From: Ceratodon purpureus
Lineage: Eukaryota > Streptophyta > Bryopsida > Pseudoditrichales > Ditrichaceae
Reading direction: 5' to 3'
NCBI GenBank assembly: GCA_014871385.1
Contig: CM026426.1
Location: forward strand, 101,573,393-101,637,392
DNA length: 64,000 bases
Shown here: piece by piece, positions 1 through 64,000 of the stretch
How the letters are laid out: each line of letters starts with the position of its first letter
Numbering within the stretch: position 1 is the stretch's first letter
Translations under genes and position numbers: made by a program
The notes under the pieces: generated by a model
Databases searched by the model: none
What the model saw: the letters and a program-made list of their open reading frames with translations, nothing else
What the model was told of the DNA's origin: nothing

Positions 1-2662
1 TCGGCGGAAGTTGAAAGCCTGCTGCTTCGAGGGCAAGAATCTCAGTGAGTTTTAGGTTAGTACCTAGTTTCACTGGCCAGACCTCAGGAATGGAGAGGAA
101 TTCCTGGTCCTTTGAGTAGTGTGCTACCCACTTGCGCTTAGAGCCTTTCACGCAGCGCTCAATATCGTCGGAGCAGAAAAAGAACTTTGTCTTCTTGACT
201 ATGTTCCTGCGATAGTTAGTCCAAAGCCCAGTATAGGTTGGTGCAGCTGTGCAATGGGGCCCCCTGACGATTCTCTCAGTGCACTTCTTCTTCGTTTCAG
301 CTCTTTGGGCCCAGCAGCACTTTGCAGAAAGTTTGTGAAGTCTCGAAATGTGCCACTCCTTCACGTCCACCTTGGTTTCTTCAACCGCGTTGACATGGCG
401 AATGCCGCCCTTGTTCACAGGTGAAGGTAAAGGGGAATGAACTTCCCGGGCAGGAGGTTGCGTACATTGTACCTCGGTGTCGTGTTCGGAGTCGTCTTCC
501 TCAATGACGGGCATCTGCATAGGGCGAGCCCTGACGGCACGTCTTGGGCCTCTTGGGCGTGAGAAGTTTGTCTTATCCGGGCGATGAGACTCCTCGTCAG
601 CTCCGATAAGGACGTCGGCTTTTCGCTTCTGTGAACCGAAGACTTCCGCTCCAGGCATGATAGGCTGACGGGTGCACAACTCATCCGCGCCTGGCATATC
701 GAGCATGGGTTTTCGAGCACTGTAGGATTTTCCCATTTCTTCGCGTTGCGTTCAGCCATCCGGAGCCTGAGTTCCTTCTTGGACGATCATGTTCTGCCGA
801 CGTCACCTTTGACGAACTGGTAGTAGTTGACAACCTGTAGAAAAGCCCGAACGAAATCGTCCACCGTAGCAACGTACAGGTCGTTCCCGTTGTTTCCTGA
901 AGCTTGGAGCCACTTGTTGTGAACTGTTTCGGCGAGGTTACACGTCGGCATCTCGGTGAGTTCTTCTTCCGAGAATTTCTGCAATTTTGACAGTAGGTGC
1001 CATTAGATTCACCGATTAGAGTTTTGTAGGTTAGGGCTAGGAAACCAGTATCAAAAACATGAAAACAGAGTGCAGATATTATACCTCGGTCATGAATCCC
1101 TCCCACTGGCGGAAGCGGTGGTGCCAGAATGACAGCCACTGATCGAGTTTGATGAGCCCGCTCTCGCCAACGACTCCGGTGGATGCCCACCAGGCTCGCA
1201 ACGCGTGGTACAAAGTTTCCGCCTCTGCCATGCTAGTCGCATTCTTGTACTGAGTACACATCTTCTTGTGCTGTTCCCAGAGTTCTTCGGGGAAGTGCTT
1301 CTGCGTATATGCCACCATGTTCTGAGTCCAGTGGAACAAGCACGACCTCTCCCGGTCCTCCATTGGGTCCTCTTTGTTGCCATTGCCGTAAAAAATTCGC
1401 ACTGCATTCCAATTTGCCTGTGCGTTATCCGCCATGAACCCCTTGAAGTTCGGCGCTGCAACGCCATTGTTCTCCATGACGAGGTTCAGGTTTTTCCAGA
1501 GGACAAGCTGGGCCTCCGTGTCCTCTTACTGCATGTCGCAACTGGCGATTGTCATCACGCGGCAGTAGGTGGCATCGTACACATGGCACGCCATCGTCGA
1601 CCAGTCTTTAACGCATTTTACATGGTCAAACATGATCCATGCGTTCTCCAAGTCGCCACCAGCTTGCATTCGGCTGACCAAGTCGACACCACTTCCCGGC
1701 CCAACCTCCGACATCTTGAAGACGAAGACTTTGTCACGCATAGATCCCTGACCACGAAACCTATTCTCCTGGACATACGCCCAGAGACTGTTTCCACGGA
1801 GCTTGGTGATACCGTCCATGACTCCGTACCATCTGTATTTTTTGAAGGTTGCGACTTTGTTGCGGATGTTGGGCGACGCCATGTCTTTGCATCGATCCAG
1901 AACAGGAACAAGCTCCTCCATCGTCAGCTTCCTCGGTGGTGCATCCTCGGGCTGTAGCAGGTAGCTCCCAATGAGGAGTTTGCTCGCCTCCAAGACAACG
2001 GCGCTCTTTGTTGCTTTATTGTTCATCTCTACCTGCTCTTCTATTAAGCTACTAATCTCTGCTTTAGAGTCTCTGTAGTCTCCAACTTTCACTGGATGAT
2101 CATGTGTTCCTATGTGAATACAAGCTCTAGTCTGATTTGCTTTGCCCACTACGTAATAAATCATAGCCTCGCATGTAGCTACACATGATGGAGGTTCTTT
2201 ACATACCTTGCACACTAGCGTGGAGTCAGATGGAGGAGGCTGGTCCATGAAAAAAGCTTGCAAGGTACAGCCTTCAAACTCAGTCTCGTTAACCTCGAAG
2301 ATCTTAGGAACACGCTTCAGGAAGTCACACTCCTTGTTGCTGCAGCGCAGCCATCCGACGCAGGTGGAACTTCAAAAAGACAGTTCGAAGTCGTTTTAGA
2401 TGTTTGTTGTGATGGTCTTGATCCACAAGTGACCGTCGTATCGTTTGTCCATTCCCTGCATTGACTTGGCGGCGAGCTTAGAGGATCCTGCAGCAGCTGG
2501 GGGCAACTCAAAAAGAACCGGACCATCAAACTTTGCAGGCAAGTACTCTACTCTCTCGTGTCTAATAGTGGAATAGTCTATCTTCTTCAATTTTTTTTTT
2601 GACCCACGCGCCTTTGCAAGTTGTTGAAGGAGCGGAACAATGCTAACTATGACTTGGGACAA
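1..2662 (-). pseudogene. Mutator-like (MULE) transposase-type gene, decayed
   Basis: One minus-strand frame runs from 2662 to about 1079 and resumes after an apparent intron (about 1078-980) to about 415. It is interrupted by TAA 2396-2398, TGA 2372-2374, TAA 1526-1528 and TGA 787-789. The translated stretches contain a CxxC..C..C segment (VCKVCKEPPSC), a histidine-rich HIGTHDHPV, GSGVDLVSRMQ, an aspartate-bearing WIMFDHVK, the string NFKGFMADNAQANWNAVRI and the helical tail LSFWHHRFRQWEGFM. I recognise this order from MULE-derived proteins common in mosses, Selaginella and ferns; that is family knowledge, not a search. The lesions are single-base stops in an otherwise continuous frame, so decay is recent or slow. 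The gene may continue beyond base 1. Alternative: a domesticated MULE gene, which the stops argue against. Confidence 0.72.
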
Positions 2663-3240
2663 TGGAGGATAAGAGGGATGCCCATGCCTTGGGCGTACAG
2701 ACAGACCATCCCCATGTTCGCAAGCAACTCTGTAGTAGTAGTGGAAGAAGGGAGAAGAATGACTGTACTAGCGAAGCGGTATCGCGAGAGCAAATTGAGA
2801 GGAAAGATGCATCGTTGTTGATCATTTTATTCAAGTTGGAATGTCCATGTGGACGACTAGGTAATGATTTATTCTGTTACGTAACGAATGTACGATTTTT
2901 AGAGAGACGGCGCTAACTAATTAGAATGTTGCTTTTTGCAGGCGCAGATTTACTAGGTAGGAGTTTTTAGAACTACGCATTTAATATTTGAATCGTGGAA
3001 CCAATTCTATTCGATGTGAAGATTGGTGAGATTAGAGTGAGCCGTCAATTGCTTCCAAATTTAATACAAGTATTCCAATGCTTAATTCAAATCCTTTAAT
3101 ATTTTGTGGGCTTGATTTATTCTCTTCCAATATATATTGATCTCATCAGCTTTAATTCAAAATGCATTTATTTATGGTTTTCATTAATTTAAGTAGATCA
3201 ATAATAATCTAAGTATTTAGGGCTGAGTCAAAGGGGTTGA
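2663..3240. other. Gene-poor spacer upstream of the methyltransferase-like gene
   Basis: AT-rich sequence between the 5' end of the minus-strand MULE relic and the TATA box of the plus-strand gene. No conserved coding frame or repeat was seen. Short open frames here overlap each other on both strands and have no recognisable motif. Confidence 0.5.
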
Positions 3241-3249
3241 AGGTGAGGG

Positions 3250-3257
3250 ATATATAA
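3250..3257 (+). promoter_or_regulatory. Candidate TATA box
   Basis: TATATAAG lies about 62 bp upstream of the ATG at 3319, followed by a purine-rich leader. The spacing suits a plant Pol II core promoter with a short 5' UTR. Inference from motif and position only. Confidence 0.5.
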
Positions 3258-3318
3258 GAGGAAGGGGAGGTAGGAGGAGAGCTATATAGTGTGGAGAGTT
3301 CTCTCGTTAGAAAGACAC

Positions 3319-4627
3319 ATGAAGGAGAGTGGAGAGTCATCTCCCTCCACTTATGTCACTCCTAAACCTAGAAGAAAAGCATATAGTACAGATTTTACGA
3401 ATAGGAGAGCGATTAAGAGGAGAGAATCACGTAGAAAGGCAAAGACGAAAGGCAGCATCTTGAGTGCACCTCTGAAGGTTCGAGGAGCTGGGCTGCCTTT
3501 AGCAATTAAATTTTGTAGCATTCGTAATCTCATTCTAGAGTCTTTAGTGGAAATAAAAGAGAAGGTTTTAGATGTCACGGTTCAAGACCATGGTGTAGTT
3601 AACATGGACGATAAAATTAATGAGATGACGGAAGATTTAGTGTTCAATTGTTTAGAGACACCACAGTCTCGGCAGCCTTCGTTTGGCTTAAACGAGTCAC
3701 TTCCAGAAGAGAGAGCTCTAGGATCCACAAAGGATCGACTCTCTACCGAAGTAAGTTTCTGCCCTTCGATTTATTCTTGAATGTTTATTGTTCAATTTTA
3801 GAGGTGATTGCTCTGATTCTCTTGTTACTTACAGTTGTTACAGATGACCTGTACAGTGCTTTATGACTTGGGAATTCTTAGACATTCTTAAACGTACTTC
3901 TCAAACAGTAAAATTTAGAATTTTTCTTTGTAGTTAACCTAACTTTGTTAATTTGAGAAAGTGGACCGACGGCGGAGGCTCTAGATTTGCTAAACAGAGT
4001 GGAGGAGTGAGAGGGGGCGATTCAGAAGCGCCAGAAGAATCTAGTGAGTGGCAGGGAGGTGCAGCGAGAGCGAGGAAAGCCATAATGGAGGAAGGGGAAG
4101 CTTTGGATCGAGAGCATGCGGCCCGTGGAGGTGTAAAAAAAGGTGGGCGAAAAGGGGCGGGGCCAGGAGGACGAGCAAGTGGGAAAGTAGGAGGCCGTGG
4201 GAGGGGAATCGAAGGGAAGTGTTCGAGGATGGAGGTCGGGCGAGGGCGTCGCGGAGGTCACGGGCGCAGAGGGCGTCGCGGTGGGCAGGGAGCAGGGCTT
4301 GCTGCTGTGGCTCCAGCAGAGAGCTCCGAAATGGAGGCCCTGGCTAGGAGGGAGGGCGAAGGCCGAGAGAGGGGACCCGGAGGGGTTGATGAGGTTGGGG
4401 ACCGTGAGGTGGGAGATGACGGCGTGGGCAGTGAGTTGCAAGGTGACAAGGAGGACGACGAGGAGGAAGGAGACGAAGGGGACGACGACAAGGAGGACGA
4501 CAAAGAGGAAGGAGAAGAAGAGGTCCACGACGAGGAAGGTGAAGAGGAGGAGGACGGCGGGCAAGGTGGAGAACAGGACGAAGAGGAGAAGCGGAGAGGA
4601 GGGCGACGCCGGTTCACCGACATAAAG
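3319..4627 (+). CDS. N-terminal exons 1-2 of the composite gene (basic, then Gly/Arg- and Glu/Asp-rich)
   Basis: Exon 1 (3319-3750, 144 codons) starts at the first ATG after the TATA box and ends at an excellent donor (GTAAGT). It is Lys/Arg-rich near the start (RRAIKRRESRRKAK), consistent with a nuclear localisation signal. Exon 2 (about 3962-4627) is GC-rich and low-complexity: an RG/GR-rich stretch (RGRRGGHGRRGRRGGQ) then a long Glu/Asp run, ending FTDIK before the donor GTACGG. The phase is 0 at both ends. An RGG-like plus acidic layout suggests nucleic-acid or chromatin binding, but low-complexity composition proves no function. The weakest point is the exon 2 acceptor, which has a poor pyrimidine tract. 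Confidence 0.5.
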
Positions 4628-4865
4628 GTACGGTCTCATTCATGTGAGAATTTGTTGTGATGTGGTGTTGTATTTGGGTGGTTTTTGAGTTTGAATTCGA
4701 AATTATGTTTACGGAATTGTATGGGGTTTGTGGGTTTGTGTGTTTGTCGGTTTGATTGCAAATGATTGGGTTTTATGGGTTTGTAGGTTTGAGGTTTGGG
4801 TTTTGTGAGTTTGGGTCGCGTAGGGATAGAGTCGCATAGGGTTTGGGTCGCGTTAATGCCTTATG

Positions 4866-6378
4866 CAATGTGCTTGCACAGGCTCCCCCTTCAGCGAGGG
4901 GCCGAGGATGCACAGGCAGCATGTCTTTTTTTTTTCTTGCATTGTGCATTTCATTGAGCGTTCGGCCCCGAATGCTAGTCGGGGCCATGGACATGGGAGG
5001 CTTGCGGAGGCTCCCCCTTCGGGGAGGGGCCGAGGATGCAGTAGTAGCATCCATTTTTTTTTTCTTGCATTGTGCATTTCATTGAGCATTCGGCCCCGAA
5101 TGCTAGTCGGGGCCATGGACATGGGAGGCTTGCGGAGGCTCCCCCTTCGGGGAGAAGCCGAGGATGCAGAGGCAGCATCTTTTTTTTTTTCGTGCGTTGT
5201 GCATTTTATTGAGCATTCGGCCCCGAATGCTAGTCGAGGCCATGGACATGGAAGGTTTGCAGAGGCTCCCTGTTCGGGGAGGGGCCGAGGATGCAGAGGC
5301 TGCATCTTTTTTTTTTTCGTGCGTTGTGCATTTCGTTGAGAATTCTGCCCTGAATGCAAGTCAGAGCCATCGACATGGGAGGCTTGCGGAGGCTCCGTCT
5401 TTGGGAAGGGGCCAAGGATGCAGCAGTAGCATCCATTTTTTTTTTCTTGCATTCTGCATTTCATTACACGTTCGGCCCCGAATGCTAGTCAGGGCCATGG
5501 ACATGGGAGGCTTGCGGAGGCTCCCCCTTCGGGGAGGGGTCGAGGATGCAGACGCAGCATCATTTTTTTTTTCGTGCGTTGTGCATTTCATTGAGCATTT
5601 GGCCCCGAATGCTAGTCGAGGCCATGGACATGGGAGGCTTGCGGAGGCTCCGCCTTCAGGGAGGGGCCGAGGATGCAGTAGCAGCATCCATTTTTTTTTT
5701 CTCTTGCGTTCTGCATTTCATTGAGCATTCGGCCCCTACAGTTGGTCGGGCCCAGGGACATAGGAGGCTTGCAAAGGCTCCTCCTTCGGGGAGGGGCCGA
5801 GGATGCAGAGGCAGCATCTTTTTTTTTTCGTGCGTTGTGCATTTCATTGAGCATTCGGCCCCGAATGGTAGTCGCGGCCATGGACATGCGACGCTTGCGG
5901 AGGCTCCCCCTTGTGGGAGGGGCCGAGGATGCAAAGGCAGCATCTATTTTTTTTCCTGCGTTGTGCATTTCATTGAGCAATCGGTCCCGAATGCTAGTCA
6001 AGGCCATTGACCTGGGAGGCTTGCGGAGACTCCCCATTCGAGGAGGGGCCGAGGATGGAGTAGTAGCATCCATTTTTTATTTTCTTGCATTGTGCATTTC
6101 ATTGAGCATTCGGCCCCGAATGCTAATCAGGGCCATGGACATGGGAGGCTTGCGGAGGCTCCCCGTTGTGGGAGGGGCCAAGGATGTAGAGGCAGCATCT
6201 TTTTTTTTTCCTGCGTTGTGCATTTCATTGAGCATTGGGCCCCGAATGCTAGTCGGGGCCATGGACAAGGGAGGCTTGCGGAGGCTCCTCCTTCGGGGAG
6301 GGGCCGAGGATGCAGTGGCAGCATCTTTTTTTTTTCCTGCGTTGTGCATTTCATTGAGGACTTGGTCGGGGCCCTGAG
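4866..6378 (+). repeat. ~127-bp tandem satellite (about 12 units) inside an intron
   Basis: Units begin (at CATGGACATGGG or its variant) near 4986, 5114, 5241, 5368, 5496, 5623, 5753, 5879, 6005, 6134 and 6260, with partial units at both ends; period 126-130 bp. Each unit holds a hairpin CTCCCC/GGGGAG, a hairpin GGATGC/GCATCC directly followed by a run of about 8-11 T, a spacer GCATTTCATTGA, then two overlapping stems: GCATTCGG/CCGAATGC and GGCCCCGA/TCGGGGCC. The array lies wholly within the intron 4628-6439. Because the period is not a multiple of three, the long open frames on both strands rotate frame between units and are not believable genes. Confidence 0.95.
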
Positions 6379-6439
6379 AATGCTTGCGAACAGCGGAGGC
6401 CTCAGGATTCTAATCATCGTCTCATTGTCTGTAATTTAG

Positions 6440-6905
6440 GAGTCATCTGAGGGTAATATGGAGAGCCAAGTTCAAGTACCAACTCGAGCGGAGACCGAGG
6501 TACTTTAAATTGTACCTTAACCTTTAGATGATTCAACATTTCTGAAATTACTTTTATTTATTACTTTCAAATTTCCTTTGACCTTGGAATATAACCTTTT
6601 TATTTTTCATTATATAGGTATTTTCTGATGCTCCTGAGATGTCTGCCACTTCCCCCATATCAGTTATCAATGTCTCCGACCTTTTGGATTCATTTGATCT
6701 GCACTATTGTACTTGTGATGTAGCAAACCCTATAGGTTTAGGTAGTGTACCTTTAGAGATCCATTCTCCACAGTACATGCCTACCTCTCGAGTTTATATG
6801 CCTACATCTCCTGGATATGAGCCTACTTCCCCTCGCTACATGCCCACTTCTCCTACGCAGGATTCACCTCTGATGTCTCCACCCTCTCCATCCTCGCCTA
6901 TTAGA
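6440..6905 (+). CDS. Exons 3-4 of the composite gene, with RNA polymerase II CTD-like heptads
   Basis: Exon 3 is 6440-6499 (20 codons, phase 0 on both sides). Exon 4 is 6618-6905, ending at the donor GTGAGG, which keeps phase with exon 5. Exon 4 contains four adjacent heptad-like repeats: [21 protein letters not shown] and YMPTSPT, followed by SP-rich sequence ([12 protein letters not shown]). These resemble YSPTSPS of the Rpb1 C-terminal domain: Tyr1, Pro3, Thr4, Ser5 and Pro6 are kept while Ser2 is replaced by Met or Glu. In Rpb1, Ser5-Pro6 is a kinase target and binding platform; here any such role is inference. No other Rpb1 sequence is present. Confidence 0.6.
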
Positions 6906-7178
6906 GTGAGGCGGCCAGCCCATGTTGTGTTTGCCCTTCCAGCAATTTTGCCATGCCCTGTCCAACAAACGAGGCGTTTCTGGAGGAGGCGCCGTCATTG
7001 GAACTGTAGACAGTCTAGGGAGTATTATAGGCGATCATCACGACGATAGAGTCTATAGGCTTAAATGATATTGAACTTGTTGTATTCGATTTATCATTAT
7101 GAAGTGATTTCACATTTCTCTATATTGCAAGATTTTTTAAGTTGCGATTCCAACATTAATTTGCACACCGTTTTGCAG

Positions 7179-9734
7179 GTTACTCAAACACAAGAAGAGT
7201 TGGTAAAACCATCTTGTCCTGAAGAATTGAAGACTGCTTTAGAAGGCGAATTGCAGCACCGTAAACAATACAAGCTGGACTCCATTGGCGTCATCAACAA
7301 ACTCAGGATTAAACCAGAAAGGAAGTCCCGCTTGATGGTGCCCCTCTGCAGGATGATATCAATGGCCAAGGTTAGACCAGTGGGCGAAATGGGGGTACAG
7401 CACTTGGAGCGGGAGTTTGTTAAGGGATATAGAGATGGGGACCGCGTCATGTACATCTCCATATACAACAATGAAGAGCAAACGAAGGATGTTACGGCGG
7501 AGACCATAGCTGGTTGGAGCCCTTTATGGAGGGCCGCGAGTGATCGTTTTGATGATGAGATCCGTGGAGACTAGGACTGGATGCAATTCTCCAACAAGAT
7601 GTTTTTTGTCTGGGAAGGTAACCACCGCCTCGCTGCATGGCTCCGACATATAAACAAGCATCATGCGGACGACCCAGCATGGCACATCTCTGTGCATTGC
7701 ATTATACTTGACCCCCGCGGCCATGTAGGCAGGTTGCTTCACGCCATGCATGACATTAATTGGTAAGTATCTCCGTTGCTATCCTTCTTTGTGCACACTC
7801 AATCCTTCGTGCTACAGAATTTTATTCCTCTAATATTCAACTTTGATTTTCAAGTCGACTGAGAATGACCACGTCAAGAGTAATCTTCCAACAAAGTTGT
7901 TTCGAATCCGCTCATTCGGGATGATGAAACTGGAGGATTTTAAAGACCTCCTGAGCCCTGAAGAATATGATGCATGTCTGAAACACAAGCCACCTAATCC
8001 GTCGTGGTTTCCCTTGACAACCAAAATTTTTATAGCATTTCTATACCGTGTAAGTTTTGCCGCCATCCTGTCTTCGCTTCTGCAACTTGGATAAATTCCA
8101 ATATCCTGATAAATAATTTTGTTTCAACAGCGGGAAATCGCAGTGGCCTCCGACGAAGCAGCGAGGGCCTACTTTGACAAGACACCAGAGGAGGATCAAA
8201 CTACAAATGCAGTTTGGGATGTCATGAATGAGGCATCTGAGAAAATGGTCGAATCCATCAAGAAGAAGGACTTCACAAAGTACTTGGCCATTGCGAATCT
8301 CAAGAATGGTGACGACTTCCTCAATGAAGTGATACACTCACTAATGCCATTTACAATACTTCGTATGTCAACGTCATTCCCTTATTTCGTAGTGTCTAAA
8401 ATAATCACTGTTCTTGCAGATCAATTGACATTACAGTGACTTCTCGAAACCGGTGATGACCCTTGAGAAGCTACAGAAAATTGTCCCAGTTGCAGTTGAG
8501 GCCAAATACAAGGCTCGCTGGTTGAGGTGGTGGAACTCATCCCCAAATTCTAGACTATCTTACAGATTCCTTCCGCTCGAATTCAAGGAAACCGACCTCG
8601 ACCCTTGGTTGAACAAGGCTTCATTTTGGGCTGGGGTATATTTTCTACATTTATTATTCAAATTACATTATAGTTTTTATTTTTCATAACTTCTACCTCG
8701 TCGCTAATATATTCTCGTCTATATTATAGTTGGAGGAAGCTGTCATCAATGAAGTCGACGACATATGCAAAGCGGAGAACCTCATCATCAATTGGAAGGA
8801 TTTTCCTGATGTCCAGGAACCGGGGCCTTATGTGGAGAGTTCACGTATTCCTTTATGGGACAAGGCCTTCCCGACGTTCCTTGGAAAGAAGGCTGAGAAG
8901 GTTTATGATAAGAAGTCTAACTTCGCTAAATTCCCTGGAACCGCTGAGGTTGTCAAGCGGGTTACTTACCGGTGCGTAAGTTAACTTCATCTCATTCGTT
9001 TTCCGCAATAATGGGCTGTTTATTTTTCACTGATGCTAACCTTCTTTAAAATTGTGTATTTAGGTACTTTGAGAGAGAGCTTGTTCCAAAGGGCTTCCTC
9101 ACCATCCAGGAGCTCTCTAAGTACTTTACTGCTTGGACGTCCAGAACCTCGGACAGGTGTATCTATTCTCCACAACAGTTGAAAAGGTACAAAGCTCCTC
9201 ACTTGCTTGAGGGATGCTGGTACATTGATTGTTTTCGCGGTTTCACTATTGACTCTGAGGTGGACATCAAGACTTTACATGATGCCGGTGAGGTAGTGGC
9301 CAAAGAAATGGTGGATGGTACTGAAGATGACGGAGGCCCTGAAGACCAATCATCGGCTCCTCTACCGAAGAAAGGGAGAGCTCGGCAACTGAAATCTTTG
9401 CGATCACATTCACAAGCTTCACAGCAAACGAATGCGGCGTCTTCCGCTCCAGAGCAGACGGCACCAGAGCCCTCTCCAGGTAATGTGGTAACGAAGCCTT
9501 CTTCAACTTCTTCACCGGGTCCTTCCTCGATCAGTGCTTCGGAGATCACCAGAGGTCTCCTTGAGCAGAGGAAGGCCAAACTATATCCTCAAACAACTTC
9601 TTCCGCTGGAGCTTCGATTTCCACACATGTTTCCGTCTTCAACTCATCTGTGGATTCCATGTTGCGGCGAAATAAGAGACTTGAGAGAAATGGTGGCGGC
9701 GACCCGGATTGGATCAAGACTCAAGACTTCATTT
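7179..9734 (+). CDS. Central exons 5-10 of the composite gene, fold unknown
   Basis: Exons 7179-7762, 7855-8049, 8131-8362, ~8420-8635, 8730-8971 and 9064-9734. Distinctive strings are FVWEGNHRLAAWLRHI, WHISVHCIILDPRG, STENDHVKSNLP, RWLRWWNSSP and ERELVPKGFLTIQELSKYF. GNHR with a nearby Trp/His-rich context is reminiscent of ParB/sulfiredoxin-like GxxR catalytic loops, but I cannot establish this. The last ~150 residues are Ser/Pro/Thr-rich linker. Lesions: TAG 7572-7574 between RGD and DWMQF; the 7762/7855 junction is one base out of phase with conventional borders and would be repaired by AG|G instead of the present AAG; the 8362/8420 junction is out of phase, and the only in-frame reading of 8420 meets TGA at 8426-8428. 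I do not recognise a named family. Confidence 0.5.
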
Positions 9735-9835
9735 GTAAGGTATGTTCCAGTATTTTGACATTTCTTGGATACATCCACCTCTACTCGCTTTGTAGTTTCT
9801 AACTCTGCTTCCTTGTTTCCTCAAGTTTGGAGCAG

Positions 9836-10762
9836 GCCGCCAAAACAGAGTTCCGGACCGATGCAAACAAGAGGACCATCTTGGAGTCGACTTGATCATT
9901 GCCGACATCCCTGAGAATCTTCCCGTCCCTTCCGTTTCCGTTCCCCCCACGAGTATTCCGCCTTGGAACTCTCGCCCCAAGGATTATGTGTACGACATCT
10001 TCCGTTTTGCATATTCATACCTGCAGAGAGATGGTGCCCTCTGCTTCATCTACAACACTGATCAGAGCGTGGTTAAGGATACCGAGGAAGAAGCTGAGGG
10101 TGGTGACTTCGTGCTTTTCAAGGACTGGTGGGGCGTCAATGTACTCGGCCTGACTTCTCCTACGAACCCCGAGAACTTGGTAATTTCCCTTAACAAACCC
10201 TTCTCTTTCCTTATTGATAACCCTTCCGCTTAATTTTACTCACTAGTTTTGCTTGACTGCAGACTATGCGGTTCTGGATTCGCGTCTACGTTCGTAGGGG
10301 CAGTACTTTCTCCTTCCAGACGAAGAAATCCCAGCTGATACATGGGATCCTCAACATTACCAAGAGTGATGCCATTTTGAACTTCACCAATGTGGAATCG
10401 CAGCTCATGAATGGGGAGGTGCCCTAGAGAGGCCCAAGGGAGAAAGCCGCTGAGATGATGCAGGGCATAATTGAGGAGCTGTCAAAGCCCGGCGACATAG
10501 TCCTTGATTGGAATGCTGGGACAGGTAACTATTCATACAAATCTCTGCTTAATTATTCCTCTCATTTTGTCCTCTGTTTCTCATTTCTTAGTTTCTCTCC
10601 GAGTTTCAGGGGCCTCCATCAAGGCATCCCAGGCTATTGGTCGTCACATTCTAGCTTTTGAGGAGGACGAAGCCATATTCAACGCCCTTCTCAAAGTGTG
10701 CATGGCTAGACCATCCGCCATGGGCCCTCCTAAACATCCAAGGCCGGCAGCAGCAGACGAAG
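9836..10762 (+). CDS. C-terminal amino DNA methyltransferase-like domain
   Basis: Exons 9836-10179, 10263-10524 and 10610-10762. Using the donor at 9735 (TTT|GTAAGG), the frame enters as CRQNRVPDRC and stays open. A motif IV-like element, VDLIIADIPENLP, sits where amino-methyltransferases have (D/N/S)PP(Y/F): here D-I-P-E, so the second Pro and the aromatic are replaced. About 190 residues later comes a motif I-like element, PGDIVLDWNAGTGASI, then AIGRHILAFEEDEAIF. Motif IV before motif I is the beta-class (CcrM/HinfI-like) permutation. The altered motif IV may mean lost or changed catalysis; SAM binding looks better kept. TAG 10425-10427 interrupts the frame just before RGPREKAAEMM. The copia LTR begins immediately after 10762. 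Confidence 0.58.
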
Positions 10763-11043
10763 TTTTGGATCAGGATGTAATTCATTCACAATAGATGTAA
10801 TGAATGTAGGATGGTATTTGCTTAGGGTTTCGTGCCTCTTCGTCTCCGGACTTCCTGCGATAGTTTACGTTCTTGACTCTGTAGTTTGTGTCTGTCTGCG
10901 TAGCAGTGAGTAGCATGTGCGTTAGCTTGAGCAAGCTGATTAGCGAAGCATTTGTATCATTTTCATTTGAATAAGAAGAATAGTTTGAGAAGCCAGAGTG
11001 TTTACTGTATTGTTCAGCGTTATCTGTTGCATTGGTTACAAAA
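10763..11043 (+). repeat. 5' LTR of the copia element
   Basis: 281 bp, begins TTTTGGATCAGG and ends GGTTACAAAA. Its first bases supply the in-frame stop (TAG at 10792-10794) that truncates the host methyltransferase-like frame. Differences from the 3' LTR are two close positions near 10913-10916 and one near 10962. A conventional initiator-Met tRNA primer site is not obvious just downstream (GGTTATGGGCC is only a weak match). Confidence 0.93.
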
Positions 11044-11626
11044 GGTTATGGGCCTCTTTCTTGCTGAGCGACTCTTCCAAATTTTGGATTACGTTTTCTC
11101 TTAGATTTCTCTTGTTTCAAGCACATTTCTCTTGTCATTTAGTTACTCTTCTCTCATTTCTTTTCTCGGGTTTTTCTCTTCTCTCTGAACACAATTCTTG
11201 ATCTTCTTTAACTTCTTGATTTTTTTTTGTGTTGAGCGATCTGCGATGTTTCAACCTTCCTGATGCTTACACTCCTTTTTCCCAGACAACGTGCATGTCC
11301 TGGTTGTCGATTAGCTCGACAGCTTGGACGCAGTACTCATACATCAAGCTGCGAAGATTATCGAACACTCTGTTCCTTAATTCGATCTGCTTTCCGCATA
11401 TTCTCTCCTTACCGTTACTTACTTCCAGAATTTGATTCATTAGTGCATCCTTGGCATCGCGCTCAAATCACTGGATTATGGACGCCAGAATGCCATAGAA
11501 ATCTTTTGTTCCTAGTCAACTTTGTGCGTCATCTGAATTCTTAATAGCTCAATAGACTGCTGCATTTTTCCAGACTATCTTCATTGTCTTCACAGATTTC
11601 TTTTCTAAGTATTTTTGAGTCTCATT

Positions 11627-14600
11627 ATGGCAACAGATCGAGACCTCATCAGCATTGAGAAGTTCAATGGTCGAGATTTCTCTGTTTGGCGTTTTCAGAT
11701 TCGCAATCTCTTCAAGGCAAAGCGATTACTCCGGATTGTAGAAGGCACAGAACTTTTAGAAGACTGCATTACACCAGCGCAGGAGAATGACTGGCAGGAA
11801 CGGGATACCATTGCCCAAGGAATTATCATGTGTTCTTTAGAACGCAGGTTTCACAAACCGCTTATGATTGCTAAGACTGCTAATCAGTGCTGGACTCGGA
11901 TTTGTGAATTACATGAGTCGAAGAATTCTGGAGATGTTCACGAGCTTCATACTCGGTTCTATGCTCTCTCACTAGAGGGACGTTCCATTCCCGATTTCTT
12001 GGCGGACATTGAAGAGATTGCACAAGAATTACTTGACATGGATCTTTCTCTCAGTGACGATGCTATGATAGCAAAGTTGTTACAGAATCTTCCCTCTAGT
12101 CTTGGAAACTTTCTAGTATCCTGGGATTTAGCGCCGCAGCAGGATCGAACACTGGAGAATCTTACTAAGATTCTGCTGAGAGCAGACAAACGCTCTCGTC
12201 ACTCTTCAACACATGAGCCTCAGGATAATACCATGGCATTTTATGCTCAGAGACAACATCGTTTACAACCTCTTAACCGATTTTCTCGATCAAATAACTC
12301 TGCATTTTTAGGCAATCCATCAGGCACTCATGCTCCGAGCAGTGGGAGCTCTGTTTTCAATAGTGGGAGTTACAATGGAAGCAGTGGCAATTATGCCGTT
12401 GGTAGTGGCAGTAACAGGATAGCAACTGATAGCTATGGTCAGAAGAACAAGCAGAACAGTGGGAGTTATGTTCCTCCTCACTTGCAACTCCGACCACCTT
12501 CACAGACAGCTACTCAGTTTCACCGTTGTAGTGGTCCTACTTGTCAACATTTCCAACATTCTACATCGGCATCTGGGATTTCGCCTTTGAACAAGGGCTT
12601 TCTCAATTTTGAGCAGAGAAAGCAACGTGCTATACAGATTTTAAAGCTTAAGAAAATAACTCCATGCAACAACTGCGGAGAATTAAGACACTGGTTTAAC
12701 GAGTGCCCTTACCGGCGTTCACATTTTCCTCTACGACCTCTGGCACGTGCGAATCTTGCTGACACAGCTTCAAACGGTGACGAAGATTATATGTCCTCTT
12801 ACGATCTGCTGGATTCAACATCGTTGCCCGATCCTTCTTCACCTGATATCGGATACTCACTGGACTTTACTCCACATCATACAGACTTCCAAGATGACAC
12901 TATAGACCTTCACATTGACGAGTCTCAACAAGATAGTCCACATTATGAGCTATCTTTCATGGCTGATTCTCACTCGACACGAGTGGCTTACTCCAATTCT
13001 TGGATAGCTGATACCGGAGCGACTCGTCACATGACCGACAGGCTTGACTGGTTTTCAACAATAGAAACCTTACCTCAAGACCAGAACCTGTCAATTCGAG
13101 CCATTGGAGGACAGATTCATTACGCAACAGGCGTTGGTGATATTCGCATTAAGATTCAGATTCCGAATCAGCAACCTCAACTTGCGTTTCTTCGCGATGT
13201 TTTGTATGTCCTAGGTTTGAGACAAAATTTGTTCTCAACGACACGAGCATCACAGTTATACAAATTCTCATTTCACGGTGATGATACAGGATGTAAGCTT
13301 ACCTCTTGCAATCAAATCATCATGGTTGGGAAAATGGTGGATTGTATCTATCTACTGGATTTCGAAGTGATTCCTAGTGGCTACACTCAGCAAGCTTTTC
13401 TTGCACTACCGTTTCGAGACATTGTTACGAAGCATTCACCAGTTTCTCTGGAAACCTGGCATCAACGATTTGGACATCTCCATTACGACATGATACGACG
13501 TATGGCCTCTCTTGAATCTGTTCAGGGACTTCATATCTCAGGACCAACGACCAAAATTTCAAACCAGCCCTGCATAGGATGTGCTCTTGGCAAAATGTCA
13601 AAACTACCTTTTCCAGTCCATACAGAGCGAGAACGAGCTTCTCATGCTGGTGAACTGGTACATAGCGACATATGTGGACCTAATGAGGTTTCTTATGGAG
13701 GTTCTCTTTATTACATCTTGTTTAAAGATGATTTCTCAACCTACAGATTTGTTTTCACAATTAAACACAAATCTGAGGCTCTATCATGCTTTAAACAAGT
13801 ACTTACCGAAATATGGCAAGTGACACAACGCAGGATCAGTATTTTTAGGACTGATAACGGAGGAGAATATGTGAGCAAGGCATTTACTCAATATTTACTT
13901 GAGCAGCAGATCAAACATGAGTTTACAGCACCAGCCAATCCAGAGCAAAATCGCGTTGTTGAACGTGATAATAGGACTATAATGGAGATGGTTCGCAGCT
14001 GCATACATCATTCACAGGTTTCTCAAAAATTCTGGGCAGAAGCTCTGCACTATGCTATCTACACGTTGAATCGCACTGGTTCACGTTTGCTCAATGGACG
14101 CACTCCATATGAACTATTTACAGGTACCAAACCCTCTGTCTCTCATATGAGGACTTTCGGTTGCCCTGTTTTCATTCACACAGCAGATTCTCTTCGAACT
14201 AAGCTCCAACCGAAATCTCAAAGTGGAATTTTCCTTGGCTACAGTGCAACTTCGAAGGCCTACAGGGTTTGGGACTTATCCAAGAGACGGGTTGTGATAT
14301 CAAGGGATATCATCTGCGATGAGTCAGGAGTTACTACGTCTACCTCTAATGAAGCTTTGGAGCACTCTACAGTTTTCTTTGATGCTGGCCAAGTTTCGGT
14401 GCTGATGCCTCCACAAGCTCAAGTTCCACCTTCACAGGCTCAAGTTCCTCGAATTTCTTCACAAGGACCAGTTCCCCAGATTCTGGTCGAACCTCAAAAT
14501 CAAGCTCAAGCTCCACATCACCTTGATGGCTTGAATACTCCTAACGCTGCAGCACGTCCTCTACGAAACCGCCGACCACCTGACAGATTCTCTCCCACAC

Positions 14601-16198
14601 AGTATGCCTATTCTGCACAAGTCTTTGACTTACCGTCTATTCCTCAGAGTTACTCTGAAGCAATTTCGTCTGACAATGCTAAGCAATGGATTTTGGCGAT
14701 GCAAGAAGAAATACAATCTCTTGCAGACAATAAAACCTGGGAGTTACAGGAATTACCGAAAGGACGTAAAGCAATTCGTAACAAATGGGTTTACGCATAC
14801 AAGACTCATCCGGATGGTTCATTAGCTCGCTTCAAAGCACGGCTTGTGGCCAAAGGGTGTTCACAAAAACCTGGTGTTGACTTTTCAGAGACATTCAGTG
14901 CAGTGGTGCGCTATGACAGTATCCGCACAATTCTCGCCCTTTGTGCATTTGAAGATTATGAAGTCATCCAGTTTGACATCAAAACTGCGTTTTTGAATGG
15001 ATTATTATCTGAAGAAATATACATGCAGCAGCCAGAAGGGTTTGAAGATAAAACTCAGCCTCATTTGGTATGCCGTTTGTTTCGCTCTCTCTATGGACTT
15101 CGACAGGCAAGCAGGGTCTGGAACAAAGTTTTCGACAGCTTTCTCAAAGATAATTCATTATTGGCGAGCCCTGATGATCCCTATGTCTATTTTTCCAATA
15201 TAGAACCCCATCTGTTAACAGCAATTTTTGTTGACGATGGAATTTGTGCCTCGAAGTCCACTGATCGTATCAATTCGGTACTCATGGATATGCACGAAGT
15301 TTTTGAAGTCAAGACCGATGACCCCTCTGTCTACGTTGGCATACACATTATCAGAGAAAGACATGATCGTACCATTTCTTTGCATCAAGCGCTTTATATC
15401 GAAGGGAAGTTGAAAACCTATGGATTGTTTGACTCAGCACCGTGTGCTATACCAGCTGATTCCACGGTTTATCTTCAAGACAAGTCCACAATAACTGACG
15501 ATCATTTCGAACCTGCTTTTCCCTACAAGGCTACTCATGGAAGTCTTGGATTTGCGGCACAGTCCACTCGCCCTGATATCTCATTCGCAACTTCTAATGT
15601 CGGTAGATTTCAAGCCAATCCGACTGCTGAGCATTGTAAAGCTGCCAGGAAGGTTTTCAAGTATCTTCGAGGAACCATTGGTTATGGTATAACTTACGGA
15701 GGAGCCAATTCGAATTGTATTTTGACAGCTTATGGCGATGCAGATTTTGCGAACGATAAGATTGATCGCAAGTCTCGTTCTGGTTGGGTGGTACTCTTAA
15801 ACAACGGTCCGATTGCTTGGGGATCTGATAAGCAAGCCCTTGTTGCAACCAGTACCTGTTATGCAGAGTATATTGCAATCTTTGATGTCACCAAAGTTGT
15901 TGTATGGCTCAGACGGTTATTGGCAAGTATTGGCCATTCGCAATCTGCTCCAACTGTCATTCACTGTGATAATCAGGCAGCGTTACGACTTGCGAAGAAT
16001 CCTGATGATCCAGGCAAGAACAAACACGTTGATCTCAGGTTCCACTATATTCGAGAGCAGCTTGAGTTGGGGCACATCATGTTGAAGTATTGTCCTTTTG
16101 CACAAAATTTGGCAGACATATTTACAAAGGCACTTCCTGTGGAGCAGTTCAAGACTCTTCGTCAAAGATTATCAATTACCGATGTCACTCAACGTTGA
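11627..16198 (+). CDS. copia gag-pol polyprotein (1523 codons)
   Basis: Starts at the ATG 11627 (MATDRDLISI). Domains in order: UBN2/copia-type gag (about residues 1-300); a zinc knuckle CNNCGELRHWFNEC (CX2CX4HX4C); aspartic protease with WIADTGATRHM; GAG-pre-integrase HHCC (WHQRFGHLH … CIGC); integrase core with HSDICG, RTDNGGEY and a Glu in VVERDN forming the DDE triad; reverse transcriptase with FDIKTAFLNG and the catalytic FVDD (usual YVDD); RNase H with YGDADFA, CYAEYIA, HCDNQAA and HVDLRFHYIREQ. Ends TGA just before the polypurine tract. No frameshift separates gag and pol. Length matches intact plant copia elements (about 1,300-1,550 residues). All catalytic residues I can place are present. 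Confidence 0.96.
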   Translation: MATDRDLISIEKFNGRDFSVWRFQIRNLFKAKRLLRIVEGTELLEDCITPAQENDWQERDTIAQGIIMCSLERRFHKPLMIAKTANQCWTRICELHESKNSGDVHELHTRFYALSLEGRSIPDFLADIEEIAQELLDMDLSLSDDAMIAKLLQNLPSSLGNFLVSWDLAPQQDRTLENLTKILLRADKRSRHSSTHEPQDNTMAFYAQRQHRLQPLNRFSRSNNSAFLGNPSGTHAPSSGSSVFNSGSYNGSSGNYAVGSGSNRIATDSYGQKNKQNSGSYVPPHLQLRPPSQTATQFHRCSGPTCQHFQHSTSASGISPLNKGFLNFEQRKQRAIQILKLKKITPCNNCGELRHWFNECPYRRSHFPLRPLARANLADTASNGDEDYMSSYDLLDSTSLPDPSSPDIGYSLDFTPHHTDFQDDTIDLHIDESQQDSPHYELSFMADSHSTRVAYSNSWIADTGATRHMTDRLDWFSTIETLPQDQNLSIRAIGGQIHYATGVGDIRIKIQIPNQQPQLAFLRDVLYVLGLRQNLFSTTRASQLYKFSFHGDDTGCKLTSCNQIIMVGKMVDCIYLLDFEVIPSGYTQQAFLALPFRDIVTKHSPVSLETWHQRFGHLHYDMIRRMASLESVQGLHISGPTTKISNQPCIGCALGKMSKLPFPVHTERERASHAGELVHSDICGPNEVSYGGSLYYILFKDDFSTYRFVFTIKHKSEALSCFKQVLTEIWQVTQRRISIFRTDNGGEYVSKAFTQYLLEQQIKHEFTAPANPEQNRVVERDNRTIMEMVRSCIHHSQVSQKFWAEALHYAIYTLNRTGSRLLNGRTPYELFTGTKPSVSHMRTFGCPVFIHTADSLRTKLQPKSQSGIFLGYSATSKAYRVWDLSKRRVVISRDIICDESGVTTSTSNEALEHSTVFFDAGQVSVLMPPQAQVPPSQAQVPRISSQGPVPQILVEPQNQAQAPHHLDGLNTPNAAARPLRNRRPPDRFSPTQYAYSAQVFDLPSIPQSYSEAISSDNAKQWILAMQEEIQSLADNKTWELQELPKGRKAIRNKWVYAYKTHPDGSLARFKARLVAKGCSQKPGVDFSETFSAVVRYDSIRTILALCAFEDYEVIQFDIKTAFLNGLLSEEIYMQQPEGFEDKTQPHLVCRLFRSLYGLRQASRVWNKVFDSFLKDNSLLASPDDPYVYFSNIEPHLLTAIFVDDGICASKSTDRINSVLMDMHEVFEVKTDDPSVYVGIHIIRERHDRTISLHQALYIEGKLKTYGLFDSAPCAIPADSTVYLQDKSTITDDHFEPAFPYKATHGSLGFAAQSTRPDISFATSNVGRFQANPTAEHCKAARKVFKYLRGTIGYGITYGGANSNCILTAYGDADFANDKIDRKSRSGWVVLLNNGPIAWGSDKQALVATSTCYAEYIAIFDVTKVVVWLRRLLASIGHSQSAPTVIHCDNQAALRLAKNPDDPGKNKHVDLRFHYIREQLELGHIMLKYCPFAQNLADIFTKALPVEQFKTLRQRLSITDVTQR

Positions 16199-16240
16199 AG
16201 TGGGAGATTGGTTACGATATCAACATTTCATTCCATCTAT

Positions 16241-16250
16241 TGAGTGGGAG
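16241..16250 (+). promoter_or_regulatory. Polypurine tract adjoining the 3' LTR
   Basis: TGAGTGGGAG directly abuts the 3' LTR start at 16251, the expected plus-strand primer position. A second similar purine tract (GAAGTGGGAGA, near 16196-16206) follows the gag-pol stop and could be an additional or ancestral primer. Confidence 0.75.
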
Positions 16251-16531
16251 TTTTGGATCAGGATGTAATTCATTCACAATAGATGTAATGAATGTAGGAT
16301 GGTATTTGCTTAGGGTTTCGTGCCTCTTCGTCTCCGGACTTCCTGCGATAGTTTACGTTCTTGACTCTGTAGTTTGTGTCTGTCTGCGTAGCAGTGAGTA
16401 TCAAGTGCGTTAGCTTGAGCAAGCTGATTAGCGAAGCATTTGTATCATTTGCATTTGAATAAGAAGAATAGTTTGAGAAGCCAGAGTGTTTACTGTATTG
16501 TTCAGCGTTATCTGTTGCATTGGTTACAAAA
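16251..16531 (+). repeat. 3' LTR of the copia element
   Basis: 281 bp, three mismatches to the 5' LTR, followed by the target duplication CGAAG (16532-16536). Confidence 0.93.
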
Positions 16532-16536
16532 CGAAG

Positions 16537-16931
16537 CGCCTCCAAAGAGACCAAGACCTGATAAGTGGTGTAAGTCTTCTATTCTTTGTTCAAATTATCC
16601 AAGCACTGCTTCTCTTTGCACCTCTACGTACTCAATCTAACCACAATCGGTTTTCTATTGCAGAGTAGTTTCGGCAACACCGCCACGTGGGCCAACATCA
16701 GTGTCCACTCCATCGTGGCGTCTTCATTCCAGCCCAATTCAGTCTTTCAAACTTCCGGACTACGCAGAGGACTTAGCACAGGCGTTTCAATCTGGAGCCC
16801 TTACATATGTTCCTAGTCGGCCAATTACTTTTGATCCGAGGGCCCTTCTATTCGTCGATGAAGAGGCTGTAGAAGGAGATTCAGAGTCATCTAGTTCTGA
16901 GAGTGGAAGTAGCGATTGTAGCATGTTGTGA
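16537..16931 (+). CDS. Distal exons of the methyltransferase-like gene, separated by copia
   Basis: After the TSD the host frame resumes as APPKRPRPDK, a Pro/Lys-rich tail, then a donor in GATAAGTGGTGTAAGTC (16557-16573 region; more than one GT is possible). The last exon starts at 16664 after TATTGCAG and ends at TGA 16929-16931, with the C-terminus rich in Ser and acidic residues (EGDSESSSSESGSSD). The KRPRPDK/PPKHPRP segment could be a nuclear localisation signal. The exact donor is undecided: the phase requires either GTGGTG or GTCTTC usage. Confidence 0.55.
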
Positions 16932-17211
16932 GTTTGAAGGAGGCTTTGGTCTTTCATTGTTTTCATCTGATTTGATTCGATTTAATTGGAATTGATTGCA
17001 TAATCTTTTGTCTACTCTACTCCAAACACTATAAAGTAGTTATGATTCTCATTTCCAATTTGTCTTCGTGTATGTAAAGGATGAAATGTCACAACTGTAA
17101 TGCTCAAAATATAATCTGAAGAATGAAATGTTACAAAAGAAATGCTCAAAATTTATATTGCGCTGTAATTTATATTTTAATCATTCAAAATCTCACATTT
17201 CCATAGCCATG

Positions 17212-17724
17212 TTACCTATTCTTGGGAGAGATCCAGATACCATCTCTTGGAGAAATTTTCTGTCCTTCCGATACATCCAAGACCTCATTCCCATTGGCAG
17301 ATAGCAATGTCCTCAACAGATCTAACTCAACGCAACTAAGGTCTCTAAGGGACGCTGTCTCCAACCTCTCGTTGTTGATTGGATTTGCAAGTGTCCAAGA
17401 ACTCCTAAAAACACTCCAGCTGATGTTGAACCGATTAACTTCGTATTCGTCCTTCGGACTCCAATGGCGACCCTCGTACGAAAAGTAATCCCACCTTGCT
17501 AGCCGAAGGCATGCGTATTCAGGACTACTGTCAATCTCACGCTTCCAACTCTTCGACACAGCACGAGCGTTCTCGACGTCTTCAAACATGATTACAGTCG
17601 GAGGAGTCCAACCCTGCGTGGCACTACTATCTATATGATCCTAGGGGTTAGGCCCATCCGCCATCCGCTTAAGCAAATCCTGTAAAATCGTTTCACAGGC
17701 AACGACCTCAAATGAATCTCCCAT
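17212..17724 (-). pseudogene. F-box-like family gene copy 1, one in-frame stop
   Basis: Minus-strand frame from ATG 17724 (MGDSFEVVACETILQDLLKRM) to the stop at 17212. A single TAG at 17641-17643 lies after ADGPNP. Key strings are FEDVENARAVSKSWKREIDSS and LRLARWDYFSYEG. It clearly matches the plus-strand ORF at 46173-46598 (DIENARLASLLWRDIIDSS, IRLSRWDHSNEVG), so both belong to one family. Leu-rich start, then a conserved Val/Ala-Ser-x-x-W-K/R block resembles an F-box (recruits substrates to SCF ubiquitin ligases), but this is inferred, not proven. A minus-strand TATATAAG lies about 90 bp upstream. Confidence 0.55.
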
Positions 17725-17809
17725 ACCTTCAGACAACTCCCTAGCAAGTACACGCTTAAGTTCTACAGAAATGATTGAGCTAATACAACTTCAAGGACGT
17801 CTGCTAAGG

Positions 17810-17817
17810 CTTATATA
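17810..17817 (-). promoter_or_regulatory. Candidate TATA box for the F-box-like copy
   Basis: TATATAAG on the minus strand, about 90 bp before the ATG at 17724. Position and motif only. Confidence 0.4.
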
Positions 17818-18099
17818 GATTCTTGCTTGACACTTAAGCTAGGAATGCTCTTATCTAAAGACGGAGAATTCTTCTACGAAGACAAGCACTCTGACTTGGT
17901 GTACATCTTGGTTTCTGCTACTCCATTATTGTACACGAACTCTGAAATATTCCACGAACTTTTAAGACCACTTCTATTTGCTGGTTTTGAGTTTTTGTAT
18001 TCCTAGAATTATCTATATTATCCAAAAACATCATGCTGGAATACTCATATCTAGATCTTATAAGGGACCAAATCTAAAGGAATGTATTCGAGCACCCTA

Positions 18100-18486
18100 C
18101 TAGTCTTCACAGTAATAATCCTTCGGGGGATATACAGTCCAACTCTTATCGATATCAAACCAGCAGGTTTCGCCATCCGATATGATCACTTCGGGCAGCT
18201 GAACAACTGGATTCTCATCGACGGTGGATGGCAAGGGATACGGGATTAGGGACAACTCCATAATACGGAGAAGCTCTTTGGTACAAAGCACTGTCCAACG
18301 CCATTCACCTTCACCAACATGGAGGCTTTCGATGTGCCTAAACGGTGGCAGGTCCATGCCTCGTTCCCTAGCGCGCTCCACCTCCAGCAACTAGGGTCGC
18401 AGCTCCTCATAACTCGCCGGTGCCTTTGGGGGCAAACCTACAGCCGCTCTCGTCCTCCTCGATCTTGCATTACGCACCTTCGGCAT
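18100..18486 (-). pseudogene. Small basic/acidic ORF with one stop, upstream of F-box-like copy 1
   Basis: A minus-strand frame from ATG 18486 (MPKVRNARSRRTRAAVGLPP) to the stop at 18100, broken by TAG 18391-18393 just before LLEVERARERGMDLPP. The rest reads IESLHVGEGEWRWTVLCTKE and ends PPKDYYCED. Length about 128 codons. I do not recognise the family. It is on the same strand as, and 0.4 kb upstream of, the F-box-like copy, so it could be an upstream exon of the same gene or a separate gene. A Gln codon would fit the TAG position. Confidence 0.4.
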
Positions 18487-19205
18487 CGCGCAACACAGTA
18501 AATTGTTATAGTCTTAAAACGTTCCACGCAAGCTTGCAGATTGGCCCCCCCGAACTCCTACTCTACCTTCGCATACAGCACAGAATGCCAAGGACTGTGT
18601 CACTATCTTAATACGCCACCTGGAAACAAGCTCAAGAAACCAAGAGTGACCTCCTTCTGTACAACCCAGCTTACCAAGTGTTGTTTCATGATGAAAATCT
18701 CTTACTTGTATCACTCAAATGAAGAAGCTTCGCTGCCTAGGAAGAGAGAGTAATCTTCGATGAAGACAAGGACTCTGACAAGGTATATCTTGGTTTCAGC
18801 AGTTAAGATACTATACACGAATTTTGAAATATTCCAGGAAGTTTTCAAACCTTGCCTCCTTTATGTTCTGTGAAATTTGTTTTTTTCTTTGTGCATTTAC
18901 ATAATCCTATGAAAGAATTATTTGTTTGATCTAAAACTTAACTCATGATCATTGTATCTTTCCTAAACCCATGACAAATCTAACAAAATATATGCATGAC
19001 GTCATCATGACATCAGCCCTAATTTGTATCTTAGAGAACAAACGTAATAAATTCTTACCAGAGATAACCCTGATTTCCACGGTAATATACTCTTATCCCA
19101 ATAAAACTGTCAAAATCAAGCCTTAATTTAGTAATTTTCCACGGTTATAGGGTCTACTTTGCTTTTGAAAATTTGGCTACTTGTCATTTTTGTGCTCTCC
19201 ATTCT
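18487..19205. other. Unassigned spacer
   Basis: AT-rich, overlapping short frames on both strands without recognisable motifs; no RNA gene seen. Confidence 0.4.
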
Positions 19206-19207
19206 GT

Positions 19208-19247
<40 letters not shown>

Positions 19248-19267
19248 ACGCTCTACGCTCTCCGCTC
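19206..19267. repeat. CTCTCCG heptanucleotide microsatellite
   Basis: About eight to nine tandem copies of a 7-bp unit (GCTCTCC, with GCTCTAC variants). Unlike the plant telomere repeat (TTTAGGG). It lies at the 3' side of the minus-strand gag/protease relic. Confidence 0.85.
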
Positions 19268-19481
19268 ACATACGAACTTTCCCCTCCGGTAGTGTAATAG
19301 TTCCCACTGCGAATATATCCTCCTCTGTTCTCAAGAAACGATCCTCCCCCTCGTCTGTCAGTCCTTCAGCTAGATTGTAGCATACAAGTACTTCTGGCAG
19401 CTTGGGTAGAGGGCCTTTTTGTTGGTTGATAGATATCGTCTTGACCGTGCCGTTACCCCGGATAGTAACCAGTTTGTTTCC

Positions 19482-22400
19482 CTAGTCATGGGTTACCTTT
19501 GCATCTATGAGCCAAGGACGGCCCAGTAGCATGTTGTAGGCTTCGTTGACCTCCTTGTTCCTGATAACAGTCAGGCCGATGTTGTACGGAATACCATGGA
19601 TATAAATCCAAACATTCCTTAAGAACCCCACTGGCTCCACCACTGCCTCATCAGCCATACGCAACCGATAGGGTGCTGGTGACGGCTCCTTCAACCCCAA
19701 CCGAATTCGCTCCTCCTCAGTAATTAGGTTGACGCCAGACCCTCCATCCAGGAGTACATTATCCAATGTTAACTGTCCCACCTGTACAGAAATAACCGGA
19801 AGGCCTCGATCAATATCTACTGCACCAACAACCAGGTTAGGGTGTACGATGATCCCTGGGGATTCTGGGTATCCACTCGTGTTGTCGGCTGTGCTTTTGT
19901 TGAAACCTGCTGGTGCTGAACCGGCTCAAATGATAGTCTATGTTGTCGCTGAGTATTGGGAAATACTTTCGCTCTAACATACTCAGTAAGGTTGGGGGCT
20001 ACTTCGAGCAGTTCCCCCAAAGACACAGTAATAGGTGTCTGTAAAATCTGTCTGCTCACAGTCTTAACGGCTGATGAAGGCTGGGGAGTAGTCGGCTCTG
20101 TCGAAATCCCGGGCGGCACGAGCTTGGGTGTCTCTTGCAAGCAATCCGCATCAGGAAACCCTGCCCAGTCGCTATCCAGTATTGGTCCGTTTGTAACTGT
20201 GGCTGTAGATTTGGCCACGTTTGATTTTTGAAGTTCCTCTTCCTTTTGCTGTGCCAACTCATTCTCCTGATTAATCTCCTCAGTTAAAGCGATGAATTCC
20301 TTTCGGAGCCGTTCCTCCTCCTCCCAATCTGCCTAAGTCTTGGGCTGTCGGGGTTCTGGTTCTTTCAGTTCCTTATCTTCCAGTGGAAGTCCGGCTCGCA
20401 CCCTAGCCACCCTGGTTAGTATAGTGGCCACTTCAGGGTTATCCAATTCCTGCAACTCCACAGAGTTAGTTCCTTGCTTTTCAGCAGCCAACATTTGCTG
20501 AAACTTTAGGCGTAAATGACAATTACGCATCTGATGGTCGGTGCCCAAACACAAGAAGCACCCATCAATCCTGCCAGCTCCGTCGTTTTGATATCCTCCA
20601 GGCCGGCTGCTAAACTGTCTTCCTGAGCTACTGGTCGGCTGTGTAGCGCCTACCGTGGGCTTTCCATCTGCCCTCGGTAGCCTGTTGTTGGGATTGTCTG
20701 GGTTCACGAAGCAGTATTTGTCTTCATGCCCAAATTTCTTGCATACCGTGCAGAACCTGCGGTTGACTGTCTCCACCTGATCTGCCTGGGCATTTGCAGT
20801 ACTAGCCCGACTATTTGTCGGCTCTGTCCTCTTGGCCTGGAAGTACAACTTCTTCCCCGAAGCATCAGTACAATTAGTCTCACAGCGCCTGACCAAATCC
20901 TTCAGTTCGGTAAGGGTATTTGCTGTAGACCCACTGGTAGTCACCTTCAAGTAATCAAGCAGACCTGCCGTGAAATATGTAAGCTTGAACGCTTCTCCCA
21001 CTTCTGTTTGCAGGCACTTGATCAACTTCATAAAACGTTCGTAGTAGTCTTGTACCTTCTCTCCCTCACCCTATTTGAAGGTTCTGAGAGTCATATAGAC
21101 CTGCTCATCTGAATCCTGTTCTCGGTATCGCAGTTTGAGAGCTTCCTTAGCCTCTTCCCATGTACAGTAAAGATGGTGGTCTAGCCAATCATCAAACCAT
21201 CTCTGGGCTTTATCCACAAGAGTCGTACCAAACAATGTGATGATCACTTGTTCATCAGTTTCCCCATTGAACCAGGCACATTTATCAAAGTAGCAGAGAT
21301 GGGCATCTGGATCACTGCCTTCCTTGTAGGCTCTGTACGGCAACTGCTTCCGTTGAGTACTGACAGGGGGTCGAGGAGGCGCAGAGGTGAAGTCGGTAGT
21401 GCGGGCTGTGGGTTCAGCAGGAGGTCGCACTACTGATGTCACTGTGGGCTGCCTCGGAGGGTGTGGAATAGGTGCAGTACTGTGGGGGCCTCCGGGACGG
21501 CAGCTGGGCTGTAGCCCACTGTGGCAGAGGATGAGGAGTGAACTGTAGGCCTCCCCCCATAAACCTCTTCACGGACTCAGTCCCCAAAGGTGGGCTCTGC
21601 TATTCTGACAGGAATTTCTGTGGGCTGAGTCGGCTGGGCAGAGTGATATGTGTCACCTATAAGGTGATCCACATAAGCAAGCGGTCGATGGACTATCGAG
21701 GGAGCTACAGTTGGAAGGGGTCCATGTACCTTTCTATCCCTTAGCACCTCCGGAGTTGGGTCGGTTAAGTAGGGAGTCCTAACTGGAATCTCCCCAGCTG
21801 TTACTAGTTCGCGCTCCCGTCTCTGTTCCTCTCATAGATCGTGCAGCTGCGCTAGCTCCTGCCTTTCCATTTCAAATTTTTGTGGCTGTCTTTGCTGTGC
21901 CGCTAACTGCTGGGTGGCTAACCTCTGAGCCGTCTCCTGGACCCGTCGGTTAAACTCAAGCTCCCATGCAATCTGAGACGGTTCTGGCGGCCACTGCGGC
22001 CCAGTATGCCAGTGATGTAACGACGCCTCGCCAGAAGGTGCAGCCTGCTGTAAAGCTTCCAATTGCTGGAGGTATTTACCTGGGTCTGGCCTGCTGTGAG
22101 TGTGGGTCGTAGAATACTGTTTGGCCCTCTCTCTTCTAGCTTGTAAGTCTGCTTTGAATGCTTCCACAGCCCGCTTGTCCTCCTCTTCTTGCTCCCACTC
22201 AGCCCGCAGTCTGAATTCGTGCAAAAAATGAACATTCCTGCTGGGTCCACCTTCTGTGGGATTCGCAAGTCCCTGTTCCTGGACTGATCGACTCTTGGTC
22301 TCTTCCAGCTTCTGCTTCAAACTCTGAAAAGCAGCAGGTAAGGTACCTGGGTTTGTGGCAGGTGTACAGGACAGACTGGTCAGCTGCGCCCCCGAGTCGG

Positions 22401-22858
22401 CTCTGCGCCCGCGTCGGCTCTGCCAGTGATTGTACTCGGCCACTGGGATGGTTCTGCAAAGACTTCCTGCGTCTGTCGGCGTTCTTCTCTGAAGGTGTTG
22501 TAATCATCTGCAGCAGTGGAAATATCCCTCCTGAATGATGATGTCCTCTTCATGTCTTGATACTTCCAGGGGCACTCCTTGGGTCAGGCTGACGGCTCAG
22601 CCTATCCCCTTTTTCGAACTGCGTTTCCCCTCAAAATCTCCTCTCTCTCGTTCTCCCATCTGATGATGACAGGTCGTTTTCTACCTCCATGTCAATGAGC
22701 TCTCCTACCTGCTTAGCCGCAGTGCCCTGCGAGCTAAGTCGGCCCTGTCCTTCCGCTGGAGTTGGCTCTGTCGCCCGTTCATCCCGTTGCATGAAGTGTC
22801 TGAATCGTTCCCTGGCCTGTCTTTCTGCTCGCAGGTCATTTTGGTCCCCCTCCTCCAT
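19482..22858 (-). pseudogene. Ty3/gypsy-like gag and protease, decayed
   Basis: Minus strand. The coiled, Gln/Glu-rich N-terminal part (22443-21832) ends at TGA 21832-21834. The gag frame, about 21442 to 19817, contains a retrotransposon gag domain (WFNGETDEQVIITLFGTTL, AQRWFDDW, a YYERFMKLIK tail) and two zinc knuckles, CTVCKKFGHEDKYC and CFLCLGTDHQMRNC (both CX2CX4HX4C). TAG codons interrupt it at 21071-21073 and 20333-20335. In another frame (19781-19482) a retropepsin-like domain has LLDGGSGVNLI and LLGRPWL, ending in TAG 19482-19484. Reverse transcriptase and integrase were not seen, so this is either truncated or a gag/protease-only element. LTR borders could not be fixed. All stops are compatible with C-to-T or G-to-A change. 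Confidence 0.8.
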
Positions 22859-23420
22859 GGATGTTGGTTGTTGACTGCTGGGTCTTCCTGCTGCTTGTAT
22901 AGTGCTACTTGCCTCTATTGTTGGCTAATCATTTCTCCCTTCACAGTCAGTCGACTGCTCAACTGTCCTGAGTCTACCTGTCAATACAACACTCACAGAC
23001 CGCAGCTCCCTAGCTGTGTGGCCTGGTTAGTAGTACAATCTATTTTTTTTAAAGAAAATTTTGACTGAACATGTCTGGGGTATACTTCCCAGCTGTTTGC
23101 TATCCCCTTTTTCGCAGTGCATTAACTCCTACAGATTTTTAATCCTGTGGTTAACTGTCCCTCACAGTTTTACCCAAAAAGCAATTCAATTGCAGACTCA
23201 AGTACTCCACACTATCCTACAGTCTGTCCAGGTCCCAATTTTGAGATCCGCAAGGCTGACTGAGGTACCAATCAATATACCCAGATTCAAAATTCAAATT
23301 CCTTAACCCCAATTTTTTCGGATCTGTAACTTTGAATCTGAAATGCTAGGGTTACAAGTGACTTACCTTCACCCCTTCTCCCGTGATGAGGTTGCAGATC
23401 AGCTTGTATCCCCTTTTTCG
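22603..23420. repeat. Three dispersed copies of a 14-bp pyrimidine motif
   Basis: TATCCCCTTTTTCG occurs identically at 22603-22616, 23101-23114 and 23407-23420, with a partial fourth (TTTTTTCGGATCTGTAAC) near 23314-23331. On the minus strand (the gag sense strand) it is a purine tract CGAAAAAGGGGATA. The function is unknown. Confidence 0.8.
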
Positions 23421-24170
23421 ATCTGTGAACTGCCCTCAGTTCACTGTGGTGGGTGATGAAAAATCTGCCTCAAAAAAAACGTCGCAGCACCTACGCCTTC
23501 CAGTCTGCAATAGATCCGCTCTGTTGTCACTGCTTCTCTGGACGTGTGCTGGTCTGCTCCTGTAACTGCACCAGTGCCTCCGCCTTGGAAACACCTGAAA
23601 ACCGTTGTCTTCTCTGTGCTGCCCCAGTGATGGCGAGTGTAACACCAAAGAGTCTGCCAGTGCCTAGGATGCAGCCTGCCCCCAATGCAAACACGTGCCG
23701 TTTCGCCCAACACCCAATCAAAACTGTGCAGCCTATGAACTAAGATTTGACAACAATGAGCACCACTAGGAGGTCGTAACAGCTCCTGCTGCACCCCTGC
23801 AGCCCTAATGAGTGTACTTTCTGACCCTTCTAGTGTATGGACAGCCTCAAAACAGCAGGAGATTCACATGGAACGAACTAGAGCATGGTTGCCAATGGTA
23901 AAGGGAGGATTTCCTATAAAACCCTAGCCTTCACAACCCTTCAAAACCCTACAAAAAACCCAACTAACTTAGGAGCTGAAACACTCATACAATGCTGGAA
24001 ACACTAAAAAGAAGTGGAAAAGTGAGTCAAAACTGTATAAAGAGGGTCAAAACGCCCCAAAATCATGGTACAGTAGCTCATAAAGTCTCCTCAGTCTCTC
24101 CTAACTCTGAGTGCACTAGTGAGGAATGATCTCAAAAACCCTAAAATCTGCCTTAAGAGTCTAGCAGAAT

Positions 24171-24238
24171 TCATCCAGTCGGCTATGATAGAGTTCATCC
24201 AGTCGGCTCTGACAAAGTATATCCAGCCGACTGGATGA
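24171..24238. repeat. Inverted repeat with duplicated arm (TCATCCAGTCGGCT)
   Basis: TCATCCAGTCGGCT at 24171-24184 and 24195-24208 face the perfect reverse complement AGCCGACTGGATGA at 24225-24238. Either left arm can pair with the right arm. The core GTCGGCT word is also repeated across the gag relic at 19.8-22.8 kb, suggesting this is its 5' leader or LTR region. Confidence 0.8.
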
Positions 24239-24272
24239 CTGTCGAGGACAGGGATGGAAAACTGTAAAAGTA

Positions 24273-24669
24273 CTACTGGGAACTAGGAAAGGGGAGATGG
24301 ATAAATCTCCGGTTAACAACCATCTCGACTTTGGTTTGGTTTGCAGTTCTCCTTGTTTGCACGGACTCTACACTGGGCTCCTTTTCGACCGCACTGCGTT
24401 CCGTCGATGAAGTCTTGAACTCTATCTGTAGGGACAAAACAATGCTCCACAACATGGGATTTTTTGTGCTCACCTCGCGGAGGACGGTAATCAAGCTCCC
24501 ACCGTAGGTCACGTGGTCCGAAAACACCTGCAAGAGGGTTCTGTACGCGGTCCTCGATTGCCTGCAGTTGGAGTCTTTGGATATAAAATCTACTGAGATC
24601 TATTTCTTCACTTTCGACATCGATGTCTATGGAAGAAACCTCCACATTGCTTCTCTCTTTGTTCTTCAT
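24273..24669 (-). pseudogene. MULE-type N-terminal fragment, frame-broken
   Basis: Minus-strand frame from ATG 24669 (MKNKERSNVEVSSIDIDVES) to 24313, rich in acidic residues, then LRWELDYRPP and HCFVPTDRVQDFIDGTQCGR. The pattern VPxxRVxDFxxG resembles the N-terminal segment of MULE proteins (compare AYIPFNKVGDFLRGQTCEGG in the element at 46.7-53.3 kb). An overlapping frame (24533-24273) suggests a frameshift or an alternative splice. Only a fragment is present, next to the gypsy-like relic. Confidence 0.4.
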
Positions 24670-27088
24670 TGCTAGGAGCCTAAACGTCCTCCTGTGAAGC
24701 AGTCCACGGTCGACCTAAACCGTAAATCTAGTTTGATGGCGAAAGAGTTTATGCTATCTGCACTAAAACCCTATGTACTGCGGTGGACCGTAGTGACATT
24801 GATCATTTGATTTCGAAACTCCGACTGATGGATATTGAGCGTCTACAACAACAGGCCATAGAGCAAAGAGTGCTACAATCAAAAAAAAAACAAACCATTT
24901 GCCATGTACAACAATCCAAACCCAAAACGTAGCACCCGCTTGCATTGCAAGAGGCAGACGAGAACACTGGATACCTAATCAACACTCGAACCCTAGACAG
25001 GACGTCGAGGACGATAGAAGGTGATTATGTCATGGTGACGTCATTTTTTTTTTGGACACGGTCAGGTGGGGATCCAGTGTCTCGGGCATCGACAGTGTTC
25101 AATGTCACACGTCTCAGGAGGCAGAGTGTCTCGGACGTGGCAGTGTCACTCGCAACGCGAAATTACCCGCTTCGCGATTTACCGAGCTGGACGCGACGCG
25201 AGGAAACTTGGAGCGCCAGCGTGGCCGGCCACGGCGAACGCGAATGCGCGCCGCTCCCGCCTTATCCTTCTTTACATGTCAAATAGCAATCTCCCTAGAG
25301 TTCACATGCTGTCGACGTGGACCTAGTGAATCCGACGTGGAATAGATGCATTCCTCCGCCCTGACTTTGGTTACTTTTATATTCAACGATTGCGGTAATA
25401 CATGCATTTGATCTTGAGCGTTGGATGTGTAGACCGTATGTTGCATCTGATTGAGGGAGGCGGTCCCCGTATGGAATGATGTCTAGATTGGGACGTGGGT
25501 TTTACTAATTTAATGAACGAGTGCTGTGTGTACACGTGGTCCAGTAGATTGTGAGGTCGAATTGGTAGTAATAGCCGATAATTGTGGGGGTAAATTTGAA
25601 ATCATTTTTTTGGTCTTTAGTATTTTGAAAAATCACCGTATATTGCAGGATGAATTCTGTTGATAAAGAAGCATTTGTAGTGTATTCAGGAGCTCCATGT
25701 GCATTGAAGCGAGACGTATAGGAAAACCGCACGAGCTTGTTGTTCATGTGGAGAAATTTACAGAAATGCATGCCAGAATGCAGTTTTGATATATAAACAA
25801 GAAACAACACTCATAGACAGTGAACGTTCTCGCGATATTACGTTGTCTCGGCTACCCTTGCAGTGTCGAGTGGCTACATTCACGTAGCGCAATCCCTATC
25901 TATTCAACTAGGCACACTAACAAACTGAAGTCACACTTACTGTCAGCACTAGTAGCAAACATGTCGTTCCTCATTCCTTAGAACCCGGTTGAGTGAGTCC
26001 ACAACCAATCCGAGCAAAGAAGAGGGCCCCGCAAAATTGTCCGTTGTGTCCAATTTGACTGCTTTTATCAACATGGCGCAGTTTCACTACTTTATCGAAT
26101 GGAAAACGACTCATTTCCTTCTAGTGCAGTGTCATGCTGGGACGGCGTTGCTCCGATGATGCGTACAGCCGTTGGCACGCAGCTTCACTGTCAAAGCTCT
26201 TCGATGCCCGACCATACTGTTTGTATCTGGTCTGGCGCATCCCCGTTGCAATGCAGCATGGCCTCGACGGTCGAACACCATGCGGTTAGGATCGAGACAG
26301 CACTGGATGAGAAAACCCCTGCCTACTCCCACTCTAGGCGCCCAACGACCTTTCGATGCAACCTCGTTGAAATGACATTAGAACAAAGTTAGTTATCGTA
26401 GAGACCGGTACCTTAAGAATTCTGGTCATCCTGAAGACGATTACTCCATGCCTCACTGTTAGATACTTCCAATATTCACTTGCTTCCTCGATCAGGAGTA
26501 GAGGATGGTATTACCAACGCCGGAGAACTCCAAGCACTACATAATCCCACATCCCAATCATGGATAGTCAAATCTCCCAATTACTAGATAGTTCCTCTCA
26601 GCCAATTGCCCCATATTATCATGCCAGAGATGCTACAATCCTTTACCGAAAATACCCTAACGGCATTGCAGGACCAGCATTTGTTAGACTCCACCCAAAT
26701 TGTCACATGAGAACGTGTCCAGTAGGCTCACCTTTAAGTTCACTTTGTTGACCTCCTCAAAATTCAAGTACCGTGACTGCCATAGAATAGTTGAATCTTC
26801 CACAAAATCACCCCGCTGTGCATCCGATAGTCTCACAATACCCTCCCGCTGCTGATCCGGATATAAGACTAGTGTGTGTGGTTAATCCGGATAGACGTGC
26901 TCTATCGTCACTTGCTGCTCCCACAATACGCCTTCGGTGTTTGGCACAGACTTTTCCTTGTGAGAGCGCCTATGCGGTCCGCTTTGACCTAAAGCCACAA
27001 TCCGATTGTGATGATCTGGATGCAGAACCCACACTGCCTTGTTTACTTTCAGAGGATCACACTGCCAAAAATTGAACAGAGTGTCAGG
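24670..27088. other. Unassigned 2.4 kb
   Basis: No conserved frame found. 25.02-25.33 kb is GC-rich with repeated GTGTCTCGG words. The remainder has short ORFs with no motif or consistent splice phase. Confidence 0.35.
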
Positions 27089-28278
27089 TTAGTAAGGGCA
27101 CGGAATTGATGGGAAACTTGGTTCGGAGATAAGCATGTCTGATAACGGGATTGAGTTACGTACCCCTTTGGCACGTGGCTTGTTCTCCGCTGGAGGAACG
27201 TAGTCTAAGAATTTCAAGGGGCGCTTCTGAGCTCGCGATGGTCGGGTCACGGTAACGGAGTCTGACACGGAAAGAGGTGTCACAGAAGGAGCAGTCACTA
27301 TCACATATGGTTTGAGTGTACCTTTTTTCTATGGTAGTTTCAATTTTTTGGCCACACTCTCTGATTGAGTGGGGTCAGCGGCCACTGCAACGCCGCTTAG
27401 TTCACTCATAGGCATTTGTCATCGTAAGTGTTTGTTAACATACATAGGAATGTAATAGAACGGAAGGTCGAAAAGGGGTCATAACTCGTCATATTACTTG
27501 CAAGGAGGGACCGCTTCAGTGACTGTAGGTTCGCCTTGTTGTCTGGTAAACCAAAAGCAGCTTGGAGGCTCGTAACAAGAATATCTCCTTCTCCAGGCAA
27601 CGTAGACTCCTGACATGTCTGTCAAACTGGGTCTTGACAGTTTCCTCCCACTGATTCGAGTCCCCCGTTTGTTCCGAAGAATATCAAACCAGTGTTAGAA
27701 TCGATGTCCCACTATAAAGACTTTCGTCTACGTGACGTTCCAAATTCGACATATGGTGAGCCAAAGATACTTAACAAGTAGGGACGAGACTATGCCATAC
27801 TATCTAAAAAAACGGTTTAGTGTGAACCTATTTGAAACGCCCGGCAAACCTCTTCGAATGCTCCCAACGTTGAACACCGTATGTCGAGTGCGCCGGAAGC
27901 AACATGATCCGCGTTCCTCTTCTCTCCGGAGATGTTGCTATCTGCTCCGGGCGGGGGACTTGACGTGTGCATCGTAGTCGCGGCAGTTGCTTCCACGTTA
28001 GAAGCGCCAGCACCTATGCGTGTTGGCAGGATTACCCCCATTAGTAAATCCGATTTCTTGTTCACGGCCGCCATGTCCTGCTTGCTCTGGAAGAGATGTT
28101 GCTCCACATTGTCTCTCCACCTCGATATTGTCTCTATATGGCTTGTCAAAGTGCTGAGATCCCGAGTTATGGACCGTGCGGTGACATCCGTCCACTTCCT
28201 GTTAATTACGGCAGTTGTGGTGTGGCTGAAGGTGCCTACGACGTTGTTGGGAGCGTGCGTCATAATGCAAGTGCCCAA
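27089..28278 (-). other. Candidate minus-strand exons of an unrecognised gene
   Basis: Two minus-strand frames look protein-like: 28278-27817, a helical, polar segment (ISRWRDNVEQHLFQSKQDM) with a Pro/Ser-rich tail, and 27304-27089, a basic segment (RAQKRPLKFLDYVPPAENKP). They may be exons of one transcription unit that also includes 31059-30475. No domain was recognised and no start can be fixed. Confidence 0.25.
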
Positions 28279-30474
28279 TGGTCATTGGATATTCTAGGTT
28301 GCCGTCTCGGGTTGTATTACAAAACCTTCAGCCTCCCGGTAATGGTAACACACACCAAAGAGATCAAGGTACAGAAAATACTATCTATTTGAATGCATTT
28401 CACCTGGAAAGAGGCGTCGTTGTCCTTTGATACCGGAGTGCTCGTCGTACTCAGAGTGGAGGCATGCGGGACCTGTGACGTCGAAAGAAGAGTCAAGTAC
28501 ATGGTAAGTCGAGTTTGACAGGCAGCGTTCGGTTAGTTTGATCAAGGTCAAAATTCAAGCACAGCTGCAAACACTGACCTCTGTGTCATGCTATGGCTCA
28601 GAATTTAAATGCAGGGTTCATCATTCATTGCTGCGGATGGGTAACAGGGTAACGGGTGCTTACGTTTGGACCCGGCTGGCTCATTTCATTGGATCCAGCC
28701 AGATCCTCATCAAGTACAGAATCCTCGCTAAATTCTTCGTCTTCCCACTGTATTTCGTCGTTGTCCTCGTCTAGCAATGGCTGCATAACAGCATACACTA
28801 CTAGAAATATACAAACAGAATCAACTCCTGGTGAAGAAAATTGTCTTGACTGCAGGTCTTGAATCGGACATTTTGTTTTACATGCGCAGAAGAGTGTGCT
28901 GTTGATTTACGAAAGGCATGGGTCGCAAATCCACGTAGACTTTCCGACGTGTCCGATTGCTGACTGTGTCTCCACGTCTCATTTCCAGCCTGTCTTCACG
29001 TAGAGCAAGTGCCCATGTCAACTTGTCCATCGTGTTCCTCGCGCGTATACTGTGTCCACGTGCAGCTTAAGCGCCCACCCTCTGAATCACACGCGTTGCA
29101 CCCTTATCGGCTGTGAAGAAATCGACACATTGACGTTAGAGTCGGTGACTTCAAGAGACGACCTGTGATTGACTTCGGCCGACAGGTTAGGATCGCCGAC
29201 CAGAGGACCGGGATTAGGGTTAAGGGTTTCGGAGAGGGATTGTATGCAGGGCGCGTGTCCTGGCATCGACGATCGGCTTAGCGGCACATTAGGTTTCGGC
29301 AACGTCAAATGTAGGACAATCGGCCTTGATTCTAGGGTTCAGGAATAATTCAAGTGATCTACCGATGTGTACGTGTTATGTATACAACGATCCACAATAA
29401 TGGCAATTACGGGTATGTAGGGTTTGGAACGACGACGCTACAATGTCATATGGTATTGTACGCACGTATACATTCTGCATACAGATCAGATGAGTTTTAG
29501 AGCAGAAAATGGAATGCTCGGGGAACTGAACGTCCTCACGCAGTGACAAGATTAAAAGAGAGAGATTGTGATAAAAAAAACCGAGTAATTATGATGCGAA
29601 AATTAGTACATAATGGCCACAGCACTAGCTGCCGAAGAGGTATCCTATATTACCCCTACACTTTTAACAACATATATTCAAAGCTATGTAGGCAGAGTCT
29701 TCTCCAGCGACCTTGCAACAATGTTGCCTGCGCATACACTGTCCTTTTCAGAAGGGATAGACTACATTATCAGGAAGAATGTTAGTTACAAGGATGACGG
29801 TTTACTCTTCAATTGAAAGCCACAGTTCATAAACTTATGCTACATAAGGGATCAGAAGGTGTGACGAAATGCAAAGCCATGTCGTCAACGATCACCGTCA
29901 TTGTCTATCCCCTGCATGCATATGACGCAGCCCATCTGTGGTTCAAAGCAGGAGTATGTCGTGGGAAGAAAGTTAGTGTACCGCATACACACATAAAATC
30001 TAAGCGTCCGAGACAAGACTTTCTCATGTAATTCAAGAGTGTACAAAAAATGAAATAAAGGTGGAGCAACAGTGGAGTGATCATCGGCAACTTACCTCAG
30101 TCAGTCCGCACTATCTTCTTGGTTTGCCGACCACTCTTCCGGACTTGTGTCAAAACTTTTGCACTGGCGGATTTCGTGCCACGACTTACAGGCTCAAGTG
30201 GCGGTTCCTCTTGCGTGGAAACCTAGCATTCAGAGTTGTAAATCAGATTCTTAGAATATGAGGTTCATCTCAATCGACGTGGAATTGTCAGTGAGAACTA
30301 GACTCGTCACAAACAGTATTACAAAGCTCAAGTGGAATAATGTGAGATAGGAATATAAGATAATGAAGTTCTGCAGAGGGATTCGCTCAATTTAGGACCT
30401 CAGCACTTTAGGCACGTTAAAGCGGAAAGATTACAGTTTACTATGGTCGAGATGAGGATGAAAAGGAATGATAC
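28279..30474. other. Unassigned 2.2 kb
   Basis: Short ORFs on both strands without motifs. CACGT-rich segment near 28.93-29.06 kb. A CACTACTAGAAAT string at 28797 resembles CACTA termini but has no partner in the window. Confidence 0.3.
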
Positions 30475-31059
30475 CTCGGGAAATGTGCCTTGTGGCAAAT
30501 TCTGTACTGCCTGATGATCAGGGATGCGATCCAAAGTAGTAGTGCGCTCCTCTAGAGAATCCTCGGAACAGGTAGGACTTGAGATGTGGCCTCTCATGGC
30601 ATCTAGTCGGCATTGTAAGGTAAGGATAAGACTTCTACCATCCTCTGTTTTGCCAATGAAGCTGTTCTGCAACTCCTAGATCTGCCGCTCCAAAATTGTA
30701 AACAGGGGATTCGGGGCTGACTCGGGATTCAGGGAGGTGGTTGCATCAGGAGAATGCACAGGGAGGTGCTCCGACCTAGACGGTCGGCCTTGTTGCGGAG
30801 GAGGAGGGGGGGTTCCCTCACGCACAGCGTCTGCAGCAGGCGACAAGTGTAGGAGAACATCTCTAGACAAGTCCTCCTGCATGTTACCAAAGCTCTCCTC
30901 CTCGTGTTCTCCCACGGATTTTGACCTCTGCGGGTGGATGACTTTACGGCTTCTACCACCGTAGCCCTTATCCCGGGTCATCTCTTGTAGCACGACGTGG
31001 TATCCGTATTCCTCCGGAAGGCACTTAATTCTCACTAAATACCCTCCAAAGTAAACCAC
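30475..31059 (-). pseudogene. Minus-strand exon with one TAG, coiled-coil-like, family unknown
   Basis: The frame 31059-30475 reads YFGGYLVRIKCLPEEYGYHV, then a basic stretch (KVIHPQRSKSV), PPPPPQQGRPSR, and after TAG 30673-30675 continues ELQNSFIGKTEDGRSL…RIPDHQAVQNLPQGTFPE, ending at a donor GTATCA. The TAG falls in a run where Gln would fit (RQI-x-ELQN). Probably part of an element-borne gene. I do not recognise it. Confidence 0.35.
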
Positions 31060-32043
31060 TCCGTGTTCGTTCCCATGAAGACCTATAGTTTTCCTCCTTT
31101 TAGATCATAACGGAAATCACCACCCAGATCCAACCGTATTCCGTCTTTCGACCGGTTGGCCGAATTCGGTAGTTTTTTGCCTCGTTCCTATTTTCCGGCT
31201 TTTTAGACTAGTGGCCGGTTCCCACTGATCCGTCTATCCTTTCAAGTGGCTGGATTCTCCACCGTCCCGTGACTTAAAGTGGCTGGACACCCCACTGTTC
31301 CTATCTACCACCCGAGAAGTGGAGTAATAATCCTTCCGTATGGAGAGGTACCGGTCCGGATAGCTACTTAGTGCCGGCTATGGATACGGAACTCATACTA
31401 CAATGACATCACCTTACGGCTGTACGGCATTCCAACTATATCATCTCCCTTCCGGATTGGTTTGCAGTAGGACATCCGGCTTTTATCCCATCTACAGGAA
31501 GCGACCGGTCCGTTTCCGGATCCCGGTGTACACACGGCCCTCCGTGTCCTTAAGACTACCAGCCCTGCTGCAGTACGTCTCTCCTTCCCTCCGGACTCCT
31601 TCCGGTACTGGGAACCGTCAACACTCGACGCTTGACACCTCCCCAGTCTCTCCGGGCGCTCTCCAGACTATCTCACTGTTCAACACTCCTCCGGAACCCT
31701 ACAGAAGACAATAGTACCAACAAACCAGAAGGTAACGGACCTGTCAGCAACCGGTTGACACAACAAATCCAAAAGTATATTCTCAATTGCAACAACAAAA
31801 CGGCGTACAAAACAAGGCCCCGGCCTTGGAAAAACGTCCTGCTTAAATACTAATACTTATCGATCCTAAAGCGACCAAGTGGCCCACCGAGATCCAGAAA
31901 TTCCGAATCTTGGATCCGGGAATCCCGGACCGGTGGCCGCCTTCTATTCCTAGTTACTGCCGCTATCTATCCGGATTGGCAGCCGGGTGCACTTGAGCCC
32001 CATCGTTAGTCGCAGCCATTTTATCCGGTCCTTATCCTAACTT
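31060..32043. other. CCGG-rich 3' flank of the 502-codon element
   Basis: Composition matches the CCGG-rich element at 32-34.4 kb. From 31850 to 32043 the minus-strand frame of the downstream ORF can still be followed (KMAATNDGAQVHPAANPDR) past several TAG/TAA codons. 31.1-31.7 kb may be its 3' LTR/UTR, but I could not match it convincingly to 33.9-34.4 kb. Confidence 0.35.
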
Positions 32044-32406
32044 CTACTCCTTGTGCTTATCGAACCGGGGACTGTGCCGGGTTCCATCTATCCGTTCCTT
32101 CTTCTGTACCTTCTTCAGCCTCTTCAGCGAGGGGCCTTCTTCCGGAGCATCAGCTGCCGACGGGTCGCTGGCCTTCCGGGATCGTCCTGCTTGAACCGCC
32201 GGGGAAGGAGATCGTGCCGCCACCGGAACTGCGCTGAGATCCACCTGGAGATGTTCCGGAGATCCCTGTACCGGCATAAAGTCTTCCGGTGGTGGGCCTT
32301 GGTCCGGTTATAAAGGGATGCTTCCCGGGTTAACAGTCTCGATTCCCGCCAAATTGGGCAGAGTGTGCAAACTGCTCAAGGTATCCGGGATAGGATCCTC
32401 CAGCGG
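32044..32406 (-). pseudogene. Continuation of the 502-codon frame after its stop
   Basis: The same frame as 33915-32407 continues beyond TAG 32407-32409: PLEDPIPDTLSSLHTLP…, TAA (about 32286), then PDQGPPPEDF and a basic end (SLKRLKKVQKKERIDG) to TAG 32044. Composition (Pro, acidic, then Lys-rich) matches the upstream protein, so the true product was probably about 120 codons longer. Both internal stops are one C-to-T step from Gln. Confidence 0.45.
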
Positions 32407-33915
32407 CTATCCTATATCCTGTTGGACTGGTCGGATGGTCGACCGTACCGGAGAGGCTGGAGGTGGCACCGGCGCCGGTTCCCTGGTTGGGGCCGGTGGT
32501 CTGGGCTCCTCCCGATCTGCCGGTGGCTCTGGTGGTCTTGACGGACCGGCCTTTGCGGCACTGATGATCTCCACCATGTTCTTCATCTGCACCCAAGTGT
32601 CCCTCATCACCTGCGTCCGGTCGTGCATGAACTTCATAATCTTCGTTACAGTCGGATCCGGCTGACGGGTCAAGAAGGCTTGGTAAACGGCGCACTGATT
32701 GGCCACATCCATCCGAAGGGCTAAAGTGGCCTTGATCTCGACGACCGACTGGATGGCTTTGGCTGCCCGGTCACGGGCGTCACTGTAATCCTTCTGGGCA
32801 TCACGCACCTCCTGCTCGAGCTTGTGAATCCTCTCCCGGTACTGCTCTAGCCGGTCCATGTGCTTGGTCTGGAGACTGGCCAAGTCCTGGTGCTTGCGAA
32901 GAATATTCAGGCACTCCTCCAACCAGTCCGAACCCGTAAGGGCAATTACCTCCTTAGCCAACCGGCCCTCCGTCTGCCTAGTCGACTGTAGGAATCCAGC
33001 ATACGTCGACACCTGCTCCGAAAGGTTAACTAAGTCCTGGCACGGGTCCCCGGTGTGCTCCGGTGGTCCGGTGGGTTTTTGGACTTCCGTGTTCAAGGTT
33101 CGCTTGGTCAGGGTGGGAGTCCGAGGTGATCCGGACGGCTGTCCCTTCTCCGGGCTAGGACGGGGTCTCTTAGCCGGCGTGGGAGAGACCTCAATAACAT
33201 CATCATCATCGTCCTGATCGGACACCTCTTCCGGTTTAACGTACTGCTGCAGGCTCTTGATTTCATCGTACTCCCAAATCTCCTTAGGGCTCAACAGCCC
33301 CCGGTGACGGTAGAGGTGAATGAGGAAAGACGGAAGGCAGGTGGTCTGTTTCTTGGTCTTCCGGAGATTGGCTACCTGCCGGTCGACTATCGTCTTTATC
33401 ATGAGGCCCCAGTCTACCGAGAACTCACCGATCATGGCCCCAATGAAAACGCACGCCCACTTGATGGTTATTAGTTTGGGCTTTTCCGGATGGAAAATAG
33501 GGTTCATAAACCCTACGACCCTCCGGGCCTCCGGATCCTTGATGTCATCCAGCTCCCATCCTTCTCTCCGGTCTCCGGGCCCCTTGATATACCCCCACAC
33601 AAACTCCCGGGTCTCCGGTGCTGAGATCTCTCCAGCGTTCTTGAAACCATACGTCTCCCTCCAGAGTTGTGCCGTCCACTGCTCCGGTTCTCCCCGGATG
33701 GTTCCTCGATTTTCGGGATTCTTGACGAGGATCTCCTGGGCCGGAAGGGAATGTTTCCAACCCCATGCCTTGTCCAGTAGGAGCTCACAGCCCATGGCTT
33801 CTAAAGCGGTCCGGAGGAGCTCCTTCTCGTCGTCATCTACCGGCATCAACGGCATGACCCGTTGTACCCTGAACAACTGTCCTTCCTCCACCGGTTCCTT
33901 CCCCTTTCTACCCAT
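32407..33915 (-). CDS. 502-codon retroelement-type protein (gag-like, coiled coil)
   Basis: Starts at ATG 33915 (MGRKGKEPVEEGQLFRVQRV). The N-terminal ~220 residues form a folded-looking region with WGWKHSLPAQEI, LWRETYGFKNAGEI, RRVVGFMNPIFHPEKPKLIT and WACVFIGAMIGEFSVDW. Then come an acidic patch (DQDDDDDVIEV), Pro-rich basic linker (TPAKRPRPSPEKG), a ~150-residue coiled coil (YRERIHKLEQEVRDAQKDYS) and a Pro-rich tail. The first part resembles gag-like or plant-mobile-domain proteins of retroelements, but I cannot name the family. It is fully open although its surroundings are decayed; strong GC/CCGG composition may help keep it open. Capsid-like assembly would be an inference. Confidence 0.55.
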   Translation of the reverse strand: MGRKGKEPVEEGQLFRVQRVMPLMPVDDDEKELLRTALEAMGCELLLDKAWGWKHSLPAQEILVKNPENRGTIRGEPEQWTAQLWRETYGFKNAGEISAPETREFVWGYIKGPGDRREGWELDDIKDPEARRVVGFMNPIFHPEKPKLITIKWACVFIGAMIGEFSVDWGLMIKTIVDRQVANLRKTKKQTTCLPSFLIHLYRHRGLLSPKEIWEYDEIKSLQQYVKPEEVSDQDDDDDVIEVSPTPAKRPRPSPEKGQPSGSPRTPTLTKRTLNTEVQKPTGPPEHTGDPCQDLVNLSEQVSTYAGFLQSTRQTEGRLAKEVIALTGSDWLEECLNILRKHQDLASLQTKHMDRLEQYRERIHKLEQEVRDAQKDYSDARDRAAKAIQSVVEIKATLALRMDVANQCAVYQAFLTRQPDPTVTKIMKFMHDRTQVMRDTWVQMKNMVEIISAAKAGPSRPPEPPADREEPRPPAPTREPAPVPPPASPVRSTIRPVQQDIG

Positions 33916-34463
33916 TCTGCTAAGTCCTCCTCACCGTCACTCCGGTAACACCTGCACGTACGATCCTCACCACAATCCCTCACCTAACGGAAACACTTCC
34001 CTCTCACCATCTCTCTCCTACCGTCCAACCCTAACTGTGCCCTTCGCCGTGGAACCCAAAGACCCAGCGCGCCACAAAATGACAAAAGAAAGGAGGAGCA
34101 CGGCTGCTCTTCCTCCTTTTATACCTGCCCTCACGCCCACTCGTTCGTAGCTCATCATGACGGACGGTCGTAGCCTTTCATCATTGGACGGTCGCGACCG
34201 GCGGCGCTTGAATGGTCGCAGCCATTCTTCCCGCGTGCATCGTACCTTTCGGTGGTTACCCTTAAGTCTGCGGTGTCAGGGTTCTGTCACACGGACGGTG
34301 CTTCCTCTCCTTCACCACAGACGACCGGATCTCACCCGGCTGACCTTCCGGATCTCTCTATTTTATTCGGCCAACCGTCTTAACCGGTTGTTTCACTTAT
34401 CGGCTTAGTACTTCCGTATTTCTAACACAAAATTTTTAAATTTTTATCATTTTCCTACCGGAA
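33916..34463. other. 5' flank of the CCGG-rich element
   Basis: Upstream of the minus-strand ATG 33915; retains the CCGG-rich composition to about 34.4 kb, then becomes AT-rich. Probably leader/LTR. No convincing LTR pair was found. Confidence 0.35.
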
Positions 34464-35508
34464 TTAGTATTCCGGTGTGTCAACCGTGGAAACCACTTTC
34501 CACATCTCTTCATAAATCTCCTCTGCAGTTGGGGATCGTTGGAGTTGCAGACGGAGTCGTTCGGTGATGTCGGCTTCTCCTAGAGGACCTGTACGGCCCT
34601 TGTTTTTCCTGCATGCATTGGCGTGCTTCATCTGCACGAATTTCAATCGAAATTTATCAGAGCCTTCAAGCTGGACAAGTTTCCCCCATACTGTCGCACA
34701 GAACCATGGAGGACGGTCTTGCTCCGCCTAGATCAAACGAATGATCTCATGGCGATAGGAGGATAGTGGGTTGCCGATCTTCTAGCGGAAATACAAGGGA
34801 TTCACAGGAGAAGAGTACTTGTAGTCATCATCCAGTCGTTGCATTAGAATTTCCATGTTGTGATGAGGCTGCTGTCATATGTCAACATATGAAGGATCCA
34901 GTCCTCTTACGCACTTGGCAAGTGCATCATTCCAAACAGTGACTCCACTGCCGTACGGTTTTCCTTCCCAGTTTACATTCACATGGTACGATTTCCTACC
35001 GCTGCGGATGCGATCGGTTGAATCATCCTCACGCTGAGATTCACGCAACCTCCTATCCTGTCAATTTCGGCTCTCCATATTCATCGGCACACTAGACAGT
35101 AGCCGTGCTGTCCTCGTTAGGGAAGATTGCTAGACACGCTCACTTCCGTGGCTCCTACGAGCACCCTCAGCGTCATCCTCCTGTCCTGCACTGCCAGAAG
35201 CACGTCCACTCGGTGACCGTCTCGGCAGGGATGGTGACAGTACACCCCGGGAAGGAGAGTGAACTTCCCGATCATGATAACGAAATTCCTTGGAATAATG
35301 CGCCCTCTCACTGTCGTCCGGCTGTCGTCTCTCATGGCGTGCGCGATCCCGATAAGAATCCTCACGACGGTGGCCTGATCTTCTGCTGGATCAAGGTGAT
35401 GCGGTACGAAGCCTCTTCCAATGGAAATACTGCCTAGACCTGTCCGAAAATGGTGACTCAGACGACCTTGACACGCTTCTACGACGCCGTCTGTTCCCCT
35501 ATTCTCGC
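34464..35508 (-). pseudogene. En/Spm Transposase_24-like protein with RS-rich N-terminus, decayed
   Basis: The minus-strand C-terminal end reads FVQMKHANACRKNKGRTGPL … ITERLRLQLQRSPTAEEIYE … TVDTPEY, with the K(F/M)VQMxxxNAxxRxK … SFxxI(R)xxL pattern of Ptta/En_Spm Transposase_24 proteins, accessory to CACTA TNP2. Upstream, PPWFCATVWGKLVQL and SYHVNVNWEGKPYGSGVTVW precede it, and further upstream is an RS/RD/RE-rich segment (SYRDRARHERRQPDD, LSPSLPRRSPSGRA). Several in-frame stops (TAG near 34730 and 34783; TGA near 34878, 35057 and 35390; TAG near 35132) or frame slips break it. A CACTA TNP2 relic lies on the plus strand 4 kb away; they may come from one element or two. Confidence 0.6.
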
Positions 35509-35629
35509 AAACATATAATACTTGTATTAAATGTATGCATTATATTAAATCCGGAGAAACTAGCATTAAAAATCAGTCTACATCTGTAATTACACGAATA
35601 CAAAGGTAAAGTACATCTGAATTGAGATG

Positions 35630-35830
35630 AATTACTGAGCTCATCCTCGTGGTCTGACGAGTAAGGTGAGAAACTTCGGGATCTGTGTCGTGATGACTTG
35701 CTCCGGGATCTCTGTCTGATTCCTGTAGCTTCTCCATGCATTGACACCATGTCACGATCAGACATGTCAATGTGGCTTCGTCTACGGCTGCCGCTTCTGT
35801 ATTCATGATGTGGAGCACCTGGGGAGGGGA
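35630..35830 (-). pseudogene. RS-domain exon upstream of the Transposase_24-like pseudogene
   Basis: The minus-strand frame encodes EYRSGSRRRSHIDMSDRDM and RQRSRSKSSRHRSRSFSPYS followed by DHEDELS. The Arg/Ser dipeptide density is typical of RS domains of splicing-related proteins. It ends near a possible donor (A|GTAATT). Continuity with the RS-rich start of the 34464-35508 frame suggests exons of the same gene. Confidence 0.4.
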
Positions 35831-35850
35831 AACGATCAGGGCTCCTCCTC

Positions 35851-38347
35851 AAGGGACGTCAGATACATTCGTGTCCTCGGGTGTATTGTCCTTCTATGTT
35901 CCTGATACATTGCCTTTGGAGTCATGTATGTAAGACGATTAATTGACAGGATAAAAACATATCTTTCTTGGGAATCACCATGTGCCACAGAAGTAGTACT
36001 CATTGCTGATCGAATACAAAACATTGCATATTCAATAAGCAATTGCCATTGGATCCAGAAGGGGAAATGATAAGTTGATTCTGAATTGGATAATTAGTGA
36101 AATAATGGCTACACAATGTGGAGGGAGTGAAAGACAACCCAACATACCTTCCTGTGTCCGGCTGAAGCTGTTCTCTCGGGGACATGCTGGTGGAGCATCG
36201 ATGTGGGCGGGTGCTCCACCCTTATTCTGGACTGAAGACAAGTACTACTCCAGGACATTGTCCGAGGCATCCGTAGGAAGAGGGAGCTTTCTCGTGCCGC
36301 TGATTGAAGTAGGGCGTTTCAAACCAGCAGGAGCCTTGCTCTCCGGTGATAAAACATTCAACATGGCGGAGACGCCGCTCTGGCCGGAGCCGAGGTCCTC
36401 TCCATGTGTCGACGACGCCCCTTTCCGCTGCGTAGAAGCCCAATTCTAGAGGGCCCGCCCTGGTTTAGGCTCGGGGGCCATGCTCGCAGAGTTGGTGACG
36501 GAGCTAGGTCTGAGTTCAAGTCCAGATGCCCGGGAAAGTACAGCATGGTCCGATTTCCTTCTGTCTACAACCCCTGATGTTAGAGTATTGGAAAAGAACT
36601 TTACGATGCTGTAAGGAGTCACTCATTGCAGTGTATGTTAGCAAGAACTGAAGGACTCCAAATATTTCAGATGAGATGAGCAAAGCGTAAGGCATCGGAA
36701 GTTAGATAAGTACGGGAAAAAACAAGAGGAGTGCAGAACGGAATCTCTAGAGCTCGAAGCAGCGCCACAATCCACCTTTTAGCAGTTGCCTCAGGGTCAC
36801 TGATCTCTGCGATTAAGCACAAGCAAAACTAAAACACTCGTATGAGACAATCAAAATCAGCCAAAACTGACTTTGACCTACGTAATTCTCTCTTCCATCA
36901 CGACATTCACATGACCAGCAAGGTTTTTTCAAGCATCAACAAGCAAAAAATACTAGTTCCACCACGATTTCACCGCATAACACCAGCGTACTCTTGATAC
37001 GCCAAAAGGGACTGATCAAGGTAGACGAGCCTCCTTGGAGCGAGAGGCGGGAAAATGGTCCTCTGAGCATCCAGAAGCCGCCCAACCCTCATGGTTGCGC
37101 TATTACGTTCACCCACCGAGACGCTCATGAAGAACCTAAGGAGTCGCTGGTAACTGTGATCAATTCCATAGGCTGAATTCAGTAGGGGAAGCTCTTTCAT
37201 CATTGCAGCACTGTTATGACATTGAATTGGGGGACGAAGATTTTGTCTGAGGTCTTCCTGAACCCCGCTCTGTGTGCATTTGGCCGGGGATACTAATTAC
37301 GCACAACTAATGAGTATTACAGGAAGTACATGATGCCATGCATGTGTCATGGGGAAGAAGGATCATTGACACACGTCTTGGTCGGGAGGAGGATGGGAAC
37401 CGGGTAACGACTACCCTCTACGGCATCATGGTTCAACGGGTAAGTCTACCGGATCTCGTAGAGAAGGACGCAGCTATGACCTTAGGTGGAAACATGTTTA
37501 AGCCATGGAACTTAGCATCTTTTTCCCGTTTTCCAGCATGAACGGATATCTGTGAACTGTTCACTCAGAAGGAGGGTTTAAGAGAGGTATTCCATACAGG
37601 TCGCCCTCGCAGAGGTGGAAGACAACATCTCCGTCACCGGGGTTAGGGGGCCCCGTTGCATTTAGAAGAGTAGGGGAGAGAGACTGAGGCGCTTCAACTT
37701 CAGACTTTGCAATCTGTAGAGTGACTTCATATTTCCATGTCCATGAATTCAGCGGAGGGTACCATGCAAAGCTGCGATTCCAAGGCGACAGCGTTTATGC
37801 TCTTACAGCGATGAAATTCCAAGTAAGTCGCTATTTTACACACTTCTCTTTTTTTTTAGGGTTCTGAAACCCCAATTCAGTGCGGAGGGTCTGGCTCCGT
37901 TGTTGTTATCACATCCTTTTCATATGACGCATGGCAGGAATCTTTTGAATTGAGAGAAGGCGAAAGTCATTCTACACAGAATTTAGAACAAGGCAAAATC
38001 GGTTAGGGAGGGGCACATTGGAGCACTAGAAAACTAGGAAACTCATTTTCACGCACGCAGGTGTTATTCCATACTCCCGCACGATACTAAGCTTATATAA
38101 TCGCGATTCAACAGACAGCTCGGAGGTCGGCAGCGCTTGTGTAGGCGCTCATATGTTTACGAGGTGAGTATTTGAATCCGTACTCAGTGCGAAATGATTC
38201 TGCTCAATGAACAGATTTCTACATTTCGCGGAATTTACGCATTTCTAATTTTCCCAACATATATGGTGACCACGATTTCAGATTTCAGTGTTGTAGCCGT
38301 CAGAGTCGAGTCTTGCGATTGAGGCTCAATGCAATGGAGACATTGAC
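35851..38347. other. Unassigned 2.5 kb
   Basis: Overlapping short frames on both strands around 36.07-36.55 kb have no recognisable motif. A tRNA B-box-like string (GAGTTCAAGTCC, about 36512-36523) has no A box or acceptor stem. No gene is supported. Confidence 0.35.
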
Positions 38348-39098
38348 TTGGCAGTCACGGAGGCCGTTGCGGAGGGATCACGAATAGGAACGACGGCAGA
38401 GATGGAGAACCAAGCGAAGGAAGGCATACAAAGTCGAGGTGAAATGGTATGTTACGTTTTCATGGAGAGACTTCTAGATGCAGCCCTTGAAAAAAGGATC
38501 GAATGGGGGGAAAGATCGACAGAGGTGGTCTGTTACACAAAACTTGGGATGACCTGTAGGGCTTTCAGAAAATTCGCTAATCACTCCAGAATGAAGGACA
38601 TGTTCAATTACTTCTTGGAATACGTGCTCATGCCATGACTCTGACCGGATGACACCCAAAGGTACATAACTTACACTACCAAATTCTTGAATTATCTTGG
38701 GGTCCTTTACATTCCCTTGAGAAAAAGTAACCCTACGATTTTAGGGCAGGATCTGAGGTTATAACATGGGAAATGGCTGGCCACAGCTACATCAAACGCA
38801 TATGACGGATTGAGGCCATTGCGACGGGGGTTCTACACAGAATGAAAACAGAAGGAGATCGTGACTTGAATGAGACGATTACCCCGAGTCAGGGGAAATT
38901 GTCTACAAGATTCTCATGAAAAATCTGAGGAAGGCAGCTCATGAGACAAGCGTTGGATGGGGAACTAGGACATCAGAGGTTGTGGCATATGGAAAGTTAG
39001 GTTGCTGCTGCAGGACGTTTTGGCAGTTACTGAAGGATCCTAAAATCAAAGACATGTTTGATTTCAAACTCGAATCCATGCTTGTGTACTGGGCCTGA
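38348..39098 (+). CDS. Two tandem paralogous small ORFs, family unknown
   Basis: ORF A (38348-38638) contains GEMVCYVFMERLLDAALEKR, WGERSTEVVCYTKLGMTCRAF and RMKDMFNYFLEYVLM. ORF B (about 38893-39098, after the acceptor-like GAGTCAG) contains GEIVYKILMKNLRKAAHET, WGTRTSEVVAYGKLGCCCRTF and KIKDMFDFKLESMLV. The aligned ~65-residue blocks share W-G-x-R-(S/T)-x-E-V-V-x-Y-x-K-L-G and K-D-M-F. This is a duplicated exon or gene pair. The (K/R)LGxxCRxF pattern recalls F-box helices but is not diagnostic. They lie just 5' of the CACTA relic on the same strand, so they may be host exons or element cargo. The starts are uncertain. Confidence 0.45.
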
Positions 39099-39134
39099 AG
39101 GTGAGTACCTCAAGGATTATTATTTTCTTCGAAA

Positions 39135-42100
39135 ATGAGGATTTTGTTTCAGTATAATGCGGGCATTCACGATTCATTCCCTGGCCAACCTCATTGCATG
39201 CAATTCGTTCGGGAATATCAGCTGATCAGGATGCGGAGACGACGACTGTGTGCCCTGTTCCATATAGAACGTAGCATCGCATATAGGATGGGGATACCAG
39301 AGTATCCGTGCGCGTGCACGATGTGTCGTGGGGGTTGTGTAAGGACGATGGGTACAGTGAGTAAGCATCACCACAGATTTGGACGGGACCCGCATCTCCC
39401 CCATCCAATACTGGTGAGAGTACTACCTTCTAGGTCATGACATGCGTCCAGTCCTTTGTTGCGTTAGCCTTTTTTCCTTAAAATTCTGATGGCGCTTAGA
39501 ACAGTATATGCGCTTCTAACCGTTGAAGTCCCGGATGAAGCATTCTTTGCTGGATTGAATCTCAACCGACCTACGTTCCAGTATAGCGTCCTCTCAAAGT
39601 CCCGGATATCAGAAGTCGTAATTTGAATGGTCAGATGTTTCTTTTATCCAGATATTGCATGGATTGAAAATGTCATTTGCAAGTGATGCTGTTTAGCCCC
39701 CGATGTAGCATGTCTGCTCAGAGTGCGCACTTAATTTCATTATCCGACCTCAAAAGGAGCGTGCTCTTAATCTATATCCAAATCATTTATTATGGTCAGA
39801 TGTAGAGGTGGTTTACATTTTAGTTTGAGTAAGATCGATGGATACCTGCATTTCCAGTTGTATTGCCGGAGATCTCAGATTCTCATAGTCACACACATGC
39901 TGCTTTTTGCAAACTGTTCAGGGGCTCCCACTGAGAGGCCCGACAATGCTGCCGAAGAGAGATTGACCAGGATCTTCATCAGATGAGTCGGTCGAAGAAG
40001 GATCCGGGGAAGATATAGAAGAGGACAAAGTTAGAGCCAGACAGATGGCTTATGACGCTTTTGGGATGGCTGACAGGCTGGAAAGTGAGGCATTTGCGGA
40101 ATTCAACGCACATGAGGATCCACCTGAAGAAAACCACGTGCTTCCCGAGGATAACACAGAGTTTCAAAACATGATGCGGGAGTGCATGGAACCGATTTAC
40201 AATGGCTCACGGGAGAGTCAGATGCAGGGCGGGATTGTGCTTATGACACTGGCCTCAGTCTTCGGTGTCTCCGACACATTTCTGTCGGCATTGCTGACAT
40301 ACTTGGCAAGGTCCTTGCTGCCGATTAACAACCTCCTTCCACGAACGGCATATGAGTTAAAACGAATGATTAGAACTATTGGACTCGATCACCGACGCAT
40401 AGACTCCTGTGTGAACGGCTGTACACTCTTTGAGGGGGAGGTCAACGGTAGGCTCCAGGAGTGTCCAAGATGCCAACATCCGCGGTATGTCCCAGGGTCA
40501 CAGCAAGTATGAGTTGCCGTTAGTAGGTATTTCTCAACCATTCCTAAGTTGTTGCGCCTCTATTGGTGCCCCAAAATAGGTGACCTCTTACAGCACTTCC
40601 AGGGAAATGCGGAGGACAGTAAGATAATGACTTCGATCGTGGACAGCCCTCAATGGAAGGACGTATCTCTGAAGTATCCCCATTTCTGAGATTTCGGTTG
40701 CAGCCTTCGTTTGGGTCTCGTCGCTGACGATGTATGCCCACACGGTAACCAATCCTCTAAACATTCCACGTGGATTATAGTTCTTGTCATATACAATTTC
40801 CCTGGATGGTTGTCAACCAAAAAGTTTTTCCTGAATCTCTCCATTCTCATTCTTGGTCCAAAGGCTCCCACTTCTGAAACTATTGATGTCTTTCTTAACC
40901 CTTCACGATTTCCCTGCTTTCAAATTGATAGCGGGTCAGGTGGTTAAAGGCTATGTGGCTTGCCCGATATGTGGGGAGAACACCTGTGCAGCCTTCAATA
41001 ACGAACAGGAGTTGGGATCGCTTCCCCCATGGAGATTAGGCCATGTGATACTGCAGCAGGGTCGGGAGCGTGCTGAATGGTTGCGGAATGGAGGGAACGA
41101 GGACTTAGCTCAAGACCCCGTCAAATCTCACGGAGTTAAGAGGGCCAGCATACTATTCGCCTTACCGTACTGGAAGGTAAGTCCTTGTGTAGGTTTTTTA
41201 ATTTCGACTTGCATGATGTTGTGTTTACGTCTGTCTGTAGAACCCTCTGATTTTATTTCTTCTATTTCGTGTCATTCCGAAACATTAGGCTAATTGCCTG
41301 GTTTCCCGAGTCCAGCTGCTGTATGAAATTCGCTCATGAATATCCGGTAGGATTTTGGAGGAGGGCTGTACATACTCCTTCGAGAACAGAGTAACCATGC
41401 GAATTCTGCATGGTCGTCTTCATGTACATTAGCTTTGTTGTTCGGAAGTAATCCTCAATTCCCATTTGTAATTAGTGCAGAGTATGCATCTGTTTGGGTG
41501 GAGTCATCGGCGGTTCCGTACTCGACATCGAGGGTTCACTTACTTGCTAGCTGTTCGGATTTAGCCATTAGGCGTGCCCTCCACCGTAATAAACTCCTCC
41601 AATTTCTTTCGGTTTCCTTAGGCAGTTTCGTTCACTTCCTTGTGTGGGAACCTGCTACTGTCCGTAGGCTAGCCGATGCTAGATTATTTCGTACTCTTGA
41701 TACCTCCGGCAAACAGATTAGATTTTGAAGTACGTCCAACATAACCAATCAGACATTTCGACCTTCCTAATGTTAAACCTGTGAGGAAGTCGAAGTTATT
41801 ACGGAATTATAGACGATTTGGAGCTCTAGAGCTTACATAGGACCCGGCTTAAATTTTATTTATTAATTTTTTAACTTCTATTATAATCATCCAAATATTT
41901 CTTTTTATCTTTTTTTCAATTTTTTCATTTTTTTAATTTAAATTTTTAGCGTCATTGGAAGCTCCCACTTCTCTTAGGAAACTCGTTTATAATAGTTTTT
42001 TTAACATGAGGATTCGTCGTTTCTGTACCTGTGTTGCACTTTTGTTACTAATCCATATCTCATATTAAGCATAATTCGTTCAGTTACTTCGAGTCTGCTG

Positions 42101-44211
42101 AGACGAAGCTACGTCCTGTCGAGCTAAATCTGTATCACCAGAGATTTCTGCTGGTCTTCTCCTGGTTCTGGAAGCAAAGGTATAGTAGTTTAAAAAATCG
42201 CGGCATCAATTGGGAGTGCACTCAGTTGGCACACATTTTAGCCGCTGCTTTAAGTAATCACCTGTTAGCTTCGACGATCTGCATATCATGATGAGTGGAG
42301 CTCGTCACATCTCGTTTCTTTTGAAAGAATGAATCGTGCCTATTTTTATTATCGTGAAGATACTGGAACGTGAAATTCTGATGGTGTTCTTGCGGATGTG
42401 CAGGATTTACCTGTGAGGAATCTTGTCGACGTAATGCACGTCGAGAAGAACGTAGCACAGAATCTTATCCAAACTCTGTTCGGAGAGAAAGATTCACCAT
42501 AGGTACGAGTGGACCCACAGTATCGCGGTATCCGCCCACATCTTTGGCTGCGCAGCTCACGGGGACAGGATCAGAGATCATTCATGCCAGAAGCTTTGTT
42601 CTTAGCAAGGAACAACGTGCTATATTTCTGGAGACTTTGAAGAAGTTGAAGTTACCGTCGCATTTTTCATGTTCATCACATGCAAAGATCAGCTCGAGGA
42701 AGCTCGTTGGTCTAAAATCCCACGACTTCCACGTTATTTTGCAAGACTTGATGCCTCTGTGCATACGGAATATCGGTTGTGACCATATGACGGCAGTAGT
42801 CATCCGGGTGGGCAGACTCTTCAAGAAAATATGCACGAAAAAGATTGATATGTCCGAACGTGAGGCTCTTTTCGAGGAGTGTGCAGAAACTTTATGTGTG
42901 CTGGAGAAGCAGCTCCCACCTTTGTTCTTTGACATCATGATTCACCTGTGTATCCATTTGGTGGAGGAACTGTTCATCTGCAGAACCGTGTAGGTAAGGT
43001 GGATGTATCCCTTCGAAAGGTATTACAAGACGTTGAAAGGATACGTGCGAAACCACGCCAAGCCGGAGTGTTGTATGGCAAAGCGGTATGAGCTAGAGGA
43101 GTCTTGCGGATTCGCCTCTGAATATTTGGGTGACGGACAGTCTACAGTTGAACGTGTCTGGGATTTTGAGGAAGACCCAATGATGAGCGACGTCGTCCTC
43201 AAAGGAAGAGGGAAAGACAGAATTCTCGAGCATGACCTTCTCAAAGAAATTCATGACTTCGTCATTGACAATGCAGACATCGTTCTGCCATATCGGGAGT
43301 ATGTTTATCTATCACTGACTTGTACCACCTCTTTGTTTAAGTCATGTTTGTATTTCTCAGAGTCAGTTGCTTTTCCATCAGCTGACTTATATGGTCTTTT
43401 AACCGACTTTGCGTCTTATTGAACTTTGCAGCCTCTACCAACAGTCGGTGGAGGAGAGAACTACAGAACGTGCGCGATGGAGGTTAAGACATCCTCGACG
43501 TGAAGGACACCGTGCACCTAATTTTCCGGCCGACTTGGTTGAGTTCCCGCCATTTCGGGATTGGTTCAGAGCGAAGATTATAGGAGAAAAATCAGGGGGC
43601 CTTACTGTCGACCCCACAGCAGAGGCATTGTCCTGCTATCCGTTGTCTGTTGCCCAGCGCTTCCGCAGCATGAGTGCTTACGGATTTCATTACAGGGTGA
43701 AGTCAAGTGAGACTCACTTAAAGACCTGTGATTCTGGAATCGCAGCCACATTTCTTAGGGAGTGTCGGTATGGGCTAAGAGATTGGAACCGAGTTGTTGC
43801 CCCCATAGAGTACATTGGACATCTTGAGGAAATAATCGAGTTGGATTATATTTTTTTTTGACAGGTGGTTCTCATTGGCACATGGGTTAAGGCAAATTAT
43901 TGCGGCACAAATTCTACTATGAAGAGAGACCAGTGGGGATTCACTGTTGCCAATTTCGATCGAATGATCCCTTTTGGCCGGGACTCCTTCGCATTCCCTC
44001 CCAGGTTGAGCAGGTTTTTTTCTCCAATCACTTGGCTGGAAAGTTATTGTACGCACTGAGCCTCGGGGAAAGAGGGTTGTCGCAAGTTCAACCGACGAGG
44101 ACAGTGGTCTACTCTTCAGACACGGGCGGGATAATGAATACAAAGGTCTACGATCACCTGAGATTATTTCTAAAGACCCTATTCAAGCTCCCCCAGCTGG
44201 CCGGTTTGTAA
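39135..44211 (+). pseudogene. CACTA (En/Spm) TNP2 transposase gene, decayed
   Basis: Plus strand, several exons. 39135-39440 has a zinc-binding-like CACTMCRGGC followed by HHHRFGRDP. 39990-40512 and its continuation carry Transposase_21 (TNP2) features: LLTYLARSLLPINNLLPRTA, IDSCVNGCTLFEG, RLQECPRCQHPRYV, RLGLVADDVCPHGNQ, LTLHDFPAFKLIAGQ and VACPICGENT. About 42412-42497 reads LVDVMHVEKNVAQNLIQTLF. 42544-43422 is DUF4218 (KLVGLKSHDFHVILQDLMPL, DIMIHLCIHLVEEL, VRWMYPFERYYKTLKGYVRN). 43865-44211 is DUF4216-like (DQWGFTVANFDRMI). Stops at 42991-42993 (TAG), about 40510 and 40687 (TGA), and a frameshift near 44000 disable it. Terminal CACTA repeats were not located. Confidence 0.82.
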
Positions 44212-44216
44212 TAGTC

Positions 44217-46172
44217 CCTGATGTGGGGGATACAGTAATTGAAGAATTACATACTACCTTTGACGCGGACTTGGGAGCTTCGTCTCTAGAGGATTGAAAT
44301 CAGGTTAGCCTAAACTTCCACACTGGAATCGAGTCCCCTCTCTTCATGCTCTGTGACGTTTCGCATGCCATGCTAAAAATTTGTCGTTGTATCGTTCGTG
44401 GTAATTCCTCATCATCCGCTTATTACTCTCCATGTCCCTTCTATCTTCCCTGGCATGTTTAATTTCGATGCTATTAAATGACATCGGCATTGCGTACAGT
44501 ATAACTTGATCTGCACATACTTGTAACTATGGTTCTTAAGGTTTTCTTCTACGATTGTGTCTCAGAGTTCGTATGGCGTCCTGAAAAGGTCTTTCATGTC
44601 GGGATTTCCTTTTCCGGGGCAGAATTCAATCTTAATGCTTCGGGTTTCTACATTGATGCGGATAGATCGTTGCATGGTCGTTCAAATTCTACTATCTCCT
44701 GTTCTCATAGCGGCAGCCCCCTTCACCTAAGCAGAGCCACCATGTGGTATTTGGGTTTACAGTAGTCGTATGCACTGGCTGAGGCAGGTCCTTTATTAAT
44801 TCGGTAGGTAATTTTCAATACGAATAAGGTCTAATTGTTTTTTTCATACTGTTCAGGAACTGTAATGATGTCACGTTTCAATATATGGAGGAGTGTCGGG
44901 TTCCAATTTTGCATATTGTTCAACTGAGGTGTGCTGGTGTCCCCCTCCTTTTAGCAGGCCATATATCTATCTGCCATGGAGCTTAATGCCGCACCTTCTT
45001 TTTAATTTAATTCTCTGCTGTTGATGTTGCTTTACACGTTACCATACTGAGGCGACTCTGCATACACACGACGCTTTCATTGTAATGTTTCTAATGTCAA
45101 GGAACTTAGTACGTTGCGTTACGCTCCTCACCTTACAGGATGCTATGCGCTGATCTATGTTTGTGACATTATGGTCCTCTTTGGGCACACAGATGGAGTA
45201 GCTTGCGTTTGTTCTTGCTTTTTTATTCTGGGCTACACCCTCAGATCTCTAGTTCAGGGACTGAATCGTCTTTTTTTTGGCAATGGCACTGTCATTTTTT
45301 AATTTATAATATCCTCGTTCCTGCACGGTTAAGTCATGAAATGGGCAGTATGGTACCATACTTACTTTATTGTAAATTGAATCACTCCAACAATTTGGGG
45401 AAATTGGAACAACAAAATTCGAAAATCCACCAAGGAAATAGGCTATCAGCTCATCAACGATCACTGGTAAGATCCTGTACTAATAGCATTGATTTCCTTT
45501 CACACCGATTCATATGATGGTTTTTCAATGTCATCAGGACTAATTATAACATCGCTTGTGCAGAGTGCCTACGAATGTTTGAAATGCTAGGTCTCATGGT
45601 GCCTATCTACATCTCGTACCATTGCTAGAGTGGACGGATAGCCTCCTCCACAGCGGGAGTCATCATTCAGAAAAGATGTCAGGGTTCTCTGGTTTCCAGA
45701 CCATCATTGAAGAACTCACTGCGCAATGCTTGATTGGAAGTCTCACTCTATGGGAAATCCAGGATACGCACCTGAAAATTATCTGGATCAAGTCCAATTT
45801 TGTTCTCCAAAATCACTCGCAGAAATCAATTCACTCTAGAGGTGATGTGGTTTATTGATGGCGAGATTGACCTCAGGCATGAGGATTTGGTGTGGTATGG
45901 GATGCTTTCCTCGCATCACTGCTCCACTCTGCAACGGGTATATAGTTGTATCCGGATTAGTTTTGCTCCTCACTGGCAACGCTCTTCTCTGCGACAACAG
46001 TGCTCCTGTGTGAGACATTTCCTGCTGTACTCTTGTTCTTCCAATGCTATTTGCTCTCCTCTTTCTCCTGGAATGAATCATAAGTTCTGCTGCATTGCCC
46101 CACCTCTTCTCTGAGCGTGTCGAACGTCTGTTTTTTTTTTGCAGGAATCCCTTGTGGCTGCTGAGAATTGCA
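44217..46172. other. Unassigned 2 kb downstream of the CACTA relic
   Basis: T-rich, with short frames only. May include the element's 3' region and the leader of the F-box-like ORF (a T-rich tract and acceptor TTTTTTTTGCAG occurs at about 46131-46143). No terminal repeat or RNA gene seen. Confidence 0.4.
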
Positions 46173-46598
46173 ATGGCGTCGTGGGAAATGGCAGTCTGCG
46201 ACGGGCCTTTGTCGGCGCTGCTCTCGCAACTGACGCTGAGACCGGACCCTGCAGCGGAATACTGGGATGGCCCTGGTGCTGTGCCTCGCCGCTCTCCGTG
46301 TGTCCTTCAAGACATCGAGAATGCCCGCCTGGCCAGTCTTCTATGGCGGGACATTATCGACAGCAGCTCGGAGTGGGCGCTGATTCGTCTGAGTAGGTGG
46401 GACCACTCCAACGAAGTGGGAGCTCTGTGGGAGACCTATGATGAATACATCATGAATCGGTTTTTTCAGTCGTGGGACCTCTTCTCTACCTTGTCGGAGA
46501 TGGCAAACCCGGTTGCATGCCCTCGCCTGCGTAAAGATCCCCTCATGCCCTCGCCTGCGTTGGGGATGAGTGTGATAATGGTGCAATCAGATAGTTAA
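46173..46598 (+). CDS. F-box-like family gene copy 2 (141 codons)
   Basis: ATG 46173 (MASWEMAVCDGPLSALLSQL) to TAA 46596-46598, uninterrupted. It aligns along its length with the minus-strand copy at 17212-17724: the (S)(F/W)E(V/M)(A/V).C start, then DIENARLASLLWRDIIDSS, LIRLSRWDH and MNRFFQSWDLFS…MANPV. It ends with a tail not shared with copy 1. A pyrimidine tract and AG just upstream suggest an intron ends at about 46143. F-box identity (SCF substrate adaptor) is a hypothesis. It is small for a complete F-box protein, so it may be the N-terminal remainder of a longer gene cut by the MULE that begins at 46741. Confidence 0.55.
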   Translation: MASWEMAVCDGPLSALLSQLTLRPDPAAEYWDGPGAVPRRSPCVLQDIENARLASLLWRDIIDSSSEWALIRLSRWDHSNEVGALWETYDEYIMNRFFQSWDLFSTLSEMANPVACPRLRKDPLMPSPALGMSVIMVQSDS

Positions 46599-46740
46599 CC
46601 TTGTCTTGACAACTAGTCAAACTGTTTGAGAGAGTATGACCTTGTTAATGTAGAAATATTTTGCACGTACTGTGAAGAGAGGATAGTAATTTTGTACAAG
46701 TTTTTTGGGAATGATCAATCTGTTAGTTCAAGATTAGCTG

Positions 46741-46790
46741 CCTGGTGAGGATCAGCCCCACACTGGTACCCTCGCGGGACGGAGTGTGGG
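46741..46790 (+). repeat. Left terminal repeat of the MULE, with hairpin
   Basis: Contains CACACTGGTACC, matching inverted at 53310-53321, and internally CCCCACAC … GTGTGGGG, which can pair. It is followed by a C-rich tract (46826-46860). A diverged direct copy occurs at 59338-59400. Confidence 0.55.
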
Positions 46791-47809
46791 GCGTCATCCC
46801 CTCCCCATCTACCTAACCGCAGTTCCCCCCTACCGTTCCCCTCCCCCCCCTCCCCCCCTCGTTCCCCATCGAAGTTCTATGTTCACCCCGCTCCCACTTC
46901 CCCCGCTCCCTTCCCGCCTGTCCGCGGCAGCGACCTCGTCGCCCTCCCTCCGTCGACCCCCTCCCTCGCTTCTCCCTCGCAGGTCGCAGCCTGCAGGCCC
47001 GCCTATCGCCATCGCCGTCGCCACCTCGCCGTCGCCACCTCGCCCTCCCGGGGAGCCATGTCCCTCTCGTCCTGCAGCAAGTCGCTGCAGTCGCCCTCGG
47101 GTACAGTGCTATTTTTTATTTTTTATTTTTTTATAATTGCTTCATTCCTTCTCATTGTTTGCTTTGTATCTAGTTTTGGTTGCTTTTGTGGCTTTCACCT
47201 TGGAATGAGAAGTTCTAGTTAGACATATTTTAGGTTTTTAAGTTGCATGTCTTTCATTTTTTATTGAGAATTATTTGTTATCTTTTTGTAGTTTGAAGTG
47301 TAAGTTTAAGAAGAAAGAAAGGAGTTAGAATTAGTATTAGGTTTTAGGGTATATAGAAGCCTCAACCTTGTAACAAATGATTTCTAATGTATGTTGATGC
47401 AAGCTATTTTCTACATTTGTCTTGATGTTTGATTGTGCTTTGGTTTAGAATCATTCAATTCTTGTATGTATGGATTGTCTTGAAGAAATGTATGGATTGT
47501 ATTTACATTTGTTAAGCTTGTATTGTTTTTGGAGAGTTAGGGTTTAGTGTTTTAGCTACTTTGCTCATTGTATGAACTTCTTAAAGTGTAACATATATGA
47601 GGTTTAGTTGAATGTTGATTGTAGGCTTGTAATTTTGTATTACAAAGTACTAAATGTCCAATTGTATGTTCATTTGCAATTACATTCAATCTTGGAGTTT
47701 TTTTTTAAATGATTGCAATCCTTTTGGATTTAGAATCATGGAGTATTGAGTTTCGGGGTTTTAATGTTATTTGGAACTAATTGAATTTTAATTGTGATTT
47801 TTTGTAGCC

Positions 47810-48474
47810 ATGGTGAAGAGGAAGAGGAGTAGGAATGGAGGTGAGACACTTAGAGTGGTGGACAACTTGGATCATGCAATTCAAAGAGAGCATTTGCCAA
47901 AAGGTAAAGCTAATTGTTTGGTGGCTTCTATTATGAAGTAGCACCGTGCGAAGAGTATGAAGAATATTTGAGTTTAAATTTTTTTTCTTCTTCTAAGTTT
48001 ATGTTTATGTTTATGTTAAGAGTTTTACATTTTCATATACTTATATATTATTTTAATTTTTTTGTATATAGTCTCATCACTGGGGAGGATAAGTGGATTG
48101 CAAGATACTTATTTTTTAAGACCAAGTTCTATGAGATGGAGAATGTGTCAAGAATGGAGCGTGTGGAGGTTGCATGTGATTCCTATCGTGCAAAACATGG
48201 CCTACGTGATGATATCTTCAACAGTGAAGAAGAGGGAAGTGGAGAAGATGAGGTTGAAGAGGGGGTTTATGAAGAGATAGTTTCACAAACCGATGATGAT
48301 GAAGATGAAGACAATCATGATGACGAAGATGAAGACAATCATGATGATGAAGAAGAGAAGAATCATGATGATGAAGAAGGGCATGAAGAGGATGGTGGAG
48401 CTAGTAGAGAAGGAGATGGAGAAAGAGAAAATAATGGAAGAGATGGTGGAGTTGAAGGAGATGGTGGAATTTGA
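47810..48474 (+). CDS. Acidic-tailed accessory ORF in the MULE, family unknown
   Basis: A first exon-like ATG at 47810 (MVKRKRSRNGGETLRVVDNL) runs to a donor AAAAG|GTAAAG at 47903. A second segment after TATATAG (48071) reads EDKWIARYLFFKTKFYEMEN … ACDSYRAKHGLRDDIFNSEE and ends in a long Asp/Glu/His/Asn run. The phase between the two is not satisfied with the obvious borders, so the model is uncertain. It is transcribed toward the transposase (convergent). It could be a second element protein, such as a DNA-binding accessory, but that is speculation. Confidence 0.4.
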
Positions 48475-48846
48475 GGAGAAGGAAGTGGAGTAAGAGAAGA
48501 CCAAGGAGACGGAGAGGATGTTTACGATTTCTAATTACATTAGTGCTTTTGATTTTGTAGCCTTTTTTTTTCATTGACTTGTTTCTAACCTCATTGTGAT
48601 GATTGAAAGAATATTGTGGAATATGAAGTATTCATTTTTGCATATCATTGTTTTACTTGGAATGTCAATCTTGTGGATTAATTGAAACATCTTTCTTTCA
48701 TAAATCTTTTCCGTCATTTTTAAGAAAGAGATTTGCAAACGGATTTGTGAGTTCATTGTAAACCATCAAAATAAGTGTATTTCCAAGTTCAAGGTTGCCA
48801 AGGTTTTGCACTTTAGAGATTTAACTATTTGCTTCAAAATTGATTC

Positions 48847-49320
48847 GTGATGGGTATTTCCTTTGCCCCTAAGCTTTTGTGATATATCAAAGTTCTTCGA
48901 GATGGATATTGGAGAGATTATGAGCCTTAAGGCTTAAAAATCAGAGATATAATTATTGAGCCCACAATTATTTCGTGATAGGTATTACAGTCAAGTCATG
49001 TGATAGTTGAAAACAGCTTCGTGATGGGTATCGCACTTGTGTTATGTAATAGTTGAAAATATGTTTGAGATGGATATTGCTCTAAGCTCATGATATATTT
49101 GAAGATTCATTGAGATGGGTATTGCGAGGTCAAGGAGCTTGAAATTTAAAAACCAGAGATATAATTATTGTGCCCAAAACTATTTCGTGATGAGTATTCC
49201 TATGAAGCTCATGTATAATTTTATTTTTTTAAAAGATGGATATTGCAAAGCTCATATTTCCAAGCAATTACAAGACAATGATGGAATTTCTTTTTAAAAT
49301 TAAAATTGTGATGGGTATGG
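48847..49320 (+). repeat. Left subterminal array: GTGATGGGTATT motif
   Basis: Nine copies of (G/A)(T/A)GATGG(G/A)TATT(G) in the same orientation, near 48847, 48901, 48973, 49022, 49070, 49112, 49187, 49233 and 49308, embedded in AT-rich DNA. It lies between the two convergent genes and is inverted relative to the array at 52.18-52.81 kb. Confidence 0.85.
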
Positions 49321-49532
49321 ACATGAAGTTATAATAAGAGTTTATAAATTATTGAAATTATGATTTGGATGGTTTCTTTTAAAATTTTACAAGACACACC
49401 ACCTAGATATTTTGAATTTTATGCCATCATTAAAAGAAACATTTATAAATGTGCAATAATACTTCTTTATATTAACATATAATATCTTAAAAAATAAAAC
49501 TTTTACAACCAAGATAAGTCTTCAATGAATTA

Positions 49533-52011
49533 CTACAACGCTGTTTTTTTCCTTTTCTTCTGAGTGGACATCCTTGTCATAGCTATTTCTCGGTAATCCT
49601 TTTTTCGAACAATTGAAGAGCCCAAACCATCATCGACTACCTCGAATACAGTTTGAAGATGCAAACTCTCTGCATCTTGTTGTGCCCGAATCCGTCTGAC
49701 GCTTGTGACGACTTTTGTCATCATGGCTTGGAAGTGTTGGACCAATTCTAAACCACCTTCAAGTGTTAATTCTCTATACTCTTCTACAATTTTATCAATT
49801 ACTTGTAAGTGTCCTTTTATAGAAGCTTGAGTTTGACTAACACCATCAAACTGTCTAGACGAACTTGCTCTATCAAAGTCTTGTGGAGCAAAGTTGTCAT
49901 GTATATTAGTAACATCCTCAATGTCATCTTCATCTTCATATCCTTTGATGTCTTCAAATGGGTCTATTGGAACACTATGCTCAAACATAGCCTGAAGCCC
50001 TCTACGTACCGAGCCATAATAAGTACCAAGGAACTCTAACATGTCATTCCAAGAAATATCGGTGGAAAACTTGATAATAAGAAGTTGATGTTTGCACATG
50101 TTCCCATGAATGGCCTACTCACAAAAACATGAAGCATATTTGATATAAGGATTGATAATGTCATACCATCGCCCAAGGGCACTTTGGGAATGCACTTGCT
50201 AGAGTCCTTCAATTGCATGATGTCTTCGAACATATTTGATATGTATAGCCTTAGCCTTGGCAATTCCGCTTGCCACAATCTTCTCAACGAGCTTATTTAA
50301 TACAAAGCCGTTTAACTTCCTCCCATCGTTGTACATGTAATGTGTTCACCATACTAGAGAATCCATCCTCCTCCCTCGAAGCTGGTAATTGTCAATCTTC
50401 ATCCATCTTTTAAGAGCAGCATGATATGACTCAATGCTAGCTTGTGTGTCTTGATTGGAGTGGGGATTCCTTCGATGACCAAGAAGATACATCTTTATAA
50501 AAAGAGTACAATACATAATGTTATTTTAGTATTCAGGTTCATACATAAAATGACAGACTTCCATGATCAATGCTTTCACTCTATAAACGAAAAAGAATCA
50601 TAAGAATTGGAAATGGAAATATCAAATAGTTTTCGAAATGGTACAAAGAGAAACTCACCTTGATGGTCATAATGAACCTCAATGTACTCTTCCATGCTTT
50701 TGATATAGAAAAAGTTGAACATGCTTTTGCTCCGAACACGAGCACGCTTCAAGAAATCCTCCTCTGTTTTTTGGTACTCAATAGGCATGTAAAAAAAAGA
50801 ATGCAATTGCCGATAAACAAGCTCTCTTAAAGAACTTAGGTTGGGTATTTTGGTCCAAATGTGGTTCTTCCAGTTCTTTAGAACATGGAAAGCACATAAA
50901 TAAATAGGAACCTCTGATTCAAGCCAAGCCCATTTCAAAGCATTCTTTTGTTCTACAGCATCATCAACAATAAAGCACGATGGAAGAAAATCAGGTCTTG
51001 TACCTTCCAAATTTCTTCGAAGAGGTTCTAACCACATTACTAAATCTCCTCTGATCATCGACTACTTAATACTCATGCAACGGGAATGCCATATCTCCAT
51101 TGATCAAAGAGAAGCAAAGAATAAAGAGGGTACTTGGGGACATTTGTACCGAAAGTTGCATCCATTGCAATGGCCCCATTATGTCCATATTTTAGCATCA
51201 TCTCCTTTTGCCAAGGAGTTTGAATTCTAAGAATGAAAGGCGAATTGGTCACATCATCCTTTTCATGCCACATGAAGACATTCTCATGATGTTCCTTCAT
51301 CCACATCTTCACGCTCTCGAAATCATTAGGGTGTCAGCGCCATACTCCTATCTTGAGTCTGCTCTCATAATAAGCAATGTCCCGTCTACAAAGTCATCGC
51401 GGATCTCAGGACATTTCATCTTCCTCCTCTCAATCCAATTCCGTCTATGCTCCTCATAAAATTGTTTAGCAGTGAATCCTTCACTTAAACATGTTTTGAT
51501 CCAAGGGACATTCTTGGTTGATAAGCTGACTTTCTCCCTATAGAATCTTTGTCTTCTAATCCATGTGCAGGTGTCCCGTCTTCCCTATTGTGGGAAACCT
51601 GGTAATAAACAACCTCAGCCACATCTGGCCTAAGCAAGAGTTGCTTGATAAAGAATCTAGCTAGACATCCTCGTTTTTTGGAATGGGGATGAGCTGGGTC
51701 CCCTCTAAGATCTTTAGGACCAAAAGGACACTCATAATAAACATGCTCAATGTAAGAGTCTACTTGAGGCCTTAACACATGTGTTCCTTGAATCCTCTCA
51801 GCAACGTTCCATCCCACTTCTATTCCACCTTCACATGTTTGTCCCCTTAAGAAATCTCCCACTTTGTTGAACGGAATGTATGCATGCATGATGGTAGTCG
51901 TGTTTCTATAGCCTTTTCGTGCTTCTTGCTTCCATACAAGATCTTGAAAGGAAATTAGTCCCACGGGAGGACTTTGAGGTACAATGGGATCTTCTTTTCG
52001 TCAAGGCATTT
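49533..52011 (-). pseudogene. MULE transposase with SWIM zinc finger, decayed
   Basis: ATG 52011, with TGA as codon 3 (52003-52005), then FQDLVWKQEARKGYRNTTTI and AYIPFNKVGDFLRGQTCEGG (MULE N-terminal region). Catalytic region: AMDATFGTNVPKYPLYSLLL (first Asp), FIVDDAVEQKNAL (second Asp) and VPIYLCAFHVLKNWKNHIW (Cys/His after it). C-terminal SWIM finger: CFCE-(stop)-AIHGNMCKHQ (CxC…CxH), then a helical tail ending KKRKKTAL at 49533. Lesions: TGA 51334-51336 where Trp is expected (GVWR-x-HPND), TGA 51073-51075 where Trp is expected (PVA-x-VLSS), TAG 50115-50117 in the finger, plus frame slips near 51391 and 51050. An intron begins after VHYDHQ (about 50660). Transposition function is lost in this copy. 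Confidence 0.83.
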
Positions 52012-52180
52012 TGTATTCTACACATGGTAATAATACATAGCACATCAAATAATTAATATCAAAAGTATAATCAAATAAGTCTAAGTTAATAAATTATTAA
52101 ATTGCAAAATGAAAATAAAATAAAATGTATGCACACAAGAACAATCATGCCCACACAAAAGGATGCACCTTCATAATTGA

Positions 52181-52812
52181 GCAATACCCATCATGAAGCC
52201 CAAATAAGATTTATCACAAGAACTTGAAATTATCTTTAAAGCAAGCATACATAAACAACTCTCATAACTCTCTTCATAATACCCATCATCAAGACCTTCT
52301 GAATTGTATCACGACGTAGGGAAAATACCCATCATAAATCTACTTTGTATTATATCACAATCCTCCAAACAATACCCATCATGCCCAAGTTTTTTAGGAA
52401 AAAGATTTATCTCTGGTTGCCTTTTCATGGGTTAATGGCACACTAGAACATTGGGGCAATACCCATCATTGCCTTAATGGAGTTATATCACAAAACTTTG
52501 AAACAATCATCAAAATAAGCATACTCGGACATCCCTCCTAAGTCCTTTGACAATACCCATAATGAACATAATTTTAAATCCATCGCCATCTTTAGGGTTT
52601 ACTTGTCTTGGTATTACCCATCATAGAGCAATTTTAAAATGTATCATGATCTCTAGGGAATACCCATAATAGAGATTTTGAAATGCATCTTGCTCTCTAG
52701 GAAATACCCATCATGGGCTACATATGAGATAAATCACAACTTCATGGAGGAAATATCCATCATAGAGAAACTTTAGAATACATCACAACTCTTTAAGCCA
52801 TACCCATCATGA
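52181..52812 (-). repeat. Right subterminal array: AATACCCATCAT motif
   Basis: Eleven copies of (A/T)(A/C)ATACCCAT(C/A)AT in plus orientation, near 52181, 52276, 52323, 52371, 52456, 52551, 52612, 52659, 52701, 52747 and 52798; each is the reverse complement of the left-array motif. The array lies between the transposase start and the right terminus. Confidence 0.88.
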
Positions 52813-53309
52813 TTGCATTTCTACAAATCAATTATATCTTTGCTTTGTGTAATTACTCAAAAACACCTATAAAACTAGGAAATAAAATATTATTAAATTG
52901 TTACAAAAACATGCTCTTAAAATATAAACCATACGAATGTGCATATATTTTTAATGCATGCAATTAGAAAAAAATAAAAATAAAACTAATGAGTTAAAGG
53001 TTTGAAACATACCCCATTCAAAACTTCAAAGGTGCTTGACTTACAAATCTCCTTTGAAACCACAAGTGATATCCACTCCAATTTATGTGCACAAAAATGT
53101 TTAGGTCCTCTCATTTCATTGGAAGGCAATTTTAAGTTGCAATTATTCCTTTAAATGGATGTCGATTCATAAGAATGAGTGCACAATAAGGCCAAAAAGC
53201 CCCCATTCATCCACATGTCAAGGTAACCATGGGTTCGAACCATGGGCTACCTACTTGGATCATGATGGATGAGATACCGAAGGGACCATCCATGGCATTC
53301 ATCCGGTAA

Positions 53310-53343
53310 GGTACCAGTGTGAGGGTCAATTCACCCTGGCCAG
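53310..53343 (-). repeat. Right terminal repeat of the MULE
   Basis: Read on the minus strand: a diverged copy of the left end around a perfect CACACTGGTACC. Outside the 12-bp core, identity with the left end is partial and needs small gaps. Confidence 0.5.
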
Positions 53344-56300
53344 ATTAACTTGCCTTTAAGTTGTGCAAAGTGGTTTCGGCCAGTTTGAAAGAGACTTTCT
53401 TTGCTTTTACATCCACAATTGGAGACAGACATAAACCTGATTTGATATCAGTTACAGTTAAGTACCAACCCTTTCATGTCCTTCAATGATCAGTTAAATT
53501 GACAATGAACCTTAAACCCTTTACAATTCACTAAGGAAGTTCACAGAAGCAGTAAAATGGTTATCCGTAATTTCATACATTTTGGTATATTCAAAAACAT
53601 TTACTATAACTGCTAGGTAAGTTCGCGGTGTAAATCTACTTACCTGCTGTGAACAAGCCATATGAAACCCATCGTAATTCTAACCAGCTGATAAGTACAT
53701 CTACCGAGGTCCCGAAGCGTGTCCAACTCCGAACTTACTGTCGTCGGGTCCATCTTCATACAGTAAAACCTGAGGTGGGATCTACGTGGACAGCACTAAT
53801 CCCCCTTCCATCCACGGTGGACTACCGTAGGGCAAAACTGCGATTGGTCACTACTGTACTGAACTCATTACGGGGGCCAGCGACCCCACAGTCCAGAACC
53901 AGGCAGAAACCGCGTCCGGCTAGTGACGGGCGACAAGTTCCTACGAATTCGCAATGGGGAATGACACCCTCGCTACTAGCGCGCGGCGGTGACTGCCAAA
54001 GCAAAGCTGGTGAGAGTCACTCAACGGAATATGCAACGCAACAGAGGTCGGGCAATCACGGGTGTCGAAGGGCGGACTGTCATATGCAAGAGGGGAATTT
54101 GCCTTCTCCACAAGCCAACTAGGTAGCCAACATTCTCAATTTGCCCCTCAACAAATTGCATTTCCAACCGTCTTCACCTCCACCTCAAGCACATCATCCA
54201 TTTTTCTATGGGCCTCCATCCCCAATTTCACATTCCCTCACATTGACGTCTCTCTGGCATCTACATAGCAATCACTGTTTTAATTCCATCACCATACCAA
54301 ACAAGTTGAAACAACCACTAAGTCCTACCCAAAATTTGTCTTTTTAGAGTGCAACAAACTAAGGAGGTGAAGAGTAGCCATTGACAAGAAAGCAAGGAGT
54401 TGCAAAACCAAACCTCGACAATCTTGCCAATTCAATAGTTCATTAATCACAGAAATGGGTCCAAATAAATAGATCTAGGTAGCACAAGGAGTGATGATTT
54501 CTACTGAAGTGTAGTGCAATAATTCCTTAGAGAGTATGAAACATGGATAAGTGAAAACATTTGTTCACGGTTTTTGATTCAACCACGTGTAGCGAGTAGG
54601 GATTTTCAATATGGACATAACATGCAATGCACATTAGGAATAGGGCTTGGTCAATTTTTCACTTCTAGAATTTTTTGAAATTTTTGGACATGAGTAAAAG
54701 TCTTGATTTTTTTTAATATTTAAAGAAAGTAAGTTCTCATAGTTCAAAAATATTCCTTTTTATTTTCACCAACTGGCCATATTGTATATAGCTTACGTTG
54801 GTGGTAATAGGACATTCTACCTTAAGCAGAATTTTCTTTGTTGGTCCAATTTCCAAGTGGTCTAGATGGATCAATTTGTATGAACTTTCTGATGCATCTA
54901 CCTTGATTGTTGTTGTAATTGTGTTTACAATAATGAAGTTCTTTTCTAGGGGCGTGATTATGGTGTGATATGTTTTCTCCATAGGAAGAATGTATGCTTG
55001 ATTGTGTATGTTTCCCTGTTCATTTCCACACCTGAATGCTTGTCCAAAATATAGTGGAATAAAGGTGATTTTTAAAATGATATGCTAGGAAAATGTCAAG
55101 TACCAAGAAGACTATGTGCTATGTAATTAACATAAGCAAAAAAAGTAGAAAAAAGAGGGCAAGCAAGGAAGTTATAAGAACACCATTCTAAATTATCATA
55201 GGAGACTTCAGTTAGGGAATTGAAGTCTTTGGAGACTTGAATATAATCCTCAATGCTTTCTTACTTGTGAAACAATCCACTACTAAAAACCTTGTTGCTT
55301 CTCATTCAAATCTGATCACTTTTAACCCCTAACTATCCTTAAAACCCAAAATGGGTTTTGGCTATTTCGGGCAGCCTAGATGGGGAGGTTAAAAGTAATA
55401 TTTTTTTTCAAGATTTTTACTGGGAGCTCCTTTTACAGTAAAGTCTATGTAGTAAAAAATTTGAAGCCAAATTCCAATTTTAGAACCTTCATCTAGAAAT
55501 TTTAGGTTTCAAGTCCAAAACGGGCAGTCTAAAATTAGGTCTTTTTATAAAAACAAAAATTGAAATATGTTCATAACCAAATCACTACTCAAATTCCATA
55601 GTGACCCAAGTCAAAAAGTTTACCAATTTTACAAGGGCAGCCTCCAAAACTTACAAAGACAAGCTTCAAAGTTTTTAGTAATTTTTGAATTTTTCCTTTA
55701 AAAATTTGTCAAAATTCAAGATTTTTGAATTTTTTAAAAATTATTTTTTTTGAAAATCAAAAATTTATAAAGGTACCTACTCACCGTTCACTTTTTCTTT
55801 AGCTTACAAATTGTTTTTGAAATGCATGTTTTACTATTTTGTCAAGTTTATACCTTCTTATAGAAAATAATTTTTATGAAGGTCTAAAAAGCGTTTTTTT
55901 GGCCTAAAATTTTGCATAAGCATACCTAACTTGCTTAGCTACATGAAAAAAAATGTGACCAAAATGTTTGAAGTAATAATCATCAAGTCTCCCTTTGGCC
56001 CATTTGCACCATGCCTCTCGGCCAAGGCCCAAAAAATCATCTGCTGAAACTTTGAACACTAAGATCTCACTAATGAAAAACATCCAACGGTTGAAATTAG
56101 GATTAGTTCTTCCAAGTAGGGTTAGGTACAAGATCTTACGGTTGAATTTCCAAAAAAGGTTTAAAAGTTTGTTTCATATCCACGGGAGGGCATAGTGGTA
56201 AAAAATAGCAGTTTTGAGGATTCAAGCTCTCCAAAACACAAGGAAATTTAGGGGTTAACGAAGTGAAAACATGGAAAAGTGAACTTTTTTTTGTCTGGTG

Positions 56301-57274
56301 TGACCCTTCTGACTCACCAAGTCTCTTTTTGATAAGTGAGAAACGACAGGTTACTAAGTAGCGAACCGTGCAAGCGGCTAAGTACAGACGTGTGAGAATC
56401 CACAATTGTTTCTTGATTCTTTGTCTGTAAATTTTTGCTTATCGATCTAAATAAAGACTGGTTATATCTCTCTTTACTGTGGATCGTTGGTTACATGCTC
56501 CATGTCAATTGTATGTTGACTTGTCCAATTTGATTCCAAATTTTCCGCACAAACCTAAATAGAAACCGTTAGCTAGTAGAAGAAGAGACTCTCCTCGTGA
56601 ACTAGGTGAAGTTCTCACCAACACCTCACCAACAACCAATCATGCCCAATTAGGTTGGTTACGACTTTCTGCAGTAGAAGTCTACCGACTCACTCTACAT
56701 AGGATCACTCATTGTCTCAAGAATTATTCAGCATTATCTCTCCAATAATGTTAGATAGCGAAGCAGTTATCCCATTAACGACAATTTTTCATCGATGTTT
56801 CTATGCTGGGAAAAACATGATTGTAGTTAGCCTCGGAGAAATACTTACTTGCCATGATTTATCTTTAGGCCTGGTTCGGATGTGTTTGAATGGAGCTATG
56901 ACTAGACTATGGCTATAAGGATCTACGTGACTACAATGATAATGTTGTATGAGCGGAATTTATATACCTGAGAATTGAGCAGAGCAAGTATATGAGGATC
57001 CTCTATCATCATTCTTTTCACCGAGCAAGCGTTTGAGCTTCTTGAAGTATTACCTCTTCGTCCTATTCTGGCATTGAATCCACATATTCTCGCACGTAGA
57101 TACAGAAGTAAGTACTTCCATATATCTGACCCATCCTTCCACACCACCTAAAGAATCTAAACAAAACTGCGAATAATCTGCTACAAGGTAAAAAATCTGT
57201 AAGTCGGACAACTAATATCCTGTGAGCACTTGAATCTACTTTGCAGTATTAACGAAAAAAGCTCACTAACACTA
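53344..57274. other. 3.9 kb without a recognisable gene
   Basis: 53.65-54.12 kb has a GC-richer open frame with no motif. 54.4-56.4 kb is AT-rich with A/T runs and short frames. A CACTACTAAAAACC string at about 55279 resembles a CACTA terminus, but no inverted partner was seen. No tRNA, rRNA or repeat array was detected. Confidence 0.45.
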
Positions 57275-57304
57275 ATGAATTGTTGCACATGCCAGGAACT
57301 AAAC

Positions 57305-58948
57305 ATGGAACCCGCTGTCTACCCACATTTGATGAAGGATCGTTGTCTTGTGCCTCCACATCCTGAGGTCAGAAAAAAGATTCTGAGTAGTTTCAAGGAA
57401 CTAAAGGATATCATTGCCAAGAATGGTGACCACGCAATTCTCCAAAATCTACTACGACCTGTGGAGAGACGTCCTGCAGGCTACAACGACGGTCTCCTTC
57501 GTCCTCACAGCACCTTCAGACCCGGAACCACATTGTCCGCCGCTAGAGCTTCTCATCCAAAACCCAGAGGAGTCAATTACGTCGCAGTTGTCCTGGTCGA
57601 CTTCCCCGACAGAAAATTCGACGCCACACAAGATACGAATTTCTACAACCGTCTGTGGTTTGGCATTGGGACCAACAGCGTGCGGGATTACTACCGTGAT
57701 GTGTCACACGGCCTGGTGGACATCCAGGGCCAAGTTGTGGGACCTCTCAGAATGCCCCATTCAATAAAATTCTACTCCGATAATCAGAACGGTCTGGGAG
57801 ACAATCCCCCAAATGCGAGAGTCATGGCAAAAGATGCAGCCAAACTTGCCAACAAGGTCATCACATTCACGAAGTATGACAACGATGGAGACGGTTATGT
57901 TGACGCATTTGTGATTGTACACGCTGGTCAAGGTGCCGAGCGTACAGGCTTGCCGACTGATATCTGGTCGCACAAGTATGTGCTCGACGGAGGACCTTAC
58001 GCAGCTGACAGTACTTTGATTTATGCATACCTTACTGTCCCCGCCGACGGCAAGCTTGGGGTGTGCGCTCACGAAATCGGCCATCTTCTCTTCGGATGGC
58101 CGGACTTGTACGACGCTGACGCCAGTTCTGCCGGCATTGGCAGCTGGTGCCTCATGGCATCCGGCTCTTACAATGGCAATGGGGACAATCCCGCGGAGCC
58201 TTGCGCTTGGTGCAAAGTGGACCAAGGTTGGGTATCTGTTTTCAATATCACCCAAACAGCCAAGTGAGTCATCATCATCGCCAACTATCTCAAATTCTAA
58301 CCCAACAATTCTGAGAACTAAGGTCTCATGCGTAAACCCACTTGAGAAGATATTGGCATAAATGATTGTATGCAGTATTTCATGTGACTGCACGAGAAAA
58401 ATGAAATATTAAGTAACCAATGAAACAATTTGATTGGCAGGGTGGCATTAGCTGATGTGAAAGACAGCAACCAAGTGCTAAAGATGTGGAAAGATGGGGC
58501 ACCCGATACGGAGTACTTCCTCGTTGAAAATCGGCAGATGAATCGTCGTGATGGGGACCTTCCAGGCGGTGGCCTCTGTTTATGGCACATTGATGAATCA
58601 AAACCCGACAACAACGACGAGACGCAAGGATACAAGGTAGCGCTTGTGCAGGCCGACGGGCTAAAGCAGCTTGAGCGCGATGACACAGAGCGAGGCGATA
58701 GTGGTGATCCTTTCCCTGGAGATAACAACGTGCGGTCATGCAACTGGAGCACTAACCCCAGCACGAACGCCAACAACGGCGCTCCTACCTGCGTCGCCAT
58801 CACTGACATCAGCAATTCCGCGCCCGTCATGACCTTCACCGTGAACGTGTCTGACTACAGCGGAGTCCCGCCCGGTCTCTACAGTGGAGCCCCTCGTGGT
58901 CCTAAATCCATCCCAGCACCCATCCCGGTACCCATCCCACAGAAGTAG
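57305..58948 (+). CDS. M6-family (immune inhibitor A-like) metalloprotease
   Basis: Two exons, 57305-58263 and 58441-58948, with a 177-bp GT-AG intron in phase 2; 488 codons. The zinc site is HEIGHLLFGWPDLYD (His256, Glu257, His260), the HExxH…GxPDLYD signature of peptidase family M6, a secreted family best known from bacteria. Other family features: YVAVVLVDFPD, NSVRDYYRDVSHGLVDI, DNDGDGYVDAFVIVHAGQG, SWCLMASGSYNG and after the intron YFLVENRQMNRRDGDLPGGGLCLWHIDE. No signal peptide is evident from ATG 57305 (good context AAACATGG); an in-frame ATG at 57275 is an alternative. It ends in a Pro-rich tail (PIPVPIPQK). The frame is undamaged, unlike most neighbours, so this is probably a functional host gene. 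A bacterial origin by transfer is plausible but inferred. Confidence 0.9.
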
Positions 58949-59337
58949 CGGAAGGTCGCATTCGACATGGACTTCAACGGAGTTTGAGCATTGCGTAGCT
59001 GTGCACTGTGCTCACACACATCTTGAAGCATCAACATTAGAGCATCTTTGCCGCCTTAAATTTGATGCTCATATAACAATAAGGACTTAACCAAGCTGAC
59101 TAATTCACCACGCACTTAATCTGCTGTAAGGTTATCAGGTCTGACTTCGAAGAGTGTAACTGATGGGGAGCTTTCCAACACTCAAGACTGATATATAAAT
59201 GCTTTGCTTCTTCAAATGGATTATTATCATCATACCAAACGTTTACATATGTATGGTTTCAAGAACACATTTTTGAATTCACGTTGTTTACCTGCAATCT
59301 GTTCTTACTGCGATAGACTTACATGACAAGTGCAAGC
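58949..59337. other. 3' flank of the protease gene
   Basis: AT-rich region expected to contain the 3' UTR; several ATAAAT/AACAATAA-like strings but no single convincing polyadenylation signal. No gene. Confidence 0.4.
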
Positions 59338-59640
59338 CTGGGGAGAATCAACCCCACACTCTTACCCTCGCGGATGGAATGTGGTGCTTCATCTAGGGGC
59401 CCTCCCCATTCCCGCCTTCCCGTTCCCTACTTTCCCTCCTCGTTCCCTACTTTCCCTCCCCGTTCCCTACTTTCCCTCCGTGTTCCCAACTTTCCTGCCC
59501 CGCCTCCCCGCCACCCCACATCCCCTTCCAATTCTCATCGTCGCCCTCGCCCTCGCCCCGCTCTCAGCTTGTCGCCCCGACGTCGACGTCGCCCTCGTAG
59601 GGAGTACCAAAAAGGCTATGCTTTGTCGAGCAAAAAATAC
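59338..59640 (+). repeat. MULE terminal-repeat relative with 21-bp minisatellite
   Basis: CCTGGGGAGAATCAACCCC then CACACTCTTACCCTCGCGG resembles the left end at 46741 in the same orientation. Four ~21-bp repeats of GTTCCCTACTTTCCCTCC follow (about 59428-59510), then a (TCGCCC)-rich stretch also similar in style to 46.93-47.04 kb. No transposase follows, so this looks like a truncated or non-autonomous relative. Confidence 0.6.
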
Positions 59641-59777
59641 GCCAGGCCACCTACGGTCCCGGGCAGGTCACCTGCGCTCGAGGGCAGGCCACCCACGGTG
59701 CCCATGAATGCTCGAAAAAAAGCCATCAGCCCGTTAATACTTCATTCATGCAGGCTACACTGGAAGAAAACCTGTTG

Positions 59778-59930
59778 TTCCTCACCGGCGTTAGAGGGGT
59801 TCAGGAGTGAGGTTCGCCACAACAGACAAAATAAATTAGTAAAATAATGGTTTAAATTAATAATTTATTTTGTCTGTTGTGGCGAACGTGACTCATGAGC
59901 CCCTCTCATGCCGGTCAGGAACGACACTTC
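59778..59930. repeat. Fold-back element, ~60-bp arms
   Basis: The inner arms GTTCGCCACAACAGACAAAA… (about 59812-59838) and their reverse complement (about 59862-59887) match perfectly over about 26 bp. Outward, GTTCCTSACCGGC…AGAGGGG…GAGT continues the pairing with mismatches for roughly 35 bp more. The loop is about 23 bp and AT-rich. Consistent with a MITE or a small-RNA hairpin. Confidence 0.85.
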
Positions 59931-60832
59931 TGCTACCAATGCTAATACTTCGAACATTTATTTGCGGCAATCAGCGCCCATCTCCTCTACACGGTAGACT
60001 CAATCCTGCACACTTGCATCGATTGCACACATTCAATCCCAACAATCAAAGCGAGAAAGGTCGAGTAGATCAAGTGCAATATACATTCGGCAGGATTCCT
60101 GTTAGTCAATTTGCTCAAGTCCATGCATTCCAGATGTTCGTGGAAGATATTGATATGAATAGATGCAATTGCAATAAAGAAATATGGTAGGCATCATTTA
60201 CAGTGAGCTAGTCTGAAAGTGGTGTCTGAAAATCCAACGAAGCTAAACAATCCTCACAATTTCTTGCACATTTGAGTCAGCTTGAGTTAATAAACTCGGC
60301 TTCCACGAAAGAAGCTTCCATCTCAACGACATACTATCAGCAATCAGTGTCTACTTCAAGTTGTCCTTGCCATGAAACTGGCATCAGGTGAAGTTCAAAG
60401 TAATGGTCATAACAATTCGCACACAGAAGCGTTGCGATGCTACGATGTCAGCATGCCACAATATCATCATCTAAGAAGCATGCACAGAAATGTTTCAAAT
60501 GCTGGACATGTGCATTGAAAGTTCTTTGCAAGAAGGAAGACTTGCACAGCCATTCTCTTCACGAAAGGACATGAGAAGTTACTATGACCTGTGGTGATAG
60601 GTCGATCGACATATCATATCAATTAGTACACAATATCTATAACGCTTTCAACTTAAGCTTTTCTCTTTCTACTCTGATGTACAAGTGCCATCTACAAGGC
60701 CCCATAAAATCAGCGGAATTTTTGCACAGCCAAGATGACATCATAGAAAACTCAAAACGTCTTACAATTGTTTGAATGACCCTCGTTGAACAATATGTTC
60801 TTATTTCAGAACTAGATCATTCCGTCACGCTC
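59931..60832. other. Unassigned 0.9 kb flanking the hAT insertion
   Basis: Pre-insertion host sequence. The 26 bp at 60026-60051 are repeated in inverted orientation at the window end (63975-64000). Short frames only. Confidence 0.4.
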
Positions 60833-60840
60833 CTCATAAG
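60833..60840 (+). repeat. Left 8-bp target-site duplication of the hAT
   Basis: CTCATAAG, repeated exactly at 63658-63665. Eight-bp duplications are the hAT hallmark. Confidence 0.93.
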
Positions 60841-63657
60841 CAAGGCTGATTTTTCACAAAGTCCCAACCCGCCATGTCCAAAAACCTTGAATTGAAAGGC
60901 AAGAAAAAATGGAACCTGTCCCAAAACCGGTAATCTCAAAACCAACCCGTCCATCCAAAGGTTAAAAAAAAACAACCCGTCCCAAAACTGGTCGAAAAAA
61001 ATAGGACCTGTCCCATAGTATTTGAAAAAAATGTATAAAAAATTAAATAACAATTTAAGAGAAAAAAAAAAAAAAAAAAAAACCACTAGCTCGTAGCCAG
61101 AGCGTGGCTTCCTTGCCGGCCTGGCCCTCGCCTAGCTCAGGAGCCTGACCTGGCCCGACCCCATAGCCCGACCCGGCTCGGCCTTGAGGCCCGGCCCGGC
61201 CTGGCTGCTGAGCCCGGCCCAGATCAGAGCCAACACTGCAGCAGGCGAGGAGGCAAGCGCAGTAGTCAGGGAGCGGCAGAGACATGGAGCAGATAGCGAG
61301 CAGGGAGGCTGCTCAATAGTTTTTTAGTGCTGCGGTTTTGGACTTGAGTTCTTTTATTTGAGTTGGGTATACCTTGAGGAGGAGGTATGTTTGCACACCT
61401 TTTATTTATTTATCTTCTTTCAAGTGTTATACAAGTGATGTGTAGAAGAATTATCATAAAGTCTAGATTTAGGGTAAGTTACACATTTAGGGTTTCTATA
61501 TTTCATGTGAGTGGTGATTGATGTGTTTTGAATTTGCATTGCAGTCATGTCTTTGCCAGTGTCTGGAGTACCCAGATAGAGGAGAGATGCCCGGCAACAA
61601 AGCATTCTCCATATGTTTAGGGCATCTTCTTCTTCTCAAACTTTGAGTGATGGGAGGAATGAAGTGCCTGAGTTGTCAGAATCCTCTATTAGGGGTTCTC
61701 CACGTGGTATTCCTAATGTTGACGTAGAGTAGGGTGGCATTCAAGATCATGATCACATTGAGGAGGACACTGAGATGGAGGGGGGGGGGGGACAATGATT
61801 TGGATGATAGTGCAAATGATGCGGATAGTGTAGGAGTATAGGTTCCAGCTCATGGTGGTGGAGGGCGGCCTCCAAGTAGGAAGAAGTTTATGCTGGCCTG
61901 GCTTCAGGGAAGGCCCTAATTGATGTACATTGCTCACCCTAGATAGAAGCCCTACATGAAGTGTGCAACATGTACAACAGCTGGTCAAAACTCACGATGG
62001 AGGACTAGAGGAGAAGGTTGTGAGTCATTGCTACTTTGAGCTGTGAAGGAGCACGAAGGATCAACCCTTCATGCTCATGCCATGCTCAGATGGAGACCGG
62101 TGAGAAAATACCCTGAGGCATTTGCCATGGCTAGACATGTGGTAAATGCCATTGATGCAGAGAGTGCCACAATTGTATGTTGTATGAAGATTTTATACCA
62201 TTTGGTAGTTAATGATAGAGCTATCAACCAGTATGAGGATATGTGTCAGATAATTAGACACCTCAGGGCTCGAGACATGCCTGTCAATGATGAGTACGGT
62301 GCTTGCACTAACAGACAATCTGCATATGATTTTTTGTGAGCCATTTCACAGCATTTGAGGGATGTTGATTTGTGGATATTCTTACTGAGTTGAATAAACT
62401 CAATAAGCTATTTCAGAGTGACCATGTGGATCTTACTCAGATTGAAGGTCATTTATACATTTGTATCAATATATTGAGCAGACGTTTCCTAACAGCTAGA
62501 GGTGCAACATTTGGAAGAGGTTCAAGGGCATTGTGGCCATTTTTGGAGACCTGTGCAACTACTATGGAGATGGAGTATCCAGTTGCAGATGGTGGCATGA
62601 GAACTTATCCAATGCATTTGGAGAGTGTTACTGGGAGAGATGGCACTATTGAGGAGTGCAAACTTATTGAGGCAGAGTATGTGCAGAGGGTCGTGGATGC
62701 ATTGAATAACAGGTTTCCAGACTTGGGCATCTTCAATGCATGCAAGCTCTTCAGCCCCAATCTCTATCCTGCAGATGATGAGGAGAGGACTCGTATTACT
62801 GAGGAATGGTTGGAGAGGTTATTTGTGAAGTTCCAGAGTTCTGAAGCAGAAAAAGATCGCTGTCGAGGTGAGTGCTTGGAGATGGTAGAGACTATGAGAG
62901 AGATGATCTCAAATAAGTCTTTATTTGAAGCATGGGAGTTTGCAGGTACAACTCCAGAGTGGTCAATCAATTGGCCTGGTTTGAGTAACTTGTGGAGGAG
63001 AGTTATGGTGATTCCTTTGAGCACGGCAATATGTGAGAGGGGTTTTTCTAAACAAAACGTAATCAAGAGTCATCTCCGTACTAGCTTGAAGTTGGAGACT
63101 TTGGATGCTTTGATGCGCATATCATGTGCAAATATTCTTGTTGAAAACATCAATTGGAATGCAGTGATGCTTGTTCGGAGAAACATGAAGGATAGGAGAA
63201 TTCATCCACTTGTTTAAATGGTAAGTTCTTCTTTTTTTGGTAAAAATTGAACATGTTTATATAAACTTTATTTTAATACAATTGATTAGTTAACCTTCTT
63301 TTTAAATCTCTCCCATTGTGTTTGAAAGGTTCTAAATATTGTGTTTGATGAATCAATGTATGCAAGTGAATCAAGCTTTTGAAGATTGGTATTTTGATTA
63401 GGTGTTAGTGATTTGAGTACATTATGTTCACATTCACATGTCATATATGAGATGATGTAATTGATATTTGCATTATTCATTTTTTTGGGAAAATTGTCAA
63501 AAAAATGAATAAATTTTAGAACCCGTTGAAAGTGAATTTGACACGTCCCAAAATTGGTTCATTTTTTGGAGGACCCGTCCACTGGAAATGTTTTTTTTTT
63601 TTTTTTTTCAGAACATGTCCCTTGACATGTTGGGGACCTTGTGAAAAATCACCACTG
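60841..63657 (+). mobile_element. hAT DNA transposon, 2817 bp, internally deleted
   Basis: Flanked by CTCATAAG (60833-60840 and 63658-63665). The terminal inverted repeats share TGATTTTTCACAA followed by (A/G)GTCCC; the outer six bases are similar (CAAGGC / CAGTGG). Subterminal words (A)CC(C/T)GTCCCAAAA(C/T)(C/T)GG occur at both ends in the same orientation (60911, 60972 and 63541). Homopolymer A (61061-61082 region) and T (63590-63609 region) tracts lie inside. It contains a broken transposase gene on the plus strand. Confidence 0.93.
61547..63217 (+). pseudogene. hAT transposase (zinc finger plus dimerisation domain), catalytic core missing
   Basis: ATG 61547 follows an acceptor TTGCAG. 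Stops: TAG 61577-61579, TAG 61730-61732, TAG 61839-61841, TAA 61917-61919, TAG 61944-61946, TGA 62037-62039, plus a shift in a G11-12 run near 61780. The zinc finger KCATCTTAG … HEGSTLHAH is BED/TTF-like. INQYEDMCQIIRHLRARDMP … AYDFL is the region just before the catalytic domain in ZNF862/hAT proteins, but 62372 onward (DILTELNKLNKLFQSDHVDL) belongs after it, so roughly 200 catalytic residues are deleted at about 62340-62375. The C-terminal dimerisation domain is intact: WPGLSNLWRRVMVIPLSTA, then CERGFSKQNVIKSHLRTSLK, to TAA 63215-63217. Confidence 0.87.
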
Positions 63658-63665
63658 CTCATAAG
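63658..63665 (+). repeat. Right 8-bp target-site duplication of the hAT
   Basis: CTCATAAG, identical to 60833-60840. Confidence 0.93.
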
Positions 63666-64000
63666 GAAATGGACGAGCTTTCAACAGCAAGAATGCAGAT
63701 AAGGTCTTGAATAACGATCGCTATGTTGACAACACATGGAAGAGATTCTCCGGAAATCGATATTTCGGAATGCGTTACGCCAGGAACAGAGATCGGTTGA
63801 GATCACCGACTGTCTAGGAGGGAAGATGTTCTTCGGCGGAGGAGGAGGTCCACCGTCATCAGCCTCGTCTTGTGGAGCAAATGGCAAAACAAACTCAACA
63901 ATAGGCGCCCTCTCCGCAATGCTTTGCAAAACTAGCTTCCACCCAACCTTACTCGCTCGCCGAAGATAAATCTTCTTTGATTGTTGGGATTGAATGTGTG
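63666..64000 (-). other. Host sequence after the hAT; possible minus-strand exon and inverted repeat
   Basis: A minus-strand frame (63929-63681) reads SIAERAPIVEFVLPFAPQDE then GGPPPPPKNIFPPRQSV and CSWRNAFRNIDFRR; no family recognised. The last 26 bases are the exact inverse of 60026-60051, so an inverted duplication continues past the window. Confidence 0.35.

Follow-up and report, generated by a model that had tools for sequence, protein, structure and literature searches.

The gene examined here is accessory cargo of a large, high-copy family of MULE-like DNA transposons, one copy of which occupies the left part of the window (the whole stretch analysed, 64,000 nucleotides of the moss Ceratodon purpureus). 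The features of this copy are as follows, with the evidence for each in brackets.

1..19284, no strand assigned: MULE-like DNA transposon copy (terminal inverted repeats, flank duplication)
2399-2767, 1529-2371, 1082-1525, 790-1002 and 1-751, continuing into L057, minus strand: transposase gene in pieces (SWIM-like zinc finger)
3319..3750, plus: E1, basic, tentatively part of the gene (dN/dS 0.50, n = 4)
3947..4627, plus: E2, RG-rich then acidic, likewise tentative (dN/dS 0.64, n = 4; shifted frames 0.82-0.89)
4872..6358, plus: tandem array of ~127-bp repeats, 11.7 units, in the E2-E3 intron (repeat analysis)
6440..6499, plus: E3 (codon selection, splice conservation)
6618..6905, plus: E4, four heptads like those of the RNA polymerase II CTD (Pfam, codon selection, splice conservation)
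7179..7762, plus: E5, EGNHRLAAW motif; in-frame stop 7572-7574 in the window copy (codon selection)
7855..8049, plus: E6, acceptor altered in the window copy (codon selection, splice comparison)
8131..8361, plus: E7, whose uncertain end may already lie at 8328 (codon selection, splice comparison)
8420..8635, plus: E8, in-frame stop 8426-8428 in the window copy (codon selection, splice comparison)
8730..8971, plus: E9 (codon selection, splice comparison)
9064..9739, plus: E10, Ser/Pro-rich linker (codon selection, splice comparison)
9826..10179, plus: E11, the half of the methyltransferase domain with motif IV, DLIIADIPE (other copies)
10263..10524, plus: E12, the half with motif I, VLDWNAGTG; stop in frame at 10425-10427 in the window copy (PF01555, other copies)
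10610..10762, plus: E13, first part, split by a copia insertion (other copies)
10763..16531, plus: copia LTR retrotransposon inside E13 (281-bp LTRs, duplication CGAAG)
16537..16567, plus: E13, second part (loci without copia)
16668..16931, plus: last exon, acidic serine tail, start uncertain (stop at 16931; similar tail in a second subfamily)
17212..17640, minus: third open frame of the element, possibly F-box-like (open reading frame)

Exon structure and decay of the window copy

The encoded protein runs from an RG-rich and acidic start (less surely assigned) through the heptads, a domain with the EGNHR motif and a middle region to a methyltransferase-derived C-terminus. The preliminary description had joined the exons in a consistent phase, and the frames and joins stand: splice dinucleotides are present at 4627/6440, 6499/6618 and 7179, and in a comparison with 28 distinct other copies the splice sites of E3-E5 were retained in every covering copy (27 or 28), except for the E4 donor, retained in 19 of the 28 only. 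What does not stand is an unbroken phase in the window copy, with its stops at 7572, 8426 and 10425 and its loss of an E6 acceptor common to 26 of 26 other copies. The three in-frame stops, the changed acceptor and the 5.8-kb copia insertion leave this copy of the gene broken and dead. The two copia LTRs are identical at 280 of 283 positions, and the insertion site is empty in four of six other loci, the remaining two ending short of it.

In other copies the codons of E3-E10 are under purifying selection, with dN/dS of 0.16-0.39; the value for both E11 and E12 is 0.62, a weaker constraint than on the front half of the gene. All are below the shifted frames (0.79-2.46), which supports the reading frames as annotated. 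E4 occurred in 48 loci, as did E5 (L009-L056, partly overlapping). Indels within exons were mostly not multiples of three (6 of 6 in E4, 5 of 7 in E10, 6 of 7 in E11), the pattern expected of decayed copies. An alternative frame for the beginning of E11 (AAKTEF...) was dropped, the VDLIIADIPE-type frame being retained in L051-L056.

A MULE-like transposon family

The unit had at first been described as a composite host gene; this was not borne out, because it recurs genome-wide with transposon ends and target duplications. The left end of the window's element lies at L057 position 7849, which is 2,152 bases before the window begins, and its right terminus at 19264-19282 plus CC, and the copy is flanked by a 10-bp target duplication, TCCGGTAGTG, the right copy of which is at 19285-19294. 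The terminal inverted repeats are imperfect and contain GGAGAGC units. When the genome was searched with the pattern of the termini, allowing up to two mismatches, 325 left and 834 right termini were found, and none with the reversed-pattern control; the excess of right ends shows that ends also exist apart from full elements. The target duplications of ten end pairs were read by eye from the flanks: 9-10 bp were common to both flanks in nine of the ten (one pair had a 2-bp offset), and the span between ends was 13.6-16.8 kb in the nine pairs with duplications. Among the 75 E5 copies in range of the 100 left ends listed, 18 had, 4-25 kb upstream, a left end oriented the same way (0.46 expected), against controls of one in the opposite orientation and one downstream. 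E5 and E11 each matched in all 150 scored genome candidates.

Transposase matches were found in all 123 scored of 2,218 candidates, many with frames of at least 700 amino acids, so that long open transposase frames are present in other copies. In MULE transposases a D, D, E pattern, whose second D and E are separated by a C(2)H, is joined by a zinc finger; as candidate counterparts we read, by eye, MADNAQANW, CLFH, AETVHNKW and CTC..CKH. A Pfam and NCBIfam profile search did not recognise the transposase, returning SWIM alone (E 0.13, below its cut-off), and we therefore name the element MULE-like, provisionally. It has terminal inverted repeats, and its 9-10 bp duplications fall within the 8-11 bp given for MULEs (PMC6446971, table). 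The element is of a known kind, MULE-like, with new cargo, and the identity of the gene as transposon cargo with a methyltransferase-derived domain is in our judgement highly probable.

The Lanisha superfamily, reportedly linked to C. purpureus, is likewise made up of cut-and-paste DNA transposons, probably in the same host. Lanisha resembles EnSpm; the motifs of its group are C(2)C and H(3-4)H, the duplications 2-5 bp long and the ends mostly CA..TG (from a part of PMC12730594), whereas the moss element has CxxH, GG..CC ends and a 10-bp duplication. We rejected an identity with Lanisha on the 9-10 bp duplications and the CLFH motif, the latter read by eye.

Heptads, intron array and methyltransferase-derived domain

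The four YxPTSPx heptads seen initially in E4 match Pfam PF05001 (E 4.9e-4; 20.7 bits, just above the cut-off of 20.3). They are tandem and YSPTSPS-like, with Ser2 replaced by M or E and Ser7 by V, R or T, and they occur in 25 distinct segments with two to five Y.PTSP each; the transposon protein carries four or five. In two copies on C13 and one on C2 the front of E4 enters another frame; of these three, the one that was checked has its heptads in a second frame. Were the heptads just a flexible Ser/Pro linker, fortuitously similar to the polymerase tail, this would account for the low number of heptads, their substituted Ser2 and Ser7, their position amid other SP-rich sequence and a Pfam score that barely passes; against it, Y1, P3, T4, S5 and P6 are mostly retained across copies, and the dN/dS of E4 is 0.28. 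We give such a chance resemblance slightly less than an even chance.

The units of the intron array each hold two GC-rich inverted repeats and diverge faster than the exons, and an array of 4.7-33 units was present in five of the seven sequences examined. The EGNHRLAAW of E5 is ParB-like as a motif only. A ParB domain, suggested by the (E/D)GNHR motif, was dropped after every test failed: the genome profile search gave no PF02195 (ParB/Srx) match, and the EGNHR domain had neither a Pfam nor a phage match and yielded a low-confidence structure model with no fold match.

The C-terminal domain derives from amino-methyltransferases of the permuted, beta class. Motif IV, at 9.9 kb, comes before motif I, at 10.5 kb, confirming the permuted order, with which a motif alignment agrees, and the frames and splice sites common to copies support the view that a domain of this derivation lies in a eukaryotic nuclear gene, the same gene as the CTD-like heptads. 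A profile search of the C-terminus agreed in part: the motif I half matches PF01555 (2.4e-7), whereas the motif IV half is unmatched in the transposon version. PF01555 was matched over the whole domain (2-219 of 221, E 1.7e-9) only in a related, second subfamily, which is without heptads in the stretches read. For a structure model of this subfamily all 41 best PDB matches were amino-methyltransferases, at low model confidence (pLDDT 38.6; query TM-scores of 0.25-0.38 among the amino-methyltransferase matches; an intron-coded stretch included in the model). Full-length phage matches were weak (best E 2e-3, ~24% identity).

The catalytic motif IV of beta-class amino-methyltransferases has the consensus (D/N/S)PP(Y/F), from which the transposon version departs, reading D[I/V]PE in seven of the seven copies read (the window and L051-L056); since this lacks the aromatic residue, the domain, to judge by its motifs, probably no longer methylates. 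With AGTG intact in its motif I, the domain may still bind SAM and have some activity. In the second subfamily motif IV is DQPY, DQPF, DQPF and DTPF (four read) and motif I is ASTG, with one glycine lost; both motifs are canonical in no copy read. These states bear directly on whether the protein might methylate cytosine at N4 or adenine at N6 and in this way tag the transposon DNA, blocking silencing or aiding transposition. The PF01555 match, the retained AGTG and the D[QT]P[YF] of the second subfamily point that way, as do the related 4mC enzyme that functions in bdelloid rotifers and another reported from a liverwort (from a part of PMC8885841). The uniform D[I/V]PE of the transposon copies and the damaged motif I of the second subfamily argue the other way, and we hold an active enzyme to be unlikely.

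Proposed role and related systems

Of the roles considered, the likeliest for the protein would be that of a DNA-binding, anti-silencing or transcription-maintaining factor, like VANC of the VANDAL MULEs. The probably inactive methyltransferase-derived domain would serve to hold DNA; the protein would probably recognise the element's own repeats, namely the palindromes of the 127-bp array in its intron and the terminal GGAGAGC heptamers, and, once bound, would keep the element expressed or unsilenced, while the heptads might dock readers of Ser5-Pro in the tail of RNA polymerase II. As an account of the whole, a cargo gene with a DNA-holding, VANC-like anti-silencing role is our best explanation, to which we give an even chance; the mechanism of anti-silencing or expression upkeep is a more tentative suggestion. 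A fuller version, in which the heptads would act as a polymerase-tail mimic gathering transcription factors or CTD kinases, the dead methyltransferase fold would bind the intron palindromes and the element would be held open against silencing, array and protein probably co-evolving fast, we put forward as improbable.

The gene might instead encode an accessory transposition factor, of which MURB of maize MuDR is an example, binding the ends or the transposase, with heptads that steer insertion into transcribed chromatin. This would suit its place beside the transposase, its purifying selection and its retained heptads, and would fit less well with the 834 right against 325 left ends, that is, with ends that occur without full elements; we think it rather unlikely. 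That the gene is a captured host fragment, a passenger without a role for the element, is in keeping with the tendency of MULEs to pick up such fragments (from a part of PMC6446971) and yet very unlikely, as dN/dS is well under 1 in E3-E10 and stops are present, by our count, in only 28 E5 rows and 5 E11 rows, out of 150 for each exon.

To return to the VANC-like role, VANC is to our knowledge unrelated to any methyltransferase, and the strategy would probably be VANC-like with apparently unrelated protein parts. Anti-silencing, which for VANC proteins means a sequence-specific loss of element methylation, is demonstrated for VANC, to which the moss element is likened by its proposed mode of action alone. 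The VANDAL elements of Arabidopsis are likewise MULEs with an extra gene, and they share with the moss element fast-changing tandem repeats, also in the intron of the extra gene; VANC targets are often arranged as tandem repeats (both from a part of PMC5735166). With hundreds of ends and many open-frame copies in one genome, the proposed anti-silencing role is testable.

The suggestion of an undescribed system is plausible. We know of no earlier MULE-like transposon with a bacterial-type amino-methyltransferase domain, nor of an earlier transposon protein with polymerase-tail-like heptads, and this element would be the first known of each. In the main text of a MULE survey (PMC6446971) neither "methyltransferase" nor "methylase" occurs. 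Bacterial-type amino-methyltransferases in eukaryotic nuclear genes are otherwise represented by bdelloid N4CMT, in which a permuted PF01555 domain has been joined by a chromodomain, and by the 4mC methyltransferase of Marchantia (from a part of PMC8885841); these differ in being host enzymes that deposit 4mC, whereas the moss gene is transposon-borne and combines D[I/V]PE with heptads like those of the CTD. Among selfish elements, the DNMT retrotransposons of charophytes and dinoflagellates and the DIRS elements with a Dam-like methylase have also acquired a DNA methyltransferase, but they are retrotransposons with methyltransferases of other classes, while the moss element is a DNA transposon with a beta-class-derived domain. 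KDZ and other fungal TET/JBP transposons are alike in being DNA transposons with DNA-modification cargo, in their case a dioxygenase carried by other transposase families.

The transposon and its copies

The exons of the gene at 3319..16931 (+) were found where the preliminary description had placed them. Exon 4 (E4) matched the RPB1 tail repeat of Pfam (E 4.9e-4, just above the cut-off), and the C-terminal part matched PF01555, also of Pfam, in its motif I half only (E 2.4e-7); phage profiles indicated amino-methyltransferases (best E 1.1e-10), and seven matches to solved structures (best E 5.2e-4) comprised DpnA-type enzymes, CcrM, RsrI and MboIIA. The idea of a composite host gene was given up: the exons recur in a collinear, many-copy unit with inverted-repeat ends and 9-10 bp duplications. 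The gene is a transposon gene.

Copies were sought in the whole genome (362.5 Mb in 151 contigs, the window being part of contig C6, of 110,524,308 bases); the counts for E4, E5 and E11 are lower bounds, only the best candidates having been scored. E4 gave at least 177 matches from the best 150 scored of 974 candidates. All 150 scored matched both for E5 (at least 150 copies; best of 1,900 candidates) and for E11 queried with the letters of locus L051 (at least 150; best of 1,681). Six 10-kb loci were collinear with the window, several of them far past the gene, and left-flank loci extend the repeat to a point 2,152 bases left of the window; its other end is at 19,284, and both ends are imperfect inverted repeats. 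The window copy thus measures 21.4 kb, or ~15.7 kb without its copia insertion.

Allowing at most two mismatches, the left end occurs at 325 places genome-wide and the right end at 834, the reversed-pattern control giving 0 for each. This excess of right ends points to a large number of derivatives, truncated or without cargo, that have the right end in common. Ten left/right pairs were hand-chosen from the listed places and their flanks read by eye: in nine (offset by 2 bp in one case) the same 9-10 bp lay outside both ends, and the duplication was absent in the tenth. The nine span 13.6-16.8 kb, and two of them, on C6 at 1.73 and 21.0 Mb, enclose a listed E11 copy. The first 100 listed left ends cover a range that holds 75 E5 copies. 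A left end facing the same way stands 4-25 kb upstream of 18 of these (chance expectation 0.46); one had an opposite-facing left end and one had a left end downstream. The family may already carry a repeat name.

The transposase lies on the strand opposite the gene, at the element's left end. All 123 scored candidates (best of 2,218) matched, with many frames of >700 aa, one of which was read; profile libraries did not recognise it, except for a SWIM finger at E 0.13. We provisionally call the element MULE-like because of its duplication length, termini, putative CxxH read by eye and SWIM-like finger, judged by the patterns known from MULEs. The group table of a MULE survey gives 8-11 bp duplications and SWIM fingers (PMC6446971), and its main text lacks 'methyltransferase' and 'methylase'; SET domains are given for one Phytophthora group. 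The transposon also holds an open frame that by eye resembles another in the window, both with an ENAR...RWD pattern:

17212-17640 (-), open frame inside the transposon
46077-46598 (+), open frame resembling it

Neither frame had a Pfam hit; both may be F-box-like.

Decay and selection

The window copy of the gene is broken. The supposition of phase-consistent exons fails here, with in-frame stops at 7572, 8426 and 10425 and an E6 acceptor that is missing in this copy and present in all 26 other copies covering the place. There is also an insertion in exon 13:

10763-16531, copia element inside exon 13, LTRs 280/283 identical, duplication CGAAG

Of the six 10-kb loci, L051, L052, L053 and L056 have the site without the copia element, and the matches of L054 and L055 end before the insertion point. 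As for intact paralogues, exon copies without stops do exist, and none was demonstrated intact over the whole gene; of the 150 rows scored for each exon, by our own count 28 for E5 and 5 for E11 contain a stop.

Codon comparisons indicate that the gene is under selection. With samples of 7-31 distinct sequences (only five for E12), dN/dS was 0.20 in E3, 0.28 in E4, 0.25 in E5, 0.16 in E6, 0.39 in E7, 0.25 in E8, 0.28 in E9, 0.38 in E10 and 0.62 in both E11 and E12, versus 0.79-2.46 in shifted frames. The membership of E1 and E2 is less sure because their values (0.50 and 0.64) come from four sequences each. The exon indels, mostly non-multiples of three as in decayed copies, count against selection. 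Splice sites were compared with those of 28 distinct other copies. At each site from the acceptor of E3 to that of E10, no more than one of the 24-28 covering copies departs, except for the E4 donor (kept in 19/28) and the uncertain E7 donor. The later sites, E10 donor to E13 acceptor, are covered by only four or five copies, none of which has lost them.

Protein parts and a second subfamily

Two to five Y.PTSP units stand in each of 25 distinct E4 segments. The heptads largely retain Y1, P3, T4, S5 and P6 and not S2 or S7. The front of E4 runs into another frame in three copies (loci L022/L051, L025/L054 and L026). In L022/L051, the copy that was checked, a second frame still carries the heptads; copies of this kind may therefore use other splicing or be damaged at that point.

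A second gene subfamily (eleven loci, L001-L008 and L059-L061) follows the part order of the transposon gene in L059-L061 with L001, L002 and L004, the three loci that were read at length, and has an acidic tail; four copies were read at motif IV, and all have the near-canonical D[QT]P[YF]. Y.PTSP is absent from all frames of these loci, which may stop short of the first exons. This multi-copy subfamily may be mobile too, since L002/L003 (1,957 bases) and L004/L005 (2,967 bases) are ~95% alike past the exons. The EGNHR domain, the E5 region with the EGNHRLAAW motif, is strongly conserved across both subfamilies; a ParB fold was considered for it and dropped as a claim, the model being poor (pLDDT 46.1) and PDB fold, Pfam and phage searches all giving no match.

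The spliced methyltransferase domain of L002 matched PF01555 over 2-219 of 221 positions (E 1.7e-9), and the transposon version of L051 over 163-218 only (E 7e-9). A phage search returned 131 records at E <=0.1, seven of which, 23-25% identical, extend over >=80% of the query (E 2e-3 or worse). In the alignment, DIPE and DVPE fall on DPPF/DPPY of the phage enzymes and DWNAGTG on DPFGGSG. The structure model, made for the second subfamily from seven rows, reached a pLDDT of 38.6. All 41 best Foldseek hits in the PDB were amino-methyltransferases (E 2.2e-4 to 0.42, ten at <=0.001), among them M1.HpyAVI, CcrM, bdelloid N4CMT, PvuII and type III Mod subunits. The TM-scores being low (query-based, 0.25-0.38), we read the model as supporting the amino-methyltransferase fold class only.

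Two further PF01555 matches, C1:5958254-5958736 and C5:15306119-15306592, lie in long frames of 567 and 569 aa and align to a different section of the profile from that matched by the transposon family; they may be related to the 4mC enzyme of a liverwort.

Intron array and a possible working

Between E2 and E3, TRF reported arrays with a 126-128 bp unit in the window and, among the six other loci, in four: 32.9 units in L051 (reaching the locus edge), 28.5 in L052, 4.7 in L053 and 13.8 in L054, with no array reported in L055 or L056. Consensus units are 63-97% identical between copies; over long gene stretches, identity of these loci to the window is 92-95%, or 75% in L056. Read by eye, every unit type again shows two GC-rich inverted repeats, one of them differing on both arms between types. 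Comparing L051 and L054 with window 4872-6358, this repeat is kept in both unit types despite both arms differing. A dimer binding site or an RNA hairpin might be kept in this way.

In Arabidopsis VANDAL MULEs, the short motifs to which VANC binds are arranged as tandem repeats, one place being the intron of VANC itself, and the protein strips methylation from the element (PMC5735166). The moss element has the same layout, with parts that are apparently unrelated. We infer a VANC-like working by analogy throughout: the inactive-looking methyltransferase fold could serve as a DNA-holding part, and the heptads could attract Ser5-type readers or kinases. Related ideas are DNMT-bearing retrotransposons (PMC5890265), TET/JBP-bearing transposons (PMC12730594) and bdelloid 4mC (PMC8885841). 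Judged by titles and abstract starts, no DNA transposon with such cargo was apparent in our literature search.

Other frames in the window are as follows, the assignments being those that we presume:

19482-21568 (-), transposon remains, presumably retrotransposon gag/protease-like
39967-43422 (+), transposon remains, presumably CACTA-like
57203-58948 (+), open frames, presumably M6-type metalloprotease-like
62369-63217 (+), transposon remains, presumably hAT-like
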